DNA of 64,000 nucleotides from Halomonas ventosae (GTDB lineage Bacteria > Pseudomonadota > Gammaproteobacteria > Pseudomonadales > Halomonadaceae), in contig NZ_SNZJ01000004.1 in NCBI RefSeq assembly GCF_004363555.1, positions 186,001 through 250,000 of the forward strand. The letters are read 5' to 3'. The notes under the pieces are model-generated. The model made no database searches. It worked only from the letters and a program-made list of their open reading frames with translations, and had not been told where the DNA came from. Shown here one piece after another: positions 1 through 64,000 of the stretch. The position numbers were made by a program, and so were the translations under genes. Each line of letters begins with the position of its first letter. Position 1 is the stretch's first letter.

Positions 1-966
1 GCCCATGTCCACCTCGTTGTAGGTGGTGAGCATGGCGGCGGTCTGCTGGGCCTGGACCAGGCGCTTGGCGATGGTCTGGCGCAGGCGGCTCATCGGCACG
101 CGCTTCTCGGGGCGCTCGCCCTCCACGGCCGGGGCCGCGGCGGCGGCCGCCTGGCCACCACCCGCCGGCTTGGCAGATTTCTTGGCAGAACCTTCCTTCA
201 CCGCACGCTGCACGTCCTCCTTGAGGATGCGCCCGCCCTTGCCGGTGCCTTCGATGGCATTGACGTCGAGGTCATGCTCGGCGACCAGCTTGCGCGCGGC
301 CGGGGCGAGGATCTTGTCGCCCACCTGCTCGTCGCTCGCGCCGTCGTCGGCGGAGGCCGGGGCCTTCTCCTCGCTGGGCGCGGCAGCAGCGCCGCCGGCG
401 CCTTCGCTGAAGGTCGCCAGCACCTGCTCGGAGGTGACCTGGCTACCCTCCTCGGCCTTGATCTCAGTGAGTGCCCCATCGGCCGGGGCGACGACCTCCA
501 GCACCACCTTGTCGGTCTCGATCTCGGCCAGCACCTCGTCGCGCTTGACCGCCTCACCGACCTGCTTGTTCCAGCTGGCCACGGTGCCTTCCTGGATCGA
601 CTCGGGGAAGGTCGGCGCCTTGACCTCGTGGGTCTTGCCGCTGGCCGCCGGCTTGGCCTCGGCGTCGTCCTTCTTCTCGGCCTTGGCATCGGCCTTCTCG
701 GCCGCCGGCTTGTCGCCGCCCTCGGCCTTGCCCTCGCCGATCCTGCCCAGCACCTGCTCGGACTCCACGGTGTCGCCCTCTTCCACCAGCACCTCGCTGA
801 GGGTGCCGGCCTCGGGGGCCACGACCTCGAGCACCACCTTGTCGGTCTCGATCTCGACGATCAGCTCGTCACGCTCGACGCTGTCGCCGGGCTTCTTGTG
901 CCAGGCCGCCACGCTGCCTTCGGCGACGGATTCCGGAAAGGTGGGTGCCTTGATATCGGTAGCCAT
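1..966 (-). CDS. sucB: 2-oxoglutarate dehydrogenase E2 (dihydrolipoyl succinyltransferase), 3'-truncated by window edge
   Basis: E2 core of the 2-oxoglutarate dehydrogenase complex, which carries succinyl groups from SucA to CoA on lipoyl-lysine in the cytoplasm. The 322 visible codons begin at ATG 966 and contain two lipoyl domains, each with the motif EIETDKVVLEV (lipoyl lysines at residues 43 and 153, exactly 110 residues apart). Alanine/lysine-rich linkers follow, then a peripheral-subunit-binding domain (about residues 215-255, KILAPAARKLVAEHDLD) and the start of the catalytic domain (VPMSRLRQTIAKRLV). The gene lies 41 bp downstream of sucA and is surely co-transcribed with it. Two lipoyl domains differ from the single domain of E. 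coli SucB; a pyruvate dehydrogenase E2 is less likely because of the sucA neighbour. The catalytic HxxxD motif lies outside the window. Confidence 0.95.
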   Translation of the reverse strand, partial: MATDIKAPTFPESVAEGSVAAWHKKPGDSVERDELIVEIETDKVVLEVVAPEAGTLSEVLVEEGDTVESEQVLGRIGEGKAEGGDKPAAEKADAKAEKKDDAEAKPAASGKTHEVKAPTFPESIQEGTVASWNKQVGEAVKRDEVLAEIETDKVVLEVVAPADGALTEIKAEEGSQVTSEQVLATFSEGAGGAAAAPSEEKAPASADDGASDEQVGDKILAPAARKLVAEHDLDVNAIEGTGKGGRILKEDVQRAVKEGSAKKSAKPAGGGQAAAAAAPAVEGERPEKRVPMSRLRQTIAKRLVQAQQTAAMLTTYNEVDMG

Positions 967-1007
967 GTCGTATCCCTTGTCTGTTCTCTCTCGTCCCGGT
1001 GGGCGCC

Positions 1008-3836
1008 TCAGAGGTTGAAGGCGTCTTCCACCAGCTGGCGCTGCTGTTCGGTATGCACGGACATGTAGCCCGCCGCGGGTGCCGCGGACGCCGGGCGACC
1101 GGCGAACTTGAGCTTGCCGCCCAGGCCGTCACGCAGCATGTCGGCCACGGCCCGCATGTGGTGCTGGCTCGAATACCAGGCGCCCTGGTTGAGCGGCTCC
1201 TCCTGGCACCACACCACGTCGGTGACGTTGGTGTAGTCCTTGATGGCCTCCAGCAGCTCCTCCTTGGGAAAGGGGTAGAGCTGCTCGATGCGCAGGATCG
1301 CCACGTCATCGCGGGCGTTCTCCTCGCGCCAGTTGGCCAGGTCATAGTAGACCTTGCCGGCGCAGAGGATGATGCGCTCGACCTTGCCGGCCTCGAGGTT
1401 GCCCTGGTCGGGGAGCACCATCTGGAAGCCGCCATGGGCCAGCTCCTCGAGGCTCGAGGTCGCCGACTTGTGGCGCAGCAGGCTCTTGGGCGTCATCACC
1501 ACCAAGGGCTTTCTCAGCGGGCGGATCACCTGGCGGCGCAGCAGGTGGAAGATCTGCGCCGGGGTGGTAGGCACGCAGACCTGCATGTTGTGCTCGGCAC
1601 ACAGCTGCAGGAAGCGCTCGAGACGCGCGGAGGAGTGCTCCGGGCCCTGCCCCTCATAGCCATGGGGCAGCAGCATGGTCAGGCCACACAGCCGCTCCCA
1701 CTTGGTCTCGCCGGAGGAGATGAACTGGTCGACCACCACCTGGGCGCCGTTGAAGAAGTCGCCGAACTGGGCTTCCCAGACGATCAGCGCATTGGGCATG
1801 GTCGTGGCGTAGCCGTACTCGAAGGCCAGCACCGCCTCTTCCGAGAGGAAGGAGTCATGGATGGTGAAGCGCGGCTGGCCGTCGGCCATGTGCTGCAGCG
1901 GCACGTAGGCGCTGCCGTCCTTCTGGTTGTGCACCACCGCATGGCGGTGGGAGAAGGTGCCGCGCCCCACGTCCTGGCCGGTGATGCGCACCGGGTGGCC
2001 CTGGTCGAGCAGGGTGGCGTAGGCCAGGGTCTCGGCGAAGCCCCAGTTGACCGCCAGGCCACCGGCCTGCATCTTGCGCCGGTCGTCGTAGATCTTGGCC
2101 ACCTGGCGCTGCACCTCGATCCCGTCGGGAATCTCGCACATCCTGCCGGCGAGACGCTGCAGGCGCTTCATCTCCACGGTGGTATCGGCATGGCCGGTCC
2201 ACTCGTGACCCAGATAGGGAGTCCAGTCGACGAACAGCGACTTGTTGGGCTTCTGCACCAGGGCGTTGGCCACGTGGTTGCCGGCCATCAGGTCGTCGCG
2301 GTACTTCTCCATCATCGCCTTGGCGTCGTCGTCGCTGAGCAGCCCCTCGCCGACCAGGCGCTCGATATAGCGAGCCCGCGATGACGGATGGTCCTTGATC
2401 TTGCTGTACATCATCGGCTGGGTGCCGGAGGGCTCGTCGGCCTCGTTGTGGCCGCGGCGGCGATAGCACACCAGGTCGATGACCACGTCGCGATTGAACT
2501 GCTGGCGATAGTCCAGCGCCACCTGGGTGGCATGCAGCACGGCATCGGGGTCGTCGCCGTTGACGTGGAAGATGGGCGCCTGGACCATCTTGGCGATGTC
2601 GGTGCAGTACTCGGTGGAGCGCGAGTCCAGGGGATGCGAGGTGGTGAAGCCCACCTGGTTGTTGATGACGATGTGCACCGTGCCGCCGGTCTTGTAGGCA
2701 CGGGTCTGGGACATCTGGAAGGTCTCCATGACCACGCCCTGGCCGGCGAAGGCCGCATCGCCGTGGACGTTGATCGGCAGCACCTTGTTGCCGACCGGGT
2801 CGTCGCGACGGTCCTGGCGGGCCCGCACCGAGCCCTCGACCACCGGGGCCACGATCTCCAGGTGGGAGGGGTTGAAGGACAGCGCCAGGTGCACCTCGCC
2901 GCCCGGCGTCATGACGTTGGAGCTGAAGCCCTGGTGGTACTTGACGTCGCCCGAGCCGCGCTCGATGACCTTCTTGCCGTCGAACTCGTCGATCAGGTCC
3001 GAGGGGTTCTTGCCGAGGATGTTGACCAGCAGGTTGAGGCGGCCGCGGTGGGCCATGCCGATCACCACTTCCTTGGTGCCATAGCCGCCGGCGCGCTGGA
3101 TCAGCTCGTCCATCATCGGGATGAAGGCTTCGCCGCCCTCGAGGCCGAAGCGCTTGGTGCCCGGGTACTTGGAGGCCAGGTAGCTCTCCAGGCCCTCGGC
3201 GGCCGTCAGCCGCTCCAGCACGTGATTGCGCACCTCGGGGCTGAACCTGGGCGCCGAGCGCACCGACTCGAAGCGCTGCTGCAGCCAGCGCTTCTCCTCG
3301 GTGTCGACGATATGCATGATCTCGCAGCCAATGGAGCGGCAGTAGGTCTGCTCCAGGGCGCTGACGATCTCTTTCAGCGGTGCCTTGTCCATGCCCAGGA
3401 AGAAGGAGCCGGTCTGGAACTCGGTGTCCAGGTCGGCCTTCGAGAGCTGATGGAAGGAGAGGTCGAGGTCGGGGACGGGAGTGGGGCTGCGCAGGCCAAG
3501 CGGGTCGATGTCGGCCTTCTGGTGCCCGCGGAAGCGGTAGGCGTTGATCAGCTGGAGAACCTTGACCTGCTTCTTGTTCTCGCCACTGTCGGCAACGGCC
3601 TGGGCAGTACGCCGGTGCTGGCCCAGCTGGTAGAACTGCTCGCGGATCGGCGAGAGCGGGACATCGTGACTGGCCCCGCCCTCGGGTCGCGGCAACTGGT
3701 CGAAGTACTGGCGCCATTCGTCGGGAACGGCGGAGGGATCATCGAGGTACTGTTCGTAGAGCGCTTCCACATAGTGGGCATTGCCGCCACTCACGTGGGA
3801 GGAGCGCCACATCAACTCCATTATGCCTTGTTGCAT
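1008..3836 (-). CDS. sucA: 2-oxoglutarate dehydrogenase E1 component
   Basis: Thiamine-diphosphate-dependent E1 of the 2-oxoglutarate dehydrogenase complex; it decarboxylates 2-oxoglutarate and succinylates the E2 lipoyl group. At 942 aa it matches the family length (E. coli 933). Visible features are the N-terminal E2-binding helix (MQQGIMELMWRSSHVSG), the VVIGMAHRGRLNLL motif, and the ThDP-binding segment with GDAAFAGQGVVMET and NNQVGFTTS. I chose ATG 3836 because MQQ...LMW aligns with the usual SucA N-terminus; an in-frame ATG at 3899 would add 21 unconserved residues. The ribosome site before 3836 is weak (AAGAG). It sits between sdhB and sucB in the classical sdhCDAB-sucAB order. Confidence 0.97.
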   Translation of the reverse strand: MQQGIMELMWRSSHVSGGNAHYVEALYEQYLDDPSAVPDEWRQYFDQLPRPEGGASHDVPLSPIREQFYQLGQHRRTAQAVADSGENKKQVKVLQLINAYRFRGHQKADIDPLGLRSPTPVPDLDLSFHQLSKADLDTEFQTGSFFLGMDKAPLKEIVSALEQTYCRSIGCEIMHIVDTEEKRWLQQRFESVRSAPRFSPEVRNHVLERLTAAEGLESYLASKYPGTKRFGLEGGEAFIPMMDELIQRAGGYGTKEVVIGMAHRGRLNLLVNILGKNPSDLIDEFDGKKVIERGSGDVKYHQGFSSNVMTPGGEVHLALSFNPSHLEIVAPVVEGSVRARQDRRDDPVGNKVLPINVHGDAAFAGQGVVMETFQMSQTRAYKTGGTVHIVINNQVGFTTSHPLDSRSTEYCTDIAKMVQAPIFHVNGDDPDAVLHATQVALDYRQQFNRDVVIDLVCYRRRGHNEADEPSGTQPMMYSKIKDHPSSRARYIERLVGEGLLSDDDAKAMMEKYRDDLMAGNHVANALVQKPNKSLFVDWTPYLGHEWTGHADTTVEMKRLQRLAGRMCEIPDGIEVQRQVAKIYDDRRKMQAGGLAVNWGFAETLAYATLLDQGHPVRITGQDVGRGTFSHRHAVVHNQKDGSAYVPLQHMADGQPRFTIHDSFLSEEAVLAFEYGYATTMPNALIVWEAQFGDFFNGAQVVVDQFISSGETKWERLCGLTMLLPHGYEGQGPEHSSARLERFLQLCAEHNMQVCVPTTPAQIFHLLRRQVIRPLRKPLVVMTPKSLLRHKSATSSLEELAHGGFQMVLPDQGNLEAGKVERIILCAGKVYYDLANWREENARDDVAILRIEQLYPFPKEELLEAIKDYTNVTDVVWCQEEPLNQGAWYSSQHHMRAVADMLRDGLGGKLKFAGRPASAAPAAGYMSVHTEQQRQLVEDAFNL

Positions 3837-3944
3837 CTCTTGGTCACCCTGCACTGATGGGGTGGTATCGGCGCCGACACGACTCGACCGCATCGACATC
3901 GGTGGTGCCCTGCCGGAGGAAGGGCATCCTGAATTCCATGGTCA

Positions 3945-3971
3945 AGAGCCGGTGCCCAGGGCACCGGCTCT
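3945..3971 (-). promoter_or_regulatory. Strong hairpin in the sdhB-sucA intergenic region
   Basis: A perfect 12-bp stem with a 3-nt loop (arms AGAGCCGGTGCC and GGCACCGGCTCT) lies in the 222-bp gap between sdhB and sucA. No T-run follows it on the minus strand, so it looks more like an mRNA-processing, stability or attenuation element than a full terminator. A shorter hairpin (GGCTGCG / CGCAGCC) lies at about 3997-4018. Confidence 0.5.
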
Positions 3972-4058
3972 ATGCATCATGCTCCGCACCGGACTCGGCT
4001 GCGACCTCTCGCCGCAGCCCGAGAGCGGTGGACATGATAACAAGCTGGACGCCACGAT

Positions 4059-4769
4059 TTAAGTGGCATTGGCCAGCAGCATCTCGCGGATCTTGCCGAT
4101 CGCCCGCGTCGGGTTGAGCCCCTTGGGGCAGACCGCCACGCAGTTCATGATCCCGCGGCAGCGGAACACCGAGAACGGGTCCTCGAGCTCGGCCAGGCGG
4201 TCCCGGGTGGCCGTGTCACGGGAGTCGGCGAGGAACCGGTAGGACTGCAGCAGGCCGGCCGGGCCGACGAACTTGTCCGGGTTCCACCAGAACGACGGGC
4301 AGGAGGTCGAGCAGCAGGCACACAGGATACACTCGTAGAGGCCGTCGAGCTTGTCGCGCTCCTCCGGCGACTGCAGGCGCTCGATGGCCGGCGCCGGCTC
4401 GTCGTTCTGCAGATAGGGCTGGATGCGCTCGTACTGCTGGTAGAACAGCCCCATGTCGACCACCAGGTCACGGATCACCGGCAGGCCCGGCAGCGGGCGC
4501 AGGGTCAGCTTGTTGCCCTTGACCACCTCGGAGAGCGGGGTGATGCAGGCCAGGCCGTTCTTGCCGTTCATGTTCATGCCATCGGACCCGCACACGCCCT
4601 CGCGGCAGCTGCGGCGATAGGCCAGGCCGTTGTCCTGCTCCTTGGCCAGGTGCAGGACGTCGAGCACCATCAGGTCGCGGCCCTGGGTGTCGACCTGGAA
4701 CTCCTGCATGTAGGGTGCGGAGTCGGTTTCCGGATTGTAGCGGTACAGGGATACCTGAAGCTTGGACAT
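4059..4769 (-). CDS. sdhB: Succinate dehydrogenase iron-sulfur subunit
   Basis: Iron-sulfur subunit of complex II that passes electrons from the SdhA flavin to quinone at the inner membrane. At 236 aa it has the normal length. The N-terminal plant-type ferredoxin domain carries the 2Fe-2S cysteines (SCREGVCGSDGMNMNG and GLAC). The C-terminal domain carries the 4Fe-4S and 3Fe-4S ligands (CILCACCSTSCPSFWWN and CRGIMNCVAVCPKGLNP). ATG 4769 is preceded by a good GGGGGAG ribosome site, and the gene starts 12 bp after the end of sdhA. Confidence 0.98.
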   Translation of the reverse strand: MSKLQVSLYRYNPETDSAPYMQEFQVDTQGRDLMVLDVLHLAKEQDNGLAYRRSCREGVCGSDGMNMNGKNGLACITPLSEVVKGNKLTLRPLPGLPVIRDLVVDMGLFYQQYERIQPYLQNDEPAPAIERLQSPEERDKLDGLYECILCACCSTSCPSFWWNPDKFVGPAGLLQSYRFLADSRDTATRDRLAELEDPFSVFRCRGIMNCVAVCPKGLNPTRAIGKIREMLLANAT

Positions 4770-4781
4770 CGTGACTCCCCC

Positions 4782-6554
4782 TTAGTAGGTGCGGACTTTC
4801 GGCTCGAACATGTCGACGGTCTTGGGTGCGAAGTTCACATCGCGCTTGCCCAGTCGCTTCTCGGCCGGGAAGTAGAGCGAGTGCTTCAGCCAGTTGACGT
4901 CGTCGCGGTCCGGGTAGTCGTAGCGGGAGTGGGCGCCGCGGCTCTCCTTGCGCTCCAGGGCCGCGATGGCGGTGGCCTCGGCCACTTCCATCAGGTTGTC
5001 CAGCTCCAGCGCCTCGACGCGCGCGGTGTTGAAGGTGTTGGACTTGTCCGGCAGGTAGGCGTTGGCGATCCGCTCGCGCAGTTCCTCGAGGCGCTTGACG
5101 CCCTCGACCATGTTCTTCTCCTCGCGGAACACGCCGAAGGAGGTCTGCATGATGTCCTGCAGCTCGCGCTTGAGCTCGGGCACGGTCTCGCCGCCCTCGG
5201 ACTCGTTCCAGCGCGTGATGCGCTTCATGGCGGATTCGACGTCGGACGCGGAGGCGTCGAGGTACTCGATGCCCTCGTTGAGCGCACCCTCGATGAACAT
5301 GCCGGCCGCACGGCCGAACACCACCAGGTCGAGCAGCGAGTTGCCGCCCAGGCGGTTGGCGCCGTGGACCGACACGCAGGCCGCTTCACCGCAGGCGAAC
5401 AGGCCGTTGACGATCTGGTCGTTGCCGTCGGCGTCCTGCATGATCGCCTGGCCGTGCACGTTGGTCGGAATCCCGCCCATCATGTAGTGGCAGGTCGGGA
5501 CGACCGGGATCGGCTCCTTGGCCGGATCCACGTGGGCGAAGGTCTTGGAGAGCTCGACGATGCCGGGCAGGCGCTTGCCGAGAACTTCCTCGCCCAGGTG
5601 ATCCAGCTTGAGGAACACATGGTCGCCCTTCTCGCCGCAGCCGCGGCCCTCGAGGATCTCCATGACCATGGAGCGCGCGACCACGTCGCGGCCGGCCAGG
5701 TCCTTGGCATTGGGGGCATAGCGCTCCATGAAGCGCTCGCCGTCCTTGTTGATCAGGTAGCCACCCTCGCCGCGGCAGCCCTCGGTCACCAGGGTGCCCG
5801 CGCCGTAGATGCCGGTGGGGTGGAACTGCCACATCTCCATGTCCTGCATCGGGAAGCCGGCGCGCAGCGCCATGCCGATGCCGTCACCGGTGTTGATCAG
5901 GGCATTGGTGGTGGAGGCGAAGATGCGGCCCGCGCCGCCGGTGGCCATGACCGTGGCCTTGGACTTCACGTGCACCACTTCGCCGGTCTCGATGTCCATG
6001 GCGATGCAGCCCACCACGTCGCCGTTGGCGTTCTTGACCAGGTCGACGGCATACCACTCGTTGAGGAAGGTGGTGTTGTTCTTCAGGTTGTTCTGATAGA
6101 GCGTGTGCAGCAGGGCGTGGCCGGTACGGTCGGCGGCGGCACAGGTCCGCGCCGCCTGGCCGCCCTTGCCGAAGTCCTTGGACTGACCGCCGAACGGGCG
6201 CTGGTAGATGCGGCCGTTGTCGAAGCGGGAGAACGGCAGGCCCATGTGCTCGAGCTCGAACACCGCCTTGGGGCCCTCGGAGCACATGTACTCGGAGGCG
6301 TCCTGGTCGGCGATGTAGTCGCCGCCCTTGACGGTGTCGTACATGTGCCAGCGCCAGTCGTCGTTGGGGTCCGCGGAGGCGATGGCGCAGGTGATGCCGC
6401 CCTGGGCGGAGACGGTGTGCGAACGGGTCGGGAAGACCTTGGACAGCACGGCGGTCTTCTTGCCGGACTTGGCCAGTTCCAGGGCGGCCCGCAGGCCGGC
6501 ACCGCCACCGCCGATGATGATGGCGTCAAAAGACAGGCTACGCATGGTGGACAT
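4782..6554 (-). CDS. sdhA: Succinate dehydrogenase flavoprotein subunit
   Basis: Catalytic subunit of complex II, oxidising succinate to fumarate. At 590 aa it matches E. coli SdhA (588). The Rossmann motif [10 protein letters not shown] lies at residues 14-24, and the histidine expected to bind FAD covalently is H46 in [10 protein letters not shown]. The succinate-site segments [10 protein letters not shown] and [12 protein letters not shown] and the C-terminal KHSLYF region are present. ATG 6554 has a GGAG ribosome site 8 nt upstream. The gap to sdhD is only 3 bp, consistent with one transcript. Confidence 0.98.
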
Positions 6555-6557
6555 GAA

Positions 6558-6905
6558 TCAGGCTCCCCACAGAACGGTGATGCCCCAGACCAGGAACACG
6601 AAGATGGCCAGGATGATGATGAGCTGGACGGCGACGCGAACGCCGGTCGACTTGAGGTAGTCGGTGGTCACGGTCCACAGGCCGACCCAGGCGTGGGCCG
6701 CCAGGGAGATGAAGGCCAGCAGCGAGAAGATGCGCATCCAGGTCGCGGAGAAGAGGCCGCTCCAGGCCGCGTAGTCCAGGCCGGGGCTGAGCAGCAGGAA
6801 GCCGACGATGAAGAGAGTGTAGAGCGCCAGGATGACGGCGGAAACGCGCTGGAGCAGCCAGTCGGAGAGACCGCTGCGCCCGAGATTCGTGATGTTGGTT
6901 ACCAT
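6558..6905 (-). CDS. sdhD: Succinate dehydrogenase membrane anchor subunit D
   Basis: Small membrane anchor of complex II, contributing to haem b and quinone binding. The 115-aa protein has three predicted membrane helices (about residues 15-40, 50-73 and 84-112). The conserved DWLLQRVSAVILALY start and the haem-ligand-type histidine in SLAAHAWVGLWTVTTDYLK match the family. It overlaps the end of sdhC by 7 bp, which suggests translational coupling. Confidence 0.95.
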   Translation of the reverse strand: MVTNITNLGRSGLSDWLLQRVSAVILALYTLFIVGFLLLSPGLDYAAWSGLFSATWMRIFSLLAFISLAAHAWVGLWTVTTDYLKSTGVRVAVQLIIILAIFVFLVWGITVLWGA

Positions 6906-7276
6906 ACCCAGACTCCAGCCAGAATGATCAGGACCACGCTCACCACCACGGTGATCTGCGCCTTCTTGACGCCCCCCTCGAGGGTCACGCCGATATCCAT
7001 GTCCATCAGCAGGTGCTTGATGCCGGCCACGAAATGGAAGGCCAGGGCCGACAGCAGCCCCCAGGCGATCAGCTTGGCCAGAAAGTTGTGGGCCAGGGCG
7101 TCACTCACGGCGGCGAAACCGGCCGGCGAGGAGAGCGACGTGTCGAGCGCCCAGAAGGCGAAGATCAGGCCGATGAAGAGGATGACGCCGGTGATGCGGT
7201 GAGCGATCGACGTCAGGGCGGGAAGGGGGAACTGTATCGTGGACAGATCCAGATTTACGGGTCGTTTGCTATTCAC
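6899..7276 (-). CDS. sdhC: Succinate dehydrogenase cytochrome b556 subunit
   Basis: Cytochrome b subunit of complex II. I chose the GTG at 7276 because NSKRPVNLDLSTIQFPLPAL aligns with the E. coli SdhC N-terminus (RPVNLDLQTIRFP), giving 125 aa against the usual 129; upstream in-frame codons read as unconserved sequence. SIAHRITGV carries the quinone-site serine and arginine, and ALAFHFVAGIKHLLMD carries the haem histidine. Three hydrophobic helices are visible. It is the first gene of the sdh-suc operon and divergent from gltA. Confidence 0.93.
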   Translation of the reverse strand: MNSKRPVNLDLSTIQFPLPALTSIAHRITGVILFIGLIFAFWALDTSLSSPAGFAAVSDALAHNFLAKLIAWGLLSALAFHFVAGIKHLLMDMDIGVTLEGGVKKAQITVVVSVVLIILAGVWVW

Positions 7277-7721
7277 GGCTCTACACACTCTCTTGGCCCG
7301 CTGTTCGGTCGTCGGACAAGGCCCGAGCGGGCGGTGGTTTCGGGAAGGGACACGATCGTGGCCGAGTTGGACACGACCACCGGTTCCTGCCAGTCGCGCG
7401 CTGAGATTATAGGGACATCGCCCTGTCATGACAAATGGACACAGAGCGTACTCGACCATGGTGGAAGGCCGATTTCTCGGCGCTGGCGGCGTCTACCCGG
7501 GCCTTCGGAGGCCTTGACCGGGCCCGTGGCGCACCGCCATGGTGCGGGGCACCATTTCCTTTACAATAACTATCCATTTAACAGGCTAATGTACAATACT
7601 GAGAGCGCAATGGTGGAATTGACAATCGCTGGGACGCTTCTATAGTGGGCGAACCTTTTCGCCGGCACCATCAGCGGAATAACGACTTATCGTCCCACCA
7701 TGAACTCGAGAGGAGGCCAGC
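7277..7721. promoter_or_regulatory. Divergent sdhC/gltA control region (445 bp, no gene)
   Basis: This gap between sdhC and gltA must carry both promoters. For gltA there is a sigma-70-type promoter, TTGACA at 7619-7624 and TATAGT at 7641-7646 with a 16-bp spacer, which predicts a start near 7653 and a leader of about 70 nt. The AT-rich stretch 7558-7600 is the likeliest site for the sdh promoter, but I cannot fix its boxes with confidence. Confidence 0.65.
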
Positions 7722-9008
<1,287 letters not shown>

Positions 9009-9042
9009 GCTGTCACGGCGGCGCACCCCGCCGGCACCACCA

Positions 9043-9068
9043 GGAAGGCCGCCCACGGGCGGCCTTCC
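9043..9068 (+). terminator. Hairpin terminator of gltA
   Basis: An 11-bp GC-rich stem (GGAAGGCCGCC / GGCGGCCTTCC) with a CACG loop lies 34 bp after the gltA stop. There is no clear T-tract, so termination may be imperfect. Confidence 0.65.
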
Positions 9069-9546
9069 GCGTTGGGGGCCACGGAGGCCGCCCGGCGGCC
9101 CCTTGGCGGCCCATCAGTGAATTAGTACCGAAGCACTAGAATCGCCCTCTATTCAGGTTGACTTTATTACGGAAACGCCCTCCCGTCCGGCGCCAACCGT
9201 TTTCCACACATTCTGTGGATAAACCTGTTCAAAACCTCTCGAAAAGGTCGCAGAATCGCCATGAGAAGCGGGGCCGGCTCAGATTGGTCAATTTTTGACC
9301 TATATTAAGTTACTGAAATTAAAGGAATAAATTGGGAGGCCAGCAACCATGCGGGTTCGGGGCGAGACTGTGCACAGGTCGACCCGAGAGGTGGGGGAAA
9401 GTGGACAAGTCAAGGGGATTGTCAAGCCGATATCGCCCCGGATACCAGGGTCGCAGTAGCGGGCCATGCGGACGATACGAAGCGCCAGGCAAGCGAACTG
9501 GCCGGCTGATAATGAAAAAGCATGAGGAAGGTAGAGCGGTAGAAGG
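9069..9546. other. Gene-poor 478-bp stretch with DnaA-box-like words and an AT-rich segment
   Basis: No convincing conserved gene is present. It holds a perfect DnaA-box word TGTGGATAA (9214-9222) facing a one-mismatch box TTTTCCACA (9200-9208), and a 15-bp palindrome GGTCAATTTTTGACC (9286-9300). An AT-rich run follows at 9280-9333, with a possible tiny ORF after it. It also receives the 3' end of the gltX-tRNA transcript from the minus strand. A replication or DnaA-regulatory role is only a possibility. Confidence 0.45.
9349..9459 (+). CDS. Possible 36-aa small ORF, unknown
   Basis: ATG 9349 is preceded by GGGAGG at 9334-9339, a good ribosome-site position, and opens a 36-codon frame beginning MRVRGETVHRSTREVGE. 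Upstream lie an AT-rich segment and the TTGACC half of a palindrome that could act as a -35 box. The peptide is polar and basic with no recognisable motif. It may be chance. Confidence 0.2.
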   Translation: MRVRGETVHRSTREVGESGQVKGIVKPISPRIPGSQ

Positions 9547-9622
9547 TGGCGTCCCATAGGGGGTTCGAACCCCTGTTACCGCCGTGAAAGGGCGGTGTCC
9601 TGGACCACTAGACGAATGGGAC
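9547..9622 (-). tRNA. tRNA-Glu (anticodon TTC)
   Basis: The 76-nt cloverleaf on the minus strand begins GTCCCATTCGTCTAGTGG and has anticodon TTC in the loop CTTTCA. It has the T-loop GGTTCGAACCC, a 7-bp acceptor stem GTCCCAT/ATGGGAC and an encoded CCA end. It lies 23 nt downstream of tRNA-Ala. Confidence 0.97.
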
Positions 9623-9645
9623 GCAGCATCCTCGAGGCGAGATGG

Positions 9646-9721
9646 TGGTGGAGCCTAGCGGGATCGAACCGCTGACCTCGACACTGCCAGTGTCGCGCTC
9701 TCCCAGCTGAGCTAAGGCCCC
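9646..9721 (-). tRNA. tRNA-Ala (anticodon GGC)
   Basis: The 76-nt cloverleaf on the minus strand has D-arm TTAGCTCAGCTGGGAGAGC, anticodon GGC in CTGGCAG, and T-loop GGTTCGATCCC. The acceptor stem contains the G3:U70 pair that identifies alanine tRNAs, and CCA is encoded. It is 58 bp downstream of gltX and may share its transcript. Confidence 0.97.
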
Positions 9722-9779
9722 GTATCTCTTGAGGACGGGGCGTATGTTACTGATAAGCCCCGCCTTCGTCAACAGGAAA

Positions 9780-11261
9780 TCACGCGAGCTCGCGGAATTC
9801 CTTCTCGAAGCGCTTGGCCTGCTTCTTGGAGACGCCGCCCAGCACCTCGATGGCGTGGCGCAGGCGCGCCCGGGTCATGTCGGAACCCAGGATCGCCATG
9901 GCATCCATCACCGAGGTGCTCGAGCTGGAGCCGGTGATGGCGATGAACACCGGGGCCAGGAAGGCCTTCATCTTCAGCTCGAAGTGGCCGGCCAGCGTCT
10001 TGACCTCCTCGAGCAGCGCCGCCTTGTGCCAGGCCGGTACGCCCTCGAAGCGCCACACCAGGAACTGCAGCAGCTTGAGCAGCTCCTCGCGGGAGAGCTT
10101 GACCTCGTCGAAGCTCTCCTCCTCGATGGCCGGCAGACCCGAGAAGAAGTGGCCCGCCAGGGGCACCACCTGGGAGAGCGTCTCCACCCGCGGGCGCACC
10201 TGAGGCAGGATCTGGCTGACATACTCCTCGTTGAAGGCCCACTCCATCAGCGCCTTGAGGAAGGCCCTGTCGTCGAGCTCCTCGCGGATGTAAACGCCGT
10301 TGAGCCAGGTCAGTTTCTCCAGGTCGAACACCGGCCCGCCCAGCGACACGCGCTGGACATCGAAGTGGCTCATCATCTCGTCGAGGCTGAACTTCTCGCG
10401 CTCGTCGGGCATCGACCAGCCCATGCGCCCCAGGTAGTTGATCACCGCCTGGGGCAGGAAGCCCATGCGCCGGTAGTAGTTGATGGAGGTCGGGTTCTTG
10501 CGCTTGGAGAGCTTGGACTTGTCAGGATTGCGCAGCAGCGGCATGTGGCAGAGCTGCGGCATCTCCCAGCCCAGGTACTCGTAGAGCAGCTGGTGCTTGG
10601 GCGCCGAGTTGATCCACTCCTCGCCGCGCAGCACATGGGTGATGCCCATCAGGTGGTCGTCCACCACGTTGGCCAGGTGGTAGGTCGGCATGCCGTCCGA
10701 CTTGAGCAGGATCTGGGCATCCACCTGGGCCCAGTCGACCTCGATCACGCCGCGCAGCATGTCGTCGATCACGCAGCGGCCGGTGGCGGGCACCTTCATG
10801 CGCACCACGTAAGGCCAGCCCTCCTTCTCGCGACGCGCCTGCTCCTCGTCGGGCAGGGCGAGGTCGGAAGGCTTGAGGGCCAGGTGCATGCCGGCTGCCT
10901 TGCGCGCCTCGCGCAGCTCGTCGAGCTCCTCGCTGGTGCGGTAACACCTGAAGGCATGTCCGGCCTCGACCAGCTGGCGGGCGTACTCCCCGTAGATGTC
11001 ACCGCGCTCGCTCTGGCGATAGGGGCCATGGGGGCCACCCACATCGGGGCCCTCGTCCCACTCCAGCCCCAGCCAGCGCAGCGAATCGAGGATCATCTGC
11101 TCGGACTCGGGGGTCGAGCGCACCCGGTCGGTGTCCTCGATGCGCAGGATGAACTGGCCGCCGTGCTGGCGGGCGAAGCAGAGGTTGAACAGGGCGATAT
11201 AGGCGGTGCCCACATGGGGGTCGCCGGTGGGTGACGGCGCGATACGAGTACGTACGGTCAT
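9780..11261 (-). CDS. gltX: Glutamate--tRNA ligase
   Basis: Class I aminoacyl-tRNA synthetase that charges tRNA-Glu. At 493 aa it has the usual bacterial length. The HIGH-type motif is [12 protein letters not shown] near the N-terminus and the KMSKS-type motif is SKLSKRKNP. The [28 protein letters not shown] segment is typical. The zinc-binding cysteine cluster found in E. coli GltX is absent (only one Cys in the corresponding CYRTSEEL stretch), so this is the zinc-free form. ATG 11261 has an AAGGA site 6 nt upstream. Its cognate tRNA-Glu lies just downstream. Confidence 0.97.
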
Positions 11262-11420
11262 GTCGTCCTTGGTCCTGTCGATGGTGTGGGGCTTGCCCTG
11301 CCGGGCGGGCGAATGCCCCGCATTATACGCACCTGGCCGGCGCCGGGCAGCCGTGGCCGGGAATCATTCCCCCGCCGCGCGGTCCATGCTTGAGCCCGAA
11401 ATCCCGACGCAAGGATCCCC

Positions 11421-12161
11421 ATGCTCTCGCGACTCCCCGACGGCTTCACGGCCCTGGTCACCGGCGCCTCCGGCGGCATCGGCCGCGCCCTGGTCGATAT
11501 CCTGCTGGAAAGCGACCGCCCCGGCAGGGTGGTCGGCGTCAGCCGCGCCGGTCGCTCGCACCCCGACCCGCGCTTCGAATCCCTCGCCCTGGACGTCAGC
11601 GAGCCGGAGGGCCTCGCGGCCCTGACGCAGGCCCTGGACGCCACCCCGCTGCACCTGGTGTTCAATGCCATCGGCATGCTGCACGACGAGCGGCTCGGCA
11701 TCGGCCCCGAGAAGAAGCTCGACGACCTGGACGCCGAGGCCATGAGCCGGCTCTACCATGTCAATGCGGTCACCCCGGCACTGCTGCTCAAGGCCCTGCA
11801 GCCCGGCCTCAAGGGACGCCATCCGGCGCTGGTCGCGAGCCTCTCGGCCCGGGTCGGCTCCATCGGCGACAACCGGCTGGGCGGCTGGTACGCCTACCGG
11901 GCCAGCAAGGCCGCCCACAACATGCTGATGAAGACCGCGGCGGTGGAGCTGCGCCGCCTCAACCCCCGGATCTGCGTCGCCTGCCTGCACCCCGGCACCA
12001 CCGATACCGCGCTGTCGAAACCCTTCCAGGCGCGGGTCCCGGCGGACAAGCTGTTCACGGCAGGGTTCGTGGCCGAGCGGCTGCTGGCGGTACTGGACGA
12101 TTGCGGCCCCGAGCAGAGCGGGGCCTTCCTCGACTGGGCCGGCGATCCCGTGGCGTGGTGA
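11421..12161 (+). CDS. SDR-family oxidoreductase (C-factor/CsgA-like)
   Basis: A 246-aa short-chain dehydrogenase/reductase. The nucleotide-binding motif TGASGGIG lies at residues 14-21 and the catalytic set is S-x-R-V...YRASKAAHN, with the Tyr and Lys of the YxxxK motif. NAIGMLHDERLG...PEKKL is reminiscent of the C-factor/CsgA-like SDR subgroup. The substrate cannot be told from sequence. It is divergent from gltX and has no operon partner. Confidence 0.85.
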   Translation: MLSRLPDGFTALVTGASGGIGRALVDILLESDRPGRVVGVSRAGRSHPDPRFESLALDVSEPEGLAALTQALDATPLHLVFNAIGMLHDERLGIGPEKKLDDLDAEAMSRLYHVNAVTPALLLKALQPGLKGRHPALVASLSARVGSIGDNRLGGWYAYRASKAAHNMLMKTAAVELRRLNPRICVACLHPGTTDTALSKPFQARVPADKLFTAGFVAERLLAVLDDCGPEQSGAFLDWAGDPVAW

Positions 12162-12282
12162 CCCTGCATGACGCAGGCCGGCCCGGCCGGGATTAGGGCA
12201 GAATTAACGTTGATGCGTGTTCTTGCACGCCAGGAATCGATCGCAGAAGATCGCCCAACCTCTTTTCCCACAGGACGCTGCA

Positions 12283-12870
12283 ATGGATACACTCGGCCCT
12301 CGGATCAAGGAACTTCGGCTGGAGGCCAAGCTCAACAAGGCGGCCCTGGCACGCCGGGTCGGGGTGTCCGATGTGACCATCTCCTACTGGGAATCCGGTG
12401 CCATCCGGCAGATCGGCCACGAGCGGCTGGTGGCCCTGGCCCAGGCCCTGAACTGCCCGCTGTCGCGGCTGCTCGAGGAAACGGGCACCCAGGCCGCACC
12501 GCTCTACCTGCGCAGCCGCCCGCCCCTGCCCTGGCAGGACGGCCGCCAGAAGGGCATCGACCTGCCGATCGAGATGGTGCCCGGCCAGCGCTGGGACGGC
12601 GACTGCCACCTGGTCACCCCCGCCCCGGGGGAACGCTTCGACTTCCTCGCCGCCGGGGACCTGGTCGCCATCGCCCCCAGTGACATCTTCCGTCAGCCCG
12701 GGCTTTACCTCATCGACGACGACGGCACCCTGGCCATCCGCCGGGTCGAGCAGGGCCCCACCGGGGAGTTGCTGTTCCATCGCGAGAGCAGCGACGAGGC
12801 CATGCCCTGGACCCCGGCCTGCCGCCTGATCGGCAAGCTGGTGGCCCACTGGCGCGTCCAGCCGCTCTGA
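12283..12870 (+). CDS. XRE-family transcriptional regulator with S24/LexA-like C-terminal fold
   Basis: A 195-aa DNA-binding protein. The N-terminal helix-turn-helix (about residues 6-60, IKELRLEAKLNKAALARRVGVSD then VTISYWESG) is of the Cro/C1 type. The C-terminal half (GDLVAIAPSDIFRQPGLYLIDDDG then TLAIRRVE) resembles the S24 peptidase-like beta domain of LexA/CI, but I see no clear catalytic Ser-Lys pair, so it may be a sensory rather than self-cleaving domain. ATG 12283 is preferred over an in-frame ATG at 12217 because the conserved HTH starts directly after it. Targets are unknown. Confidence 0.8.
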   Translation: MDTLGPRIKELRLEAKLNKAALARRVGVSDVTISYWESGAIRQIGHERLVALAQALNCPLSRLLEETGTQAAPLYLRSRPPLPWQDGRQKGIDLPIEMVPGQRWDGDCHLVTPAPGERFDFLAAGDLVAIAPSDIFRQPGLYLIDDDGTLAIRRVEQGPTGELLFHRESSDEAMPWTPACRLIGKLVAHWRVQPL

Positions 12871-12874
12871 GGGA

Positions 12875-13468
12875 TCATTCCACTTCCTGTACCTCGACGT
12901 GATCGAGGGTACGGCGCGTCTCGCTGCCCACCAGGAAGCGCTGGCTATAGCTGGCTACCTGTCCCAGGCCATGGCGTGACTGCTGGACCAGGGGACCGCT
13001 GAGATGCTCGTTCTCCTCGCCGAGGCGGTCACGCACCGCGCGCGGCTGCACGCTGCCCTCCTGAACGTCGACGGTGACGCGATAGCCGCCATCGGGTAGC
13101 CCGCTGCCGGGACCGAAGGGGCCGGCCACGAAGCCGCCCTCCTCCACCGACACGCGCTCGCGCCAGCGCACCCCGCTGAGTTCGCGCTCCACGATGACCT
13201 GCAGACGGGTCGCCTCGGGCAGGTTGGTCTTACCCTCCACCGTCAGGCGCCGGTCGCTGCCCAGGCGGGAGGAGAGGTCGATCAGCACCGGCTGGTCGAA
13301 GGGTGGCACCTCGGGGGCCTCGGGCGTCGCCTCCGGCGGGGATTCGCGGGTCTCGGCGGCAGTGGTCGTCTCCTCGGGCTCGGACGCCGCCTCCTCCTCG
13401 CCACCGCTGCAGCCGGCCAGCCACACCAGCAGCAGGCTGGCCCCCATTGCTCGATACCACGCCGTCAT
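12875..13468 (-). CDS. Predicted lipoprotein, function unknown
   Basis: A 197-aa secreted lipoprotein. The signal peptide (MTAWYRAMGASLLLVWLAGC) ends in a lipobox LAGC with acceptor Cys20. A long acidic Glu/Thr/Pro-rich linker follows (about residues 21-55), then a beta-rich domain without a recognised family. ATG 13468 has a GGGAGG ribosome site. It is convergent with the XRE regulator, only 4 bp apart. I do not recognise a function. Confidence 0.75.
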   Translation of the reverse strand: MTAWYRAMGASLLLVWLAGCSGGEEEAASEPEETTTAAETRESPPEATPEAPEVPPFDQPVLIDLSSRLGSDRRLTVEGKTNLPEATRLQVIVERELSGVRWRERVSVEEGGFVAGPFGPGSGLPDGGYRVTVDVQEGSVQPRAVRDRLGEENEHLSGPLVQQSRHGLGQVASYSQRFLVGSETRRTLDHVEVQEVE

Positions 13469-13532
13469 GCACGCCTCCCACCACGTCGATGAGAGGCCAG
13501 ACTACCATCATTTCCAGCCACGGCGCCTGCGC

Positions 13533-13856
13533 TCAGCGCAGCTCGGCACAGTCGCGGCAGAGCGTGGTGTAGGGCAAGGCCGCCAGCCGGCGGGCGTCGA
13601 TGTGCTCGCCACACTCCTCGCAACGCTCGCCCTCGCCGTCGCCGATACGCTTGAGCGCATGCATCACCTGGCGAAGCTCGTCCTCGGCCTCCTGCTGCAG
13701 GGCCTCGATCACGTCATCGTTCTGCAGCTCGATGGACTGGTCCTCCATGTCCTTGTCCAGCGGACCGCCCCGCTGCTCCTTGTGGGCCTTGTAGCGGTCG
13801 AACCGGTCGACCAGCTCGTCGCGCAACGCTTCCAGTTCCTGCTTCCGATCCGCCAT
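13533..13856 (-). CDS. TraR/DksA-family zinc-finger protein
   Basis: A 107-aa protein with an N-terminal helical region (residues 1-75, including the acidic LQNDDVIEALQQEAEDELR coiled segment) and a C-terminal zinc finger, CEECGEHIDARRLAALPY followed by TTLCRDC. It is shorter than DksA (151 aa) and is probably one of the DksA-like paralogues that bind the RNA polymerase secondary channel or remain uncharacterised. ATG 13856 has an ideal AGGAGG ribosome site; the in-frame ATG at 13922 lacks one. Confidence 0.85.
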   Translation of the reverse strand: MADRKQELEALRDELVDRFDRYKAHKEQRGGPLDKDMEDQSIELQNDDVIEALQQEAEDELRQVMHALKRIGDGEGERCEECGEHIDARRLAALPYTTLCRDCAELR

Positions 13857-14023
13857 GACGTCGCCTCCTGTGATGGCCGGCAGTGACGAATGGACACCAC
13901 CCTGCTTCCTTCTAGATAGCACATCGCTCCCTGCCCCACGGTGATGGAGATCACGCCGTCGCTCCCATGCCGCAGCGAGCCCGCGATGCGCGCCGGGGCA
14001 TTCCCGTGGCGCTGGACCAGCGC

Positions 14024-14263
14024 TCAGGCCATGCCCAGGGCGTCATAGCCCTCCGGGGTCAGGCTGATGCGCTCGGGCTCGTCGCGGCCCCGCGTGCGGT
14101 CGACGTTGAGCAGCCCCCTGGCCTCCAGGGTGTCGATGTCCTCCAGCACCTCCTCCAGCAGGCTGTCCTCGCCCGGGTGGCCAAAGGGCGAGGACAGCGC
14201 CCCGCCGTGCTGGAGCACGCGGGCCAGCAGCTCCATCTGGTGTTCGGTGAGATCGCCGCTCAT
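14024..14263 (-). CDS. Small hypothetical protein (79 aa)
   Basis: I do not recognise this protein. It begins MSGDLTEHQMELLARVLQHGG and reads as a small helical, winged-helix-like fold (LLEEVLEDIDTLEARGLLNVDR, then ERISLTPEGYDAL), typical of small DNA-binding-like domains. ATG 14263 has a CAGGAG ribosome site 7 nt upstream; the in-frame ATG at 14395 would add 44 unconserved residues. It is divergent from the cold-shock gene. Confidence 0.6.
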   Translation of the reverse strand: MSGDLTEHQMELLARVLQHGGALSSPFGHPGEDSLLEEVLEDIDTLEARGLLNVDRTRGRDEPERISLTPEGYDALGMA

Positions 14264-14399
14264 GGTCTGCTTCTCCTGTTGGGGATGGATGTCGGTCAGT
14301 ATGGACGAGGAACGCCAGGCGGCCTTCCCCTCCTGCCATGTCGGGATGAGGGCGATGCCATACAAGGCATTGACGCCGGCCGCCAACCGTGACACTGTG

Positions 14400-14544
14400 T
14401 GCGCAGTTGGTAAGCAAGATGCATATTGTCAGTAGTAGTCGAATCCTTTCGGTTGTCTGGTTATATCCCCTTGTTTGACCCACTAGCACTCGGGGCAATA
14501 CCCGGTAATTCGTAAAGAGCGCATAGCGCGAAAGGAGACACAAC
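14400..14544 (+). promoter_or_regulatory. Likely leader and promoter region of the cold-shock gene
   Basis: This AT-richer stretch precedes the csp start codon and ends in a strong AAAGGAG ribosome site (14531-14537). Cold-shock genes usually have long structured leaders with thermosensitive folding. I cannot place the -10/-35 boxes confidently. Confidence 0.4.
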
Positions 14545-14748
14545 ATGTCTACTGGCACAGTCAAGTGGTTCAACGACGCAAAAGGCTTCGGCTTCATCAC
14601 CCCGACCGACGGTGGCGATGACCTCTTCGCCCACTTCTCCGAAATCAAGGCAGACGGCTTCAAGTCCCTCCAGGACGGCCAGCAGGTCTCCTTCGATGTG
14701 GTTCAGGGCAAGAAAGGCCTGCAGGCTTCGAACATCGAAGTCATCTGA
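14545..14748 (+). CDS. Cold-shock family protein (CspA-like)
   Basis: A 67-aa single OB-fold nucleic-acid chaperone. Both RNA-binding motifs are intact: KGFGFITP (RNP1) and DLFAHFS (RNP2-like). It starts [18 protein letters not shown], typical of CspA/CspD-type proteins. It is a monocistronic gene ending in a strong terminator, and probably acts on mRNA structure. Sequence alone does not say which csp paralogue this is. Confidence 0.95.
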
Positions 14749-14788
14749 TCGCCGATCAGACAGACCTATCGCGTCGTAAGACGCCGAG

Positions 14789-14821
14789 CACCAAGGCCCG
14801 CCGATGCGGGCCTTGGTGTTT
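14789..14821 (+). terminator. Intrinsic terminator of csp gene
   Basis: A 13-bp perfect stem (CACCAAGGCCCGC / GCGGGCCTTGGTG) with CGAT loop is followed by TTT, 40 bp after the csp stop. Confidence 0.85.
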
Positions 14822-14947
14822 CCGCGTGTCCGGTTTTCCCGCATCAGCCAGGGACGGCAAGGCTCGCGGGCCTATCACCCTGCCAGCATTGGCCAGAAAT
14901 TGACCGGCACTGGTAGAATAGCCGCCTTCCCGACCGACACCCCCGTG

Positions 14948-15949
14948 ATGCCGATGCCCCAGCTCGACCGTACCTTCTCCGTGGCCCCCATGATGGACTG
15001 GACGACCCGCGACTACCGCGCGTTCGCCCGGACCCTGACCCGGCGCGCCCTGCTCTATACCGAGATGGTGACCACCGGCGCCATCCTGCACGGCAGCCCG
15101 CGCAGCCGGTTCCTGGGCCATGACGACGTCGAGCATCCGCTCGCCCTGCAGCTGGGCGGCAGCGACGCCGGTGAACTCGCCGAGTGCGCGGCCATCGCCG
15201 AGGCGTGGGGCTATGACGAGGTCAACCTCAACGTCGGCTGCCCCAGCGACCGGGTGCAGAACAACCTCATCGGCGCCTGCCTGATGGGCCACCCGGAGAA
15301 GGTGGCCGCCGCCGTGCGCGCCATGCGCGAGGCGGTGTCCATCCCGGTGACGGTGAAGTGCCGCATCGGCATCGACGACCAGGACGAGGACGCCGACCTC
15401 GAGCGCTTCATCGCCACGGTGGCGCAGGCCGGCTGCGACACCTTCATCGTGCACGCGCGCAAGGCGTGGCTCGAGGGGCTCTCCCCCAAGGAGAACCGCG
15501 ATATCCCGCCGCTCAACTACGGTCGCGTCCATCGGCTCAAGGCGAGCCATCCCGAGCTGCATATCGGCATCAACGGCGGCCTGAAGACCCTCGATGCCTG
15601 CCGGGAACAGCTCGATCTCGTGGACAGCGTGATGGTCGGCCGCGAGGCCTACCAGAACCCCTGGCTGCTGGCCGGCGTCGACGCGGGCCTCTACGGCGTG
15701 GCGGGCCCGGCCGAGAGCCGCCACGCGGCGGCCCGCGCGCTGCGCCCCTATATTGCCCGCCGCCTCGAGGAAGGCGCCAAGCTCAATCACGTCACCCGCC
15801 ACCTGCTGGGGCTCTTCCAGGGCCAGCCGGGGGGGCGCAAGTTCCGCCGCCACCTCTCCGAGCACGCCCACCGCGAGGGCGCGGGCCTGACGGTCTTCGA
15901 TGACGCCCTGCGCCTGGTCCCCGAACGCGAGGCCGCCGCCGTGGCCTGA
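14948..15949 (+). CDS. dusA: tRNA-dihydrouridine(20/20a) synthase
   Basis: FMN enzyme that reduces uridines 20/20a in the D-loop of tRNA. At 333 aa it matches DusA (E. coli 330). Visible motifs are SVAPMMDWTTRDYR (FMN site), NLNVGCPSDRVQ with the catalytic cysteine, CRIGIDD and VHARKAWLEGLSPKENR, all diagnostic of DusA rather than DusB/C. ATG 14948 is chosen since homologues begin just before the LDRTFSVAPMMDWT segment; the longer frame to 14804 runs back through the csp terminator. Confidence 0.96.
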   Translation: MPMPQLDRTFSVAPMMDWTTRDYRAFARTLTRRALLYTEMVTTGAILHGSPRSRFLGHDDVEHPLALQLGGSDAGELAECAAIAEAWGYDEVNLNVGCPSDRVQNNLIGACLMGHPEKVAAAVRAMREAVSIPVTVKCRIGIDDQDEDADLERFIATVAQAGCDTFIVHARKAWLEGLSPKENRDIPPLNYGRVHRLKASHPELHIGINGGLKTLDACREQLDLVDSVMVGREAYQNPWLLAGVDAGLYGVAGPAESRHAAARALRPYIARRLEEGAKLNHVTRHLLGLFQGQPGGRKFRRHLSEHAHREGAGLTVFDDALRLVPEREAAAVA

Positions 15950-15964
15950 GGCCGAAGGATATCA

Positions 15965-16004
15965 AAACGCACACGGCGCCGATTTCTCGGCGCCGTGTGC
16001 GTTT
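15965..16004. terminator. Bidirectional terminator between dusA and the convergent amidohydrolase
   Basis: An 18-bp perfect stem (AAACGCACACGGCGCCGA paired with its complement) around a TTTC loop. A-rich on the left and T-rich on the right, it can terminate both convergent genes. Confidence 0.85.
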
Positions 16005-16014
16005 CGGGCGCGGC

Positions 16015-17046
16015 TCAGTAGAGCGCGTCGGGGGGCGGCTCCAGGCTGGAGTGAAAGTCCTCGATGGCGCTCTCGGCCTCCTCGATGGCGTCGAAGCGGG
16101 CGATATGGAAGAGCGCCTCGCCCTCGTTGGCCAGCGGCAGCCGGCTCATGCCGATCACGATGCCATCGGCCACCGAGCGTACCTCGCCCTCGGCGTTGCC
16201 GAAGGGGTCAGCCACGCGCCCCAGCAGCTCGCCCCGGGCCACCCGGGCCCCGAGCCGCACCTGGGGGCGCAGGATGCCGTCGATGGGCGCCCGCGCCCAG
16301 CCCGAACCATTGGCCACCTCCGCGGCCGGCACCGGGCGGCGGCGATGCTCCCCGGCCAGCATCCCCAGCCGGCGCATCACCCGCAGCACGCCCCGCACCC
16401 CGGGGGTGATCGCCCACTGGTCGAAGCGCAGCGCCTCCCCGGCCTCATAGGTCAGCACCGGGATGCCGCGGTTCTGCGCGTAGTGGCGCAGGCTGCCCTC
16501 TCGCAGCTCGGCGTTGAGGATCACCGGCGCCCCGAAGGCGTTGGCCATGCGCTCGGTCTCGCCCCCGGGCGTCAGCTGGGCGCGGATCTGCGGCAGGTTG
16601 GTGCGATGGATGGCGCCGGTGTGCAGGTCGATGATGTGGGTGGCGTGGTCGACGATCTGCTCGCGGAACAGCGCCGCCACTCGCCCGCCCAGCGAGCCCG
16701 ACTCGCTGCCCGGGAAGCAACGGTTGAGGTCGCGGCGGTCCGGCAGGTAGCGGCTGTGCTGCACGAAGCCGAAGACGTTGACGATGGGCACGGCGATCAG
16801 GGTGCCGCGAAGCCCCTGGAGCTGCTTCGAGCGCAGCAGGCGGCGCACGATCTCCACACCGTTGATCTCGTCACCGTGGATCCCGCCGCAGACCAGCAGC
16901 ACCGGCCCGGACTGGCGACCATGCACCACCTCCACGGGAATGTAGAGCGGGGCATGGGTATAGAGGCGCGCCACCGGCACGTCGATCTGGGTCCGTGAGC
17001 CCGCCGCCACGCGGGTACCGGCGAGTTCGAAGGGGGCACGGGCCAT
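16015..17046 (-). CDS. Succinylglutamate desuccinylase/aspartoacylase-family zinc hydrolase
   Basis: A 343-aa zinc carboxypeptidase-fold hydrolase. Zinc ligands are in GGIHGDEINGVE (His and Glu) and a third is the His of IDLHTG; DLNRCFPG supplies the family's substrate-site arginine. The C-terminal beta domain (DGILRPQVRLGARVARGELLG) is typical of the AstE/AspA-like group. The exact amide substrate is unknown; the family also includes ectoine-degradation enzyme DoeB, but no doe neighbours are present. ATG 17046 has an AAGGAGC ribosome site; the ATG at 17064 lacks one. It is divergent from the TetR regulator. Confidence 0.85.
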   Translation of the reverse strand: MARAPFELAGTRVAAGSRTQIDVPVARLYTHAPLYIPVEVVHGRQSGPVLLVCGGIHGDEINGVEIVRRLLRSKQLQGLRGTLIAVPIVNVFGFVQHSRYLPDRRDLNRCFPGSESGSLGGRVAALFREQIVDHATHIIDLHTGAIHRTNLPQIRAQLTPGGETERMANAFGAPVILNAELREGSLRHYAQNRGIPVLTYEAGEALRFDQWAITPGVRGVLRVMRRLGMLAGEHRRRPVPAAEVANGSGWARAPIDGILRPQVRLGARVARGELLGRVADPFGNAEGEVRSVADGIVIGMSRLPLANEGEALFHIARFDAIEEAESAIEDFHSSLEPPPDALY

Positions 17047-17147
17047 GGGCGCTCCTTGCGTCATGAAACGGTGTTTTTCATGGCTTCCTTATACGCCTCT
17101 GCCGCATCGATGACGAGCCCGACCGGCGTGATGGGCATGCCGCTATC

Positions 17148-17163
17148 CATACAATGGTGTATG
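17148..17163. promoter_or_regulatory. Palindromic operator candidate before the AcrR-like gene
   Basis: An inverted repeat CATACA-ATGG-TGTATG lies 64 bp before the regulator start codon. The adjoining word TGTATGTA is shared with AcrR-type operators, so it is probably an autoregulatory site. Confidence 0.5.
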
Positions 17164-17226
17164 TAAATGGCGAGGCGACTCGGGTAGAATAAGCCCATCA
17201 CCAGAACGCTGGAGAGCCCGCTTAAC

Positions 17227-17850
17227 ATGGCCAGACGCACCAAGGCCGAGGCCGCCGCTACCCGGGAAGCCCTGCTGGACGCCGCCGAGGAGGTCTTCCT
17301 CGAGAAGGGCGTGGCACGCACCTCCCTGGAACAGATCGCCCGTCATGCCGACATGACCCGCGGCGCCATCTACTGGCACTTCCGCAACAAGGCCGACCTC
17401 TTCCAGGCCATGCTGCAGCGCGTGCGCATGCCCTTCCAGGAACTGGTGGAGGAGATCGGCGACCCCAGCGTCACCGAGCGTCCCCTCGAGGCGATCCGCC
17501 TGGCCTGCCTCAAGGGCTTCGAGCGCCTCGAGCAGCCCCGCTACCGGCGCGTGCATGCCATCCTCATCCATCACTGCGAGGTCTTCGGCGACATCGACCC
17601 GCTGGCCATGCAGAACGAGATGGCCGAGGAGGCCTGCGGGGCGCTGATCGACTATTGCGGCTGCGCGGCGCGCCTGGGCCACCTGCGCCCGGGGCTCGAC
17701 CCCGGGGTGGCCGGCGAGCTGCTGCAGGCGATGCTCGGCGGGCTCTTCCACGACTGGCTGCGCAACCACGAGCGGTTCTCGATCCTCGAGCGCGGCACCC
17801 TGCTGCTGGACACCCAGCTGGAGCTGATGCGCGCCCCGGCGTCAGGATGA
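17227..17850 (+). CDS. TetR/AcrR-family repressor, probably of the RND efflux genes
   Basis: A 207-aa regulator with an N-terminal TetR helix-turn-helix (residues 10-56: TRKALLDAAEEVFLEKG-type start, then TSLEQIARHADMTRGAIYWHF). The GAIYWHFRNKADLF segment is characteristic of AcrR/TtgR/SmeT-type repressors of RND pumps. The C-terminal helical domain would bind drug-like ligands. An RND operon lies about 0.9 kb away and carries operator words of the AcrR type, which supports a link. It is convergent with the next gene and overlaps it by 9 bp. Confidence 0.88.
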   Translation: MARRTKAEAAATREALLDAAEEVFLEKGVARTSLEQIARHADMTRGAIYWHFRNKADLFQAMLQRVRMPFQELVEEIGDPSVTERPLEAIRLACLKGFERLEQPRYRRVHAILIHHCEVFGDIDPLAMQNEMAEEACGALIDYCGCAARLGHLRPGLDPGVAGELLQAMLGGLFHDWLRNHERFSILERGTLLLDTQLELMRAPASG

Positions 17851-18519
17851 GGCCTCGGCGCCGCCCCGTCGCTGGTGCAAGCGCAGCCGGCTGAGGTGGG
17901 ACCGTGCCTCGCGATACTCGACCTCCGGCACGCTGCGGTAGGCGTCTTCCCCGGCGACGTACTTGACCAGCACCCGACGCTCGCCGACCCGCGGCAGGTT
18001 GCCGGGCTTGCCGTGCAGACGCACCTGCCAGGCCGGGTCGTCGACCAGCACCGCCGCGGCCCAGCCATCGGCATCCGCCTCGCCCCTCACCTCCACCTTC
18101 TCGCCAAGCAGGCAGCGCCGCTGCTGCGGGGCATGGCGATGAAACCAACGATGCAGGCCATGGCACAGTCCTGCGGCCAGCGGCGAGGCGAGCGCGAAGG
18201 CCCCCCACAGCAGCGCCACCCCGACCGGGATGCGGAACAGCCCCAGCGGCAGCCAGCGCAACACGGCGAGTTCTACCCCCAGGGTGATGGCCCCCGCCAG
18301 CACCAGCAGCACCGTCAACGCGAAGGAGGCCGGCACCCCGGCGAAGCCCAGCGCCACCAGGGTGCTGGCCAGGTGGTCGCCCTTGAGGCTGTCGTGCTCG
18401 AAGCACTCCACCGGCGCCAGGCGCAAGGCCACCAGCAGCCAGTAGAGGGCGGCGAGGGCCAGCAGCGCGCTGAACACCACCACCGGGAAGCTCAGGGCAA
18501 TCTGGCGTACGGTTTCCAT
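17842..18519 (-). CDS. Membrane protein with C-terminal OB-fold-like domain (YqiJ-like)
   Basis: A 225-aa inner-membrane protein. Hydrophobic helices are visible at about residues 8-32, 60-80 and 90-118. A soluble C-terminal domain follows (GEKVEVRGEADADGWAAAVLV and VGERRVLVKYVAGEDAY), resembling the NfeD/YqiJ OB-fold that often accompanies flotillin-like proteins. No flotillin neighbour is present. Function is unknown; the family assignment rests on topology and a short C-terminal resemblance. Confidence 0.55.
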   Translation of the reverse strand: METVRQIALSFPVVVFSALLALAALYWLLVALRLAPVECFEHDSLKGDHLASTLVALGFAGVPASFALTVLLVLAGAITLGVELAVLRWLPLGLFRIPVGVALLWGAFALASPLAAGLCHGLHRWFHRHAPQQRRCLLGEKVEVRGEADADGWAAAVLVDDPAWQVRLHGKPGNLPRVGERRVLVKYVAGEDAYRSVPEVEYREARSHLSRLRLHQRRGGAEASS

Positions 18520-18658
18520 AGGGCACCTCCCGGCATTACTTAGCCAACGAATGAGTCTCTTGCCTCAGCGTAGACCATCGGGGCAAGGGATTGGACAACA
18601 TATCCCTGATGTGGGTCATGGACCGCCCGCAAGCGTCACGGCCGGCCCTTGATAAGGA

Positions 18659-18686
18659 AAGGGGCGCCCCGGTGGGGGCGCCCCTT
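18659..18686 (-). terminator. Intrinsic terminator of the RND efflux operon
   Basis: A 12-bp stem (AAGGGGCGCCCC and GGGGCGCCCCTT) with a 4-nt loop lies 62 bp beyond the acrB stop. On the minus strand it is followed by a T-rich TTTCCTT. Confidence 0.75.
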
Positions 18687-18747
18687 CTGTGGCGTGCCGG
18701 CTGTGTTGAGCCGGTCGTGGGCCAGCGCCAGGTGCTGGCCCCGGGTC

Positions 18748-21700
18748 TCACGGCTGGTCGGCGCCTGCCGTCCGGCGATGCTCTGCGCCACCCCCCAGCA
18801 CCCTGCGCCGCAGCCAGTCGGAGACCGCCGCGATCATGGCGTAGAAGCTCGGCACGAAGAAGCTGCCCAGCACCGCCACCGTGGCCATGCCCACCGCCAC
18901 CGTGGTGCCGATATGGTGGCTGCTGGTGTCGCTCGCCCCGGTGGCAAGCGCCAGCGGCAGGGTGCCGAAGATGAACGCCAGCGAGGTCATCACGATGGGC
19001 CGGAAGCGCAGCTGGGCCGCGGTGATGGCCGCCTCGCGGATCGTCTTGCCCTGCTCCTTGCGCTGCAGCTCGGCGAACTCGACGATCAGGATGGCGTTCT
19101 TGGCCGCCAGCCCCACCACCACCAGCATGCCGATCTCCACGTAGACGCTGGTATCCAGCCCGCGCAGCACGATGCCGCCGATGCCGCCGAGGAAGGCGAA
19201 CGGGGTCGCGGTGAGCACCGCCAGCGGCAGCGACCAGCTCTCGTACTGGGCCGCCAGGATCAGGAACACCATCAGCAGGCCGAAGACGATGGCCAGGGTG
19301 GCGGTGCTGCCCATCTGGGTCTCCTGGTAGGCGGTGCCGGTCCAGCCCATGCCCCAGTCATCGCCCAGGGTCTCCTGGACGATCTCCTCCATGGCGGCGA
19401 CCGCCTGGCCGGAGCTGTAGCCCGGTGCCGGGCCGCCCTGGAACTGGGCGCCCAGGTAGACCCCGAAGCGCGACACCACCGCCGGCTTGGCCTGGCGCTC
19501 GAGGGTCACGAACTCCGAGAGCGGGATCCGCTCGCCGTTGCCGCCGCGCACGTAGACGCTGCTGATGTCGTCCGGGGTCCGGCGGAACTCGTCCTCGTTC
19601 TGCAGGTAGACCTGGAAGTTGCGGTTCTGGTAGCTGAAGTAGTTGACGAAGCCGTTGCCGAAGGTGTTCGACAGGGTGGCGTTGAGGTCCTGGAGCGCCA
19701 CGCCGTAGCTGAGCGCCTTCTGCTGGTCGATCTCGGCCCGGTAGCCCGGCACGTTGACGTTGAAGGTGGTGAATACCCGCTGCAGGGCCGGATGCTCGCC
19801 CGCCGCCTGCATCACCTGCACCGAGGCCTGGAAGAGCTCCTGGGGGGAGGCACCCTCGAAGGACTGCAGGTAGCCGGTGAAGCCGCCGGTGGTGGAGAGC
19901 CCCATGATCGGCGGCATGTTGAAGGCCATGGCCGAGCCGCCGGGGATCTGGGCGCCCAGTTGCATCACCTGCCCCACCAGCCCCTCGGCGGTGAGCTCGC
20001 GCTCCGCCCAGGGCGCCATGTTGATGAACATCACACCCCGCGCGGTGTTCACCGCGCTGGAGAGGATGTCGTAACCGGCGACCGCCGCCACGTAGCTGAC
20101 CCCCGGGATCTCCTCGATGCGTGAGCTCAGCTCGCCCATGTAGTCCTGGGTGCGCGCCAGGGAGGCGGAATCCGGCAGCTGCACGCTGGCCAGCACGATG
20201 CCCTGGTCGGTCTCCGGCACCAGGGTCGAGGGCGTGGTCTGGTAGAGCCACCAGGAGCCGCCGATCACCAGGCCGGTGAGCAGCAGCGCCAGCCCCCAGA
20301 AGCGCACCAGCACCTTGACCACCCACATGTAGACGGCGGTGATGGCGGCGAAGAGGCGATCGAAGAGGCGCAGCGGGGTGTGGATCGCCCGCATCAGCTT
20401 CGACTCGCCCATCGGCGCCTTGTGCTTGATGAAGATCGCCGACAGGGCCGGGGTGAAGGTCAGCGCCATCAGCGCCGAGAAGGCTACAGAGATCGCCACG
20501 GTCAGCGCGAACTGCTGGTAGATCTGGCCGGTGAAGCCGCCCAGGAAGGCCACCGGCACGAAGACCGCGGCCATGATCAGCGAGGTGGCGATGACCGGGC
20601 CGCCCACCTCCTTCATGGCGCGGATGGTGGCCTGGGTGACGGTGATCTCCTCGTCCTCGCTGAGCACCCGCTCGACGTTCTCCACCACCAGGATGGCGTC
20701 GTCCACCACGATGCCGATGGAGAGCACCAGGGCGAACAGCGTCAACAGGTTGATGGAGAAGCCGAACATGTAGAAGCCGGCGAAGGTGGCCAGCACCGAG
20801 ACCGGCACCACCGACATGGCGATCACCGTGAAGCGCCAGTTCTGCAGGAAGATGAACAGGATCACGCCGACGATCAGGAAGGCCTCGATGAACACCTTGG
20901 TCACGGTGTTGACGGAGGCATCGATGAACAGGGTGGTGTCGTAGGGCACCACCTGCTCGAGGCCGGGCGGGAAGCGCCCCTCCAGCTCGGCCATGGTGGC
21001 CTTGACCGCCTCGGCCGTCTCCAGGGCGTTGGCCCCGGGCTGCTGGTTGATGATGATCGGCGACATGGCGGCGCCGTTCAGACGGGCATCCACGCCGTAG
21101 AAGGAGGCACCCAGCTCGATGCGCGCCACGTCCTGCAGGCGCAGCGAGGAGCCATCCGGGTTGGTGCGCAGGAAGATCTCGCGGAAGTCGTCGACGTCGC
21201 TGAGCCGTCCGCCCGCGGTGATGGTGTAGCTGAAGGCCCGCGGCTCGCTCTGCGGCGTGGCTGCCAGGTTGCCCGCCGGCACCTCGGTGTTCTGGGCGCG
21301 GATGGCCGCGGCCACCTCGGTGGGAGTCAGGTCATACTGCGCCAGCTTGTCCGGGTCCATCCAGATGCGCATGGCGAACTCGCCGCCGCCCAGCACCTCG
21401 GCATTGCCGACGCCGGGGACCTGGCGCAGCTCGTCGAGGATATTGAGGGTGGCGTAGTTCTGCATGTAGGTGCGGTTGTAGTCACCCTCCGGCGAGATCA
21501 GCGCCACCAGCATCAGGATCGAGCTGGAACGCAGTTCCACCTGCACGCCCTGGGCCTGCACCGCCTCGGGCAGCTGCGACAGCGCCCCCTGCACGCGGTT
21601 GTTGACGTTGATGGTGTTGATGTCGCCGTCGGTGCCGATGTTGAAGGCCACGTTGAGGCTCATGGTGCCGTTGTCGGCGCTGGTCGAGGTCATGTAGAGC

Positions 21701-21930
21701 ATGTCCTCGACGCCATTGATCGCCTCGGCCAGGGGGGCGGCCACCGTCTGCGCCACCGTCTCGGCATCGGCGCCGGGGAACTGGGCCTGCACCGAGACGG
21801 TGGGCGGCACCACGCTGGGATACTGCTCGACCGGCAGCACCCGCATGCTCATCACCCCGATCAGCGTCAGGATGATCGCCAGCACCGTGGCGAAGATCGG
21901 CCGCTTGATGAAGAAGTTGGAGAAGCTCAT
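18748..21930 (-). CDS. RND multidrug efflux permease (AcrB/MexB family)
   Basis: Proton-driven inner-membrane trimeric pump of a tripartite efflux system. At 1060 aa it matches the HAE1 family (E. coli AcrB 1049). It begins MSFSNFFIKRPIFATVLAII, and the proton-relay aspartates are D410 and D411 in GIVVDDAILVVENVER. The second half repeats the topology, ending in a TM block with GLAAKNAILIVEFA (the relay lysine). ATG 21930 overlaps the stop of the membrane-fusion gene by 4 bp, so translation is coupled. Confidence 0.96.
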   Translation of the reverse strand: MSFSNFFIKRPIFATVLAIILTLIGVMSMRVLPVEQYPSVVPPTVSVQAQFPGADAETVAQTVAAPLAEAINGVEDMLYMTSTSADNGTMSLNVAFNIGTDGDINTINVNNRVQGALSQLPEAVQAQGVQVELRSSSILMLVALISPEGDYNRTYMQNYATLNILDELRQVPGVGNAEVLGGGEFAMRIWMDPDKLAQYDLTPTEVAAAIRAQNTEVPAGNLAATPQSEPRAFSYTITAGGRLSDVDDFREIFLRTNPDGSSLRLQDVARIELGASFYGVDARLNGAAMSPIIINQQPGANALETAEAVKATMAELEGRFPPGLEQVVPYDTTLFIDASVNTVTKVFIEAFLIVGVILFIFLQNWRFTVIAMSVVPVSVLATFAGFYMFGFSINLLTLFALVLSIGIVVDDAILVVENVERVLSEDEEITVTQATIRAMKEVGGPVIATSLIMAAVFVPVAFLGGFTGQIYQQFALTVAISVAFSALMALTFTPALSAIFIKHKAPMGESKLMRAIHTPLRLFDRLFAAITAVYMWVVKVLVRFWGLALLLTGLVIGGSWWLYQTTPSTLVPETDQGIVLASVQLPDSASLARTQDYMGELSSRIEEIPGVSYVAAVAGYDILSSAVNTARGVMFINMAPWAERELTAEGLVGQVMQLGAQIPGGSAMAFNMPPIMGLSTTGGFTGYLQSFEGASPQELFQASVQVMQAAGEHPALQRVFTTFNVNVPGYRAEIDQQKALSYGVALQDLNATLSNTFGNGFVNYFSYQNRNFQVYLQNEDEFRRTPDDISSVYVRGGNGERIPLSEFVTLERQAKPAVVSRFGVYLGAQFQGGPAPGYSSGQAVAAMEEIVQETLGDDWGMGWTGTAYQETQMGSTATLAIVFGLLMVFLILAAQYESWSLPLAVLTATPFAFLGGIGGIVLRGLDTSVYVEIGMLVVVGLAAKNAILIVEFAELQRKEQGKTIREAAITAAQLRFRPIVMTSLAFIFGTLPLALATGASDTSSHHIGTTVAVGMATVAVLGSFFVPSFYAMIAAVSDWLRRRVLGGGAEHRRTAGADQP

Positions 21931-23207
21931 GAGGCGTCGTCCTCGTCCGCCTCGCCGTCCTGCTCACCGGCAGGCGGTGAACCGGCTTCCTGCTGCATCT
22001 CCTCGACGGCTTCCTGCTCGGCCTCGGACTCGGCCTGCTCGACCTCCTCGACGATCTCGCCGGCTTCGCCATCGAAGGGCTGGGGGTCGATGGCCGTGCC
22101 CGGCTCGATGCCGGAGGGGTCGCCGACCACCACCTGCTCGCCGACCTCCAGGCCGCCGCGGATGATCTGCCAGGGACCGGCCACCTCGCCCAGTTCCACG
22201 GTGCGGGCCCGAGCCACGCTCTCCTCGTCGAGCACGAACACCTGGGGGCCCATCAGCCCCTGGCCGATGGCGATCTCGGGCACCGCCAGCACGTCATAGC
22301 GCTTGAGCCCCTCCAGGCTGACCCGCACGAACTGGCCGGGCAGCACGCGGCCCTCCGGGTTGGCGAAGGTGGCGCTGGCCTGGACGGTACTGGTGGCCTC
22401 CTCCACCCGGGAGCCCAGGAAGTCGAGGCGCCCCTCCAGGGTCGGGCCCTCGGCCCCGTCCGTGCCGGGCACGCGCAGCACGGCGGTGATCGCCTCGACG
22501 GACTGCTCGCCCACCTGGCGGCGCAGCTCGAAGGCGTCGCGCTGGGGCAGCTGGAAGCGCACCTCCAGGGGATCCAGCGGGGTGATGGTGGCGAGCTCGG
22601 TGCCGCTGCTCACCAGGTTGCCGACGTTGACCCGGCTCAAGCTGATCATCCCGGAGACGGGCGCGGTGACCTCGGCATAGCCCAGGTCGATTCGCGCGCT
22701 GGCGAGTGCCGCCTCGGCCTGGGCGACGCCGGCCTGGGCGACGCCCAGCTCGGCCCGCGCCTGGTCATACTGCTGGCGGCTCACCGAGTTCTGGCTCAGC
22801 AGCCGCTCGAAGCGGTCGGCATCGCGCTGGGCCCGGGCGAGCTCGGCACGGGCGCTCTGCAGGTCCGCCTCGCGCTGGTTGACCGCGGCCTGGTAGAGGT
22901 CCGGCTCGATGGTGTAGAGCTTCTGCCCCTGCTCCACCAGCTGGCCGGGCTCGAAGTGGCGCTGCTCGAGGAAGCCGGTGACGCGGGCCACCAGGGTGAC
23001 CTCGTTGTCGCTGCGAAGCAGCGACGGGTAGGACTTCTCCAGGGGAATGTCCTGACGGGCGATCGCCGTCACTTCCACCGGGTGCGGCGGCCGCTCCTGG
23101 TTGCCGGCGGCCTGCTGGGGGGCGTCGTCCTGGCCACAGGCGGCCAGCAACAGGCCCGCGGCCAGGACGAGCAGGGTCGTCCGGCCGTGTCGGAAGAGCT
23201 TTTTCAT
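21927..23207 (-). CDS. RND efflux periplasmic adaptor (AcrA/MexA family) with acidic tail
   Basis: Membrane-fusion lipoprotein linking the pump to the outer-membrane channel; 426 aa. A signal peptide ends in the lipobox LLAAC. The coiled-coil hairpin (READLQSARAELARAQRDAD) and the lipoyl half-motifs are typical. The last ~40 residues are almost all Glu/Asp/Gln/Ser, an unusual acidic extension absent from AcrA. ATG 23207 (MKKLFRHGRTTLL) is chosen because a signal peptide starts there; the upstream in-frame ATG at 23264 falls inside the operator. Confidence 0.95.
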   Translation of the reverse strand: MKKLFRHGRTTLLVLAAGLLLAACGQDDAPQQAAGNQERPPHPVEVTAIARQDIPLEKSYPSLLRSDNEVTLVARVTGFLEQRHFEPGQLVEQGQKLYTIEPDLYQAAVNQREADLQSARAELARAQRDADRFERLLSQNSVSRQQYDQARAELGVAQAGVAQAEAALASARIDLGYAEVTAPVSGMISLSRVNVGNLVSSGTELATITPLDPLEVRFQLPQRDAFELRRQVGEQSVEAITAVLRVPGTDGAEGPTLEGRLDFLGSRVEEATSTVQASATFANPEGRVLPGQFVRVSLEGLKRYDVLAVPEIAIGQGLMGPQVFVLDEESVARARTVELGEVAGPWQIIRGGLEVGEQVVVGDPSGIEPGTAIDPQPFDGEAGEIVEEVEQAESEAEQEAVEEMQQEAGSPPAGEQDGEADEDDAS

Positions 23208-23250
23208 GGTGTCGGTCGTTCCCGTTGGCGTCGTCAGAGATGAACGAATC

Positions 23251-23276
23251 TTACATCCATGCATGTATGGATGTAA
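23251..23276. promoter_or_regulatory. AcrR-type 24-bp palindromic operator upstream of the adaptor gene
   Basis: The near-perfect palindrome TACATCCATGCA plus TGTATGGATGTA (23252-23275; 22 of 24 positions symmetric) lies 45 bp before the start codon at 23207. It closely resembles the E. coli AcrR operator (half-site TACATACATT). It probably marks an internal promoter of the acrA-acrB part of the operon. Confidence 0.7.
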
Positions 23277-23294
23277 ATATTAGGCCGCTAAACA

Positions 23295-24719
23295 TCATTC
23301 GCGGGGACGCGGCGGCTCGCCGATCTCCATGGCCCCGTCGTAACTCTCGCTCTCTTCCGGCAGGGTGAAGGAGACGCTGCCGCCGTCCAGCCAGGCGTTG
23401 ACCTCCTCCACGGCCGGCACGTCCAGGGTCCCCGACTGCTGGCGCAGGCTGAGCAGGTTGATCACGTAGTCGTAGCGGGCGCTGGCATGGTCGGCGACGG
23501 CGTTGTAGAGGTTCTGTTCGGCGTTGAGCACGTCGACGATGTTGCGGGTGCCCACCTCGTAGCCGGCGCGGGTGGCGTCCAGGGCGCTCTGGTTGGAGAC
23601 GATGGCCTGGGCGCGGGCCTCCACGGTGGAAACGTCGTTGCTGACCTGGGTGAAGCGTGACCGGACCTGCTGGACGGTATCGCGGCGCTGGGCCTCGAAG
23701 TCGTACTGGCTGGCCTCCAGCCGGTAGGTGTTCTGGCGGATGCTCGCCTGGGTACGGCCACCGGTATAGAGCGGCAGGGTGGCGCGCAGGCCGACCTGGC
23801 TGCCTGAGGTGTACCCCTCCAGGTCTTCGCGGTCGTCAGTGGAATAGTTGTAGAGGGCGAAGGCGTTGAGCGTCGGCAGGCGCTCACCACGGGCGATCTC
23901 GACACTGCTGCGCGAGACCTCGACGCCGGCCTCGCTGGCCAGCACCAGGGGGTTGTTCTCCATGGCCAGCTGCACCCAGTGGCTGCGATCGTCCGGGCTG
24001 GGCGGCTGGATGGGCACCTCTTCCTCCAGGGCATCGATGCTGGAGTAGCGCTGTCCGGTCAAGCGCTCCAGGACCTCGAAGCGCACCTGCAGGTCGCTTT
24101 CGGCGGCGATGCGGACCGCCCGGGCCTGGTCGAAGGCCGCCTTGGCCTCCTCCACCTCGGTGATTGCGATCAGCCCCACCTCGAACTGCTCCCGGGCCTG
24201 CTCCAGCTGGCGGCCGATGGCCCGCTCCTGGGCGCGCCGCGCCTCCAGCACCTCATAGGCGCGCAGGATCTCGAAGTAGGCCGAGGAGACGTCGATCAGC
24301 ACCTGCTGCTCGGTGGCGGCCAGCTGGTAGGTCTGCTGGTCGATCTGGCGCTCGGCCTGCTCGACCTCGCGCGAGTTGACGGCATCGAACAGCGCCTGGG
24401 TGGCATCCAGCGTCAGGGCGGCACTGTTGTAGTTCTCCCCTCCCGCCCTTCTTGGCGTAAAGCCGCCTGTCTGGGACTCATACTGGCGGTTATGCGATAC
24501 GTTGCCCGATGCACTGACCTGAGGCAGCAGGTCGCCGCGCTCCACGTCCCGCCCCGCCTCGACGCTGCCGGTCTGTGACCGGGCCGAGGCCAGCTCGGCA
24601 TTGTTCTCCAGCGCGTCCCGGGTGATGGTCAACAGGTCGGCCGCCTGCAGGGGCGCGGCGAAGGCCGACGCGATCAGTGCCGGCAGCAGGGCACGACGAA
24701 GGGTGCGGTGACGGGTCAT
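23295..24719 (-). CDS. TolC-family outer-membrane efflux channel
   Basis: A 474-aa outer-membrane factor. A signal peptide (RALLPALIASAFAAPLQAA) precedes two OEP repeats with the alpha-helical barrel pattern (LTITRDALENNAELASARSQ; AGYEVGTRNIVDVLNAEQNL). The second motif is the conserved TolC signature. It is the first gene of the tolC-acrA-acrB set, separated from acrA by 87 bp containing the operator. ATG 24719 has a GAGGA site. Confidence 0.95.
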   Translation of the reverse strand: MTRHRTLRRALLPALIASAFAAPLQAADLLTITRDALENNAELASARSQTGSVEAGRDVERGDLLPQVSASGNVSHNRQYESQTGGFTPRRAGGENYNSAALTLDATQALFDAVNSREVEQAERQIDQQTYQLAATEQQVLIDVSSAYFEILRAYEVLEARRAQERAIGRQLEQAREQFEVGLIAITEVEEAKAAFDQARAVRIAAESDLQVRFEVLERLTGQRYSSIDALEEEVPIQPPSPDDRSHWVQLAMENNPLVLASEAGVEVSRSSVEIARGERLPTLNAFALYNYSTDDREDLEGYTSGSQVGLRATLPLYTGGRTQASIRQNTYRLEASQYDFEAQRRDTVQQVRSRFTQVSNDVSTVEARAQAIVSNQSALDATRAGYEVGTRNIVDVLNAEQNLYNAVADHASARYDYVINLLSLRQQSGTLDVPAVEEVNAWLDGGSVSFTLPEESESYDGAMEIGEPPRPRE

Positions 24720-24751
24720 CGGGTCATCCTCGGTTTCTTTACAAATAGCTT

Positions 24752-24775
24752 TACATACATTTTCGCATGTTTCGT
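24752..24775. promoter_or_regulatory. Degenerate AcrR-type half-site before the tolC-like gene
   Basis: TACATACATTTT followed by CGCATGT, 33 bp before the tolC-like start codon, contains an exact left half of the AcrR operator and a weak right half. Confidence 0.4.
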
Positions 24776-24837
24776 TGCCGAATCCACTGCCGTGCCGGCG
24801 GGAAATGTGGATCCTTGCCGAAACTCCCGGGAAATTC

Positions 24838-24862
24838 GGCTATGCTGCCATGCAGCATAGCC
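24838..24862. promoter_or_regulatory. 25-bp palindrome before the alpha/beta hydrolase gene
   Basis: Arms GGCTATGCTGC and GCAGCATAGCC are perfect inverted repeats around a CAT centre, ending 18 bp before the start codon. It could be an operator or a leader hairpin close to the ribosome site GAGGGAG. Confidence 0.5.
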
Positions 24863-24880
24863 CACTGAGGGAGAACGCCC

Positions 24881-25804
24881 ATGGACGCTCTGGAACTCGT
24901 CAGGGTGAGGGAGCTGGAGGTCGCCGTGCGCATCTGGCACCCCGAGGCACCGCGCACCGTCATCGCCTGGCACGGCCTGGCCCGCCACGGCGGGGACTTC
25001 GAGGACTTCGCCCGCGTGCTGGGCCCCGGCTGGCGGGTCCTGGCCCCGGACACGCCAGGACGCGGCCTGTCGAGCTGGTCGCTCTACCCCGCCCACGACT
25101 ACCTCTACGCCCACTACATGAAGGTAGCAGTGGCGGTGCTCGACCACTTCGAGCTCGCGCAGGTGCCCTGGGTGGGCACCTCCATGGGCGGGCTGATCGG
25201 CATGCTGATGGCCGCCGAGCCCGAGACGGCATCGCGCATCGAGCGGCTGGTGCTCAACGACGTGGGCCCGGAACTCGACCCCGAGGGCCTGGCGAGCCTG
25301 GCCAGCTACTTCGGGGCGCCCCACCGCTTCTGCCGCTTCGGCGAGCTCGAGGCCGAGCTCAGGCGTCACTACACGGGCTTCGGCATCGAGGGCGACGATG
25401 CCTGGCGACGCCTCGCCCTGGGCAGCGCCCGGCGCCTGCCGGACGGCAGCTGGACCTACCACTACGATCCACGCATCGGCGAGCAATTCGTCCACGACAC
25501 CCCCCGCGACACCTGGGCCGACTGGGCGGCGATCCGCTGCCCGCTGATGGTCGTGCGTGGCGCGGATTCGCCGCTGCTCAAGGCCGAGAGCGTGACCCGC
25601 ATGGCCGAGGCGCAACCCGGCCTGGTCAGCCTCGAGGCGCCCGGCTGCGGGCACGCCCCGATGCTCGACCGGAGAAGCCAGGTCCGCCCCATCGCCGACT
25701 TCCTCGACCGGCCCCGCCGCCGCGTGCTGCCGGGCGCCGTCGGCGGCGCCCTGGCCTGGTGGCAGCGGGGGCTGCGCTGGCTGAAGGGGGCCGGCGCAGG
25801 TTGA
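24881..25804 (+). CDS. Alpha/beta hydrolase
   Basis: A 307-aa hydrolase of the alpha/beta fold. The catalytic triad is visible: nucleophile Ser in GTSMGG, acid Asp in VRGADSPLL and His in GCGHAPML; the oxyanion-hole motif is WHGLARHGGD. Substrate unknown. It starts at ATG 24881 after a strong palindrome and GAGGGAG ribosome site. The next gene starts 53 bp later, so it may share a transcript with the MCE operon. Confidence 0.88.
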   Translation: MDALELVRVRELEVAVRIWHPEAPRTVIAWHGLARHGGDFEDFARVLGPGWRVLAPDTPGRGLSSWSLYPAHDYLYAHYMKVAVAVLDHFELAQVPWVGTSMGGLIGMLMAAEPETASRIERLVLNDVGPELDPEGLASLASYFGAPHRFCRFGELEAELRRHYTGFGIEGDDAWRRLALGSARRLPDGSWTYHYDPRIGEQFVHDTPRDTWADWAAIRCPLMVVRGADSPLLKAESVTRMAEAQPGLVSLEAPGCGHAPMLDRRSQVRPIADFLDRPRRRVLPGAVGGALAWWQRGLRWLKGAGAG

Positions 25805-25857
25805 GCTAATGTAAAGGCACGCGGGCTGATACCATCGGCCACCATGACGCACCCGAG

Positions 25858-26994
25858 ATGCCATTGCCCATGACCGAGCCGGGCCACATCGACCAGCAGG
25901 ACGGCCGCCTGGCCATCGCCGGGGACTGGACCCTGGTGCACTACGCGGCCCTGAAGCGTCAGGTCGAGCGCCTGGCGAAGGCCCGCGAGCCCTCCCCCGA
26001 AGGGGTCGACCTCGATGGGCTCGCCGCCCTGGATACCGCCGGCGCCGTGCTGCTGATGGAGCTGGTCGGCGCCGGGCCCCTCGCCGCCATCGACGACTGG
26101 GCCCCTGACCTGCCGGAGAGCCGCCGTGCCCTGCTGCGCACCCTGGGCGAGGCCATGGCCGACAACCGGCCGCCCGAAGTGCGCCCCGTCCGGCCGCTGC
26201 GGGATACCCTGGCGCGGACCGGCCAGCTCGTCGAGGGGCTCTGGCAGCAGCAGCGCCAGCTGCTCGGCTTCATCGGCCAGGTGCTCGCAACCCTCGCCGT
26301 CACCGCCTGGCGGCCGAGCCGCTGGCGCCTCACCTCGGTGGTCGCCCAGTTGCACCAGACGGGCCTCAACGCGCTGCCCATCGTCGCCCTGCTGACCTTC
26401 CTGGTAGGCGCCGTGGTGGCTTTCCTCGGCGCCACGGTGCTGCGCGACTTCGGCGCCACCATCTATACGGTCAACCTGGTCGCCTTCGCCTTCCTGCGCG
26501 AGTTCGGCGTGCTGCTCGCCGCCATCCTGCTCGCCGGCCGCACCGCCAGCGCCTTCACTGCGCAGCTCGGCGCCATGAAGGCCAACGAGGAGCTCGATGC
26601 CGTGCGCACCCTCGGCCTCGACCCCATCGAGCTGCTGGTGCTGCCGCGGGTGCTGGCAATGATGCTGACGCTGCCGATCCTCACCTTCGTGGGCATGCTC
26701 AGCGGCATGCTCGGCGGCGCCCTGGTCTGCCTGCTGGCGCTGGACATCTCGCTCTTCCAGTTCGTCGCCATCCTGCAGCGCGACATCCCGCTCGAGCACT
26801 TCCTGGTGGGCCTCTCCAAGGCGCCAATTTTCGCCTTCCTGGTCGCGGTGATCGGCTGCCTGGAGGGCTTCAAGGTCAGCGGCAGCGCCCAGTCGGTGGG
26901 CGAGCACACCACCTCGAGCGTGGTGCAGTCGATCTTCGTGGTGATCCTGCTGGATGCGGTGGCGGCGCTGTTCTTCATGGAGATGGGCTGGTGA
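25858..26994 (+). CDS. MlaE-family ABC permease with fused N-terminal STAS domain
   Basis: Inner-membrane permease of an MCE lipid transporter; 378 aa. Residues about 1-95 form a STAS-like domain (DWTLVHYAALKRQVERLA, GVDLDGLAALDTAGAVLLMEL), corresponding to separate MlaB in E. coli. The MlaE domain follows with the hallmark GRTASAFTAQLGAMKANEELDAVRTLGLDP. Several membrane helices are visible. An alternative start at ATG 25870 removes four residues; neither has a strong ribosome site. The stop overlaps the GTG of the ATPase. Confidence 0.9.
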   Translation: MPLPMTEPGHIDQQDGRLAIAGDWTLVHYAALKRQVERLAKAREPSPEGVDLDGLAALDTAGAVLLMELVGAGPLAAIDDWAPDLPESRRALLRTLGEAMADNRPPEVRPVRPLRDTLARTGQLVEGLWQQQRQLLGFIGQVLATLAVTAWRPSRWRLTSVVAQLHQTGLNALPIVALLTFLVGAVVAFLGATVLRDFGATIYTVNLVAFAFLREFGVLLAAILLAGRTASAFTAQLGAMKANEELDAVRTLGLDPIELLVLPRVLAMMLTLPILTFVGMLSGMLGGALVCLLALDISLFQFVAILQRDIPLEHFLVGLSKAPIFAFLVAVIGCLEGFKVSGSAQSVGEHTTSSVVQSIFVVILLDAVAALFFMEMGW

Positions 26995-27797
26995 GCGCGA
27001 CACGGGCCTCGAGGGACGACACGCCGCTGATCCGGGTCCGCGGGCTGGCCAACCGCTTCGGAGCGCACAGCGTCCACCAGGAGCTGGACCTCGACCTCTA
27101 CCCGGGGGAGATCCTCGGCGTGGTCGGCGGCTCGGGCACCGGCAAGTCGGTCCTGCTGCGCAGCATCGTCGGTCTGCTGCGGCCCAGCGCCGGGCAGATC
27201 GAGGTGTTCGGCGAGGACCTGCTCGGCCTCTCGGCCGGGGACCGCTCCCGCGTGGAGCGTCGCTTTGGGGTGCTCTTCCAGCGCGGAGCACTCTTCACCT
27301 CGCTGACCCTGCAGGAGAACGTCGCCCTGCCGCTGATCGAACACATCGGCCTCTCCCGTACCGACGCAGAGGCCCTGGCCCGGGTCAAGCTGGCGCTCGC
27401 CGGCCTGCCCGGGGAGGCCGCGATCAAGTATCCCGCCGAGCTCTCCGGTGGCATGATCAAGCGGGCAGCCCTGGCGCGCGCCCTGGCGCTCGACCCGGAG
27501 GTGCTGTTCCTCGACGAGCCGACGGCAGGCCTGGACCCGATCGGCGCGGCGGCCTTCGATCGACTGATCCTGACCCTGCGCGACGCCCTGGGGCTGAGCG
27601 TCTTCCTGGTCACCCACGACCTGGACACCCTCTATACCGCCTGCGACCGGGTGGCCGTGCTGTCGCGTGGCAGGGTGCTGGTCGCCGACCGCCTCGACGT
27701 CGTCGCGGCCACTGACGACGACTGGATTCACGACTATTTCCATGGCCCCCGAGGCCGCGCCGCCCATGAGGCGGCCCACCCGGTGGAGGAGCCCTGA
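26991..27797 (+). CDS. MCE-system ABC ATPase (MlaF-like)
   Basis: Cytoplasmic ATPase energising the lipid transporter; 268 aa. Walker A GGSGTGKS, signature LSGGMIKRAALARAL and Walker B EVLFLDEPTAGLDPIG are intact. The GMIKRAALARA variant is typical of MlaF-type ATPases. GTG 26991 overlaps the permease stop by 4 bp (GTGA), a coupled arrangement. Confidence 0.93.
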   Translation: MSATRASRDDTPLIRVRGLANRFGAHSVHQELDLDLYPGEILGVVGGSGTGKSVLLRSIVGLLRPSAGQIEVFGEDLLGLSAGDRSRVERRFGVLFQRGALFTSLTLQENVALPLIEHIGLSRTDAEALARVKLALAGLPGEAAIKYPAELSGGMIKRAALARALALDPEVLFLDEPTAGLDPIGAAAFDRLILTLRDALGLSVFLVTHDLDTLYTACDRVAVLSRGRVLVADRLDVVAATDDDWIHDYFHGPRGRAAHEAAHPVEEP

Positions 27798-27799
27798 CA

Positions 27800-28738
27800 A
27801 TGGAACCCCGCGCCCACCATGTGCTGATCGGGCTGTTCACGGTGATCACCCTGGGCAGCGCGCTGCTGTTCGCCCTGTGGCTCGGCAAGTCCAGCGTCGA
27901 CCGCGACTACGACTGGTACGAGGTCGGCTTCAACCGGGCGGTCAGCGGGCTCTCCGAGGGCAATGCGGTCCAGTACAGCGGCATCGAGGTCGGGGACGTG
28001 GTCAGGCTGCGCCTCGACCCCCGGGACCCGCGCCAGGTCCGGGCGCTGATCCGCGTCTACAGCGATGTCCCGATCAAGCAGGACACCCGCGCCAGCCTTG
28101 CGCTGGCCAACATCACCGGGACCATGAACATCCAGCTCTCCGGCGGCACGCCCCGGAGCCCGCGCCTGCAGGGCAACCGCGCGGATCCCCCGCTGATCCA
28201 GGCCGAGCCCTCGCCGCTGAGCTCGCTGCTCTCCAACAGCGAGGAGCTCTTCGCCCAGGTGGACCGGTTGCTGACCAACGCCAACCGGCTGCTCTCCGAG
28301 GAGAACGCCGAGAGCCTGACGCGCACCCTGGGCAACCTGGAGGTCGTCTCTCGGTCGCTGGTCGACCAGCGCGATGCCCTCGGCGAAGCCATGGCGCGCT
28401 TCGGGCAGGTCGGCGAGCAGCTCGAGGCCTCTCTCGAGAGCGTCAGCACCCTGGGCGAGACAGCCAACGGGCTGCTCGACGAGGAAGGGCGCGCAACCCT
28501 GCAGAGTGCCCGGCGCGCCATGCAGTCGCTGGAGGCCACTACCGCACGGCTGGACGGCCTGACCGCCCGCCACGAGGGTTCCCTGGCGCGGGGCCTGCAG
28601 GGTGTTGGCGAGCTCGACCCGGCCATGCGCGAACTGCACGCCGCGCTGCGCGCCCTGAACCGGCTGGTGCGCCGCATCGAGGAAAACCCGGCCGATGCCC
28701 TGCTGGGGCGCGACGCGATCCAGGAGTTCACCCCATGA
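27800..28738 (+). CDS. MCE-domain substrate-binding protein (MlaD/PqiB-like)
   Basis: A periplasmic, inner-membrane-anchored MCE protein of 312 aa. A single N-terminal TM helix (residues 8-29) is followed by the MCE domain (about 38-118: GNAVQYSGIEVGDVVRLRL, ASLALANITGTMNIQLSGG). A long helical region (160-300) should form a coiled-coil tunnel or needle like that of PqiB/LetB or the mycobacterial Mce proteins. It lies 2 bp after the ATPase. Confidence 0.92.
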   Translation: MEPRAHHVLIGLFTVITLGSALLFALWLGKSSVDRDYDWYEVGFNRAVSGLSEGNAVQYSGIEVGDVVRLRLDPRDPRQVRALIRVYSDVPIKQDTRASLALANITGTMNIQLSGGTPRSPRLQGNRADPPLIQAEPSPLSSLLSNSEELFAQVDRLLTNANRLLSEENAESLTRTLGNLEVVSRSLVDQRDALGEAMARFGQVGEQLEASLESVSTLGETANGLLDEEGRATLQSARRAMQSLEATTARLDGLTARHEGSLARGLQGVGELDPAMRELHAALRALNRLVRRIEENPADALLGRDAIQEFTP

Positions 28739-29364
28739 CCCTGCGTTTCCCGCCACGCCTTGCCAGGGCCCTGCCGACCCTGCTGATGGCCATGCTGCTC
28801 GCGGGCTGCAGCCTGCTTCCCGACCAGGAGCCGGTGCGCCTCTTCACACTGCCCGAACCATCGCTGTCAGCGTCTCATGAGGCCAGCCGCGACCTGACCC
28901 TGCGGGTCGACACCCCCAGCGCCGTGGCGCCGCTGGATGGCCGACGCCTGCTGGTCATGCCCTCCCCCGGGGAGTTCCAGGCCTATGCCGGGGCACGCTG
29001 GAGCGACGATGCCCCGCGGCTGTTGCGCGACCACCTGATCGCGGCCTTGCGTCGCGACGGCCGCCTGGCCGCGGTGGTAGACGACGCCAGCCGGGCACGC
29101 AGCGATGCCACCCTGACGAGCCACCTGGGCGGCTTCCACAGCCGCTACCGCGAGGGCGCGCCCGAGGTGGTGCTGCGCCTAGAGGTCCAGCTGCTCGACG
29201 AGGCCAGCCGCGAGGTACTGGCCAGCCGCCGCCTCGAGGTCGTGGTGGCAAGCGACGGCGACAGCCTCGACGCCGTGGTCGCGGCCTTCGCTCGCGCCGC
29301 CGACCGACTCGCCGTCGAGCTGGTCGAGTGGACACTGTCGCGGATGGCCAGCGGCACGCCCTGA
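28735..29364 (+). CDS. ABC-transport auxiliary lipoprotein (PqiC/YmbA-like)
   Basis: A 209-aa predicted outer-membrane lipoprotein. The signal peptide ends in lipobox LLAGC (Cys26). The pattern VRLFTLPEPS, followed by a domain with RRLLVMPSPGEFQAYAGARWSDDAP, matches the PqiC/DUF330 family (YxxxRWxxxP-type signature). ATG 28735 overlaps the MCE gene stop by 4 bp. It is likely the outer-membrane receiver of this lipid-transport pathway. Confidence 0.9.
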   Translation: MTLRFPPRLARALPTLLMAMLLAGCSLLPDQEPVRLFTLPEPSLSASHEASRDLTLRVDTPSAVAPLDGRRLLVMPSPGEFQAYAGARWSDDAPRLLRDHLIAALRRDGRLAAVVDDASRARSDATLTSHLGGFHSRYREGAPEVVLRLEVQLLDEASREVLASRRLEVVVASDGDSLDAVVAAFARAADRLAVELVEWTLSRMASGTP

Positions 29365-29377
29365 GAGGCCATGGGCC

Positions 29378-31300
<1,923 letters not shown>

Positions 31301-31375
31301 GCGGCGCTCCTCGGCAGGCGATGTCTCCTCAACATACAAACGCCGGGCCAATGGCGAAAAATCGTCATTCTTTCA

Positions 31376-31410
31376 ACGAGATCTCGTGATTGGCGAGATC
31401 TCGTCACGAG
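31376..31410. promoter_or_regulatory. Upstream activator sites for CynF-like protein
   Basis: Two near-identical palindromes, ACGAGATCTCGT (31376-31387) and GCGAGATCTCGT (31393-31404), centred 17 bp apart, plus a trailing ACGAG half-site (31406-31410). They lie about 85 bp upstream of the sigma-54 promoter, the normal place for enhancer sites. Confidence 0.75.
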
Positions 31411-31487
31411 CGGCCCGGATGAGCATGCCCCACTTAGAATCCTACAACTCACTGTTCTATAAAGCATTTTCCTATAAAGCGGCGTAA

Positions 31488-31503
31488 TGGCACGCGCTTC
31501 GCA
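31488..31503 (+). promoter_or_regulatory. Sigma-54 promoter of cynABDS
   Basis: TGGCACG-CGCT-TCGCA matches the -24/-12 consensus TGGCACG-N4-TTGC(A/T) with one mismatch. GG (31489-31490) and GC (31501-31502) have the required 10-bp spacing. Transcription should start near 31513, 74 bp before cynA. Confidence 0.8.
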
Positions 31504-31586
31504 ATCCTCCGAGAGACCACACGCGCTGCGCCGAGCATGCACCCCGCTGGCGCAAGAGCCCCCTTCCACAGCACGAGCGACGTGAC

Positions 31587-33026
31587 ATGACCATGAACAA
31601 CGATCACAACAGTCTGGGTAATCCCTTCGACCACCGCCAATCGCTGATCCATGGACGGCACTGCGACTGCCAGGCGTGCACCGATGACGCGCGGCCAACC
31701 TCCAACTCCCGGCCTTCCCCCGCCTCGCCAGAGGCGGCATCGGCCGCCCCCGGGGCAACGCCACAGGACCAGGAGGCGATGCTGGACCGCATGGTGGAGA
31801 GCACACTGGTGCGCGGCATCTTCGGCCACAGCGACATGCATCGTCGCCAGTTCATGAAGCTGGTCGGCGGCGGCACCGCGGCCGCGGCCCTGGCGAGCTT
31901 CCTGCCCATGGAGGCGATCAAGGCGGCGGTCAAGGAGGACATGGGGCCCCTGGAGAAGACCAGGCTCAACGTCGGCTTCGTGCCGATCACCTGTGCGACC
32001 CCGATCATCATGGCGCATCCCATGGGCTTCTATGAGCGCTATGGCCTGGATGTCTCGGTGATCAAGACCGCCGGCTGGGCCGTGGCCCGCGACAAGTCAT
32101 TGAACCGCGAGTATGACGCGGCCCACATGCTGACCCCGATGCCCCTGGCCATGACCCTGGGCGCCGGCTCTACCCCCGAGCCCTACATCATGCCGGCCGT
32201 CGAGAACATCAACGGCCAGGCGATCGTGCTGCACAACGACCACAAGGAGAAGCGCGATCCCAAGCAGTGGAAGGGCTTCATCTTCGGCGTGCCGTTCGAG
32301 TACTCGATGCACAACTTCCTGCTGCGCTACTACGTGGCCGAGCACGGCCTCGATCCCGACCAGGACATCCAGATCCGGGTGATCCCGCCCCCCGAGATGG
32401 TCGCCAACCTGCGCGCCGGCAACATCGACGGCTTCCTGTCGCCAGACCCCTTCAACCAGCGCGCCGTATACGAGCGCATCGGCTTCATCCACCTGCTCAC
32501 CAAGGAGATCTGGGAGGGCCACCCGTGCTGCGCCTTCGCCACCAGCCAGGCGTTCGCCACCGAGAATCCCAACACCTACGGGGCCCTGCTGCGCTCCATC
32601 ATCGATGCAACCCAGTACTCGTCGAAGCAGGAGAACCGCAAGGAGATCGCCGCCGCGATCGCCCCGACCAACTACCTGAACCAGCCGGTGACGGTGATCG
32701 AGCAGGTGCTGACCGGGACCTACGCCGATGGCCTGGGCGGGGTCCAGAGGGTCCCGGATCGCATCGACTTCGACCCCTTCCCCTGGCACTCGATGGCGGT
32801 GTGGATCCTTACCCAGATGAAGCGCTGGGGCTACATCGAGGGCGACGTCAACTACCAGCAGATCGCCGAGCAGGTCTACCTGGCGAGCGATGCCGGGAAG
32901 GTCATGAGGGAGCTGGGCTACGACGCCCCGGACGAGGCCAGCCGCAACTACGAGATCATGGGCAAGACCTTCGACTACACCCAGCCCGAAGCCTACGTGA
33001 AGAGCTTCGCGATCGGGAGGGGGTGA
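31587..33026 (+). CDS. cynA: Cyanate ABC transporter substrate-binding protein with Tat signal and Cys-rich N-terminal extension
   Basis: Periplasmic binding protein of the NrtA/TauA/CynA family; 479 aa. A Tat motif RRQFMKLVGGGTAAAALAS lies at about residues 89-107. Before it are some 85 residues containing HGRHCDCQACTDD, an unusual Cys/His-rich stretch that stays on the cytoplasmic side. The mature domain (LNVGFVPITCATPIIMAHPMGFYE type) matches NrtA-like nitrate/cyanate binders. Substrate assignment to cyanate rests on cynS in the same operon. ATG 31587 has no clear ribosome site. Confidence 0.85.
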   Translation: MTMNNDHNSLGNPFDHRQSLIHGRHCDCQACTDDARPTSNSRPSPASPEAASAAPGATPQDQEAMLDRMVESTLVRGIFGHSDMHRRQFMKLVGGGTAAAALASFLPMEAIKAAVKEDMGPLEKTRLNVGFVPITCATPIIMAHPMGFYERYGLDVSVIKTAGWAVARDKSLNREYDAAHMLTPMPLAMTLGAGSTPEPYIMPAVENINGQAIVLHNDHKEKRDPKQWKGFIFGVPFEYSMHNFLLRYYVAEHGLDPDQDIQIRVIPPPEMVANLRAGNIDGFLSPDPFNQRAVYERIGFIHLLTKEIWEGHPCCAFATSQAFATENPNTYGALLRSIIDATQYSSKQENRKEIAAAIAPTNYLNQPVTVIEQVLTGTYADGLGGVQRVPDRIDFDPFPWHSMAVWILTQMKRWGYIEGDVNYQQIAEQVYLASDAGKVMRELGYDAPDEASRNYEIMGKTFDYTQPEAYVKSFAIGRG

Positions 33027-33027
33027 C

Positions 33028-33885
33028 ATGGACCGCACAACCACCGAGTGGAATCTCAGTCTCAACATGCGGGCCACCCTGGTGGCCCTGGTGCTGCTGG
33101 TCGTCGGGCTGGGGCTCTGGGAGGGACTCAACCAGGTCCCCAGCGGTGGCAACACCGCCGAGATGACCGAGTACGAGAAACTGATGGGCGGCGTCGAGGA
33201 CACCGCCCGGGTGCCGCCGCCCTCGGACGTCATCGAGCGCGCCTGGCAGGAGCTCTCCAATCCCTTCTACGACGCCGGTCCCAACGACAAGGGCATCGGC
33301 ATCCAGCTGGGGTACTCCCTCTACCGGGTGCTCACCGGCTACCTGCTGGCGGCTGCCGTCGCCATCCCGGTGGGCTTCCTGATCGGCATGTCGCCGCTGA
33401 TGTATCGGGCGCTGAACCCCTTCATCCAGGTGCTGAAACCGATCTCGCCCCTGGCCTGGATGCCCCTGGCGCTGTTCATCATCCGCGACTCCGAGGCGTC
33501 GGCGATCTTCGTGATCTTCATCTGCTCGATCTGGCCGATGCTGATCAACACCGCCTTCGGCGTGGCCGGCGTGCGCGAGGACTGGGTCAACGTGGCCCGC
33601 ACCCATGAGCTCTCGCCGCTGAAGACCGCCTTCAAGGTCATCCTGCCCGCCGCGGCCCCGACCATCCTCACCGGCATGCGCATCTCGATCGGCATCGCCT
33701 GGCTGGTGATCGTCGCCGCCGAGATGCTCGTCGGCGGCACCGGCATCGGCTACTACGTCTGGAACGAGTGGAACAACCTGGACCTGACCAGCGTGATCTT
33801 CTCGATCCTGATGATCGGGGTGGTCGGCATGCTGCTCGACATGTGCCTGGCCACGGTCTCGCGCCTGGTGACCTATGAGGAGTAA
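33028..33885 (+). CDS. cynB: Cyanate ABC transporter permease
   Basis: A 285-aa inner-membrane permease of the NrtB/TauC type. A first TM helix (residues 12-33) precedes an atypical soluble loop. The core has five further helices and the EAA-type loop NVARTHELSPLKTAFKVILPAAAPTI-like segment contacting the ATPase. It starts 1 bp after the cynA stop. Confidence 0.88.
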   Translation: MDRTTTEWNLSLNMRATLVALVLLVVGLGLWEGLNQVPSGGNTAEMTEYEKLMGGVEDTARVPPPSDVIERAWQELSNPFYDAGPNDKGIGIQLGYSLYRVLTGYLLAAAVAIPVGFLIGMSPLMYRALNPFIQVLKPISPLAWMPLALFIIRDSEASAIFVIFICSIWPMLINTAFGVAGVREDWVNVARTHELSPLKTAFKVILPAAAPTILTGMRISIGIAWLVIVAAEMLVGGTGIGYYVWNEWNNLDLTSVIFSILMIGVVGMLLDMCLATVSRLVTYEE

Positions 33886-33903
33886 CCCCGGAGGAATTGC
33901 CCC

Positions 33904-34842
33904 ATGAGCCAACATTTCGTACAAGTCCAGCAGGCCAGCAAGCGCTTCCCCCAGGGGCGTGGCCAGGACGACCTGACCGTCTTCGAGAACGTCAACTTCA
34001 ACCTCGAGAAGGGCGAGTTCGTGTGCATCATCGGCCACTCGGGGTGCGGCAAGTCGACCATCCTCAATGCCCTGGCCGGCCTCGACCAGTTCACCGATGG
34101 CGGGCTGATCATGGAGGGCCATGAGGTCACCGGTCCCGGACTCGAGCGCGGGGTGGTCTTCCAGAACTACAGCCTGCTGCCCTGGCTCACCGCCCTGGAG
34201 AACGTCAAGTTCGGCGTGCGCGCGCGCTGGAAGGAGTGGCCCCCTGCCCAGGTGGACGAGCACAGCCGGGACTACCTGAGCATGGTCGGCCTCGACGACG
34301 TCATCGACCGCAAGCCCTCGCAGCTCTCGGGCGGCATGCGCCAGCGCGTCAGCATCGCGCGGACCTTCGCCACCAAGCCCAAGCTGCTGCTGCTCGACGA
34401 GCCCTTCGGGGCGCTGGACGCCCTGACCCGCGGGGTGATCCAGGACGAGCTGATCAAGATCTGGGGCCGCGATCGCCAGACGGTGTTCATGATCACCCAT
34501 GACGTCGACGAGGCCATCCTGCTGGCCGACCGCATCCTGCTGATGACCAACGGGCCCGAGGCCCGCATCGCCGAGGCAGTGGAGATCGACCTGCCCCGCC
34601 CGCGCAGCCGGGCCGAGGTCGTCAAGCATCCCCACTACTACAGGATCCGCAACTACCTGATCGACTTCCTGGTGAATCGGTCAAGCACGCTGCGTACCGC
34701 CGACATCGACGGGCGTGGGCTGTCCTATCCCCAGTCCATCAACCCCGCCAGGGCGGACGCCGACTCCCCGACGCCCGACGAGGGCGACCCTGCCAACCAC
34801 AAACTGGTGAACTTCACTCCCAAGGAGACCCATCATGGATAA
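33904..34842 (+). CDS. cynD: Cyanate ABC transporter ATP-binding protein
   Basis: A 312-aa ATPase of the NrtD/SsuB family. Walker A GHSGCGKST, signature LSGGMRQRVSIAR and Walker B LLLLDEPFGALDALTRG are intact. The C-terminal ~60 residues form an extension beyond the usual domain end. A GGAGG ribosome site precedes ATG 33904; the end overlaps cynS by 8 bp. Confidence 0.9.
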   Translation: MSQHFVQVQQASKRFPQGRGQDDLTVFENVNFNLEKGEFVCIIGHSGCGKSTILNALAGLDQFTDGGLIMEGHEVTGPGLERGVVFQNYSLLPWLTALENVKFGVRARWKEWPPAQVDEHSRDYLSMVGLDDVIDRKPSQLSGGMRQRVSIARTFATKPKLLLLDEPFGALDALTRGVIQDELIKIWGRDRQTVFMITHDVDEAILLADRILLMTNGPEARIAEAVEIDLPRPRSRAEVVKHPHYYRIRNYLIDFLVNRSSTLRTADIDGRGLSYPQSINPARADADSPTPDEGDPANHKLVNFTPKETHHG

Positions 34843-35275
34843 GCTCGAGATGCGCCACACCCTGCTCGCCGCCAAGGCCCGCAAGCAACTGACCTGGGAA
34901 GAGATCGGCAAGAGCATCGGCATGTCGCCGGTGTGGGTGGCGTCGGCCTGCTACGGCATGAACAGCGCCACCCCGGAGGCCGCCCAGAAGATCTGCCAGG
35001 TGCTGGACGCCGAGCCGGACGTCGCCGCCGCCCTGGAGGCCTTCCCCACCAAGGCCTGGGACGAGGCCATCCCCCAGGACCCGCTGATCTACCGCCTCTA
35101 CGAGGTGGTGGGCGTCTACGGCGAGACCCTCAAGGACGTGATCCAGGAGAAGTTCGGCGACGGCATCATGAGCGCCATCGACTTCACCATGGAGGTCGAC
35201 AAGGTCGAGGACCCCAAGGGCGATCGCGTCCTGCTGACCCTCAACGGCAAGTTCCTGCCCTACAAGGCCTGGTGA
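34835..35275 (+). CDS. cynS: Cyanate hydratase (cyanase)
   Basis: Converts cyanate and bicarbonate to ammonia and CO2. At 146 aa it is close to E. coli CynS (156). Catalytic residues Arg87, Glu90 and Ser113 lie in YRLYEVVGVYGETLK and FGDGIMSAID. The N-terminal helical domain resembles a helix-turn-helix (LTWEEIGKSIGMSPVWVASA), as in all cyanases. It provides nitrogen from cyanate and detoxifies it. A strong AAGGAG site precedes ATG 34835. Confidence 0.98.
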   Translation: MDKLEMRHTLLAAKARKQLTWEEIGKSIGMSPVWVASACYGMNSATPEAAQKICQVLDAEPDVAAALEAFPTKAWDEAIPQDPLIYRLYEVVGVYGETLKDVIQEKFGDGIMSAIDFTMEVDKVEDPKGDRVLLTLNGKFLPYKAW

Positions 35276-35276
35276 G

Positions 35277-36125
35277 TCAGCCGGCTTCCGCCTCGAGCCT
35301 TCCCAGCGTGCGCTCCACGGCCCCCCGGTAGCCGCCGCCGAACATCAGCAGGTGGTTCAGCAGCGGATACAGCTGGAACAGGGCTTCCCGCCTCGGCCAA
35401 TCGCCGGGGCGGTGTCCGTTCCAGTAGGCCTCGAAGAACGCCTCGCCCGGCGAGCCGAACAGCGTCAGCATGGCCAGGTCCACCTCCGGGAAGTGGCGAT
35501 AGACCGCCGGGTCGATGATCGCCGGCCCCCGGGTCGTGAAGAGCACATTGCCCGACCACAGGTCACCATGCACCAGGCTCGCCGGGACGTCCGGCAGCCA
35601 GGCCTCCAGGCCATGGGCGATGGCCTCCACACGAGCGCGCAACCGAGCATCCATCAGGCCTCGCGCCTGGCAGGCATCCACCAGGGGCAGCAGGCGGCGC
35701 TCGCGCTGGAAGGCGCGGCCGTCGGGCAGCGGCGCGTTGGGCTGGGGCGTGCGCCCGCAGGCATTGTCGCGCGGCCAGCCGTGGGCGTCCCCGGTCACCG
35801 CATGGAGCCGGCGCAGCCCCTCCCCCAGGCTCGCCTCGTCGCGGCGTGAACGCCCCGTCTCCAGCGCCTCCATCACCAGCCAGCCCTCCCCCTCGGCCAG
35901 CACCTCGGGCACGACCAGCCCGCTGCCGGCCTCGCGCAACGCCCGCAGGCCGTCGGCCTCGCCGGCCAGCCGCTCGGGGGCGTCCTGCTTGACCACCACC
36001 TCGCCCTGGTCGGTCGCCAGGCGGAAGACCTCGGCGATATCGCCGCCCCCGAGGGGCTGCGGCTCGCCCCGCGGCGTCAGTCCGGCAGCCGACAGCAGCG
36101 AGGCAAGAGTCTCGTCGATCGACAT
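35277..36125 (-). CDS. Fructosamine kinase-family protein
   Basis: A 282-aa protein with the aminoglycoside-phosphotransferase/fructosamine-3-kinase fold. The catalytic loop is VHGDLWSGNVLF and the metal-binding motif is AIIDPAVYRH, as in bacterial YniA-like enzymes. It probably phosphorylates glycated amines or ribulosamines for protein deglycation. ATG 36125 has AGGGAG upstream and fits homologue starts; the ATG at 36230 would add 35 unconserved residues. The stop lies 1 bp after that of convergent cynS. Confidence 0.85.
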   Translation of the reverse strand: MSIDETLASLLSAAGLTPRGEPQPLGGGDIAEVFRLATDQGEVVVKQDAPERLAGEADGLRALREAGSGLVVPEVLAEGEGWLVMEALETGRSRRDEASLGEGLRRLHAVTGDAHGWPRDNACGRTPQPNAPLPDGRAFQRERRLLPLVDACQARGLMDARLRARVEAIAHGLEAWLPDVPASLVHGDLWSGNVLFTTRGPAIIDPAVYRHFPEVDLAMLTLFGSPGEAFFEAYWNGHRPGDWPRREALFQLYPLLNHLLMFGGGYRGAVERTLGRLEAEAG

Positions 36126-36193
36126 GTGGCAAGGCTCCCTTGATTCGCTGCCATGAGGGTCGCCAGTCCGCTCGGCACTGTCAAAAACGGGAC

Positions 36194-36218
36194 AAAAAAA
36201 GACCGCCCGGAGGCGGCC
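36194..36218 (-). terminator. Intrinsic terminator of the fasciclin gene
   Basis: A 7-bp stem (GGCCGCC / GGCGGTC on the minus strand, one G-U pair) is followed by seven T residues. Confidence 0.85.
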
Positions 36219-36273
36219 AGAAGGGGGCATTCAAGCAAGTGACAGGGTGGTGACCCCGGTCGGGACGCCGGGA

Positions 36274-36780
36274 TCACTCGGGCATCAGCACGCCGTCGAT
36301 CACGTGGATGACGCCATTGCTGGCCTCGATGTCGGCCTGGACCACGGTGGCATCATTGATCATCACGCTGCCGTCCATGGTGGTGATGGTGATGTCCTGG
36401 CCCTGCACGGTGGTGGCGCTGTCGGCCGCCATGGCGTCCTCGGCCATGATCTTGCCGGGCACCACGTGGTAGGTGAGGATCGCCTGGAGCTGCTCCTGGT
36501 TCTCCGGCTCGAGCAGGGACTCCACGGTGCCATCCGGGAGCGCGGCGAAGGCCTCGTCGGTCGGGGCGAAGACGGTGAAGGGACCCTCGCCCTTGAGGGT
36601 CTCGACCAGGCCAGCCGCCTCGACCGCGGCCACCAGGGTCTCGAACTGGCCCGCACCCGCTGCGGTGTCGACGATGTCCTTCTTCATGCCGTGGTTGTCG
36701 GCCTGGACGCTGCCGGCGAACATCAGGCCCAGCATGCCGGCGCCGATGAACTGGGAAACGGGAGTGGTGAAGGTCTTCAT
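36274..36780 (-). CDS. Secreted fasciclin (FAS1)-domain protein
   Basis: A 168-aa exported protein. A signal peptide (residues 1-27, [12 protein letters not shown]) precedes one FAS1 domain with both conserved boxes: [17 protein letters not shown] (H1) and [24 protein letters not shown] (H2). Such proteins mediate adhesion or cell-surface interactions. ATG 36780 follows an AGAGGAAGAG site. It is monocistronic with its own terminator. Confidence 0.93.
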
Positions 36781-37043
36781 GGGGCACTCTTCCTCTTTGG
36801 CTGACCCCGGCCGCGGAGCGACCGGTGGGTTGCGAAGCTTCAGGTCTGTGGCCCTTCTCGGCCTCGACCTATACACAAGCTAGACTCTGTACAGCTATTG
36901 GACAAGTATTATTTTCCCCATCGTCTGCAGGAGCCTCCACCCGCCACATGCGCCGAGCAGGAAAGGTAGCGTCACGGGCTGACCTCGGCGTCGTGATATG
37001 GCACAACGGCAGGACGTTCATTCAGGTGAGAGGAGTCGAGACC

Positions 37044-37355
37044 ATGTACAAGTTGGCCTTCTTCGTGCCCGTGGCAGAGGCCGAGGCCGTCAAGGAAGCG
37101 GTCTTCGCCACCGGGGCGGGACGCATCGGCGACTACGAGGCGTGCTGCTTCCAGACCCGCGGCACCGGACAGTTCCGGCCGCTGGAGGGCGCCGACCCGC
37201 ACATCGGGCGGGTAGGCGACCTGGAGCAGGTGGAGGAGCTGAAGGTGGAGCTGGTCTGCGAGGATGCGCTGATCGATAAGGCGCTGGCCGCCCTGAAGAG
37301 CGCCCACCCCTATGAGGAGCCGGCCTTCGACGTCTGGCGACTGGCGGACCTGTGA
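37044..37355 (+). CDS. NIF3/YqfO-like small protein with PII/CutA-type fold
   Basis: A 103-aa protein beginning MYKLAFFVPVAEAEAVKEAVF and containing GAGRIGDYEACCFQTRGTGQF and HPYEEPAFDVW. This matches the central inserted domain of YqfO/NIF3-like proteins when it stands alone. Its function is not established. ATG 37044 has GAGAGGAG upstream. The last 46 bp overlap the convergent mannitol dehydrogenase-like gene. Confidence 0.8.
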   Translation: MYKLAFFVPVAEAEAVKEAVFATGAGRIGDYEACCFQTRGTGQFRPLEGADPHIGRVGDLEQVEELKVELVCEDALIDKALAALKSAHPYEEPAFDVWRLADL

Positions 37356-38827
37356 TCGCCCTGGTCGATATAGCGCCGGATCGCCGCCCGCGGCCCACGG
37401 GCCTCGATCACTGCCAGCCAGTCGGCGAAGGCCCTCCGCAGTCCGGGGGACTCGGCCAGGTCATGGAACACCTCCCGGATCCCCAGAAAGGCCCAGGGCA
37501 CCCTGGCGGCCTCCCGTGCCCCCGCCCTCAGGCGTGACGACAGGGGGTCGGCGAGCGGCGGCATCCCCGGCGTGTCGTCGGCCACTCGGCAATAGTGGCA
37601 CCACAGCGCCAGCTCGAGGACCAGGCCCGCCACGGGCAGGCCACGGCCGAGGGCGTCGCGGAGTGCCGGCAGGATGAACTTGGGCTGTCGCGCCGAGCCG
37701 TTGGCACAGAGCCGCGAGACGGTGTCGCCCATCTCGGGGTTGCACAGACGCTCGACGATCCTCGTGCGGTACGCGCGGTAGTCCAGGCCCTCGACCGGCC
37801 GGAGCACGGGGAGGATCTCGCGCTCCTGAAGCGCGCCCAGCCAGTCGCGGATGTCCGGGTCGCCCATGGCCGCGTGCACCTGCCGATAGCCCAGCAGGGC
37901 CGCCACATAGGCGATGCTGGCGTGACCGGCGTTGAGGAGGCGCAGCTTCATCGTCTCATGGCCCGAGACCTCGTCGACGAACTCGACGCCGACTCGCTCC
38001 AGCGGCGGACGACCGGCACAGAACCGATCCTCCACCACCCACTGGCGAAAGGGCTCGCACACCACCGGGGCGGCATCCTCGATGCCGAAGCGGCGGCTGA
38101 CCAGCTCACGCTCGCGGGCAGTGGTGCTCGGCGTGATGCAGTCGACCATGGCGTTGGGAAAGCTCACCTCCCGCCGGATCCAGGTGGCAAGGTCGCGGTC
38201 GACCCGCTCGGCGAGGCCGACCACCACGCTGCGCGTCACCTCACCGTTGCCGGGCAGGTTGTCGCAGGAGAGCACCGTGAAGGGCCCAAGCCCCCTGGCC
38301 CGACGCTCGGCCAGCGCCTTGACCAGCATGCCGAAGAGGGTACCGGGGCGCCGCGGTTCAGAGGCGTCAGCGAGGATCCGCGGATGGGTCGCGTCGAAGC
38401 GGCCGGTGGCAGGATCGAGGAAGTAGCCCCCCTCGGTGATGGTCAGCGTGACGATGCGCACGCCGGGGTCGACCAGGGCCCTGACGATGGCCGCCGAGGC
38501 CACGGGCACGAAGTCGACCATGGCCCCCACCACCCGCGCCGAGCTCCCCTCGGGGTGGAGGTCGACCACCGTGGAGAGCCAGTCCTGTCTGTGCAGGCGT
38601 CGGCGCATCCGCACATCGGCCGGCATCACGCCGGCGCCGATGACCGCCCAGTCGAGGGCCTCGCCCCGCGTGAAGAGGCGATCCAGATAGGACGCCATGT
38701 GCGAACGGTGGAAGTTGCCCAGGCCGATATGCAGGACCCCGGGGCGCAGCCGGCGACGGTCATAGGCCGGCACCCCGACGTCCTGGCCGAGGGCGGCAAG
38801 GGTCTGCTGCGAGAGTGGCAGCGCCAT
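37310..38827 (-). CDS. Mannitol dehydrogenase-family oxidoreductase, paralogue 1
   Basis: A 505-aa NAD(P)-dependent polyol or hexuronate dehydrogenase. The Rossmann-type start is LHIGLGNFHRSHMASYLDRL, and the catalytic lysine region is MKLRLLNAGHASIAY. It is similar in size and layout to fructuronate reductase and mannitol 2-dehydrogenase; which substrate it uses is not clear. ATG 38827 has AGGAGGAG upstream. It is the last gene of the polyol operon, and its C-terminal ~15 codons overlap the convergent NIF3-like gene. Confidence 0.85.
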   Translation of the reverse strand: MALPLSQQTLAALGQDVGVPAYDRRRLRPGVLHIGLGNFHRSHMASYLDRLFTRGEALDWAVIGAGVMPADVRMRRRLHRQDWLSTVVDLHPEGSSARVVGAMVDFVPVASAAIVRALVDPGVRIVTLTITEGGYFLDPATGRFDATHPRILADASEPRRPGTLFGMLVKALAERRARGLGPFTVLSCDNLPGNGEVTRSVVVGLAERVDRDLATWIRREVSFPNAMVDCITPSTTARERELVSRRFGIEDAAPVVCEPFRQWVVEDRFCAGRPPLERVGVEFVDEVSGHETMKLRLLNAGHASIAYVAALLGYRQVHAAMGDPDIRDWLGALQEREILPVLRPVEGLDYRAYRTRIVERLCNPEMGDTVSRLCANGSARQPKFILPALRDALGRGLPVAGLVLELALWCHYCRVADDTPGMPPLADPLSSRLRAGAREAARVPWAFLGIREVFHDLAESPGLRRAFADWLAVIEARGPRAAIRRYIDQGDHRSASRQTSKAGSS

Positions 38828-38932
38828 GGGATCTCCTCCTGACCCTGCAGCGGGTCGGGCGACGTCGGTCGCTGTCATTATCCGCACATCCGGCCGACGG
38901 CGCACCCCTGCGCGGCGCTTGCCCTTCCGCGA

Positions 38933-39883
38933 TTACCCGAGCCGTTCGGCGAGGCGTGCCTCCAGGGTGCGCTGGTCCTCGTCGAAGCGGCGGATGCCCT
39001 CGGCCAGCTTGTCATTGGCCATGGCGTCCTGGTTGTGGCCCCAGCGGAAGGCGGGCTCGTCGAGGGGCGAGGGGCGCTCGCCGGCGGCGGGGATCGTCAC
39101 CGCCGGGGTCACCTCGCCCTCCTCCGCCGCCAGCTCCTCGAGCAGCGCCGGGGAGATGGTCAGTCGCGGGCAACCGGCCAGCGCCAGCACCTGACCGACG
39201 GTGCGGAAGCTCGCCCCCATCACCACGGTGTCATAGCCGCCGCGGCCGGCCCGCTCGCAGACGCCGCGTACGAACAGCACGCCCGGGTCCTCGTCGGGCG
39301 CATACTCCTTGCCGGTCTCCTTCTTGTACCAGTCGGTGACCCGGCCCACGAAGGGCGAGACCAGGAAGACCCCGGCGTCGAAGCAGGCCTGGGCCTGGGC
39401 CTCGCTGAACAGCAGGGTCAGGTTGCACTGGATGCCCTCGCGCTCGAGGCGCTCGGCGGCGCGGATGCCCTCCCAGGTGGAAGCCAGCTTGATCAGCACG
39501 CGATCACGGCCCACGCCGCGCCGGTTGTAACGCTCGACCAGCTCATGGGCCTTGCGCACGCTGGCCTCCTCGTCGAAGGAGAGGCGCGCGGCCACCTCGG
39601 TGGAGATCCGCCCGGGAATGTGCCGGGCGATCTCGGCCCCCTTGGCCACGGCGAGGCGATCCACCGCCTGCTCCAGGCGCGCCTCGGGGTCGGCGACCTC
39701 CGCCTTGATGGCGGCGAGCTCCTCGTCGATCAGCGCCTGGTAGCCCGGCAGGTCGAAAGCCTTGAGCAGCAGCGAGGGATTGGTGGTGGCGTCGTGGGGC
39801 CGGTAGCGCTTGATGGCGTCCAGGTCACCGGTGTCGGCGACCACCAGTGAGTGGGTCTTGAGGCTGTCGAGTCGGGTCGTCAT
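38933..39883 (-). CDS. tal: Transaldolase
   Basis: Transfers a dihydroxyacetone unit in the pentose-phosphate pathway. At 316 aa it is class 1 (E. coli TalB 317). Visible segments are [13 protein letters not shown], the Schiff-base lysine region [13 protein letters not shown], and [18 protein letters not shown] 39883 has GAGAGGAG upstream. Its place after xylulokinase suggests it handles pentose phosphates made from arabitol. Confidence 0.95.
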
Positions 39884-39925
39884 GAGGGACTCCTCTCTTG
39901 TGGTGCAATGCATCATGCAATGCGA

Positions 39926-41416
39926 TCAGGTAATGGAGTGACGCTCGGCCAGGCACCGGCGATAGCGGGCATGGACCTCATCGTAGGCGGCGACACTGGC
40001 CGGGTCGGGGTCGGCCCGCGAGCTCTCGTCGAGATGCACCAGGCGCGTGCAGAGCTCGGCCAGCTCGCCGTCTCCGGACCCCGCGCGATGACACCAGGCC
40101 GCCTGCAGGGCGGCGCCCAGGGCCGCGGCATCGGTGGCCTCGGGACACACCACCCGGCTGGCGGTGATGTCGGCCAGCATCTGGCGCCACACCGGGCTGC
40201 GCGAGCCGCCACCGATCAGGCGGATCTCGCTCACCCCCTCGGCCAGCTGGCCGAACTGCTCGAGGCCATAGCGCAGGCCCAGGGTGGCGCCCTCCACCAC
40301 CGCCCGGCAGAGGTTGGCCGGGGTGGTGTTGACGCTGGTGAGGCCATCCAGGCTGGCGCTGGCCTCGGGCAGCATGGGTACCCGCTCGCCATTGAAGAAG
40401 GGCAGCATCGTCACCCCCTCGGCGCCGATGGGGGCGGCCGCCACCCGCTCGCCGAAGCTGGCGAGGTCGAGGCCGAGCAGCTCGCGGATCCGGGTGGTGG
40501 CCGAGGTGACGTTCATGGTGCAGACCAGCGGCAACCAGCCGCCATGGCTGGCGCAGAAGTTGGCGACCATGGCGCTGTCGGCCACCACGGGTTCGGGGGA
40601 ATGGGCGCAGATGGTGCCCGAGGTGCCGAGGCTCAGGGTCACCAGCCCCGGGCGGATGTTGCCGGTGCCGATGGCGCCGAGCATGTTGTCGCCACCGCCG
40701 CTGGCTACCAGGACGTCGTCGGCCAGCCCCAGCTCGCGGGCCAACGCGGGGCGCACCGTGCCGGCCGGCTCCCGGGAGGCGATCAGCCGCGGCAGCACCC
40801 GTTCGGGGTCGAGCTCCGGGGCGATCTCGGCCAGCACGTCGTGCCGCCAGCGCCGGGTGCGGGTATCGAAGTAGCCGGTACCGGAGGCATCGCCGGCCTC
40901 GGCCACCCGCTCGCCGGTGAGCCAGAAGTTGAGGTAGTCATGGGGCAGCATCAGGGTGGCGATGCGCGCATAGGCCTCGGGATGAACCTCCCGCAGCCAG
41001 GCGAGCTTGGAGGCGGTGTAGCCGGTCTGCAGCACCAGGCCCAGTTTCTCGAGGCAGCCCGCCTCGCCGCCCAGGCGCTCGACCAGGGCGGCGTTCCAGG
41101 GCGCGGTCTCGGTATCGCACCACAGCTTGGCCGGGTGCACCGGCTCGCCCGCGGCATCCAGCGCCACCAGCCCGTGCTGCTGACCGGAGACGCCCAGGGC
41201 ACGGATCGCCCCGGCGTCGACGTCGGACTTCGCCACGGCCTCCCCGAAGGCGCCGCAGAAGGCCGCGACCCAATCGGCGGGCGCCTGCTCGCGTCGACCG
41301 CCCTCCCCCTCGTCCAGGCGGTGGGGACGACTCGCCTCGCCGAGGATCCGCTCGCCTTCCGGGTCCAGCACCACCACCTTGGTGCTCTGGGTCCCGCAGT
41401 CCACGCCGACGTACAT
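39926..41416 (-). CDS. xylB: Xylulokinase
   Basis: FGGY-family kinase that phosphorylates D-xylulose to xylulose 5-phosphate; 496 aa. The phosphate-1 motif is VGVDCGTQSTKVVVLD, substrate-site segments are GVSGQQHGLVALD and LPHDYLNFWLTG, and VASGGGDNMLGAIGTG and IGGGSRSPVWRQMLAD complete the ATP site. This pattern fits xylulokinase better than glycerol kinase. Its ATG overlaps the upstream dehydrogenase stop by 1 bp (TGATG). Upstream in-frame codons to 41938 lie within that gene and are not used. Confidence 0.92.
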   Translation of the reverse strand: MYVGVDCGTQSTKVVVLDPEGERILGEASRPHRLDEGEGGRREQAPADWVAAFCGAFGEAVAKSDVDAGAIRALGVSGQQHGLVALDAAGEPVHPAKLWCDTETAPWNAALVERLGGEAGCLEKLGLVLQTGYTASKLAWLREVHPEAYARIATLMLPHDYLNFWLTGERVAEAGDASGTGYFDTRTRRWRHDVLAEIAPELDPERVLPRLIASREPAGTVRPALARELGLADDVLVASGGGDNMLGAIGTGNIRPGLVTLSLGTSGTICAHSPEPVVADSAMVANFCASHGGWLPLVCTMNVTSATTRIRELLGLDLASFGERVAAAPIGAEGVTMLPFFNGERVPMLPEASASLDGLTSVNTTPANLCRAVVEGATLGLRYGLEQFGQLAEGVSEIRLIGGGSRSPVWRQMLADITASRVVCPEATDAAALGAALQAAWCHRAGSGDGELAELCTRLVHLDESSRADPDPASVAAYDEVHARYRRCLAERHSIT

Positions 41417-42903
41417 CAGGACGCTCCTCCTGTCGCCGCCAGGCGCTCCAGGGTGGCGCGCGCGCCCTTCTCGTGCAGCTCGGTCAGGGCCGCGACGTAG
41501 GCGTCGCGGAAGCGCGCCTGCTCGGCCAGGTCGCCGAACAGCTCGCGGTTCTCGATAAAGGCCGTGGGCCGCTCGTGGTTGCGTTTCGCCAACGCCATCA
41601 GCTCCTCCCTGAGCCGGTCCACCACCTCGATGGGCTCGCCCTGCTCGTCGACGCCCTCGGCGTAACGCGCCCAGCTGGCTACCACCGCGGCACTGCGATG
41701 CATCTCGCCGCCGCGCGCGATCTGCTCGCGGATCACCGGGACCAGCCACTTGGGAATGCGATCCGAGCTCTCGGCACACAGCCGCGCCAGGGTGTCCCTG
41801 ACCTCGGGGTTGGCAAAGCGCTCGATCAGGGTCCGGTGGTACTCCTCGAGGTCGATGCCCGGTACCGGGGCCAGGGTCGGCGAGGCCTCGTGGCGCATGT
41901 AGCCGAGCAGGAAGTCCACGAACAGCGGGTCCTGGCACACCTCATGGGCGTAGCGGTAGCCGGCGAGATAGCCCAGGTAGGCCAGTGCCTGGTGGCTGGC
42001 GTTGAGCAGGCGCAGCTTCATCATCTCGTAGGGCACCACGTCGTCCACCAGCTGCACGCCGACCCGCTCCAGCGGCGGGCGACCGGCGACGAAGTGGTCC
42101 TCCAGCACCCACTGGGTGAAGGGCTCGCAGACCACCGGCCAGGCGTCCTCGACGCCGAAACGCTCGCCAAGCTCGGCGATGTCGGCCTCGCTGGTGACCG
42201 GGGTGATGCGGTCCACCATGGCATTGGGGAAGGCCACCGAGGCCTCGATCCACGCGGCCAGTTCCGGATCCCGAGCACGGGCGTAGGCGGTGAAGGTCTC
42301 CCTGGCCACGTCGCCGTTGCCCTGGATGTTGTCGCAGGACATCACGGTGAAGGCGGCGATGCCACGCTCGCGGCGCCGCGCCAGGCCCTCGACGATCAGA
42401 CCGAAGGTGGTGCGCGGCGCCTCGGGGTGTGCCAGGTCGTGGCGGATGTCGGGGGCCTCCAGGTCGAACGCCCCGCTCACCGGGTGGAAGTTGTAGCCCC
42501 CCTCGGTGACGGTCAGCGAGACGATACGGATCGCCGGGTCAGCCAGGCGCTCCACCACTGCCGACGGGTCGTCGGGGGCGAAGAGGTAGTCGACCATGCT
42601 GGCGATGACCCGCGGCTCGCGGCGGCCGTCGGGATGCTTGACCACCAGGGTGTAGAGGTGGTCCTGGGCGGCCAGGGCGTCGCGCATGCGCCGATCGCCC
42701 GGCATCACGCCGACGCCGACGATGCCCCAGTCCAGGGCCTCGCCGCGATTCATCAGCGCATCGAGGTACATGGCCTGGTGAGCGCGATGGAAGCCGCCGA
42801 CGCCGAAGTGGACGATGCCGGCGGTGATGGCCTTGCGGTCCAGGCATGGCGCGGGGACCTCGGCGGGGAGCCTGGCGAGATTGTCGTTGTTGAGTCGGAT
42901 CAT
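41416..42903 (-). CDS. Mannitol 2-dehydrogenase-like enzyme, paralogue 2
   Basis: A 495-aa long-chain polyol dehydrogenase that probably oxidises mannitol to fructose and D-arabitol to xylulose. Segments closely match Pseudomonas fluorescens mannitol 2-dehydrogenase: HFGVGGFHRAHQAMYLDALM, VSLTVTEGGYNFHP, FTVMSCDNIQGNG, FPNAMVDRITPVT and MKLRLLNASHQALAYLG with the catalytic lysine. ATG 42903 has an AGGAGA site; the ATG at 42963 lies in the preceding kinase gene. It is coupled to xylB. Confidence 0.9.
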   Translation of the reverse strand: MIRLNNDNLARLPAEVPAPCLDRKAITAGIVHFGVGGFHRAHQAMYLDALMNRGEALDWGIVGVGVMPGDRRMRDALAAQDHLYTLVVKHPDGRREPRVIASMVDYLFAPDDPSAVVERLADPAIRIVSLTVTEGGYNFHPVSGAFDLEAPDIRHDLAHPEAPRTTFGLIVEGLARRRERGIAAFTVMSCDNIQGNGDVARETFTAYARARDPELAAWIEASVAFPNAMVDRITPVTSEADIAELGERFGVEDAWPVVCEPFTQWVLEDHFVAGRPPLERVGVQLVDDVVPYEMMKLRLLNASHQALAYLGYLAGYRYAHEVCQDPLFVDFLLGYMRHEASPTLAPVPGIDLEEYHRTLIERFANPEVRDTLARLCAESSDRIPKWLVPVIREQIARGGEMHRSAAVVASWARYAEGVDEQGEPIEVVDRLREELMALAKRNHERPTAFIENRELFGDLAEQARFRDAYVAALTELHEKGARATLERLAATGGAS

Positions 42904-42953
42904 GCGGGGTCTCCTGCCGAGTCGTGCTCGGCGCGACCGACCACGGCACGGCG

Positions 42954-43589
42954 TCAGCGCCACACCAGGTCGGGCGGGATGGATGTGGTCTGGATCAGTC
43001 GGGCGTTGGGCATGTCCTTGTCGAGGGCCTTGCGACGGGCGGCCTCGGCGTCGCGGCCCATGGCCAGCCAGCGCTCGATCAGGCGCTGCTCCAGGGTCGC
43101 GTCGTCCACCTCGAGCATCACGCTCAGGTCGAAGAGGCCATGCAGGGCGCGCCAGGGCTCCTGGTCGAGCAGCAGGTAGTTGCCCTCGACGATGACGATG
43201 CGGTGCTCGCGGGTGACCAGCCGGCCTCCGGCACGGGCCAGGTCCAGGGGCCGGTCGAACACCGGCACCGCCACCGCGGCATCCGCGCGGCGAATGCGTT
43301 CCAGGTCGACCCTCAGGCCCTCGGCGTCGAAGGTGTGGGGCGCGCCCTTCACCGGCAGCAGGGCCTCGCCGAGAACCGCGTTGTCGAAGTGGTAGCCGTC
43401 CATGGGGACCACCACCCCCTGCCCCGGGAGGGCGTCATCGATCGCCTGCAGCAACTGCTCAGAGCGGTAGGACTTGCCGGCGCCGGGCGGTCCGGCCAGG
43501 GCCACCAGCAGGCGTTGGCGTCCCTCGGCGGCGGCGAGGATTCGCCGGGTCACCTCGACGAGGGAGTGGACGCAGGGAGTGGAGGTCAT
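42954..43589 (-). CDS. P-loop kinase of the uridine kinase/pantothenate kinase-like family
   Basis: A 211-aa small-molecule kinase. Walker A is GPPGAGKS (residues 33-40); VVVPMDGYHFDNAVL and VEGNYLLLDQEPW are typical of the PRK/uridine kinase superfamily, including the FrcK-type proteins of sugar operons. Its place between sorbitol- and mannitol-type dehydrogenases suggests fructose or another sugar as substrate; this is inference. Confidence 0.75.
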   Translation of the reverse strand: MTSTPCVHSLVEVTRRILAAAEGRQRLLVALAGPPGAGKSYRSEQLLQAIDDALPGQGVVVPMDGYHFDNAVLGEALLPVKGAPHTFDAEGLRVDLERIRRADAAVAVPVFDRPLDLARAGGRLVTREHRIVIVEGNYLLLDQEPWRALHGLFDLSVMLEVDDATLEQRLIERWLAMGRDAEAARRKALDKDMPNARLIQTTSIPPDLVWR

Positions 43590-43666
43590 GGCATTGATCC
43601 TCGTCTGTCACATCGGTCGCACGGCTCGGCGCTGAGCGCGCCACGGGTCGCGAGTTCGCACATGGG

Positions 43667-44455
43667 TCAGCTCATCCAGTTGCCGCCGTCGACGTTGAGG
43701 GTCTGGGCGACCACGTAGTCGCTGTCGTCGCTGGCCAGGAAGACCGCGGCGCCGCCGTAGTCGTCGGGTCGCCCCATGCGCCCGGCCGGTACCGCCTCGC
43801 CCACCAGGCGCTTCTTCTCGCCGAGCGGGCGCTTCTCGTAGCGGGCGAAGAGCGCATCCACCTCCGCCCACATCGGGGTGTCCACCACGCCGGGGGCGAT
43901 GCCGTTGACGCGGATGCCATGGCGGATCAGGTCCAGGGCGCAGGACTGGGTGAGGCTGATCACCGCCGCCTTGGTCGCGCAGTAGGTGCTCACCAGGGCC
44001 TCGCCACGGCGCCCCGCCTGGGAGGCCATGTTGATGATCCTGCCCCCCTGACCCCGCGCCACCATTGCCCTGGCCACGGCCTGGAGGGTGAAGAAGAGCC
44101 CCCTGACGTTGACGTCGAACTGCCTGTCGTAGCTGGCTTCGGTCACCTCCAGCACCGGTTCCATGCCGAAGACGGCGGCGTTGTTGACCAGGATGTCGAT
44201 GCCGCCGAAGCGCTCATTGACCTGCTCGATCATGGCGTCGACCGAGGCCCGGTCGCAGACGTCCAGGCGCACGCCCATCAGCCGCTCGTCGCCGTGCCCC
44301 TCCCCCTTCAGCGTGGCCAGGGCCTCGTCGATGGCGACCGGGTCGATATCGGCCACCACGACATTGGCGCCTTCGGCCAGGTAACGCTGGGCGATGGCCA
44401 GGCCGATGCCTCGGGCCCCGCCGGTGATGACGCTGGTCTTGTCGTCGAGTTTCAT
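43667..44455 (-). CDS. Polyol (sorbitol/L-iditol-type) short-chain dehydrogenase
   Basis: A 262-aa SDR. Motifs are TGGARGIG (cofactor), NNAAVFG, and the catalytic YCATKAA with Tyr and Lys. The aspartate after strand 2 (VVVADIDP) predicts NAD preference. It resembles rhizobial/Rhodobacter SmoS sorbitol dehydrogenases and would oxidise sorbitol to fructose or galactitol to tagatose. ATG 44455 follows a CAGGA site. Confidence 0.85.
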   Translation of the reverse strand: MKLDDKTSVITGGARGIGLAIAQRYLAEGANVVVADIDPVAIDEALATLKGEGHGDERLMGVRLDVCDRASVDAMIEQVNERFGGIDILVNNAAVFGMEPVLEVTEASYDRQFDVNVRGLFFTLQAVARAMVARGQGGRIINMASQAGRRGEALVSTYCATKAAVISLTQSCALDLIRHGIRVNGIAPGVVDTPMWAEVDALFARYEKRPLGEKKRLVGEAVPAGRMGRPDDYGGAAVFLASDDSDYVVAQTLNVDGGNWMS

Positions 44456-44493
44456 CGTGTCGTCCTGTTGTTCTGTCCGTGGGGTCAACCCTG

Positions 44494-45191
44494 TCATCGG
44501 GTCGTGGCGCGCAGGCGGCTCTGTCGCCAGTCGTCGACCAGCGACGCCAGCCCGTGCATGTGCTCGAGAATCCGCCAGGCACCCGCGGCCATCAGTCGGC
44601 GCTCCTGCCCGGGGTCGACATGGCTGGCCCCGATGAAGCCGATCACCGTCATGCCGGCGCCGCGAGCCGCGGTCACGCCGGAGACGCTGTCCTCCACCAC
44701 CAGGCAGTCCCCGGGGCGGCGTGCCAGCTCACCGGCCGCCAGGTGGTAGAGGTCGGGGGCGGGCTTGGGACGGGCCACCTGGTCCGCCGTGAACACCGGC
44801 GACTCGCCCAGCAGCCGATCCAGCCCGGTGGTCGCCAGGGAGGCCAGTACCCGCTGCCGGCGGCTGTTGGAGACCACCGCCTTGGGCAGGTCGAGGGTGG
44901 CGATCGCCTCGGCCACCCCCGGCATGGCCTGGAGCTCGCGAGCCAGTCGCGCCTCGATGGTCTCGTCCACCCGCTCGGTGGCCGCCGGCGGCAGGCGATG
45001 CCCGCTCAGGCCTTCCAGGTGGCGCAAGATGTTGGCGGTCGTCATGCCCAGTGCCTGGCGGAGCACGGTGTCGGCGTCCAGGTCCGGCAGCCACTCGCCC
45101 AGCAGCTCCACCAGCGTCGCCTCGGCGATCGCCTCGCTGTCCACCAGCACGCCGTCACAGTCGAAGATCAGGGTCTCCATGAGCGCATCCG

Positions 45192-45195
<4 letters not shown>
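44494..45195 (-). CDS. HAD-superfamily hydrolase (beta-phosphoglucomutase-like)
   Basis: A 233-aa HAD phosphatase. Motif I is FDCDGVLVDSE, motif II is AVVSNSRRQR, and motif IV is LVVEDSVSGVTAARGAG. HAD proteins of this kind recur in polyol operons, perhaps removing misphosphorylated sugars. The GTG at 45195 overlaps the ABC gene stop by 4 bp (GTGA); ATG 45180 is an equally plausible start and would shorten the protein by five residues. Confidence 0.85.
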
Positions 45196-46337
<1,142 letters not shown>

Positions 46338-46350
46338 CTGAGTATCCCTT

Positions 46351-46635
46351 TACTTGACGGCGCCGAAGGTCAGGCTGCGCACCATCTGTTTCTGTAGGTA
46401 TCGAGAGCACCAGCCCAGGACCTGCCGATCGGCATCGTCGAAACCTATTTCACCTCGCCGAACGTCAGGCCGCGCACCCTCTGTTTCTGTAGGTATCGAG
46501 AGCACCAGCCCAGGACCTGCCGATTGGCATCGTCGAAACCTATTTCACCGCGCCGAACGTCAGGCCGCGCACCATCTGTTTCTGGGTCATCCAACCCAGG
46601 ACGAGGATCGGGGCGATGGCCATGGTCGAGGCCGC
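46351..46635 (-). repeat. Three tandem 95-bp repeats carrying the 3' end of the permease gene
   Basis: Units begin near 46351, 46446 and 46541 (period 95 bp, e.g. ACC(A/C)TCTGTTTCTG at 46381, 46476, 46571). The outer two copies are nearly identical over their length; the third passes into the permease coding region after about 45 bp. On the minus strand each copy encodes a permease-like tail (VR-S/G-LTFG-A/E-VK, then stop). The third is the real gene end. Confidence 0.85.
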
Positions 46636-47430
46636 GGAGAGCTTGGCCCAGAACAGCCCCTCGGGGCTGGAGAAGGAGGCGATATAGGCGGTCAGCGGTG
46701 CCGCATTCGATGAGGTGAGGTTGAGGCTCCAGAAGGCCTCGTTCCAGCTCAGGATCACCGACAGCAGGCCGGTGGAGGCGATGCCCGGCAGGGTCAGCGG
46801 CATCAGCAGGAAGAGCACCTCCTGCAGCGTGCTCGCCCCGTCCATGCGCCCCGCCTCGAGGATGTCCTTGGGCATGTCCTTGAAGAAGGTGTAGAGCATC
46901 CACACCACGATCGGCAGGTTCATCAAGGTGTAGACGATGATCAGGCCGGTGCGGGTATCGAGCAGGCCCACGTCGCGGAAGATCAGGTAGATCGGCATCA
47001 GCACCCCGACCGGCGGCAGCATCTTGGTGGATAGCATCCACAGCAGGGTGCCCTTGGTGCGCCGGGTGGGCAGGAAGGCCATGGAGTAGGCGGAAGGAAT
47101 GGCGATCAGCAGCGCCAGCAGGGTCGAGCCGAAGGCCACCACCACGCTGTTGATCGCGAAGCTGGCATAGCCCGTACGGTCATGGACCTCCTGGTAGCTC
47201 TCCAGGGTCGGCGAGAAGATCAGGCTGGGGTCGGCGATGGCCGCCGCCTCGGTCTTGAAGCCGGTCAGCACCATCCAGAAGATCGGGAAGAAGATCACGC
47301 AGGCGACGCTCCAGCCGAGCACGGTCAGGCCGAGCTTCCTGACGCCGGCCGAGGCCAGCAGGGAGGGCCGGGTCGTCAGCGGGACCGCGGCGCTCTGCGT
47401 CCCGGGTTGCTTGGTTCTTGCAGTAGTCAT
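46540..47430 (-). CDS. Polyol ABC transporter permease 2 (SmoG/MalG-like)
   Basis: A 296-aa CUT1 permease with six predicted helices. The EAA-loop segment is DILEAGRMDGASTLQEVLFLLMPL, which contacts the ATPase. The C-terminus MVRGLTFGAVK is typical of sorbitol/mannitol permeases. The last ~12 codons recur downstream as tandem repeats. It lies 17 bp after permease 1. Confidence 0.92.
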   Translation of the reverse strand: MTTARTKQPGTQSAAVPLTTRPSLLASAGVRKLGLTVLGWSVACVIFFPIFWMVLTGFKTEAAAIADPSLIFSPTLESYQEVHDRTGYASFAINSVVVAFGSTLLALLIAIPSAYSMAFLPTRRTKGTLLWMLSTKMLPPVGVLMPIYLIFRDVGLLDTRTGLIIVYTLMNLPIVVWMLYTFFKDMPKDILEAGRMDGASTLQEVLFLLMPLTLPGIASTGLLSVILSWNEAFWSLNLTSSNAAPLTAYIASFSSPEGLFWAKLSAASTMAIAPILVLGWMTQKQMVRGLTFGAVK

Positions 47431-47447
47431 GAGCTGCTCCCCTTGCC

Positions 47448-48338
47448 CTAGTCTTCCAGGTTCCTGGCCACCATGCGGACCAGGAAGATGGCGACGATGT
47501 TGGCGAGGACGATGGCGACCACCCCGCCCGCGGAAGCCATGCCGACGTCGAAGTCGAGCAGGGCACGGATGTAGATCAGGTAGGCCAGGTTGGTGGTGGC
47601 GAGCCCCGGTCCTCCCGAGGTGGTGACGAAGATCTCGGCGAAGATGGTCAGCAGGAAGATCATCTCGATCATGATCACCACGCTGATCGCGCGCTTGAGG
47701 TGCGGCAGGGTGATGAAGAAGAAGATGGCGACCGGACCGGCCCCATCCATGCGTGCCGCTTCCACCTGGTCCTCATCCAGCGACTGCATGGCGGTGAGCA
47801 GGATCAGCAGGGCGAAGGGCAGCCACTGCCAGGCCACGATGATGATGATCGAGGTCAACGGCAGCGAGGAGAACCAGTCGACGGCCGGCAGGCCGAAGGA
47901 CTCGGCGACCCAGGAGAGTACCCCGTTGGAGGGGTGCATCATCATGTTCTTCCACACCAGGGCGCTGACGGTGGGCATGACGAAGAATGGCGAGATGGCC
48001 AGCACCCGGGCGATGCCGCGACCGGCGAACTCCTGCTGGAAGAGCACCGCCAGCAGGGTGCCACCCACCACGGTGATCGCCAGTACCCAGCCGACCAGCA
48101 GCAGGGTCGTGCCCATGGCCGACCAGAGGGCGGGATCGGTGAACAGGTATTGGTAGTTTTCCAGCCCGGCGAAGCCGGTCATGCCGGGCATCAGGAGGTT
48201 GTAGCGCTGGAAGGAGAACCACAGGGTCATCCCCAGGGGGACCAGCATCCACATCAGTAGCAGGGTGACGGCCGGCGCCTGCAGCGACAGGGTCCTCAGA
48301 CCCCCGACGGTGCGGCCGGAAGCGCGTGTCTTGTTCAT
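47448..48338 (-). CDS. Polyol ABC transporter permease 1 (SmoF/MalF-like)
   Basis: A 296-aa CUT1 permease with six predicted membrane helices. The EAA loop is DQVEAARMDGAGPVAIFFFITLPHL. ATG 48338 (MNKTRASGRTVGG) fits homologue starts; the upstream ATG at 48410 would overlap the binding-protein gene end without a signal. The ribosome site is weak, so it may rely on read-through coupling from the upstream gene. Confidence 0.9.
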   Translation of the reverse strand: MNKTRASGRTVGGLRTLSLQAPAVTLLLMWMLVPLGMTLWFSFQRYNLLMPGMTGFAGLENYQYLFTDPALWSAMGTTLLLVGWVLAITVVGGTLLAVLFQQEFAGRGIARVLAISPFFVMPTVSALVWKNMMMHPSNGVLSWVAESFGLPAVDWFSSLPLTSIIIIVAWQWLPFALLILLTAMQSLDEDQVEAARMDGAGPVAIFFFITLPHLKRAISVVIMIEMIFLLTIFAEIFVTTSGGPGLATTNLAYLIYIRALLDFDVGMASAGGVVAIVLANIVAIFLVRMVARNLED

Positions 48339-48413
48339 GGGAGTACCCGCGAGACCAGGTAGGGGAATGGATCCGGCCGGAATGATGCCCCGGCCGGGAG
48401 CGGCTGGCACCGG

Positions 48414-49733
48414 TCAGTCGAGGTAGCCGGCGCGCTGCATGGTGCGCTCCGTAGCGCGCTGCGCATTCTGCAGCGCCTGCTCGACCGTCATGTCACCGGT
48501 CAGGGCCGCGGCCACCATCTGGCCTACCTGGGTGCCGATGGACTGGAACTCGGGAATGCCGACGAACTGCACGCCGACGTAGGGGCTGGGTTCCAGCGTC
48601 GAGTCGGTGGGATCGGCACTCTGCATCGCCGCGAGGGCAAAGTCGGCGAAGGGCGCCGCTTCCTGGTAGTTCTCGTTGGCATAGGTGGACTCCCGGGTCC
48701 CCGGCGGCACGCTGGTCCAGCCCTCGGTCTCACCGACCAGTTCGATGTACTCCCGGGAGGTCGCCCAGGTGATGAACTCCCTGGCCGCGTCCTGTTTCTC
48801 CGAGGAGGCCGGGATGGCCAACGCCCAGGACCACAGCCAGTGGGAGCCCTTGGGTGTCTCGGCCACCGGCGCCTGGGCGAAGCCCAGCCTGTCGGCCACC
48901 TGGGATTCCGCCGGGTTGTAGATGCGCCCCGCTGCCGAGGTCGCATCGACCCAGATGGCGCACTTGCCGCTGGAGAACAGCGCCTGGTTCTCGTTGAAGC
49001 CGTTGGAGCTGGCCCCGGGCGGCCCATAGTCGTTCAGCAGGTCGACGTAGAAGCCGACCGCCTCCTGCCACTCGGGCGAGTCGAGCTCGGGATTCCAGTC
49101 CATGTCGAACCAGCGCCCGCCGAAGGTGTTCACCAGGGTCGAGACGAAGGCCATGTTCTCGCCCCAGCCCGGCTTGCCACGCAGGCAGATGCCGGCGACC
49201 TCGTTGTCGGGGTCGTGGAGCTGGCCGGCCCATTCGCGCACCTGCTCCCAGCTCGGCTGCTCGGGCACCTCGATGCCCGCCTCGTCGAACAGGTCCGTGC
49301 GGTAATACATCATCGAACTTTCGCCATAGAACGGCAGCGCATGCAGGGTGCCCTCGTGGGAGAGGCCATCGCGGACCGTCTGCAGCAGGTCATCGACCTG
49401 ATACTCCGCGGGCAGCTCGTCGAGGGGCGTCAGCCAGCCGCGCTCGGCCCAGATGGGCACCTCGTAGGTGCCGATGGTCATGACGTCGAACTGGCCGCCC
49501 TGGGTGGCGATATCGGTGGTCAGGCGCTGGCGCAGCACGTTCTCCTCGAGCACTACCCAGTCCAGCGTGATGTCGGGATGCGCCTGCTCGAAGGCCTCGG
49601 TCAGGCTCTGCATGATCACCATGTCGTTGTTGTTGACGGTACCGACGGTGATCTCGGTCTGCGCCTGGGCCTGGCCGGCGACGGCGATGGCCGCGGTCAG
49701 GGTCGTCAGGGGGAGATGGCGGATGACTCTCAT
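48414..49733 (-). CDS. Polyol ABC transporter substrate-binding protein (SmoE/MtlE-like)
   Basis: A 439-aa periplasmic binding protein of family 1. The signal peptide (LTTLTAAIAVAGQAQAQ) is cleaved near residue 24. Segments such as TYEVPIWAERGWLTPLDELP, ALPFYGESSMMYYRTDLFDEAG and CAIWVDATSAAGR are typical of sorbitol/mannitol-binding proteins. A GGAGGA site precedes ATG 49733. It heads the polyol operon directly downstream of two operator-like palindromes. Confidence 0.92.
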   Translation of the reverse strand: MRVIRHLPLTTLTAAIAVAGQAQAQTEITVGTVNNNDMVIMQSLTEAFEQAHPDITLDWVVLEENVLRQRLTTDIATQGGQFDVMTIGTYEVPIWAERGWLTPLDELPAEYQVDDLLQTVRDGLSHEGTLHALPFYGESSMMYYRTDLFDEAGIEVPEQPSWEQVREWAGQLHDPDNEVAGICLRGKPGWGENMAFVSTLVNTFGGRWFDMDWNPELDSPEWQEAVGFYVDLLNDYGPPGASSNGFNENQALFSSGKCAIWVDATSAAGRIYNPAESQVADRLGFAQAPVAETPKGSHWLWSWALAIPASSEKQDAAREFITWATSREYIELVGETEGWTSVPPGTRESTYANENYQEAAPFADFALAAMQSADPTDSTLEPSPYVGVQFVGIPEFQSIGTQVGQMVAAALTGDMTVEQALQNAQRATERTMQRAGYLD

Positions 49734-49769
49734 GGCGGGATCCTCCAGGGATGTCTTGGCATTGTTATA

Positions 49770-49805
49770 TTGATCATATTGATCAAGCTTCGATCAAATG
49801 ATCGA
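49770..49805. promoter_or_regulatory. Paired palindromic operators upstream of the polyol operon
   Basis: TTGATCATATTGATCAA (49770-49786) and TCGATCAAATGATCGA (49790-49805) are two related inverted repeats spaced about two helical turns apart, 36 bp before the operon's first start codon. They are the probable binding sites of the adjacent SorC-type regulator. Confidence 0.65.
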
Positions 49806-49882
49806 TCACGGCGCCACAAAAAGCAAAGATTCGCCCTTAGACTTTGGCCCAAAGAATCAGTGATTACGGATGATGCACTGCG

Positions 49883-50833
49883 TCACGACGGCTCGATGAT
49901 GCAGCGCGCGGCCGTCTCGTCGGTCACCAGACCCTTCAGCCAGCCACCCCGCAGCGCGGCGAGCAGCGCCGGCGCCTTCTCCCGGCCGCCGGCCAGGGCC
50001 ACCAGGGGCTGGTCGCGCAGCATCTCCAGCGGCAGGCTGGTGACCCGACGGGTAATGGAGCAGTCGATGACCCGACCCTCGCGGTCCAGTGGCCAGCCCA
50101 GCAGCTCGCCCACGGCCTCGAGCCGCAGCAGCTCCTCGAGGTCGCTCTGGCCGATGAAGTGGTCCTGGAAGAGGGTCGCCTGTCGGTCGATGCGCCCCAC
50201 GCCGATGAAGGCCGCCTCCGCCTGCCTGGCCACCTCCGTGATGGCCTGGAAGAGCCGCTGGCCGAGCATGGCCTGCTTCTCCTCCACCGAGTCGGCCACC
50301 ACCGGGGTCGGCAGCAGGAAGCGCTCGCCGCCGGTCTTGTCGGCCAGCACCACCACGCCGTCATAGCGGTTGGCGGAGCCGTCACGTGCCACGTTGCCGA
50401 CCAGCGAGACGAAACGATGTTGCGGACGGTCATGGCGGCTCATGGCCTCCACGGTGGCGCGCACCGAACGCCCGGTGCCCAGCGACAGGGTCAGGGGTTC
50501 GCTGCGCTCCACCAGGCGGGAGATACGCTCCGCGCCGGCTGCCGCGAGGTAGTAGGCGGCGCCGTCGGGCGCGTCCGGCTCGGCCGGCACCACATCGCAG
50601 TAGTCGAGGCCATAGCGGTCACGGATCGCCGCGGCCAGGGCCATGCAGGCCGAGATCGGATGATCGATGCGCACCTTGATCAGCCCCTCCTGGCGCGCCA
50701 GGGCGAGCAGGCGCTGGACCCCGGGGCGGGAGACGCCCAGCTGCTGGGCGATCTCGTCCTGGGTGATGCCCCCCACATAGGACATCCAGGCGGCGCGTGC
50801 GGCCTGGTCCAGCTTGCGTTCGAACTTGTCCAT
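49883..50833 (-). CDS. SorC/DeoR-family sugar-binding transcriptional regulator (SmoC-like)
   Basis: A 316-aa regulator. The N-terminal helix-turn-helix (ITQDEIAQQLGVSRPGVQRLLALA, residues 23-46) is followed by the SorC effector domain (LSLGTGRSVRATVEAMS; VSLVGNVARDGS; ADKTGGERFLLPTPVVADS; FIGVGRIDRQATLF). It would sense a phosphorylated or free sugar alcohol. ATG 50833 (MDKFERKLDQAAR) is preferred over the ATG at 50896. It lies upstream of the transporter genes on the same strand. Confidence 0.9.
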   Translation of the reverse strand: MDKFERKLDQAARAAWMSYVGGITQDEIAQQLGVSRPGVQRLLALARQEGLIKVRIDHPISACMALAAAIRDRYGLDYCDVVPAEPDAPDGAAYYLAAAGAERISRLVERSEPLTLSLGTGRSVRATVEAMSRHDRPQHRFVSLVGNVARDGSANRYDGVVVLADKTGGERFLLPTPVVADSVEEKQAMLGQRLFQAITEVARQAEAAFIGVGRIDRQATLFQDHFIGQSDLEELLRLEAVGELLGWPLDREGRVIDCSITRRVTSLPLEMLRDQPLVALAGGREKAPALLAALRGGWLKGLVTDETAARCIIEPS

Positions 50834-50964
50834 GGCCTTGGTCTCCTGGTTCCGCCCGGATCCGGCTTCCATGATACCGGGGCCGCCTCCCGGCACAATG
50901 CCAGGTGTCGGAGCATGCGCCGGGACGCCCGACCACTGGAGACGCCGGGCCGCCCGGCCTATGA

Positions 50965-51759
<795 letters not shown>

Positions 51760-51764
51760 GGGGG

Positions 51765-52322
51765 TTAGGCGCTGCCGAAGTAGCGCTCGCGATCCTCGGC
51801 GGTGATGTCGCTGACATGCAGCGGGAAGGCGGCCTCCCGCCGGTCATCATAGAAGTGGCGCAAGGTGCGCTCGATGGTGGGAAAGGCGAGCTCGTCCCAG
51901 GGGATCTCGTGCTCCTCGAACAGCGCCACCTCGAGGCTCTCTGGCCCCGCCTCGAAGCCGCTGGCGAGATCGGCACGGAAGATCATGTAGACCTGGTCGA
52001 TGTGCGGCAGGTTGATCAGGGTATAGAGCCCATGGATCTCGACCTCGGCACAGGCCTCCTCGCGGGTCTCGCGGGCAGCCGCCTCGACGGTGGTCTCGGC
52101 GTTCTCCATGAAGCCCGCCGGCAGGGTCCAGTAGCCCTTGCGCGGGGAAATGGCGCGGCGGCACAGCAGCACCCGGCTGCCGCTCACCGGCAGGGTGCCG
52201 GCGACGATCCGCGGGTTCTGGTAGTGGATGGTGCCGCATTCGTCGCAGAAGTAGCGCGGCCGGTCGTCCCCGTCGGGAATCGCGAAGCGCACGGTATGGC
52301 CACAGTGACTGCAGAAGTTCAT
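51765..52322 (-). CDS. NUDIX hydrolase with N-terminal zinc ribbon
   Basis: A 185-aa NUDIX enzyme. A four-cysteine zinc ribbon occupies residues 4-29 (CSHC...CDEC), followed by the Nudix box GFMENAETTVEAAARETREE. The layout recalls NudC-like NADH pyrophosphatases but without the full NudC length or its SQPWPFP motif, so the substrate is uncertain. ATG 52322 starts directly before the zinc ribbon. It is divergent from the next NUDIX gene. Confidence 0.88.
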   Translation of the reverse strand: MNFCSHCGHTVRFAIPDGDDRPRYFCDECGTIHYQNPRIVAGTLPVSGSRVLLCRRAISPRKGYWTLPAGFMENAETTVEAAARETREEACAEVEIHGLYTLINLPHIDQVYMIFRADLASGFEAGPESLEVALFEEHEIPWDELAFPTIERTLRHFYDDRREAAFPLHVSDITAEDRERYFGSA

Positions 52323-52425
52323 GGCGCTCCCTGGCAGGCTGGCGGGCGGCATGACGGCCACCCGGTCAGGGCTTGACGCCGCTCAAGGCGGCCGAGTAGA
52401 AGGAATCAAACCCGATGGAAACCCC

Positions 52426-53046
52426 ATGTTAGAGAACCTTCGCGAACGCCTGCAAGCACACCGGCCACGCCGGGTCGGCCTGCGCCTGCCCGAGGCCGCG
52501 GTGCTGCTGCCCATCGTCGACCGCCCCGAGCCGACCCTGCTGTTCACCCGCCGCGCCGACCATCTCAATACCCATAGCGGCCAGGTGGCCTTCCCCGGCG
52601 GCAAGCGCGAGCCGCAGGACAGCGACCTGCTGGCCACCGCGCTGCGTGAGTCCCGGGAGGAGATCGCCCTGCCGCCGGAGCGCGTGGAACTGCTCGGCCG
52701 GCTCTCGGACGTGGTCTCGCTGCATGGCCTGCGCGTCACCCCCTGGGTGGGGCTGATCCCGCCCGACCTGACACTCGTCCCCGATCCCGGCGAGCTCGAC
52801 GCCATCTTCGAGGTGCCGCTGTCGCACTTCCTCGAGGACCAGCGCACCCACACCGACGTGATCCGGGTGGATGGCCGCGACTACTACGTGCCCAGCTACC
52901 GCACCGATGGCCACGTGATCTGGGGGCTCTCCGCGATGATGCTGGTGGAACTGCTCGCCGAGGGCTTCGCCATGCCGATCAACCTCTTCGAGCGCCCACC
53001 GGGCGAGCTGCTCTATCTCCCCGAGCGCGGAGTCACCCGGCCATGA
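52426..53046 (+). CDS. CoA pyrophosphatase-type NUDIX hydrolase (NudL-like)
   Basis: A 206-aa NUDIX enzyme. The CoA-specific motif LLFTRRADHLNTHSGQVAFP precedes the Nudix box GGKREPQDSDLLATALRESR-EE, which together mark the NudL/CoAse subfamily. It would hydrolyse CoA and its derivatives to phosphopantetheine and 3',5'-ADP. ATG 52426 fits the family start. It is followed, with a 4-bp ATGA overlap, by the oxygenase gene. Confidence 0.88.
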   Translation: MLENLRERLQAHRPRRVGLRLPEAAVLLPIVDRPEPTLLFTRRADHLNTHSGQVAFPGGKREPQDSDLLATALRESREEIALPPERVELLGRLSDVVSLHGLRVTPWVGLIPPDLTLVPDPGELDAIFEVPLSHFLEDQRTHTDVIRVDGRDYYVPSYRTDGHVIWGLSAMMLVELLAEGFAMPINLFERPPGELLYLPERGVTRP

Positions 53047-53708
53047 TGCAGCGCGACGCCTTCGCCACCGACCTACCCCGCGAACGGCTGGCCGAACTGG
53101 TCGATGCCCTGGTGGAGAAGGGCTGGTACGTGGGCGAGGCCTTCATCCCCGCCGACCTGTGCGTCGAACTGTACCAGGAGCTCGGCGCCATGGCCGAGCG
53201 GGAGGCCCTGGATGCCGCCGGCATCGGCCGCGGCCAGGAACATGCCCTGCGCCGGGACATCCGCGGCGACGCCATTCGCTGGCTGGACCGCGAAAGCCAG
53301 GCCCGCCGCCGCTACCTCGAGGCCATGGGCGAGCTGCAGCAGGAGCTCAACCAGGCGCTCTTCCTGGGCCTCTTCGAGTACGAGGCGCACTTCGCCCACT
53401 ATCCGCCCGGTGCCTTCTACCGGCGACATCTCGACAGCTTCCGTGGCCGTGCCAACCGGGTGGTCTCCACGGTGGGCTACCTCAACCCCGGGTGGCCCGC
53501 CGACGCCGGCGGCGAGATGGTGATCTTCGCCGCGGACGACTCAGAGCGAGAAGTGGCCCGGGTACGCCCCGAGGCCGGCACCTTCGCCTGCTTCCTCTCC
53601 GACAGCGTGCCCCATGAGGTGCTGCCCACCCGCCTGCCGCGGGCCAGCATCGCCGGCTGGTTCCGGCGCAACGCCTCGCTGGGCGGCCTGGTGGACCCGG
53701 CGCGCTGA
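53043..53708 (+). CDS. 2-oxoglutarate/Fe(II)-dependent oxygenase (prolyl 4-hydroxylase-like)
   Basis: A 221-aa oxygenase with a jelly-roll fold. Iron ligands are His129 and Asp131 (YRRHLDSF) and His191 (SVPHEVLP); Arg200 would bind 2-oxoglutarate. TVGYLNPGWPADAGGEMVIF is typical of the SM-20/P4H group, whose bacterial members hydroxylate proteins such as EF-Tu or ribosomal proteins. The actual target is unknown. It is translationally coupled to both neighbours. Confidence 0.85.
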   Translation: MMQRDAFATDLPRERLAELVDALVEKGWYVGEAFIPADLCVELYQELGAMAEREALDAAGIGRGQEHALRRDIRGDAIRWLDRESQARRRYLEAMGELQQELNQALFLGLFEYEAHFAHYPPGAFYRRHLDSFRGRANRVVSTVGYLNPGWPADAGGEMVIFAADDSEREVARVRPEAGTFACFLSDSVPHEVLPTRLPRASIAGWFRRNASLGGLVDPAR

Positions 53709-55291
53709 TGGCGGACGAGGCGGCGATGGACGAGACACTGCGGCTGCAGGCACGCGTCGCCGAGCTGGAAGCGCGCAATGCGGCTCTCGAGGCCGAGAAG
53801 ACCCACTACCGCTGGCTGGCCGACAGCACCACCGACCTGATCTCCCGCCACGCCCGGGACGGCACCTTCCTCTACGCCTCCCAGGCGGCCAGGGACCTGC
53901 TCGGCTACGAGCCCGACGCGCTGATCGGCGTCTGCGCCTACGACCTCTTCCACCCCGCGGACCTCAGCGACCTGCTCAACAAGTCGCCGCGGGTCTACTA
54001 CCACGACGGCTTCTACCAGCAGACCTACCGCTTCCGGGCCAGGGATGGCCACTATGTCTGGTTCGAGACCACCAGCCGCACGCGCCGCGACCCGGCCACC
54101 GGCGAACTGATCGATATCCTCTGTGTCTCCCGGGACGTGAGTCGGCGCATCCGCATCGAGGCCCACCGCGAGCGCCTGGCCCGGGTCGTGGAATCGACCA
54201 CCGACTATGTGCTGTTCGTCGACGGCCAGGAGCGCATCTTCTATTCCAACGAGGCCGCTCGCCGGCTGCTCTCGCGGCCGTCACGACGCTTCCGGGAAGA
54301 CAGCGAGGCGCCCCTCGATCAGGCCTATACGCCGGATGCCCTGGCGATACTGCGCGAGGTCGTGCTGCCCGCCGTGGCGCGCTACGGTTCCTGGAGCGGC
54401 GAGCTCGAGATGCACGGCCCGAACGGGCCCGTGCCGGTGCTCAGCGTGGTGATGGCCCACTCGGCGCCCGGCGCCGAACCCGACCACCTCTCGCTGCTCA
54501 ATCGCGACATCGGCCTGCGCAAGGCAGCCGAGGCCCAGGAGCGCCGCCATCAGGAACAGATCGCCCATGCCAACCGCCTGGCCACCACCGGCGAGCTCGC
54601 GTCCAACATTGCCCACGAGCTGAACCAGCCGCTGGGGGCGATCGCCAACTACGCCAGCGGGGCACTGATGCAGCTCGCCGCCGACCCGCCCCGTTCCGCC
54701 GACGGGCTACGCCTGCCCCTCACGCGCATCAACGAGCAGGTCCAGCGCCTGGCCGAGCGGCTGCGCCACATCCGCACCTTCGTGCGCAAGGGGCAGACGC
54801 GACCCCGGCCGGTGATGCTGCACGAGGTCATCGACGCCGCCTGCCGGCTCTGCGAGTGGCAGTACCAGCAGACCGGCGTGGCACTGGAACACGACCTCCA
54901 GGATGGCCTGCCCCGGGTCCTGGCCGACCCGATAGCCCTGGAGCAGGTGCTGGTCAACCTGCTGCTCAACGCCCTGGAGGCGAGCCGCGGCCGGCCCGAT
55001 GCCGACCGGGTGACGATCCGCGCCCGGCGCACGGGCCCGCGGGAGGTGGTCCTCACGGTCAGTGATCGCGGTCCCGGGGTGCCGGCGGGGGCCCGGGAGC
55101 GGGTCTTCGCCCCCTTCCACACCAGCCGCCCCGAGGGGCTGGGGATGGGCCTGGCCATCAGCCACTCGCTGATGGAGGCCATGGGCGGTGACCTGCAACT
55201 GCTGCCCGTCGACGGCAACGGTGGGGCCAGCTTTGCCGCCACCCTGCTGGCCGAACCCGGGCTGGCCGCACCTGGCTGCCACACGCGATGA
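53708..55291 (+). CDS. Orphan PAS-domain sensor histidine kinase
   Basis: A 527-aa cytoplasmic sensor kinase without membrane helices. A coiled coil (1-35) leads into a PAS domain with PAC (about 36-150), a second PAS-like domain (155-272), a HisKA-type dimerisation region with phospho-His303 in IAHELNQPLGAIANY, and an HATPase domain (N-box LVNLLLNALEAS, G-box DRGPGVPAG, GLGMGLAIS). This layout is FixL/NtrB-like. No response-regulator gene lies nearby. Its ATG overlaps the oxygenase stop (TGATG). Confidence 0.88.
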   Translation: MADEAAMDETLRLQARVAELEARNAALEAEKTHYRWLADSTTDLISRHARDGTFLYASQAARDLLGYEPDALIGVCAYDLFHPADLSDLLNKSPRVYYHDGFYQQTYRFRARDGHYVWFETTSRTRRDPATGELIDILCVSRDVSRRIRIEAHRERLARVVESTTDYVLFVDGQERIFYSNEAARRLLSRPSRRFREDSEAPLDQAYTPDALAILREVVLPAVARYGSWSGELEMHGPNGPVPVLSVVMAHSAPGAEPDHLSLLNRDIGLRKAAEAQERRHQEQIAHANRLATTGELASNIAHELNQPLGAIANYASGALMQLAADPPRSADGLRLPLTRINEQVQRLAERLRHIRTFVRKGQTRPRPVMLHEVIDAACRLCEWQYQQTGVALEHDLQDGLPRVLADPIALEQVLVNLLLNALEASRGRPDADRVTIRARRTGPREVVLTVSDRGPGVPAGARERVFAPFHTSRPEGLGMGLAISHSLMEAMGGDLQLLPVDGNGGASFAATLLAEPGLAAPGCHTR

Positions 55292-55399
55292 GGCGGCGCG
55301 CACATCGACCATTGAGCTCGACGCCCCGCCTCGGTCATGATGGATCAAGGGAAAGCACTCAAGGATGAACGAGCCACGGCATACCGCTGGAGGAGCCAT

Positions 55400-55735
55400 A
55401 TGCAACCGCTGAGCTACTACTACTACAACGTGCTGGAAGGCCTCGAGAAGCCGAGCGATGTGCCGACGTCCCACCTGCAGGAGGGCTACGACATCCTGTA
55501 TCGGCATGGCGGGCGCATCGAGATCGACCTGATGCGCAAGGCCGAGGACGGCAATGCTCAGGGCGAGCCGTTCCACTGGTACGAGGAGCTCGATGACGTG
55601 CAGCGGGCGAAACTTCGCAAGGCCCTGGATGGCGGCGACCCGGCGAAGATCCTCAAGATCCTGCAGCGCAACGGCTATGCCGGCGTGCTCTACCACCATG
55701 CCTGGGAGCACTTCCGGGAGGCGGACTCGGCGTGA
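55400..55735 (+). CDS. Small acidic protein of unknown function (111 aa)
   Basis: I do not recognise this protein. It starts MQPLSYYYYNVLEGLEKPSDV and is hydrophilic and tyrosine/histidine-rich, with no membrane segment. ATG 55400 has an ideal GGAGGAG site. It is a separate small gene with its own terminator. Confidence 0.65.
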   Translation: MQPLSYYYYNVLEGLEKPSDVPTSHLQEGYDILYRHGGRIEIDLMRKAEDGNAQGEPFHWYEELDDVQRAKLRKALDGGDPAKILKILQRNGYAGVLYHHAWEHFREADSA

Positions 55736-55786
55736 TCGCCACCAGTGTCAATGAATGCCCGGGTGCCGCCACCCGATAGCGATGCA

Positions 55787-55814
55787 GGGCCCGCGAATGT
55801 TCGCGGGCCCTTTT
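55787..55814 (+). terminator. Intrinsic terminator
   Basis: A 10-bp stem (GGGCCCGCGA / TCGCGGGCCC) with a 4-nt loop is followed by TTTT, 51 bp after the small unknown gene. Confidence 0.85.
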
Positions 55815-55822
55815 ATCGACTC

Positions 55823-55965
55823 AGGCTTTGTCTGAAAAGTCGGCGAGCGAAGGTCAGACAAGGCAAAAATCGGCGAAAAGACGGAGTTTACGGGGTGTAA
55901 ATGAGTACTTTGAGTCGATTTTTAACGCCGTATGGCCGAGCGCAGCCAGTTTTCGGACAGTGCCT
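55823..55965. mobile_element. MITE-like repeat element (143 bp)
   Basis: The element is bounded by imperfect terminal inverted repeats: left AGGCTTTGTCTGAAAAGT, right complement AGGCACTGTCCGAAAACT. It has an AT-richer interior (GAGTTTACGGGGTGTAAAT) unlike the flanking genes and encodes no protein. Its right tip supplies part of the stop codon of the neighbouring minus-strand gene. Confidence 0.5.
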
Positions 55966-56356
55966 AGGGCTTGGCCATCAGGTCCGCCCGCCAACCCCGC
56001 CAGAAGCTCACGCCCTGCAGCACGGCCAGCCCCCCCTCGTAGAGCGCCGGTAGCCACAGCAGGCCCGAGGCGAACAGGAAGAACAGCGCAAAGGCCCCCC
56101 GGAACAGGATCGACAGCAGCGCCACCAGGCGATTGTGCAGCGGCGACAGGGCAGCCGGCAGGTAGAGCAGCCCCACCACCAGCATGGCCAGGCCCGCGTA
56201 GCGGGGCCAGGTCAGGGGCGCCGCCAGGTCGGCGCGGATCAGCGCCAGGAAGCTCTCGGGCCACCACCACAGCCACAGGCCGAGCAGCACGTTGAGGACG
56301 ATGCCCGCCAGCATCACCCGTCGAAAGGTCCGGAACGCGTCGTTTGAGGTCTGCAT
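55964..56356 (-). CDS. Small four-helix membrane protein, paralogue A
   Basis: A 130-aa inner-membrane protein with four hydrophobic helices (about residues 12-32, 50-70, 78-98 and 100-120). It resembles the protein at 62266-62637 in size, hydrophobic pattern and the shared YLPAA segment. Both copies sit next to a diheme cytochrome gene, so they probably assist or anchor it. Function unknown. Its stop codon lies at the tip of the MITE-like element. Confidence 0.75.
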   Translation of the reverse strand: MQTSNDAFRTFRRVMLAGIVLNVLLGLWLWWWPESFLALIRADLAAPLTWPRYAGLAMLVVGLLYLPAALSPLHNRLVALLSILFRGAFALFFLFASGLLWLPALYEGGLAVLQGVSFWRGWRADLMAKP

Positions 56357-56382
56357 GGCGAGACTCCCTGGCCGGTGGGCCG

Positions 56383-57936
56383 CTAGAAGGTGAGCAGATA
56401 GTCGAGCAGGGCCGCCCGCTCCCCCGCCGCCAGCCCGGTGCCATAGTCATGGCCCTGGTTGCCGTTGCCGGGCAGGCGGGTGTCGAAGCAGAAGCCCTCG
56501 TCCAGGGGCTCCCCCGGGGTGCAGGCAGGGGCCACGAAGCCGCCCTTGTCGCCGTCCAGCACGTCCAGGCCACGGACGAAGGCCGTGGGACGCTCTTCCG
56601 GCGGCCGCAGCAGGTCGTGCAGGGTCGGCACCGAACCGTTGTGCAGGTAGGGGGCGCGCAGCCAGAGCCCGTCGAGGGGCTGGTTGGCGTAGCCGTCGGT
56701 CTTGCGGAAGTGGCGGAAGCGGTAGCGCTCGTCATCGGCGAACAGGGTGAGCTGGTCGCGACGCAGCGTCTCGGTGTAGCTGTCCAGGCGCGCCGGGTCG
56801 ACCCCGAGCGTGGCGTTGGGCACCACCTCGCCGAGCCGCTCGCCCTCGAAGACGTAGCGCTCTCCCTCCTGGTAGCCGTGGCAGTCGGCGCAGTGGCGCA
56901 TGTAGAGCGCCTTGCCGGCCGCCACGCTGTCGGCCTCGGGGTCGTGGGGGCTCGGCGGCGGCTCGAGGTCGAGCAGCCAGTCGGCGACCCGCTCGATGGC
57001 GGCGTGGTCGACGCTCTCCTCGGTGACCCCGGCGCCCAAGGCGGCACTCAGGTTGCGCTCCTGCAGCGAGGCGTTGTTGCCGTCCCAGTGCAGGTCCATG
57101 CCCTGGCGGGGACGCTGCAGGAAGATCGACGGGAAGTCCGCGGTGCCGACCCGCCCGTCCTCCGTCAGGCCGGCGAGGGTCATGTCGAACTGGATCAGCT
57201 TGTAGGGATTGAAGGTGTCGACCCGCCCCGGCCCCCAGGCCGGCTGCTCCGCCAGCAGCGGGGCCAGCCGCGCGCGGGTCGCCAGCAACCCCTCACGCAC
57301 CCGGGGCAGCACCGCGTGCCGCCACACCAGGCGCTCGACCCAGCCCAGTTCCTGACCCTGCTCCTCCATGGCGCCGAGCACGCTGTCCGGCGCCAGCCGC
57401 GGGTCATCGGCGATCTCCAGCAGGAAGGCGATGAAGCCGTGGAGGTCCAGATTGTTGGAAGGCATGCCCGAGACCAGCCGCGGCTCGGCCTCGGGGGACT
57501 CGCGCACCGTGCCGGTATGGCACACCGCACAGTTGAGCCAGCCAAGCTCCACGCCGCGCACCTTGCGGGTGCCCACGCCGATGGGCAGGTCGCCCGCGTC
57601 CAGGCTGTCGCCCGGGGCGTAGAGGAAGCCGAAGGCCGCGTAGCCCTCCTCGCCCAGCGTCTCGGGGAAGAGCTCGGGCAACACCCGCCACAGCCGCACC
57701 GGCAGCCCGCTTTCCGGCTCGCTGCCGATGGAGCCGTGGCGGAAGTGCACCTCCGGGTCGGCATAGTGGCGCACCGACTCGCCGCTGTAGCGCCACAGGG
57801 TGGGGATGCCGATCGCCAGCACGATCACGCCGGCCAGCACCACGGCCAGCGCCAGCAGGGTCAGCGGCAGGCGTCGCCGGCGGCGACGGCGGGACGCGTC
57901 CTGCACGGCGGTGACGGGGGGCTCCTGGCGTCTCAT
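56383..57936 (-). CDS. Membrane-anchored diheme cytochrome c (RoxA/peroxidase-like), copy A
   Basis: A 517-aa c-type cytochrome. An N-terminal Arg-rich stretch and TM helix (residues 24-46) anchor it facing the periplasm. Haem sites are C136AVCH and C349ADCH. HWDGNN and the C-terminal LRAPYLHNGSVPTLHDLL are shared with diheme peroxidase and RoxA-type oxygenase cytochromes. It could carry electrons or be an oxygenase; sequence does not decide. It is 7 bp downstream of the OYE gene and belongs to the minus-strand cluster. Confidence 0.85.
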   Translation of the reverse strand: MRRQEPPVTAVQDASRRRRRRRLPLTLLALAVVLAGVIVLAIGIPTLWRYSGESVRHYADPEVHFRHGSIGSEPESGLPVRLWRVLPELFPETLGEEGYAAFGFLYAPGDSLDAGDLPIGVGTRKVRGVELGWLNCAVCHTGTVRESPEAEPRLVSGMPSNNLDLHGFIAFLLEIADDPRLAPDSVLGAMEEQGQELGWVERLVWRHAVLPRVREGLLATRARLAPLLAEQPAWGPGRVDTFNPYKLIQFDMTLAGLTEDGRVGTADFPSIFLQRPRQGMDLHWDGNNASLQERNLSAALGAGVTEESVDHAAIERVADWLLDLEPPPSPHDPEADSVAAGKALYMRHCADCHGYQEGERYVFEGERLGEVVPNATLGVDPARLDSYTETLRRDQLTLFADDERYRFRHFRKTDGYANQPLDGLWLRAPYLHNGSVPTLHDLLRPPEERPTAFVRGLDVLDGDKGGFVAPACTPGEPLDEGFCFDTRLPGNGNQGHDYGTGLAAGERAALLDYLLTF

Positions 57937-57943
57937 GGCGGCC

Positions 57944-59314
57944 TCACGGGGTATGCGCTTTGGTGTCTCGAGCGGGCGGCACCGGCGGCAACTGCAGCTC
58001 GGGCCGGGTCTCGTAGATGGCCATCAGGGACTCGAGCATGCGCTCGTGGTCGCCGTCGAAGCGCTCGAGCTCATAGCAGCCCAGCGGGTTCTTGGGCGCG
58101 TTGAGCAGGCACTTGTTGCAGAAGGTGCAGGGGTTCTCCGGCACATCGTGGCCCGCCTGCCACTGTCGCGGCAGGTCGGGGTTGGCGATCAGCGCCCGGG
58201 CGCTTGAGACGGCATCGCAGGCCCCCGAGGCGATGGCCTCGCGCACCAGGGCGGCACGCTGGTAGCCGCCGGTGCTGATCACCGGGATGGTCACCGCCTC
58301 GCGGATGGCGCGCGCCTCGTCCAGGCCGATGCCCTCCACCTCGCGGCCGCGCCGGTGGCGGAACCACAGCCAACGGAAGATCCAGCGCAGCGCCGGATAA
58401 CGGAACAGCAGGTAGTTGCGGAAGGTGTCGACCCCGGCGGAGAGCATGGTGTCGTAGGTGCTGGCGATGGTCTCGAAGGAGAAGTCCCCGGGCGGGTTCA
58501 GGGGGTGGGGGAAGAGGCTGCCCAGCGAGACGTGCAGGGCGTCGGCCCCGGCCGTCTCGGCCCAGCGGCAGACCTGGACGGTCTCCGCCAGGCTGTTGCC
58601 CTTGCCCTCCCAGGGCAGCACGTCGTTATGGTCCACGGCGCTGATCTTCACCTGCAGGTGGAAGTCCGGTCCCACCCGGTCGCGGATCGCCTCGATCACC
58701 TCCAGCAGGAAGCGCGCCCGGTTCATCAGCGAGCCGCCGTAGCGGTCACGCCGGTCGTTGATCGCCGAGCTCAGGAACTGGGTGAAGAGGTAACCGTTGG
58801 CGGCGTGCAGTTCCACGCCGTCGAGCCCCGCCTCCCGGGCGCGCCACGCGCCGCGGGCGAAGGCCTCGACGGTGCGCTCGACCTCGTGGCCGCTCATCGC
58901 GCGGCACAGGAAGCCGTGCAGCGACTCCTTGCGATCGGTGGCGCTGGGCGCCCGCCGATGCTGGTTGTGCACCCCGGGCAGGTCCCGCTGCCGGCCGGAG
59001 TGGCTGAGTTGCAGGATGTACTTGCAGTCGAAGCGGTGCACCGCCTCGCCGAGGCGCTGCCAGAGGGGAATGAAGTCGTCGCGGTGGATGGTGGCGTAGC
59101 CGGCGACGATGCGCCCCTCCATCTGCACCGGCACGAAGGAGGAGAGGATGGCCCCCACCCCGCCGCGGGCGAAGCGGCACTCCCAGTTGATGCGGGTCTG
59201 GGTCAGGCTGCCGTCCTCGTTGTCGAAGCGCCCGGATACGTTGGAGCGCAGCAGGCGGTTCTTGATCGTGATGTTGCGCCACTTGAGCGGCGTGAAGATG
59301 ACGTCCTCGCTCAT
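57944..59314 (-). CDS. Old Yellow Enzyme-type NADH:flavin oxidoreductase with Fe-S motif
   Basis: A 456-aa FMN-dependent ene-reductase-like protein. LDGVELHAANGYLFTQFLSS and DRYGGSLMNRARFLLEV are OYE hallmarks, and FMN-binding STGGYQ and SSARALIANPD are present. Near the C-terminus C396-C399-C402-C413 form a 4Fe-4S motif as in 2,4-dienoyl-CoA reductase, but the second Rossmann half of that enzyme is missing. It may reduce an enone or oxylipin product. ATGA overlap with the P450-like gene couples translation. Confidence 0.85.
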   Translation of the reverse strand: MSEDVIFTPLKWRNITIKNRLLRSNVSGRFDNEDGSLTQTRINWECRFARGGVGAILSSFVPVQMEGRIVAGYATIHRDDFIPLWQRLGEAVHRFDCKYILQLSHSGRQRDLPGVHNQHRRAPSATDRKESLHGFLCRAMSGHEVERTVEAFARGAWRAREAGLDGVELHAANGYLFTQFLSSAINDRRDRYGGSLMNRARFLLEVIEAIRDRVGPDFHLQVKISAVDHNDVLPWEGKGNSLAETVQVCRWAETAGADALHVSLGSLFPHPLNPPGDFSFETIASTYDTMLSAGVDTFRNYLLFRYPALRWIFRWLWFRHRRGREVEGIGLDEARAIREAVTIPVISTGGYQRAALVREAIASGACDAVSSARALIANPDLPRQWQAGHDVPENPCTFCNKCLLNAPKNPLGCYELERFDGDHERMLESLMAIYETRPELQLPPVPPARDTKAHTP

Positions 59315-60219
59315 GCGCCTTGCCCTCCTTGCCGCACCGCCATGGCCTGCTCCCAGACCGCCGCCAGCAGCGCCAGGATGAAGCCCTGGGCCGGGCAGCG
59401 CGCCCAGCTCTCGCCCATGAAGGCCAGCTCGCGATCACCGCTGCCCCGGGCGGCAGCCGCCAGGCGCAGCACCACCAGGTCGCCGGGCTCGAGCCGGCGC
59501 GGCGCGCAGGGCGTCGACAGCGGCCTCCTTACCCGGCGCAGCAGCGTCTCCGGCGCCGCCAGGGTGCGGCCCAGCACCGCCGACAGGGAGAGCCCGCGGG
59601 CCTGCGGCGTGGCGTACAGCTCGCGCATCGCCGCCAGCGACGCCACCAGGTTGTGCACGGCGATGCCGGTGGCATGCAGGGCCAGCGGCTCGCCGCCGGC
59701 ACGCTCGGCCAGCAGCCGCCGGGCATGGCGCAGGCGCCCCGTGACCCGTTGGCCCAGGGCGCGCAGGACGTTGATGCGGGGATAGGCGTCGAGCAGCCGG
59801 GCGGCCGCATAGCTCGCCTCGTCGGAGCGGTAATCGTCGCGGAACAGCCGGCCCAGCAACCCCTGGGCGGCGGGTCCCAGTGCCTCGGCCTCGGCCTGGC
59901 CGGCCACCGCCTCCACCAGGGTCTTGAAGGCCGGGTCCCGGTACCAGGCCGAGGCCTCGGCATACGCATCGAGACGCCGCCCCAGCTCGGCGTGGCGAGA
60001 CGCGCGCCCCTGCGCCTCGCGGGCCAGCAGGGCGGGCAGCGGCTCGCCGTCGAAGACGAAGGCCTGGCGCAGGCGGGCCAGGCGCCATCGATTGATCAGC
60101 CCGCCGGCGGGCGCCAGATGGCGGTCCAGCCGCGGCTCGCCGTCCAGCTGGCGGATCTCCCTGGCGTCGCTCACCTCCAGCAGGTTGAGGAGGCCGGGAA
60201 TGCTCAGGCGCCTGGCCAT
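59311..60219 (-). CDS. Short P450-like protein of unknown function
   Basis: A 302-aa, mostly helical soluble protein. Near the C-terminus LEPGDLVVLRLAAAARG is followed by AFMGESWARCPAQGF, resembling the P450 'GDxVxxxxxAANRD' strand and the F-x-x-G-x-x-x-C haem-thiolate loop (candidate ligand Cys275), although one residue longer than consensus and lacking the usual PERF stretch. A helix with HATGIAVHNLV recalls the I-helix of dioxygenase-linked P450s. At 302 aa it is well short of a normal P450 (~400). AGGGAGGT precedes ATG 60219. Family assignment is tentative. Confidence 0.45.
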   Translation of the reverse strand: MARRLSIPGLLNLLEVSDAREIRQLDGEPRLDRHLAPAGGLINRWRLARLRQAFVFDGEPLPALLAREAQGRASRHAELGRRLDAYAEASAWYRDPAFKTLVEAVAGQAEAEALGPAAQGLLGRLFRDDYRSDEASYAAARLLDAYPRINVLRALGQRVTGRLRHARRLLAERAGGEPLALHATGIAVHNLVASLAAMRELYATPQARGLSLSAVLGRTLAAPETLLRRVRRPLSTPCAPRRLEPGDLVVLRLAAAARGSGDRELAFMGESWARCPAQGFILALLAAVWEQAMAVRQGGQGA

Positions 60220-60254
60220 GGTACCTCCCTATCTCTCCGTGCTAGCCGCGAGCC

Positions 60255-62063
60255 CTATTTACGAACCCAGGGGAAGAAGACGTTGCGCACGCCCTCCATC
60301 CGCGGCGCCAGCTCCGGGAAATGGCGGGCGATGACGGTGCGCAGGCCGTTGTCGTCGATCCAGGCCATGCCCGCCCGGGTGTAGACCTCGGGGGTGTAGT
60401 CGTCGGTAAAGAAGCGATCGCTCTTGAGTCGCCGGGAGGCCATCAGGATGAAGATGCGAAAGGCGGTGTCGCTGAAGGCGAAGCCGGGCGGCGGGGTCTC
60501 GGCGAGGCAGCCGGTGAGCAGGTCGACCTGCTCCACGTCGCCGTAGACCGCCTCCAGCTCGCGCTGCCACTCGGGATCGTCGGTGAGCTCGGCGAAGCTC
60601 GCCGGGGCCGGCATGTCGATCAGCCGGCGGAAGCGGCAGTAGCGCGGCACCCCGCGCTCGCGGTCGCGCAGCACGTCGATGGTGGCCAGGTCGATGGTGC
60701 GCTCGTGGGGGGCCTGCTTGTCATGCTGCTGCAGGTGGCGCGGGAAGTTGTGCAGCACCAGCGCGCCGGGGTGGCTGGTGGCCAGCGAATAGAGGGCGTC
60801 AGCCAGCGGCACCTCGTCATAGAGCGCCTGGGTGCGCGAGCCGGCGACCTCGGTAAGGCCGCAGGCCTTGAGCGGGGCGTCATCGGCCTGGCGACGGAAG
60901 TCGAAGTCGTCGGGCACCAGCGGGTGCATGCGGTAGACGGCACTGAACTCCTCGGTGATGGCGTAGGGCGCGGAATGGTGATCCACCGGCGAGCCGACGA
61001 TGCCGCTGAACAGTTCGCTGTCGCTGACCCGGCCACGGCTGCGGTAGAAGTGCTCGTCGAGGATGCCCCACCAGTTGGCGCGCATGCCCAGGCGCAGCTC
61101 CGGGGTGTCGAGCAGGGCCGGCGTCCACTCCACGGTGTGGATCTTGGCGATCAGGGCGGCGTTGATCAGGCGCGCCTTCTGGAACAGCCACTCGCCGTCG
61201 CTATCCGGATGATCGATGCGCAGCCGGTCGACGATGGCGTTGTGCTCCCGGGCGAAGAGGGTGTGCATCAGCGACAGCCCGACCCACCAGTTGCCGTTGA
61301 CCCCCGCCAGTTCGATACCGTGCTCGTCACGGGGCAGGTGGCCGTCGGGGCGCAGGTAGAGCTTGCCGTCGGGGAGCAGCTCGCCGCTCTCCGGGTCACT
61401 GCGCACCAGGCGCTGGCGCCTGAGGCTGCTGCCGTAGATCTGCGAGCCGTCCCACCATTGGGTCTCGGTGTTGAGGAAGGTCTCCGGGAAGCCCTCGTCG
61501 GCATCGCCGCGGGTCGAATCTCGGCGCGAGCGAAGCACCGTCATGCGCTCCCAGGGCCAGTCGTCGTCCTCGTCGAGGGGAACCTCGTGGGGTGTCGCCT
61601 CGGCGTCGTTGCTGCCGTGGCTGAACCAGTCATGGACCATGAACTGCAGCCAGGCGGGCACCAGGACGTTCAGGGTGGTGGCCGGCGTGAAGTTCTCCCG
61701 GGTCATCAGCCGGCGGCTCACCACCCGCGGGCTCGGCGTCATCAACGCCTCGCCGGTCTCGGGGAACGTCTCGGCAATGGGCACGTTGCGCCCGAAGCGG
61801 GTATGCGCCTTGCCCATGCAGGGGGCCGCCAGGTCGTTGTAGCTGCCGTCGGCGGTGCGACAGCCGCGCACGTCGAAGGTGCCCTTGTCGGGGTCGGGCG
61901 GCCGTTCGCGTTCGGTGTCGTGGAGATTGTGCCAGCGCAGGTTGCCGCGCAGGGCGACGAGGTTGAGCACGGCAATGGGGAAGGGAAACTGATGCCACTG
62001 GCGGCGCCGGTTGATGCGCCGGAAGAGGCGACCGAGCAGGCCGCTGCCGCGTTGTCCGAACAT
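60255..62063 (-). CDS. Animal-haem-peroxidase/alpha-dioxygenase-like protein
   Basis: A 602-aa haem protein of the peroxidase-cyclooxygenase superfamily. Visible key residues are distal His144 (FMVHDWFSH), catalytic-type Tyr377 and proximal His380 (VYRMH) and the superfamily helix LFAREHNAIVDRL. TADGSYNDLAAPCMGKAHTR and FGRNVP closely recall plant fatty-acid alpha-dioxygenases, which put a hydroperoxide at C2 of fatty acids. No signal peptide is evident. ATG 62063 has GGAGGA upstream. It is the first gene of the minus-strand cluster. Confidence 0.85.
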   Translation of the reverse strand: MFGQRGSGLLGRLFRRINRRRQWHQFPFPIAVLNLVALRGNLRWHNLHDTERERPPDPDKGTFDVRGCRTADGSYNDLAAPCMGKAHTRFGRNVPIAETFPETGEALMTPSPRVVSRRLMTRENFTPATTLNVLVPAWLQFMVHDWFSHGSNDAEATPHEVPLDEDDDWPWERMTVLRSRRDSTRGDADEGFPETFLNTETQWWDGSQIYGSSLRRQRLVRSDPESGELLPDGKLYLRPDGHLPRDEHGIELAGVNGNWWVGLSLMHTLFAREHNAIVDRLRIDHPDSDGEWLFQKARLINAALIAKIHTVEWTPALLDTPELRLGMRANWWGILDEHFYRSRGRVSDSELFSGIVGSPVDHHSAPYAITEEFSAVYRMHPLVPDDFDFRRQADDAPLKACGLTEVAGSRTQALYDEVPLADALYSLATSHPGALVLHNFPRHLQQHDKQAPHERTIDLATIDVLRDRERGVPRYCRFRRLIDMPAPASFAELTDDPEWQRELEAVYGDVEQVDLLTGCLAETPPPGFAFSDTAFRIFILMASRRLKSDRFFTDDYTPEVYTRAGMAWIDDNGLRTVIARHFPELAPRMEGVRNVFFPWVRK

Positions 62064-62265
62064 GGGAATCCTCCCCGGTAGACGTCGTCGCTGAGATCAG
62101 GACGCGGGCATTGCCCCTTGCCGGTTTTCGCCTCGCCAAGGCATGAGATACCTCAACCCCTCGGGATGAACGTGACCGTACTGCAAGTGACAACTAACCT
62201 TTAGCACAGGGTCTCTCCCCCCTCAATGAAACTCACGCCCCGCCTCACGGGGCCCTGGAGGACGC
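62064..62265. promoter_or_regulatory. Divergent promoter region of the lipid-oxidation-like cluster (202 bp)
   Basis: This gap separates two divergent transcripts and must hold both promoters. I see AT-richer stretches (around 62180-62210) but no clear palindrome or promoter boxes. Confidence 0.4.
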
Positions 62266-62637
62266 TTGACCAAGGGTGGCTACGCGACGGGATTCCGCCT
62301 CATGGTACTGCTGGGCGTGGCGGCCAACCTGGCCCTGGCGGTACCCGCGGTCTTCGCCCCCAATGCGGTGATCACGCTGGTGGGCGGGACACCGGTGGCC
62401 GAGACGGTGTGGCCCGCCTTCGCTGGCTGGCTGCTGATCCTGCTCAGCCTGTTCTACCTGCCGGCGGCCGTCGATCCCGAGCGTTACCGGGTCGTCGCCG
62501 TGCTGACGGTGCTGGCGCGCTTCGCCGGGGTCACCTTCTTCACGCTGCTCCATCCACAATTCCTGCTGCTCGCCCTGTTCGACCTGTTCTTCGGCGTCAC
62601 CCAGGGCATGCTGCTGCTGGCGCTCGGCCGACGCTGA
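62266..62637 (+). CDS. Small four-helix membrane protein, paralogue B
   Basis: A 123-aa inner-membrane protein with four hydrophobic helices, resembling the protein at 55964-56356. The TTG at 62266 is taken as start because TGGAGGA sits at the right distance upstream; ATG 62302 would cut into the first helix. It precedes the second diheme cytochrome gene by 34 bp. Function unknown. Confidence 0.7.
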   Translation: MTKGGYATGFRLMVLLGVAANLALAVPAVFAPNAVITLVGGTPVAETVWPAFAGWLLILLSLFYLPAAVDPERYRVVAVLTVLARFAGVTFFTLLHPQFLLLALFDLFFGVTQGMLLLALGRR

Positions 62638-62671
62638 GCGGTGTCTTCGACTCTTTCGGGAGGAAGCGGTC

Positions 62672-64000
62672 ATGGCTCGCAAGGATCACGCCCACGCCCG
62701 GGTCCGTCACTGGCTCATCTGGCTGGCGCTGCTGTTGGCACTGGGCGCCGTGGTGGCGACGATCGGCTGGTACAAGCTGTTCCGCGAGGTGCCCCAGCAC
62801 TTCGATAGCGTCGAGGCCTACTACCGTTACGGCTCCATCGGCACCGAACCGGAGGAGGGTCTGCCCTACTGGGTCTGGCGCGTGCTGCCGAAGGTGTTCC
62901 CGCAACACCTGCCGGAGGAGGCAGAGGACGCGGGCTACGCCGCCCTGGGTGTGGTCTGGGAAGAGGGCGAACCCACGCCGGTGGGGTTCTCGCTGAAGAC
63001 CCTCGGCTTCCCGCGCATCGGCATCAACTGCGCGGCCTGCCACACCGCCACCTACCGCACCTCAGCGGACGGCGAACGCCGTATCGTGCCCGCCGGCCCC
63101 CACCAGACCTTCGACCCCCAGGCCTACCTGCGTTTCCTGGGCGATGCCGCCACCGACCCGGACTTCACCGCCGACACCCTGCTGGCCGCCATCCGGGAGG
63201 AGACCGAGCTCTCCTGGCTCGACCGCCTGCTCTACCGCTTCCTGATCATCCCGCGCACCCGCGACGGGCTGCTGGAGCAGGCCGAGCGTTTCCGCTGGAC
63301 CGAGGAGCGGCCACGCTGGGGGCCGGGGCGCATCGATCCCTTCAACCCGGTGAAGTTCCACCCCGACCTGCTCGCCCTGGACCCCGCCGAGGACGACACC
63401 ATCGGCAACTCCGACATCATGCCGCTATGGGCGCTGGACGAGCAGGAGGGCTACGCCCTGCACTGGGACGGGCTCAACGACACCATCACCGAAGTCGTGC
63501 TCAGCGGCGCCATCGGCGACGGTGCCCGCCCCGACTCCCTGCCGGTGGAAGCGCTGGGCGAACTGGAAACCTACCTGCGCGAGCTGGCGCCGCCGCCCTA
63601 CCCCTTCGACGCCCGGGACGAGCAGATGGCCGCGCGGGGCAAGGTGCTCTTCGAGGAGACCTGCGCGGGCTGCCATGGCCCCGAGGGCGCGCGCACCGGC
63701 ACGGTGATCCCGCAGCCGGAGGTGGGCACCGACCGCCACCGCCTGGCGATGTGGACCGCCGAGGCCGCCGAACGCTACAACGCCTATGCCGAGGCGTACC
63801 CCCGGGACTTCGACGCCTTCGTCAAGACCGACGGCTACGTGGCCAAGCCGCTGACCGGCATCTGGCTGCGCGCGCCCTACCTGCACAACGGTTCGGTGCC
63901 CACGGTGGAGGACCTGCTGCGTCCCGCCGAGGAGCGCCCCGTGGTCTTCCATCGCGGCTACGACGTCTATCATCCCGACCGCCTGGGCTTCATCCACGAG
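62672..64000 (+). CDS. Membrane-anchored diheme cytochrome c, copy B, truncated by window edge
   Basis: 443 codons are visible, open at the right edge. A TM helix (residues 13-33) anchors the protein. Haem sites are C120AACH and C331AGCH, and LHWDG and LRAPYLHNGSVPTVEDLLRP are shared with copy A at 56383-57936. The two are clearly paralogues, but this copy lacks part of the linker. ATG 62672 has an AGGAAG site. Confidence 0.85.
   Translation, partial: MARKDHAHARVRHWLIWLALLLALGAVVATIGWYKLFREVPQHFDSVEAYYRYGSIGTEPEEGLPYWVWRVLPKVFPQHLPEEAEDAGYAALGVVWEEGEPTPVGFSLKTLGFPRIGINCAACHTATYRTSADGERRIVPAGPHQTFDPQAYLRFLGDAATDPDFTADTLLAAIREETELSWLDRLLYRFLIIPRTRDGLLEQAERFRWTEERPRWGPGRIDPFNPVKFHPDLLALDPAEDDTIGNSDIMPLWALDEQEGYALHWDGLNDTITEVVLSGAIGDGARPDSLPVEALGELETYLRELAPPPYPFDARDEQMAARGKVLFEETCAGCHGPEGARTGTVIPQPEVGTDRHRLAMWTAEAAERYNAYAEAYPRDFDAFVKTDGYVAKPLTGIWLRAPYLHNGSVPTVEDLLRPAEERPVVFHRGYDVYHPDRLGFIHE

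Follow-up and report, generated by a model that had tools for sequence, protein, structure and literature searches.

Seven genes lying at one end of a 64,000-nucleotide stretch of the genome of the halophilic bacterium Halomonas ventosae (contig NZ_SNZJ01000004.1; hereafter the window) raise the question of what a fatty-acid dioxygenase, a flavoenzyme and two dihaem cytochromes may accomplish together in a bacterium. All seven open reading frames are present in the places assigned to them by the original prediction (Table 1), and six of its seven gene calls stand as regards reading frames, families and motifs: a fatty-acid alpha-dioxygenase-like haem protein (aDOX), an Old Yellow Enzyme (OYE), two membrane-anchored dihaem cytochromes (cytA and cytB) and two small membrane proteins (memA and memB). 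The seventh call, a P450-like identity for the 302-aa protein, was not confirmed. Gaps within each transcription unit range from -4 to 35 bases, the 302-aa gene and OYE overlapping by 4 bases, and 202 bases separate the divergently transcribed aDOX and memB. The reading frame of cytB is complete on the contig (L002:3672-5135) and ends at window position 64135.

Table 1. Genes of the putative fatty-acid-oxidising locus, in window coordinates.
Gene	Position	Strand	Predicted product
memA	55964-56356	minus	130-aa membrane protein, memB paralogue
cytA	56383-57936	minus	517-aa membrane-anchored RoxA-like dihaem cytochrome c
OYE	57944-59314	minus	456-aa Old Yellow Enzyme, C-x2-C-x2-C-x10-C motif
302-aa protein	59311-60219	minus	candidate reduced P450-like protein for hydroperoxide processing; family not catalogued
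aDOX	60255-62063	minus	602-aa fatty-acid alpha-dioxygenase
memB	62266-62637	plus	123-aa membrane protein, memA paralogue
cytB	62672-64000, past window end	plus	487-aa RoxA-like dihaem cytochrome c, the second in the locus

The product of aDOX matches Pfam family PF03098 (E 3.4e-110) and PDB entry 4kvj (E 2.8e-111), is 38.6% identical to the crystallised rice enzyme over 568 positions, and possesses 15 of the 16 haem, tyrosine and channel residues of the latter, among them H144, H380, Y377, F373, F538, H309, T314 and R545. The distal and proximal histidines and the catalytic tyrosine (H144, H380 and Y377) are invariant in eight aligned sequences, that of the window included, and sequence comparison assigns H309, T314 and R545 to the His/Thr/Arg carboxylate site. 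A Calothrix protein with 51% identity to aDOX agrees with CalDOX at all 16 of the residues quoted in PMC8720084. CalDOX is reported there to have been assayed on C6-C18 acids, with the best activity at approximately C10-C16, and alpha-dioxygenases are noted from five bacterial phyla. At the level of its residues, the Halomonas dioxygenase is a fatty-acid alpha-dioxygenase, and the conserved channel residues argue against the loss of a fatty-acid channel. Full-length aDOX was found in nine of the 151 genomes of the family, its own included; the large peroxidases of three genomes (G278, G281 and G304) were rejected as alpha-dioxygenases because only fragments of their frames of 1048-1854 aa match.

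The product of OYE matches PF00724 (E 9e-60; 203.2 bits against a cut-off of 27), and among solved structures its top match is 2,4-dienoyl-CoA reductase (1ps9, E 2.2e-37), OPR3 being matched as well. Its four-cysteine motif, CTFCNKC-x10-C, a candidate Fe-S cluster site of the FadH type, occupies residues 396-413; the corresponding spacing in FadH is C-x2-C-x3-C-x11-C. Both cytochromes match PF21419 and exceed the NF040606 cut-off of 150 bits, cytA only just (152.2 bits) and full-length cytB with 184.2 bits. Each possesses a single N-terminal hydrophobic segment and two CxxCH motifs (CAVCH 136 and CADCH 349 in cytA, CAACH 120 and CAGCH 331 in cytB), together with PYLHNGSV at 429 in cytA and at 402 in cytB; cytA ends in G495-H496, and the two proteins are 41% identical. 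By two CxxCH motifs, a MauG-type PY[LF]HNGSV motif, a C-terminal histidine and NF040606 scores over the cut-off, their sequences show that cytA and cytB belong to the RoxA-like dihaem group. RoxA is the best solved match both of cytA and of a profile built from 11 relatives (4b2n, E 1.7e-24 for the profile). Nevertheless, cytA and cytB were rejected as rubber oxygenases: Phe317, described as essential in RoxA in PMC4496055, aligns with Ala in cytA and Asp in cytB, and the RoxA, RoxB and RoxC models gave cytA and full-length cytB only 49-76 bits against cut-offs of 900-1000. That source also places PA2077/PA2078 of Pseudomonas aeruginosa near RoxA, and the motifs quoted there include the PYLHNGSV found in cytA and cytB. 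An AlphaFold model of cytA from 28 sequences was too poor for use (mean pLDDT 47), and its fold matched nothing in PDB at E<=0.001. The paralogues memA and memB, with 33-35% identity, have three and four hydrophobic segments, respectively; at E<=1, neither has a match in Pfam or NCBIfam. A role in export, part of the original prediction, was dropped because the seven genes include no recognised transporter.

Searches of Pfam, NCBIfam and PDB matched the 302-aa protein to no P450 model, PF00067 included, and to no P450 chain, the Pfam thresholds being E<=1 for the window protein, E<=10 for ten homologues and E<=0.1 for two further homologues; weak matches to DUF7108_C (E 0.17, in one of the ten homologues) and to ribosomal proteins (E 1-2.8) were taken as chance. 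No relatives were found in viral contigs. Across 13 sequences of the family, H182, T184, R228, F267, W272 and C275-P276-A277 are invariant, and none of the 13 contains the P450 haem-cysteine loop FxxGxxxCxG: the invariant phenylalanine precedes Cys275 by eight positions, compared with seven in the P450 motif, glycine at C-4 occurs in only one of eight lineages (G959), and the residue at C+2 is alanine. The ExxR motif of helix K is missing too, the corresponding stretch (PETLLR, PARVVR, PRTIVR, PPSVLR, PKTVLR and others) having an invariant arginine and an unconserved acidic residue that lies one place off. When the family profile was compared with 28 P450 sequences by hhalign, the probability was only 8%, with Cys275 in register with the P450 cysteine, and neither 200 column shuffles nor any of 22 decoy families reached the score of 29.2 (P 0.0043); a shallower HMM-HMM comparison with nine sequences was weaker (2.2% local, 3.7% global). 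An AlphaFold2 model from 15 Halomonadaceae sequences was too poor for use (mean pLDDT 55) and resembled no fold in PDB at E<=0.001. In one genome (G1285), a single frame joins a protein of the 302-aa type to one of the memA type. If it is a haem-thiolate enzyme, the 302-aa protein would be remarkably small for a relative of the P450s.

The original prediction would have been refuted by homologues scattered among unrelated neighbours; the full set of seven, however, is clustered in every one of the 14 named Halomonadaceae loci, as it is in another relative (G321). Named Halomonas and Billgrantia isolates are among the carriers. Beyond the Halomonadaceae, the 302-aa gene recurs in seven lineages and is adjoined by aDOX in six of them; five of the seven were found via the 302-aa protein (aDOX adjoining in four) and two, G765 and G816, via aDOX. 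A RoxA-like cytochrome is present in five of the seven. Some genomes possess only parts of the set. G1227 has the 302-aa, OYE, cytA, mem and cytB genes, but only fragments of a distant peroxidase turned up when its genome was searched; the loci of Rhizobium johnstonii and S. fredii lack both aDOX and the 302-aa protein, their share of the set being OYE, cytochromes and a membrane protein; and G541 and G816 have aDOX without cytochromes within the regions compared. The aDOX of Rhizobium phaseoli is fused to a catalase-like domain (PF00199, 28.1 bits against a cut-off of 25; PDB 3e4w, E 8.5e-12) and the next gene encodes a RoxA-like cytochrome. A partner domain common to Calothrix and G819 was rejected as a catalase, having no Pfam or PDB match. 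Patatin genes adjoin cytB in six of the 14 named Halomonadaceae loci and lie within approximately 5 kb of the clusters in L119, L074, L075 and L076; none was found in the flanks compared for eight of the 14 or for the window locus.

On balance, these comparisons favour a single functional unit that would oxidise fatty acids at the cytoplasmic membrane, probably making or processing oxidised fatty acids. The way in which it does so is probably not yet described; the top results of open-access literature searches contain no account of the seven-gene set. The product of aDOX would convert a free fatty acid and O2 to a 2-hydroperoxy acid, which can lose CO2 to yield the Cn-1 aldehyde. The 302-aa protein is proposed to be a haem protein that takes the hydroperoxide without a redox partner (the seven genes encode none), like the hydroperoxide-isomerising P450s of fungi and plants. 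The resulting product would be reduced or oxidised by OYE, or by an ALO-type FAD protein in some relatives, and the two cytochromes, each paired with a small membrane protein and facing the periplasm, may either introduce another oxygen, as PA2077/PA2078 do, or act as hydroperoxide reductases. The phospholipase genes found close by in several relatives hint at membrane lipids as the source of the fatty acid. Since G1227 keeps the 302-aa, OYE and cytochrome genes without aDOX, a strictly linear pathway from aDOX is not proven, and together with the rhizobia that have the OYE/cytochrome part alone, G1227 makes the substrate and the order of steps tentative. Likewise, aDOX, OYE and the 302-aa protein have no hydrophobic segments whereas the cytochromes are anchored c-type proteins, so that a shared compartment and substrate are only presumed.

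Since cytA and the cytochrome profile both have the rubber oxygenase RoxA as their top match among solved structures, the locus might instead serve isoprenoid or branched-acid catabolism, the cytochromes cleaving terpenoid C=C bonds in the periplasm, OYE reducing unsaturated carbonyls, and aDOX shortening 3-methyl-branched acids, an obstacle to beta-oxidation, by one carbon; alpha-oxidation is a known bypass of a 3-methyl branch. This is unlikely given the replacement of Phe317 and the low RoxA, RoxB and RoxC scores, and the phospholipase neighbours favour ordinary lipids. The name of NF040606, di-haem cytochrome c peroxidase, and the ability of OYEs to reduce enals would fit a defence against lipid hydroperoxides, in which the dihaem proteins would work on lipid peroxides as cytochrome c peroxidases, peroxides would be scavenged by the aDOX-type and 302-aa proteins, and OYE would detoxify reactive enals. 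We consider this quite unlikely, as aDOX has retained the residues for a fatty-acid channel and for carboxylate binding that mark an enzyme making hydroperoxides, and its patchy spread in the family would be unusual for a housekeeping function. Finally, an aDOX unit with varied partners and a unit of OYE, cytochromes and membrane proteins might travel together while acting on separate substrates. Each is found without the other (aDOX is absent in L074, L078 and L122 and, within the regions compared, cytochromes in L080 and L081), but their joint presence in Halomonadaceae, G765, G959, G1313 and Qingshengfaniella (where an FAD protein replaces OYE), and the cytochrome adjoining aDOX in Rhizobium phaseoli, make such independence very unlikely.

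The cluster gives bacterial aDOX a conserved context consisting of a partner of uncatalogued family, a flavoenzyme and RoxA-like dihaem cytochromes. A more specific proposal, possible though doubtful, is that its unfused proteins correspond to the dioxygenase, the hydroperoxide-isomerising haem enzyme and the OYE that act in succession in fungi and plants. In this bacterial version, aDOX would feed a new minimal haem-thiolate family of approximately 300 aa, a strongly shortened P450 acting on hydroperoxides without redox partners, and OYE and periplasmic RoxA/FadCcp-like dihaem oxygenases would complete the product, to yield a signalling or membrane-remodelling oxylipin.

Rice aDOX and CalDOX have the haem ligands, catalytic tyrosine, phenylalanine stack and His/Thr/Arg carboxylate site in common with the Halomonas enzyme, in which M325 of rice aDOX is Leu; unlike either, the latter, known here from its sequence, sits in a seven-gene unit. 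The parallel originally drawn with fungal Ppo/LDS enzymes holds insofar as a COX-type dioxygenase stands beside a putative haem-thiolate partner, as in the DOX-CYP fusions (Ppo, LDS, AOS), and is otherwise an analogy: the fungal fusions oxidise mid-chain carbons whereas Halomonas aDOX, because it keeps the carboxylate-binding residues, is of the C2 type, and the locus has separate proteins with a partner of only 302 aa without P450 hallmark motifs. The plant jasmonate pathway has the same three kinds of step (dioxygenase, P450 hydroperoxide isomerase and OPR-type OYE), if the 302-aa protein is P450-like, but its dioxygenase belongs to the lipoxygenase family, and C2 hydroperoxides are not known to give rise to allene oxides. 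In coral AOS-LOX, a catalase-related hydroperoxide enzyme is reportedly fused to a dioxygenase, similar to the catalase-like fusion of Rhizobium phaseoli but not to the window locus, which has no such fusion. According to PMC4496055 and PMC6311187, PA2077/PA2078 (FadCcp, oleate-diol synthase) and RoxA/RoxB have two CxxCH motifs, a PYLHNGSV-type motif and a C-terminal histidine in common with cytA and cytB. Trp302 of RoxA aligns with Trp, and Phe301 with His, in the cluster cytochromes, each of which is paired with a small membrane protein, unlike RoxA/RoxB and PA2077/PA2078 (the latter compared by quoted motifs only). The oxylipin-making enzymes of P. aeruginosa have been placed near the RoxA-like group of the cluster cytochromes.

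The seven open reading frames of the locus, read on the window and on its contig, are real and tightly packed: memA, cytA, an Old Yellow Enzyme (OYE), a 302-aa protein and a fatty-acid alpha-dioxygenase (aDOX) on the minus strand, and memB and cytB divergently on the plus strand, with the shared promoter region of the two units at 62064-62265. The genome that carries them measures 4.0 Mb and belongs to the Halomonas group; cytB, cut at the window end, was followed to full length on the contig. Among 151 genomes sampled from the Halomonadaceae, 12 have an aDOX match, which is full-length in nine (this genome included), and each of the eight others with a full-length aDOX possesses the seven genes in the same order as two divergent units. 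A scan of named genomes yielded 14 loci with the 302-aa protein, all 14 holding the seven genes, the closest 302-aa genes being those of Halomonas and Billgrantia species; the scan used patterns typical of Halomonadaceae and so does not measure the reach of the 302-aa gene. Seven of the eight fetched aDOX genomes were judged to fall among these loci, and the distinct genomes with the cluster are those 14, the relative G321 and that of the window. The cluster is a real, conserved bacterial unit, most likely with a role in fatty-acid oxidation, and no description of it was found in the open-access literature searched.

Coordinates of the 302-aa gene, of genes flanking the cluster and of related loci in other genomes
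Feature	Sequence	Coordinates	Strand
2OG-Fe(II) oxygenase	window	53043-53708	
PAS histidine kinase	window	53708-55291	
132-aa protein	window	55337-55735	
302-aa protein	window	59311-60219	-
IS481-type transposase	L002 (contig of the window, past its end)	5154-6170	
LuxR-type response regulator	L002	6234-6941	
Catalase-like/aDOX fusion	L073 (Rhizobium phaseoli)	7915-10743	
OYE-to-patatin row	L074 (R. johnstonii pRL11)	7466-19410	
CalDOX-like gene to patatin	L075 (Calothrix)	7986-15910	
Patatin beside the cluster	L119 (G959)	4210-5172	
440-aa fused frame	L121 (G1285)	6860-8182	

An An_peroxidase match spans residues 69-586 of aDOX, whose closest counterparts of known structure are the plant alpha-dioxygenases 4kvj (E 2.8e-111) and 4hhr (3e-102). 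Of 16 residues taken from the rice-enzyme list in PMC8720084, which cover haem, tyrosine, stacking and channel positions, 15 are identical in the aDOX of the window on a pairwise alignment, the sole exception being M325, which is L323 here. We read entry 4kvj as the rice protein, since a constant offset of 3 reconciles it with the rice residue numbers; the paper itself assigns 4KVK to Arabidopsis and 4HHS to rice, at odds with that numbering, and its PDB codes therefore seem exchanged. The aDOX shares 51% identity with a plasmid-encoded protein of Calothrix PCC 6303. In that protein the 16 residues given for CalDOX all occur at their stated numbers and, judged from these positions, it is likely CalDOX, which PMC8720084 showed to oxidise medium and long-chain acids.

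The 302-aa protein belongs to no catalogued family. Across 13 sequences from eight lineages it has 32 invariant positions, start included, among them H182, T184, R228, F267, W272 and C275-P276-A277; neither the P450 signature loop nor ExxR was found in these 13 sequences. In an HMM-HMM comparison with a P450 profile (28 sequences, picked by Cys motif from the loci of PF00067 matches, together with a Streptomyces P450), residues 183-282 align with the C-terminal half of the profile, and Cys275 falls in register with the P450 haem Cys. The comparison scores 29.2; 200 column-shuffled versions give 14.8 +/- 2.7 and never exceed 24.8, and 22 decoy families, taken from the same loci, reach 22.0 at most, but the absolute probability of the match is just 8%, and was 2-4% in a shallower first run, so that P450 ancestry is treated as a lead. 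Whereas all other gene calls of the original prediction held, its label of this gene as P450-like is unproven.

Beyond the Halomonadaceae the 302-aa protein is rare: no further carrier was found among 274 genomes of the class, and it is present in two of 385 genomes of the class of G765 (G765 itself and G959), in four of 149 genomes of the family of G816 (G816 itself, G1227, G1285 and G1313), and in one of 72,556 plasmid records. The outside lineages with the gene are seven, these six genomes and Qingshengfaniella (on a plasmid). aDOX adjoins it in six of the seven, or in four of five once G765 and G816, which an aDOX search had brought up, are set aside to avoid bias. An OYE is present in four of the seven and a RoxA-like cytochrome in five, the latter being absent from the fetched region of G816 and from the 9.3-kb contig of G1285. 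G1313 has the row aDOX, 302-aa, OYE, cytA, mem, cytB, mem, and in G1285 a single 440-aa frame combines a 302-aa type protein with a memA-type small membrane protein. G1227 possesses 302-aa, OYE, cytA, mem and cytB genes, but a search of its genome found no aDOX, just fragments of a distant peroxidase being matched, and this gene set speaks against a simple story.

The partners of aDOX also differ. Nine of 398 genomes sampled across the phylum have an aDOX match at E<=1e-40, and the 302-aa gene is present in four of them (that of the window, G292, G765 and G816). Four others belong to one genus of another family of the same order, with aDOX frames of 922-954 aa; in G819, the one read, aDOX runs C-terminally into an extra domain that shares 41% identity with the product of a gene near the Calothrix aDOX and for which no Pfam or PDB match was found. 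The ninth, G541, has instead a FAD protein, 49% identical to that of Qingshengfaniella. On a plasmid of Rhizobium phaseoli, a catalase-like domain is N-terminal to aDOX in one protein, and the next gene encodes a RoxA-like cytochrome. The domain matches Catalase at 28.1 bits (cut-off 25) and PDB 3e4w at E 8.5e-12, an entry titled "putative uncharacterized protein" that we take to be a small catalase-related haem protein. The same region also encodes Fic, peptidase and tyrosinase proteins. Annotated P450 and benzoylformate decarboxylase genes are among the aDOX neighbours on a Streptomyces plasmid. Gene architecture suggests that putative peroxide-handling haem partners of aDOX recur in varying forms, G541 being without such a partner.

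In loci L045-L048, L050 and L051, six of the 14 named ones from Halomonadaceae, cytB adjoins a gene for a patatin-type protein whose start resembles that of a lipoprotein (confirmed by Pfam in one of them); the fetched flanks of the remaining eight, and the window, showed none. Patatin is also directly beside the G959 cluster, and annotated patatins lie within about 5 kb of the clusters in R. johnstonii, Phyllobacterium and Calothrix, in the last with an intervening transposase. At 202.9, the score of the G959-side patatin exceeds the cut-off (200) of a model for CBASS cGAMP-activated phospholipases. R. johnstonii pRL11 encodes, in one direction and without aDOX, an OYE, a cytochrome, a membrane protein, a cytochrome, a 929-aa cytochrome-like protein, a GMC oxidoreductase and the patatin. 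S. fredii, likewise without aDOX, has OYE, membrane-protein and two cytochrome genes, then another cytochrome and a GMC oxidoreductase; the gene in the place of the patatin carries a hypothetical-protein annotation and shares 62-66% identity with that patatin. The CalDOX-like gene of Calothrix is on a plasmid with a 303-aa protein, a GMC oxidoreductase and the patatin downstream.

Counterparts of some flanking genes (kinase, 2OG-Fe(II) oxygenase, 132-aa protein, regulator) adjoin the cluster in five of the 14 loci (L038 and L041-L044), a recurrence that may reflect regulation of the cluster. In the genome of the window, the transposase gene directly follows cytB, with a response-regulator gene beyond.

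The pathway first proposed, in which a dioxygenase and a P450 act as separate proteins with an added reductase, is plausible but partly analogical. Active-site conservation, family assignments and the joint occurrence of the genes are established from sequence; we infer the substrate, the haem in the 302-aa protein, the reaction order, and the roles of the OYE and the cytochromes. The identity of cytA to cytB (41%) and of memA to memB (33-35%) suggests that the cytochrome and membrane-protein module was probably duplicated. Both cytochromes have two CxxCH motifs, a PYLHNGSV motif and a C-terminal histidine; PYLHNGSV is reported for PA2077/PA2078 (PMC4496055) and the form PYLHNGSVP for a RoxB (PMC4496055/PMC6311187). 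A profile of 11 relatives matches RoxA (4b2n) at 1.7e-24. The H641 region of RoxA aligns with the C-terminal histidine of both proteins. In the profile alignment, W302 of RoxA corresponds to Trp, F301 to His, and F317 to Ala in cytA and Asp in cytB.
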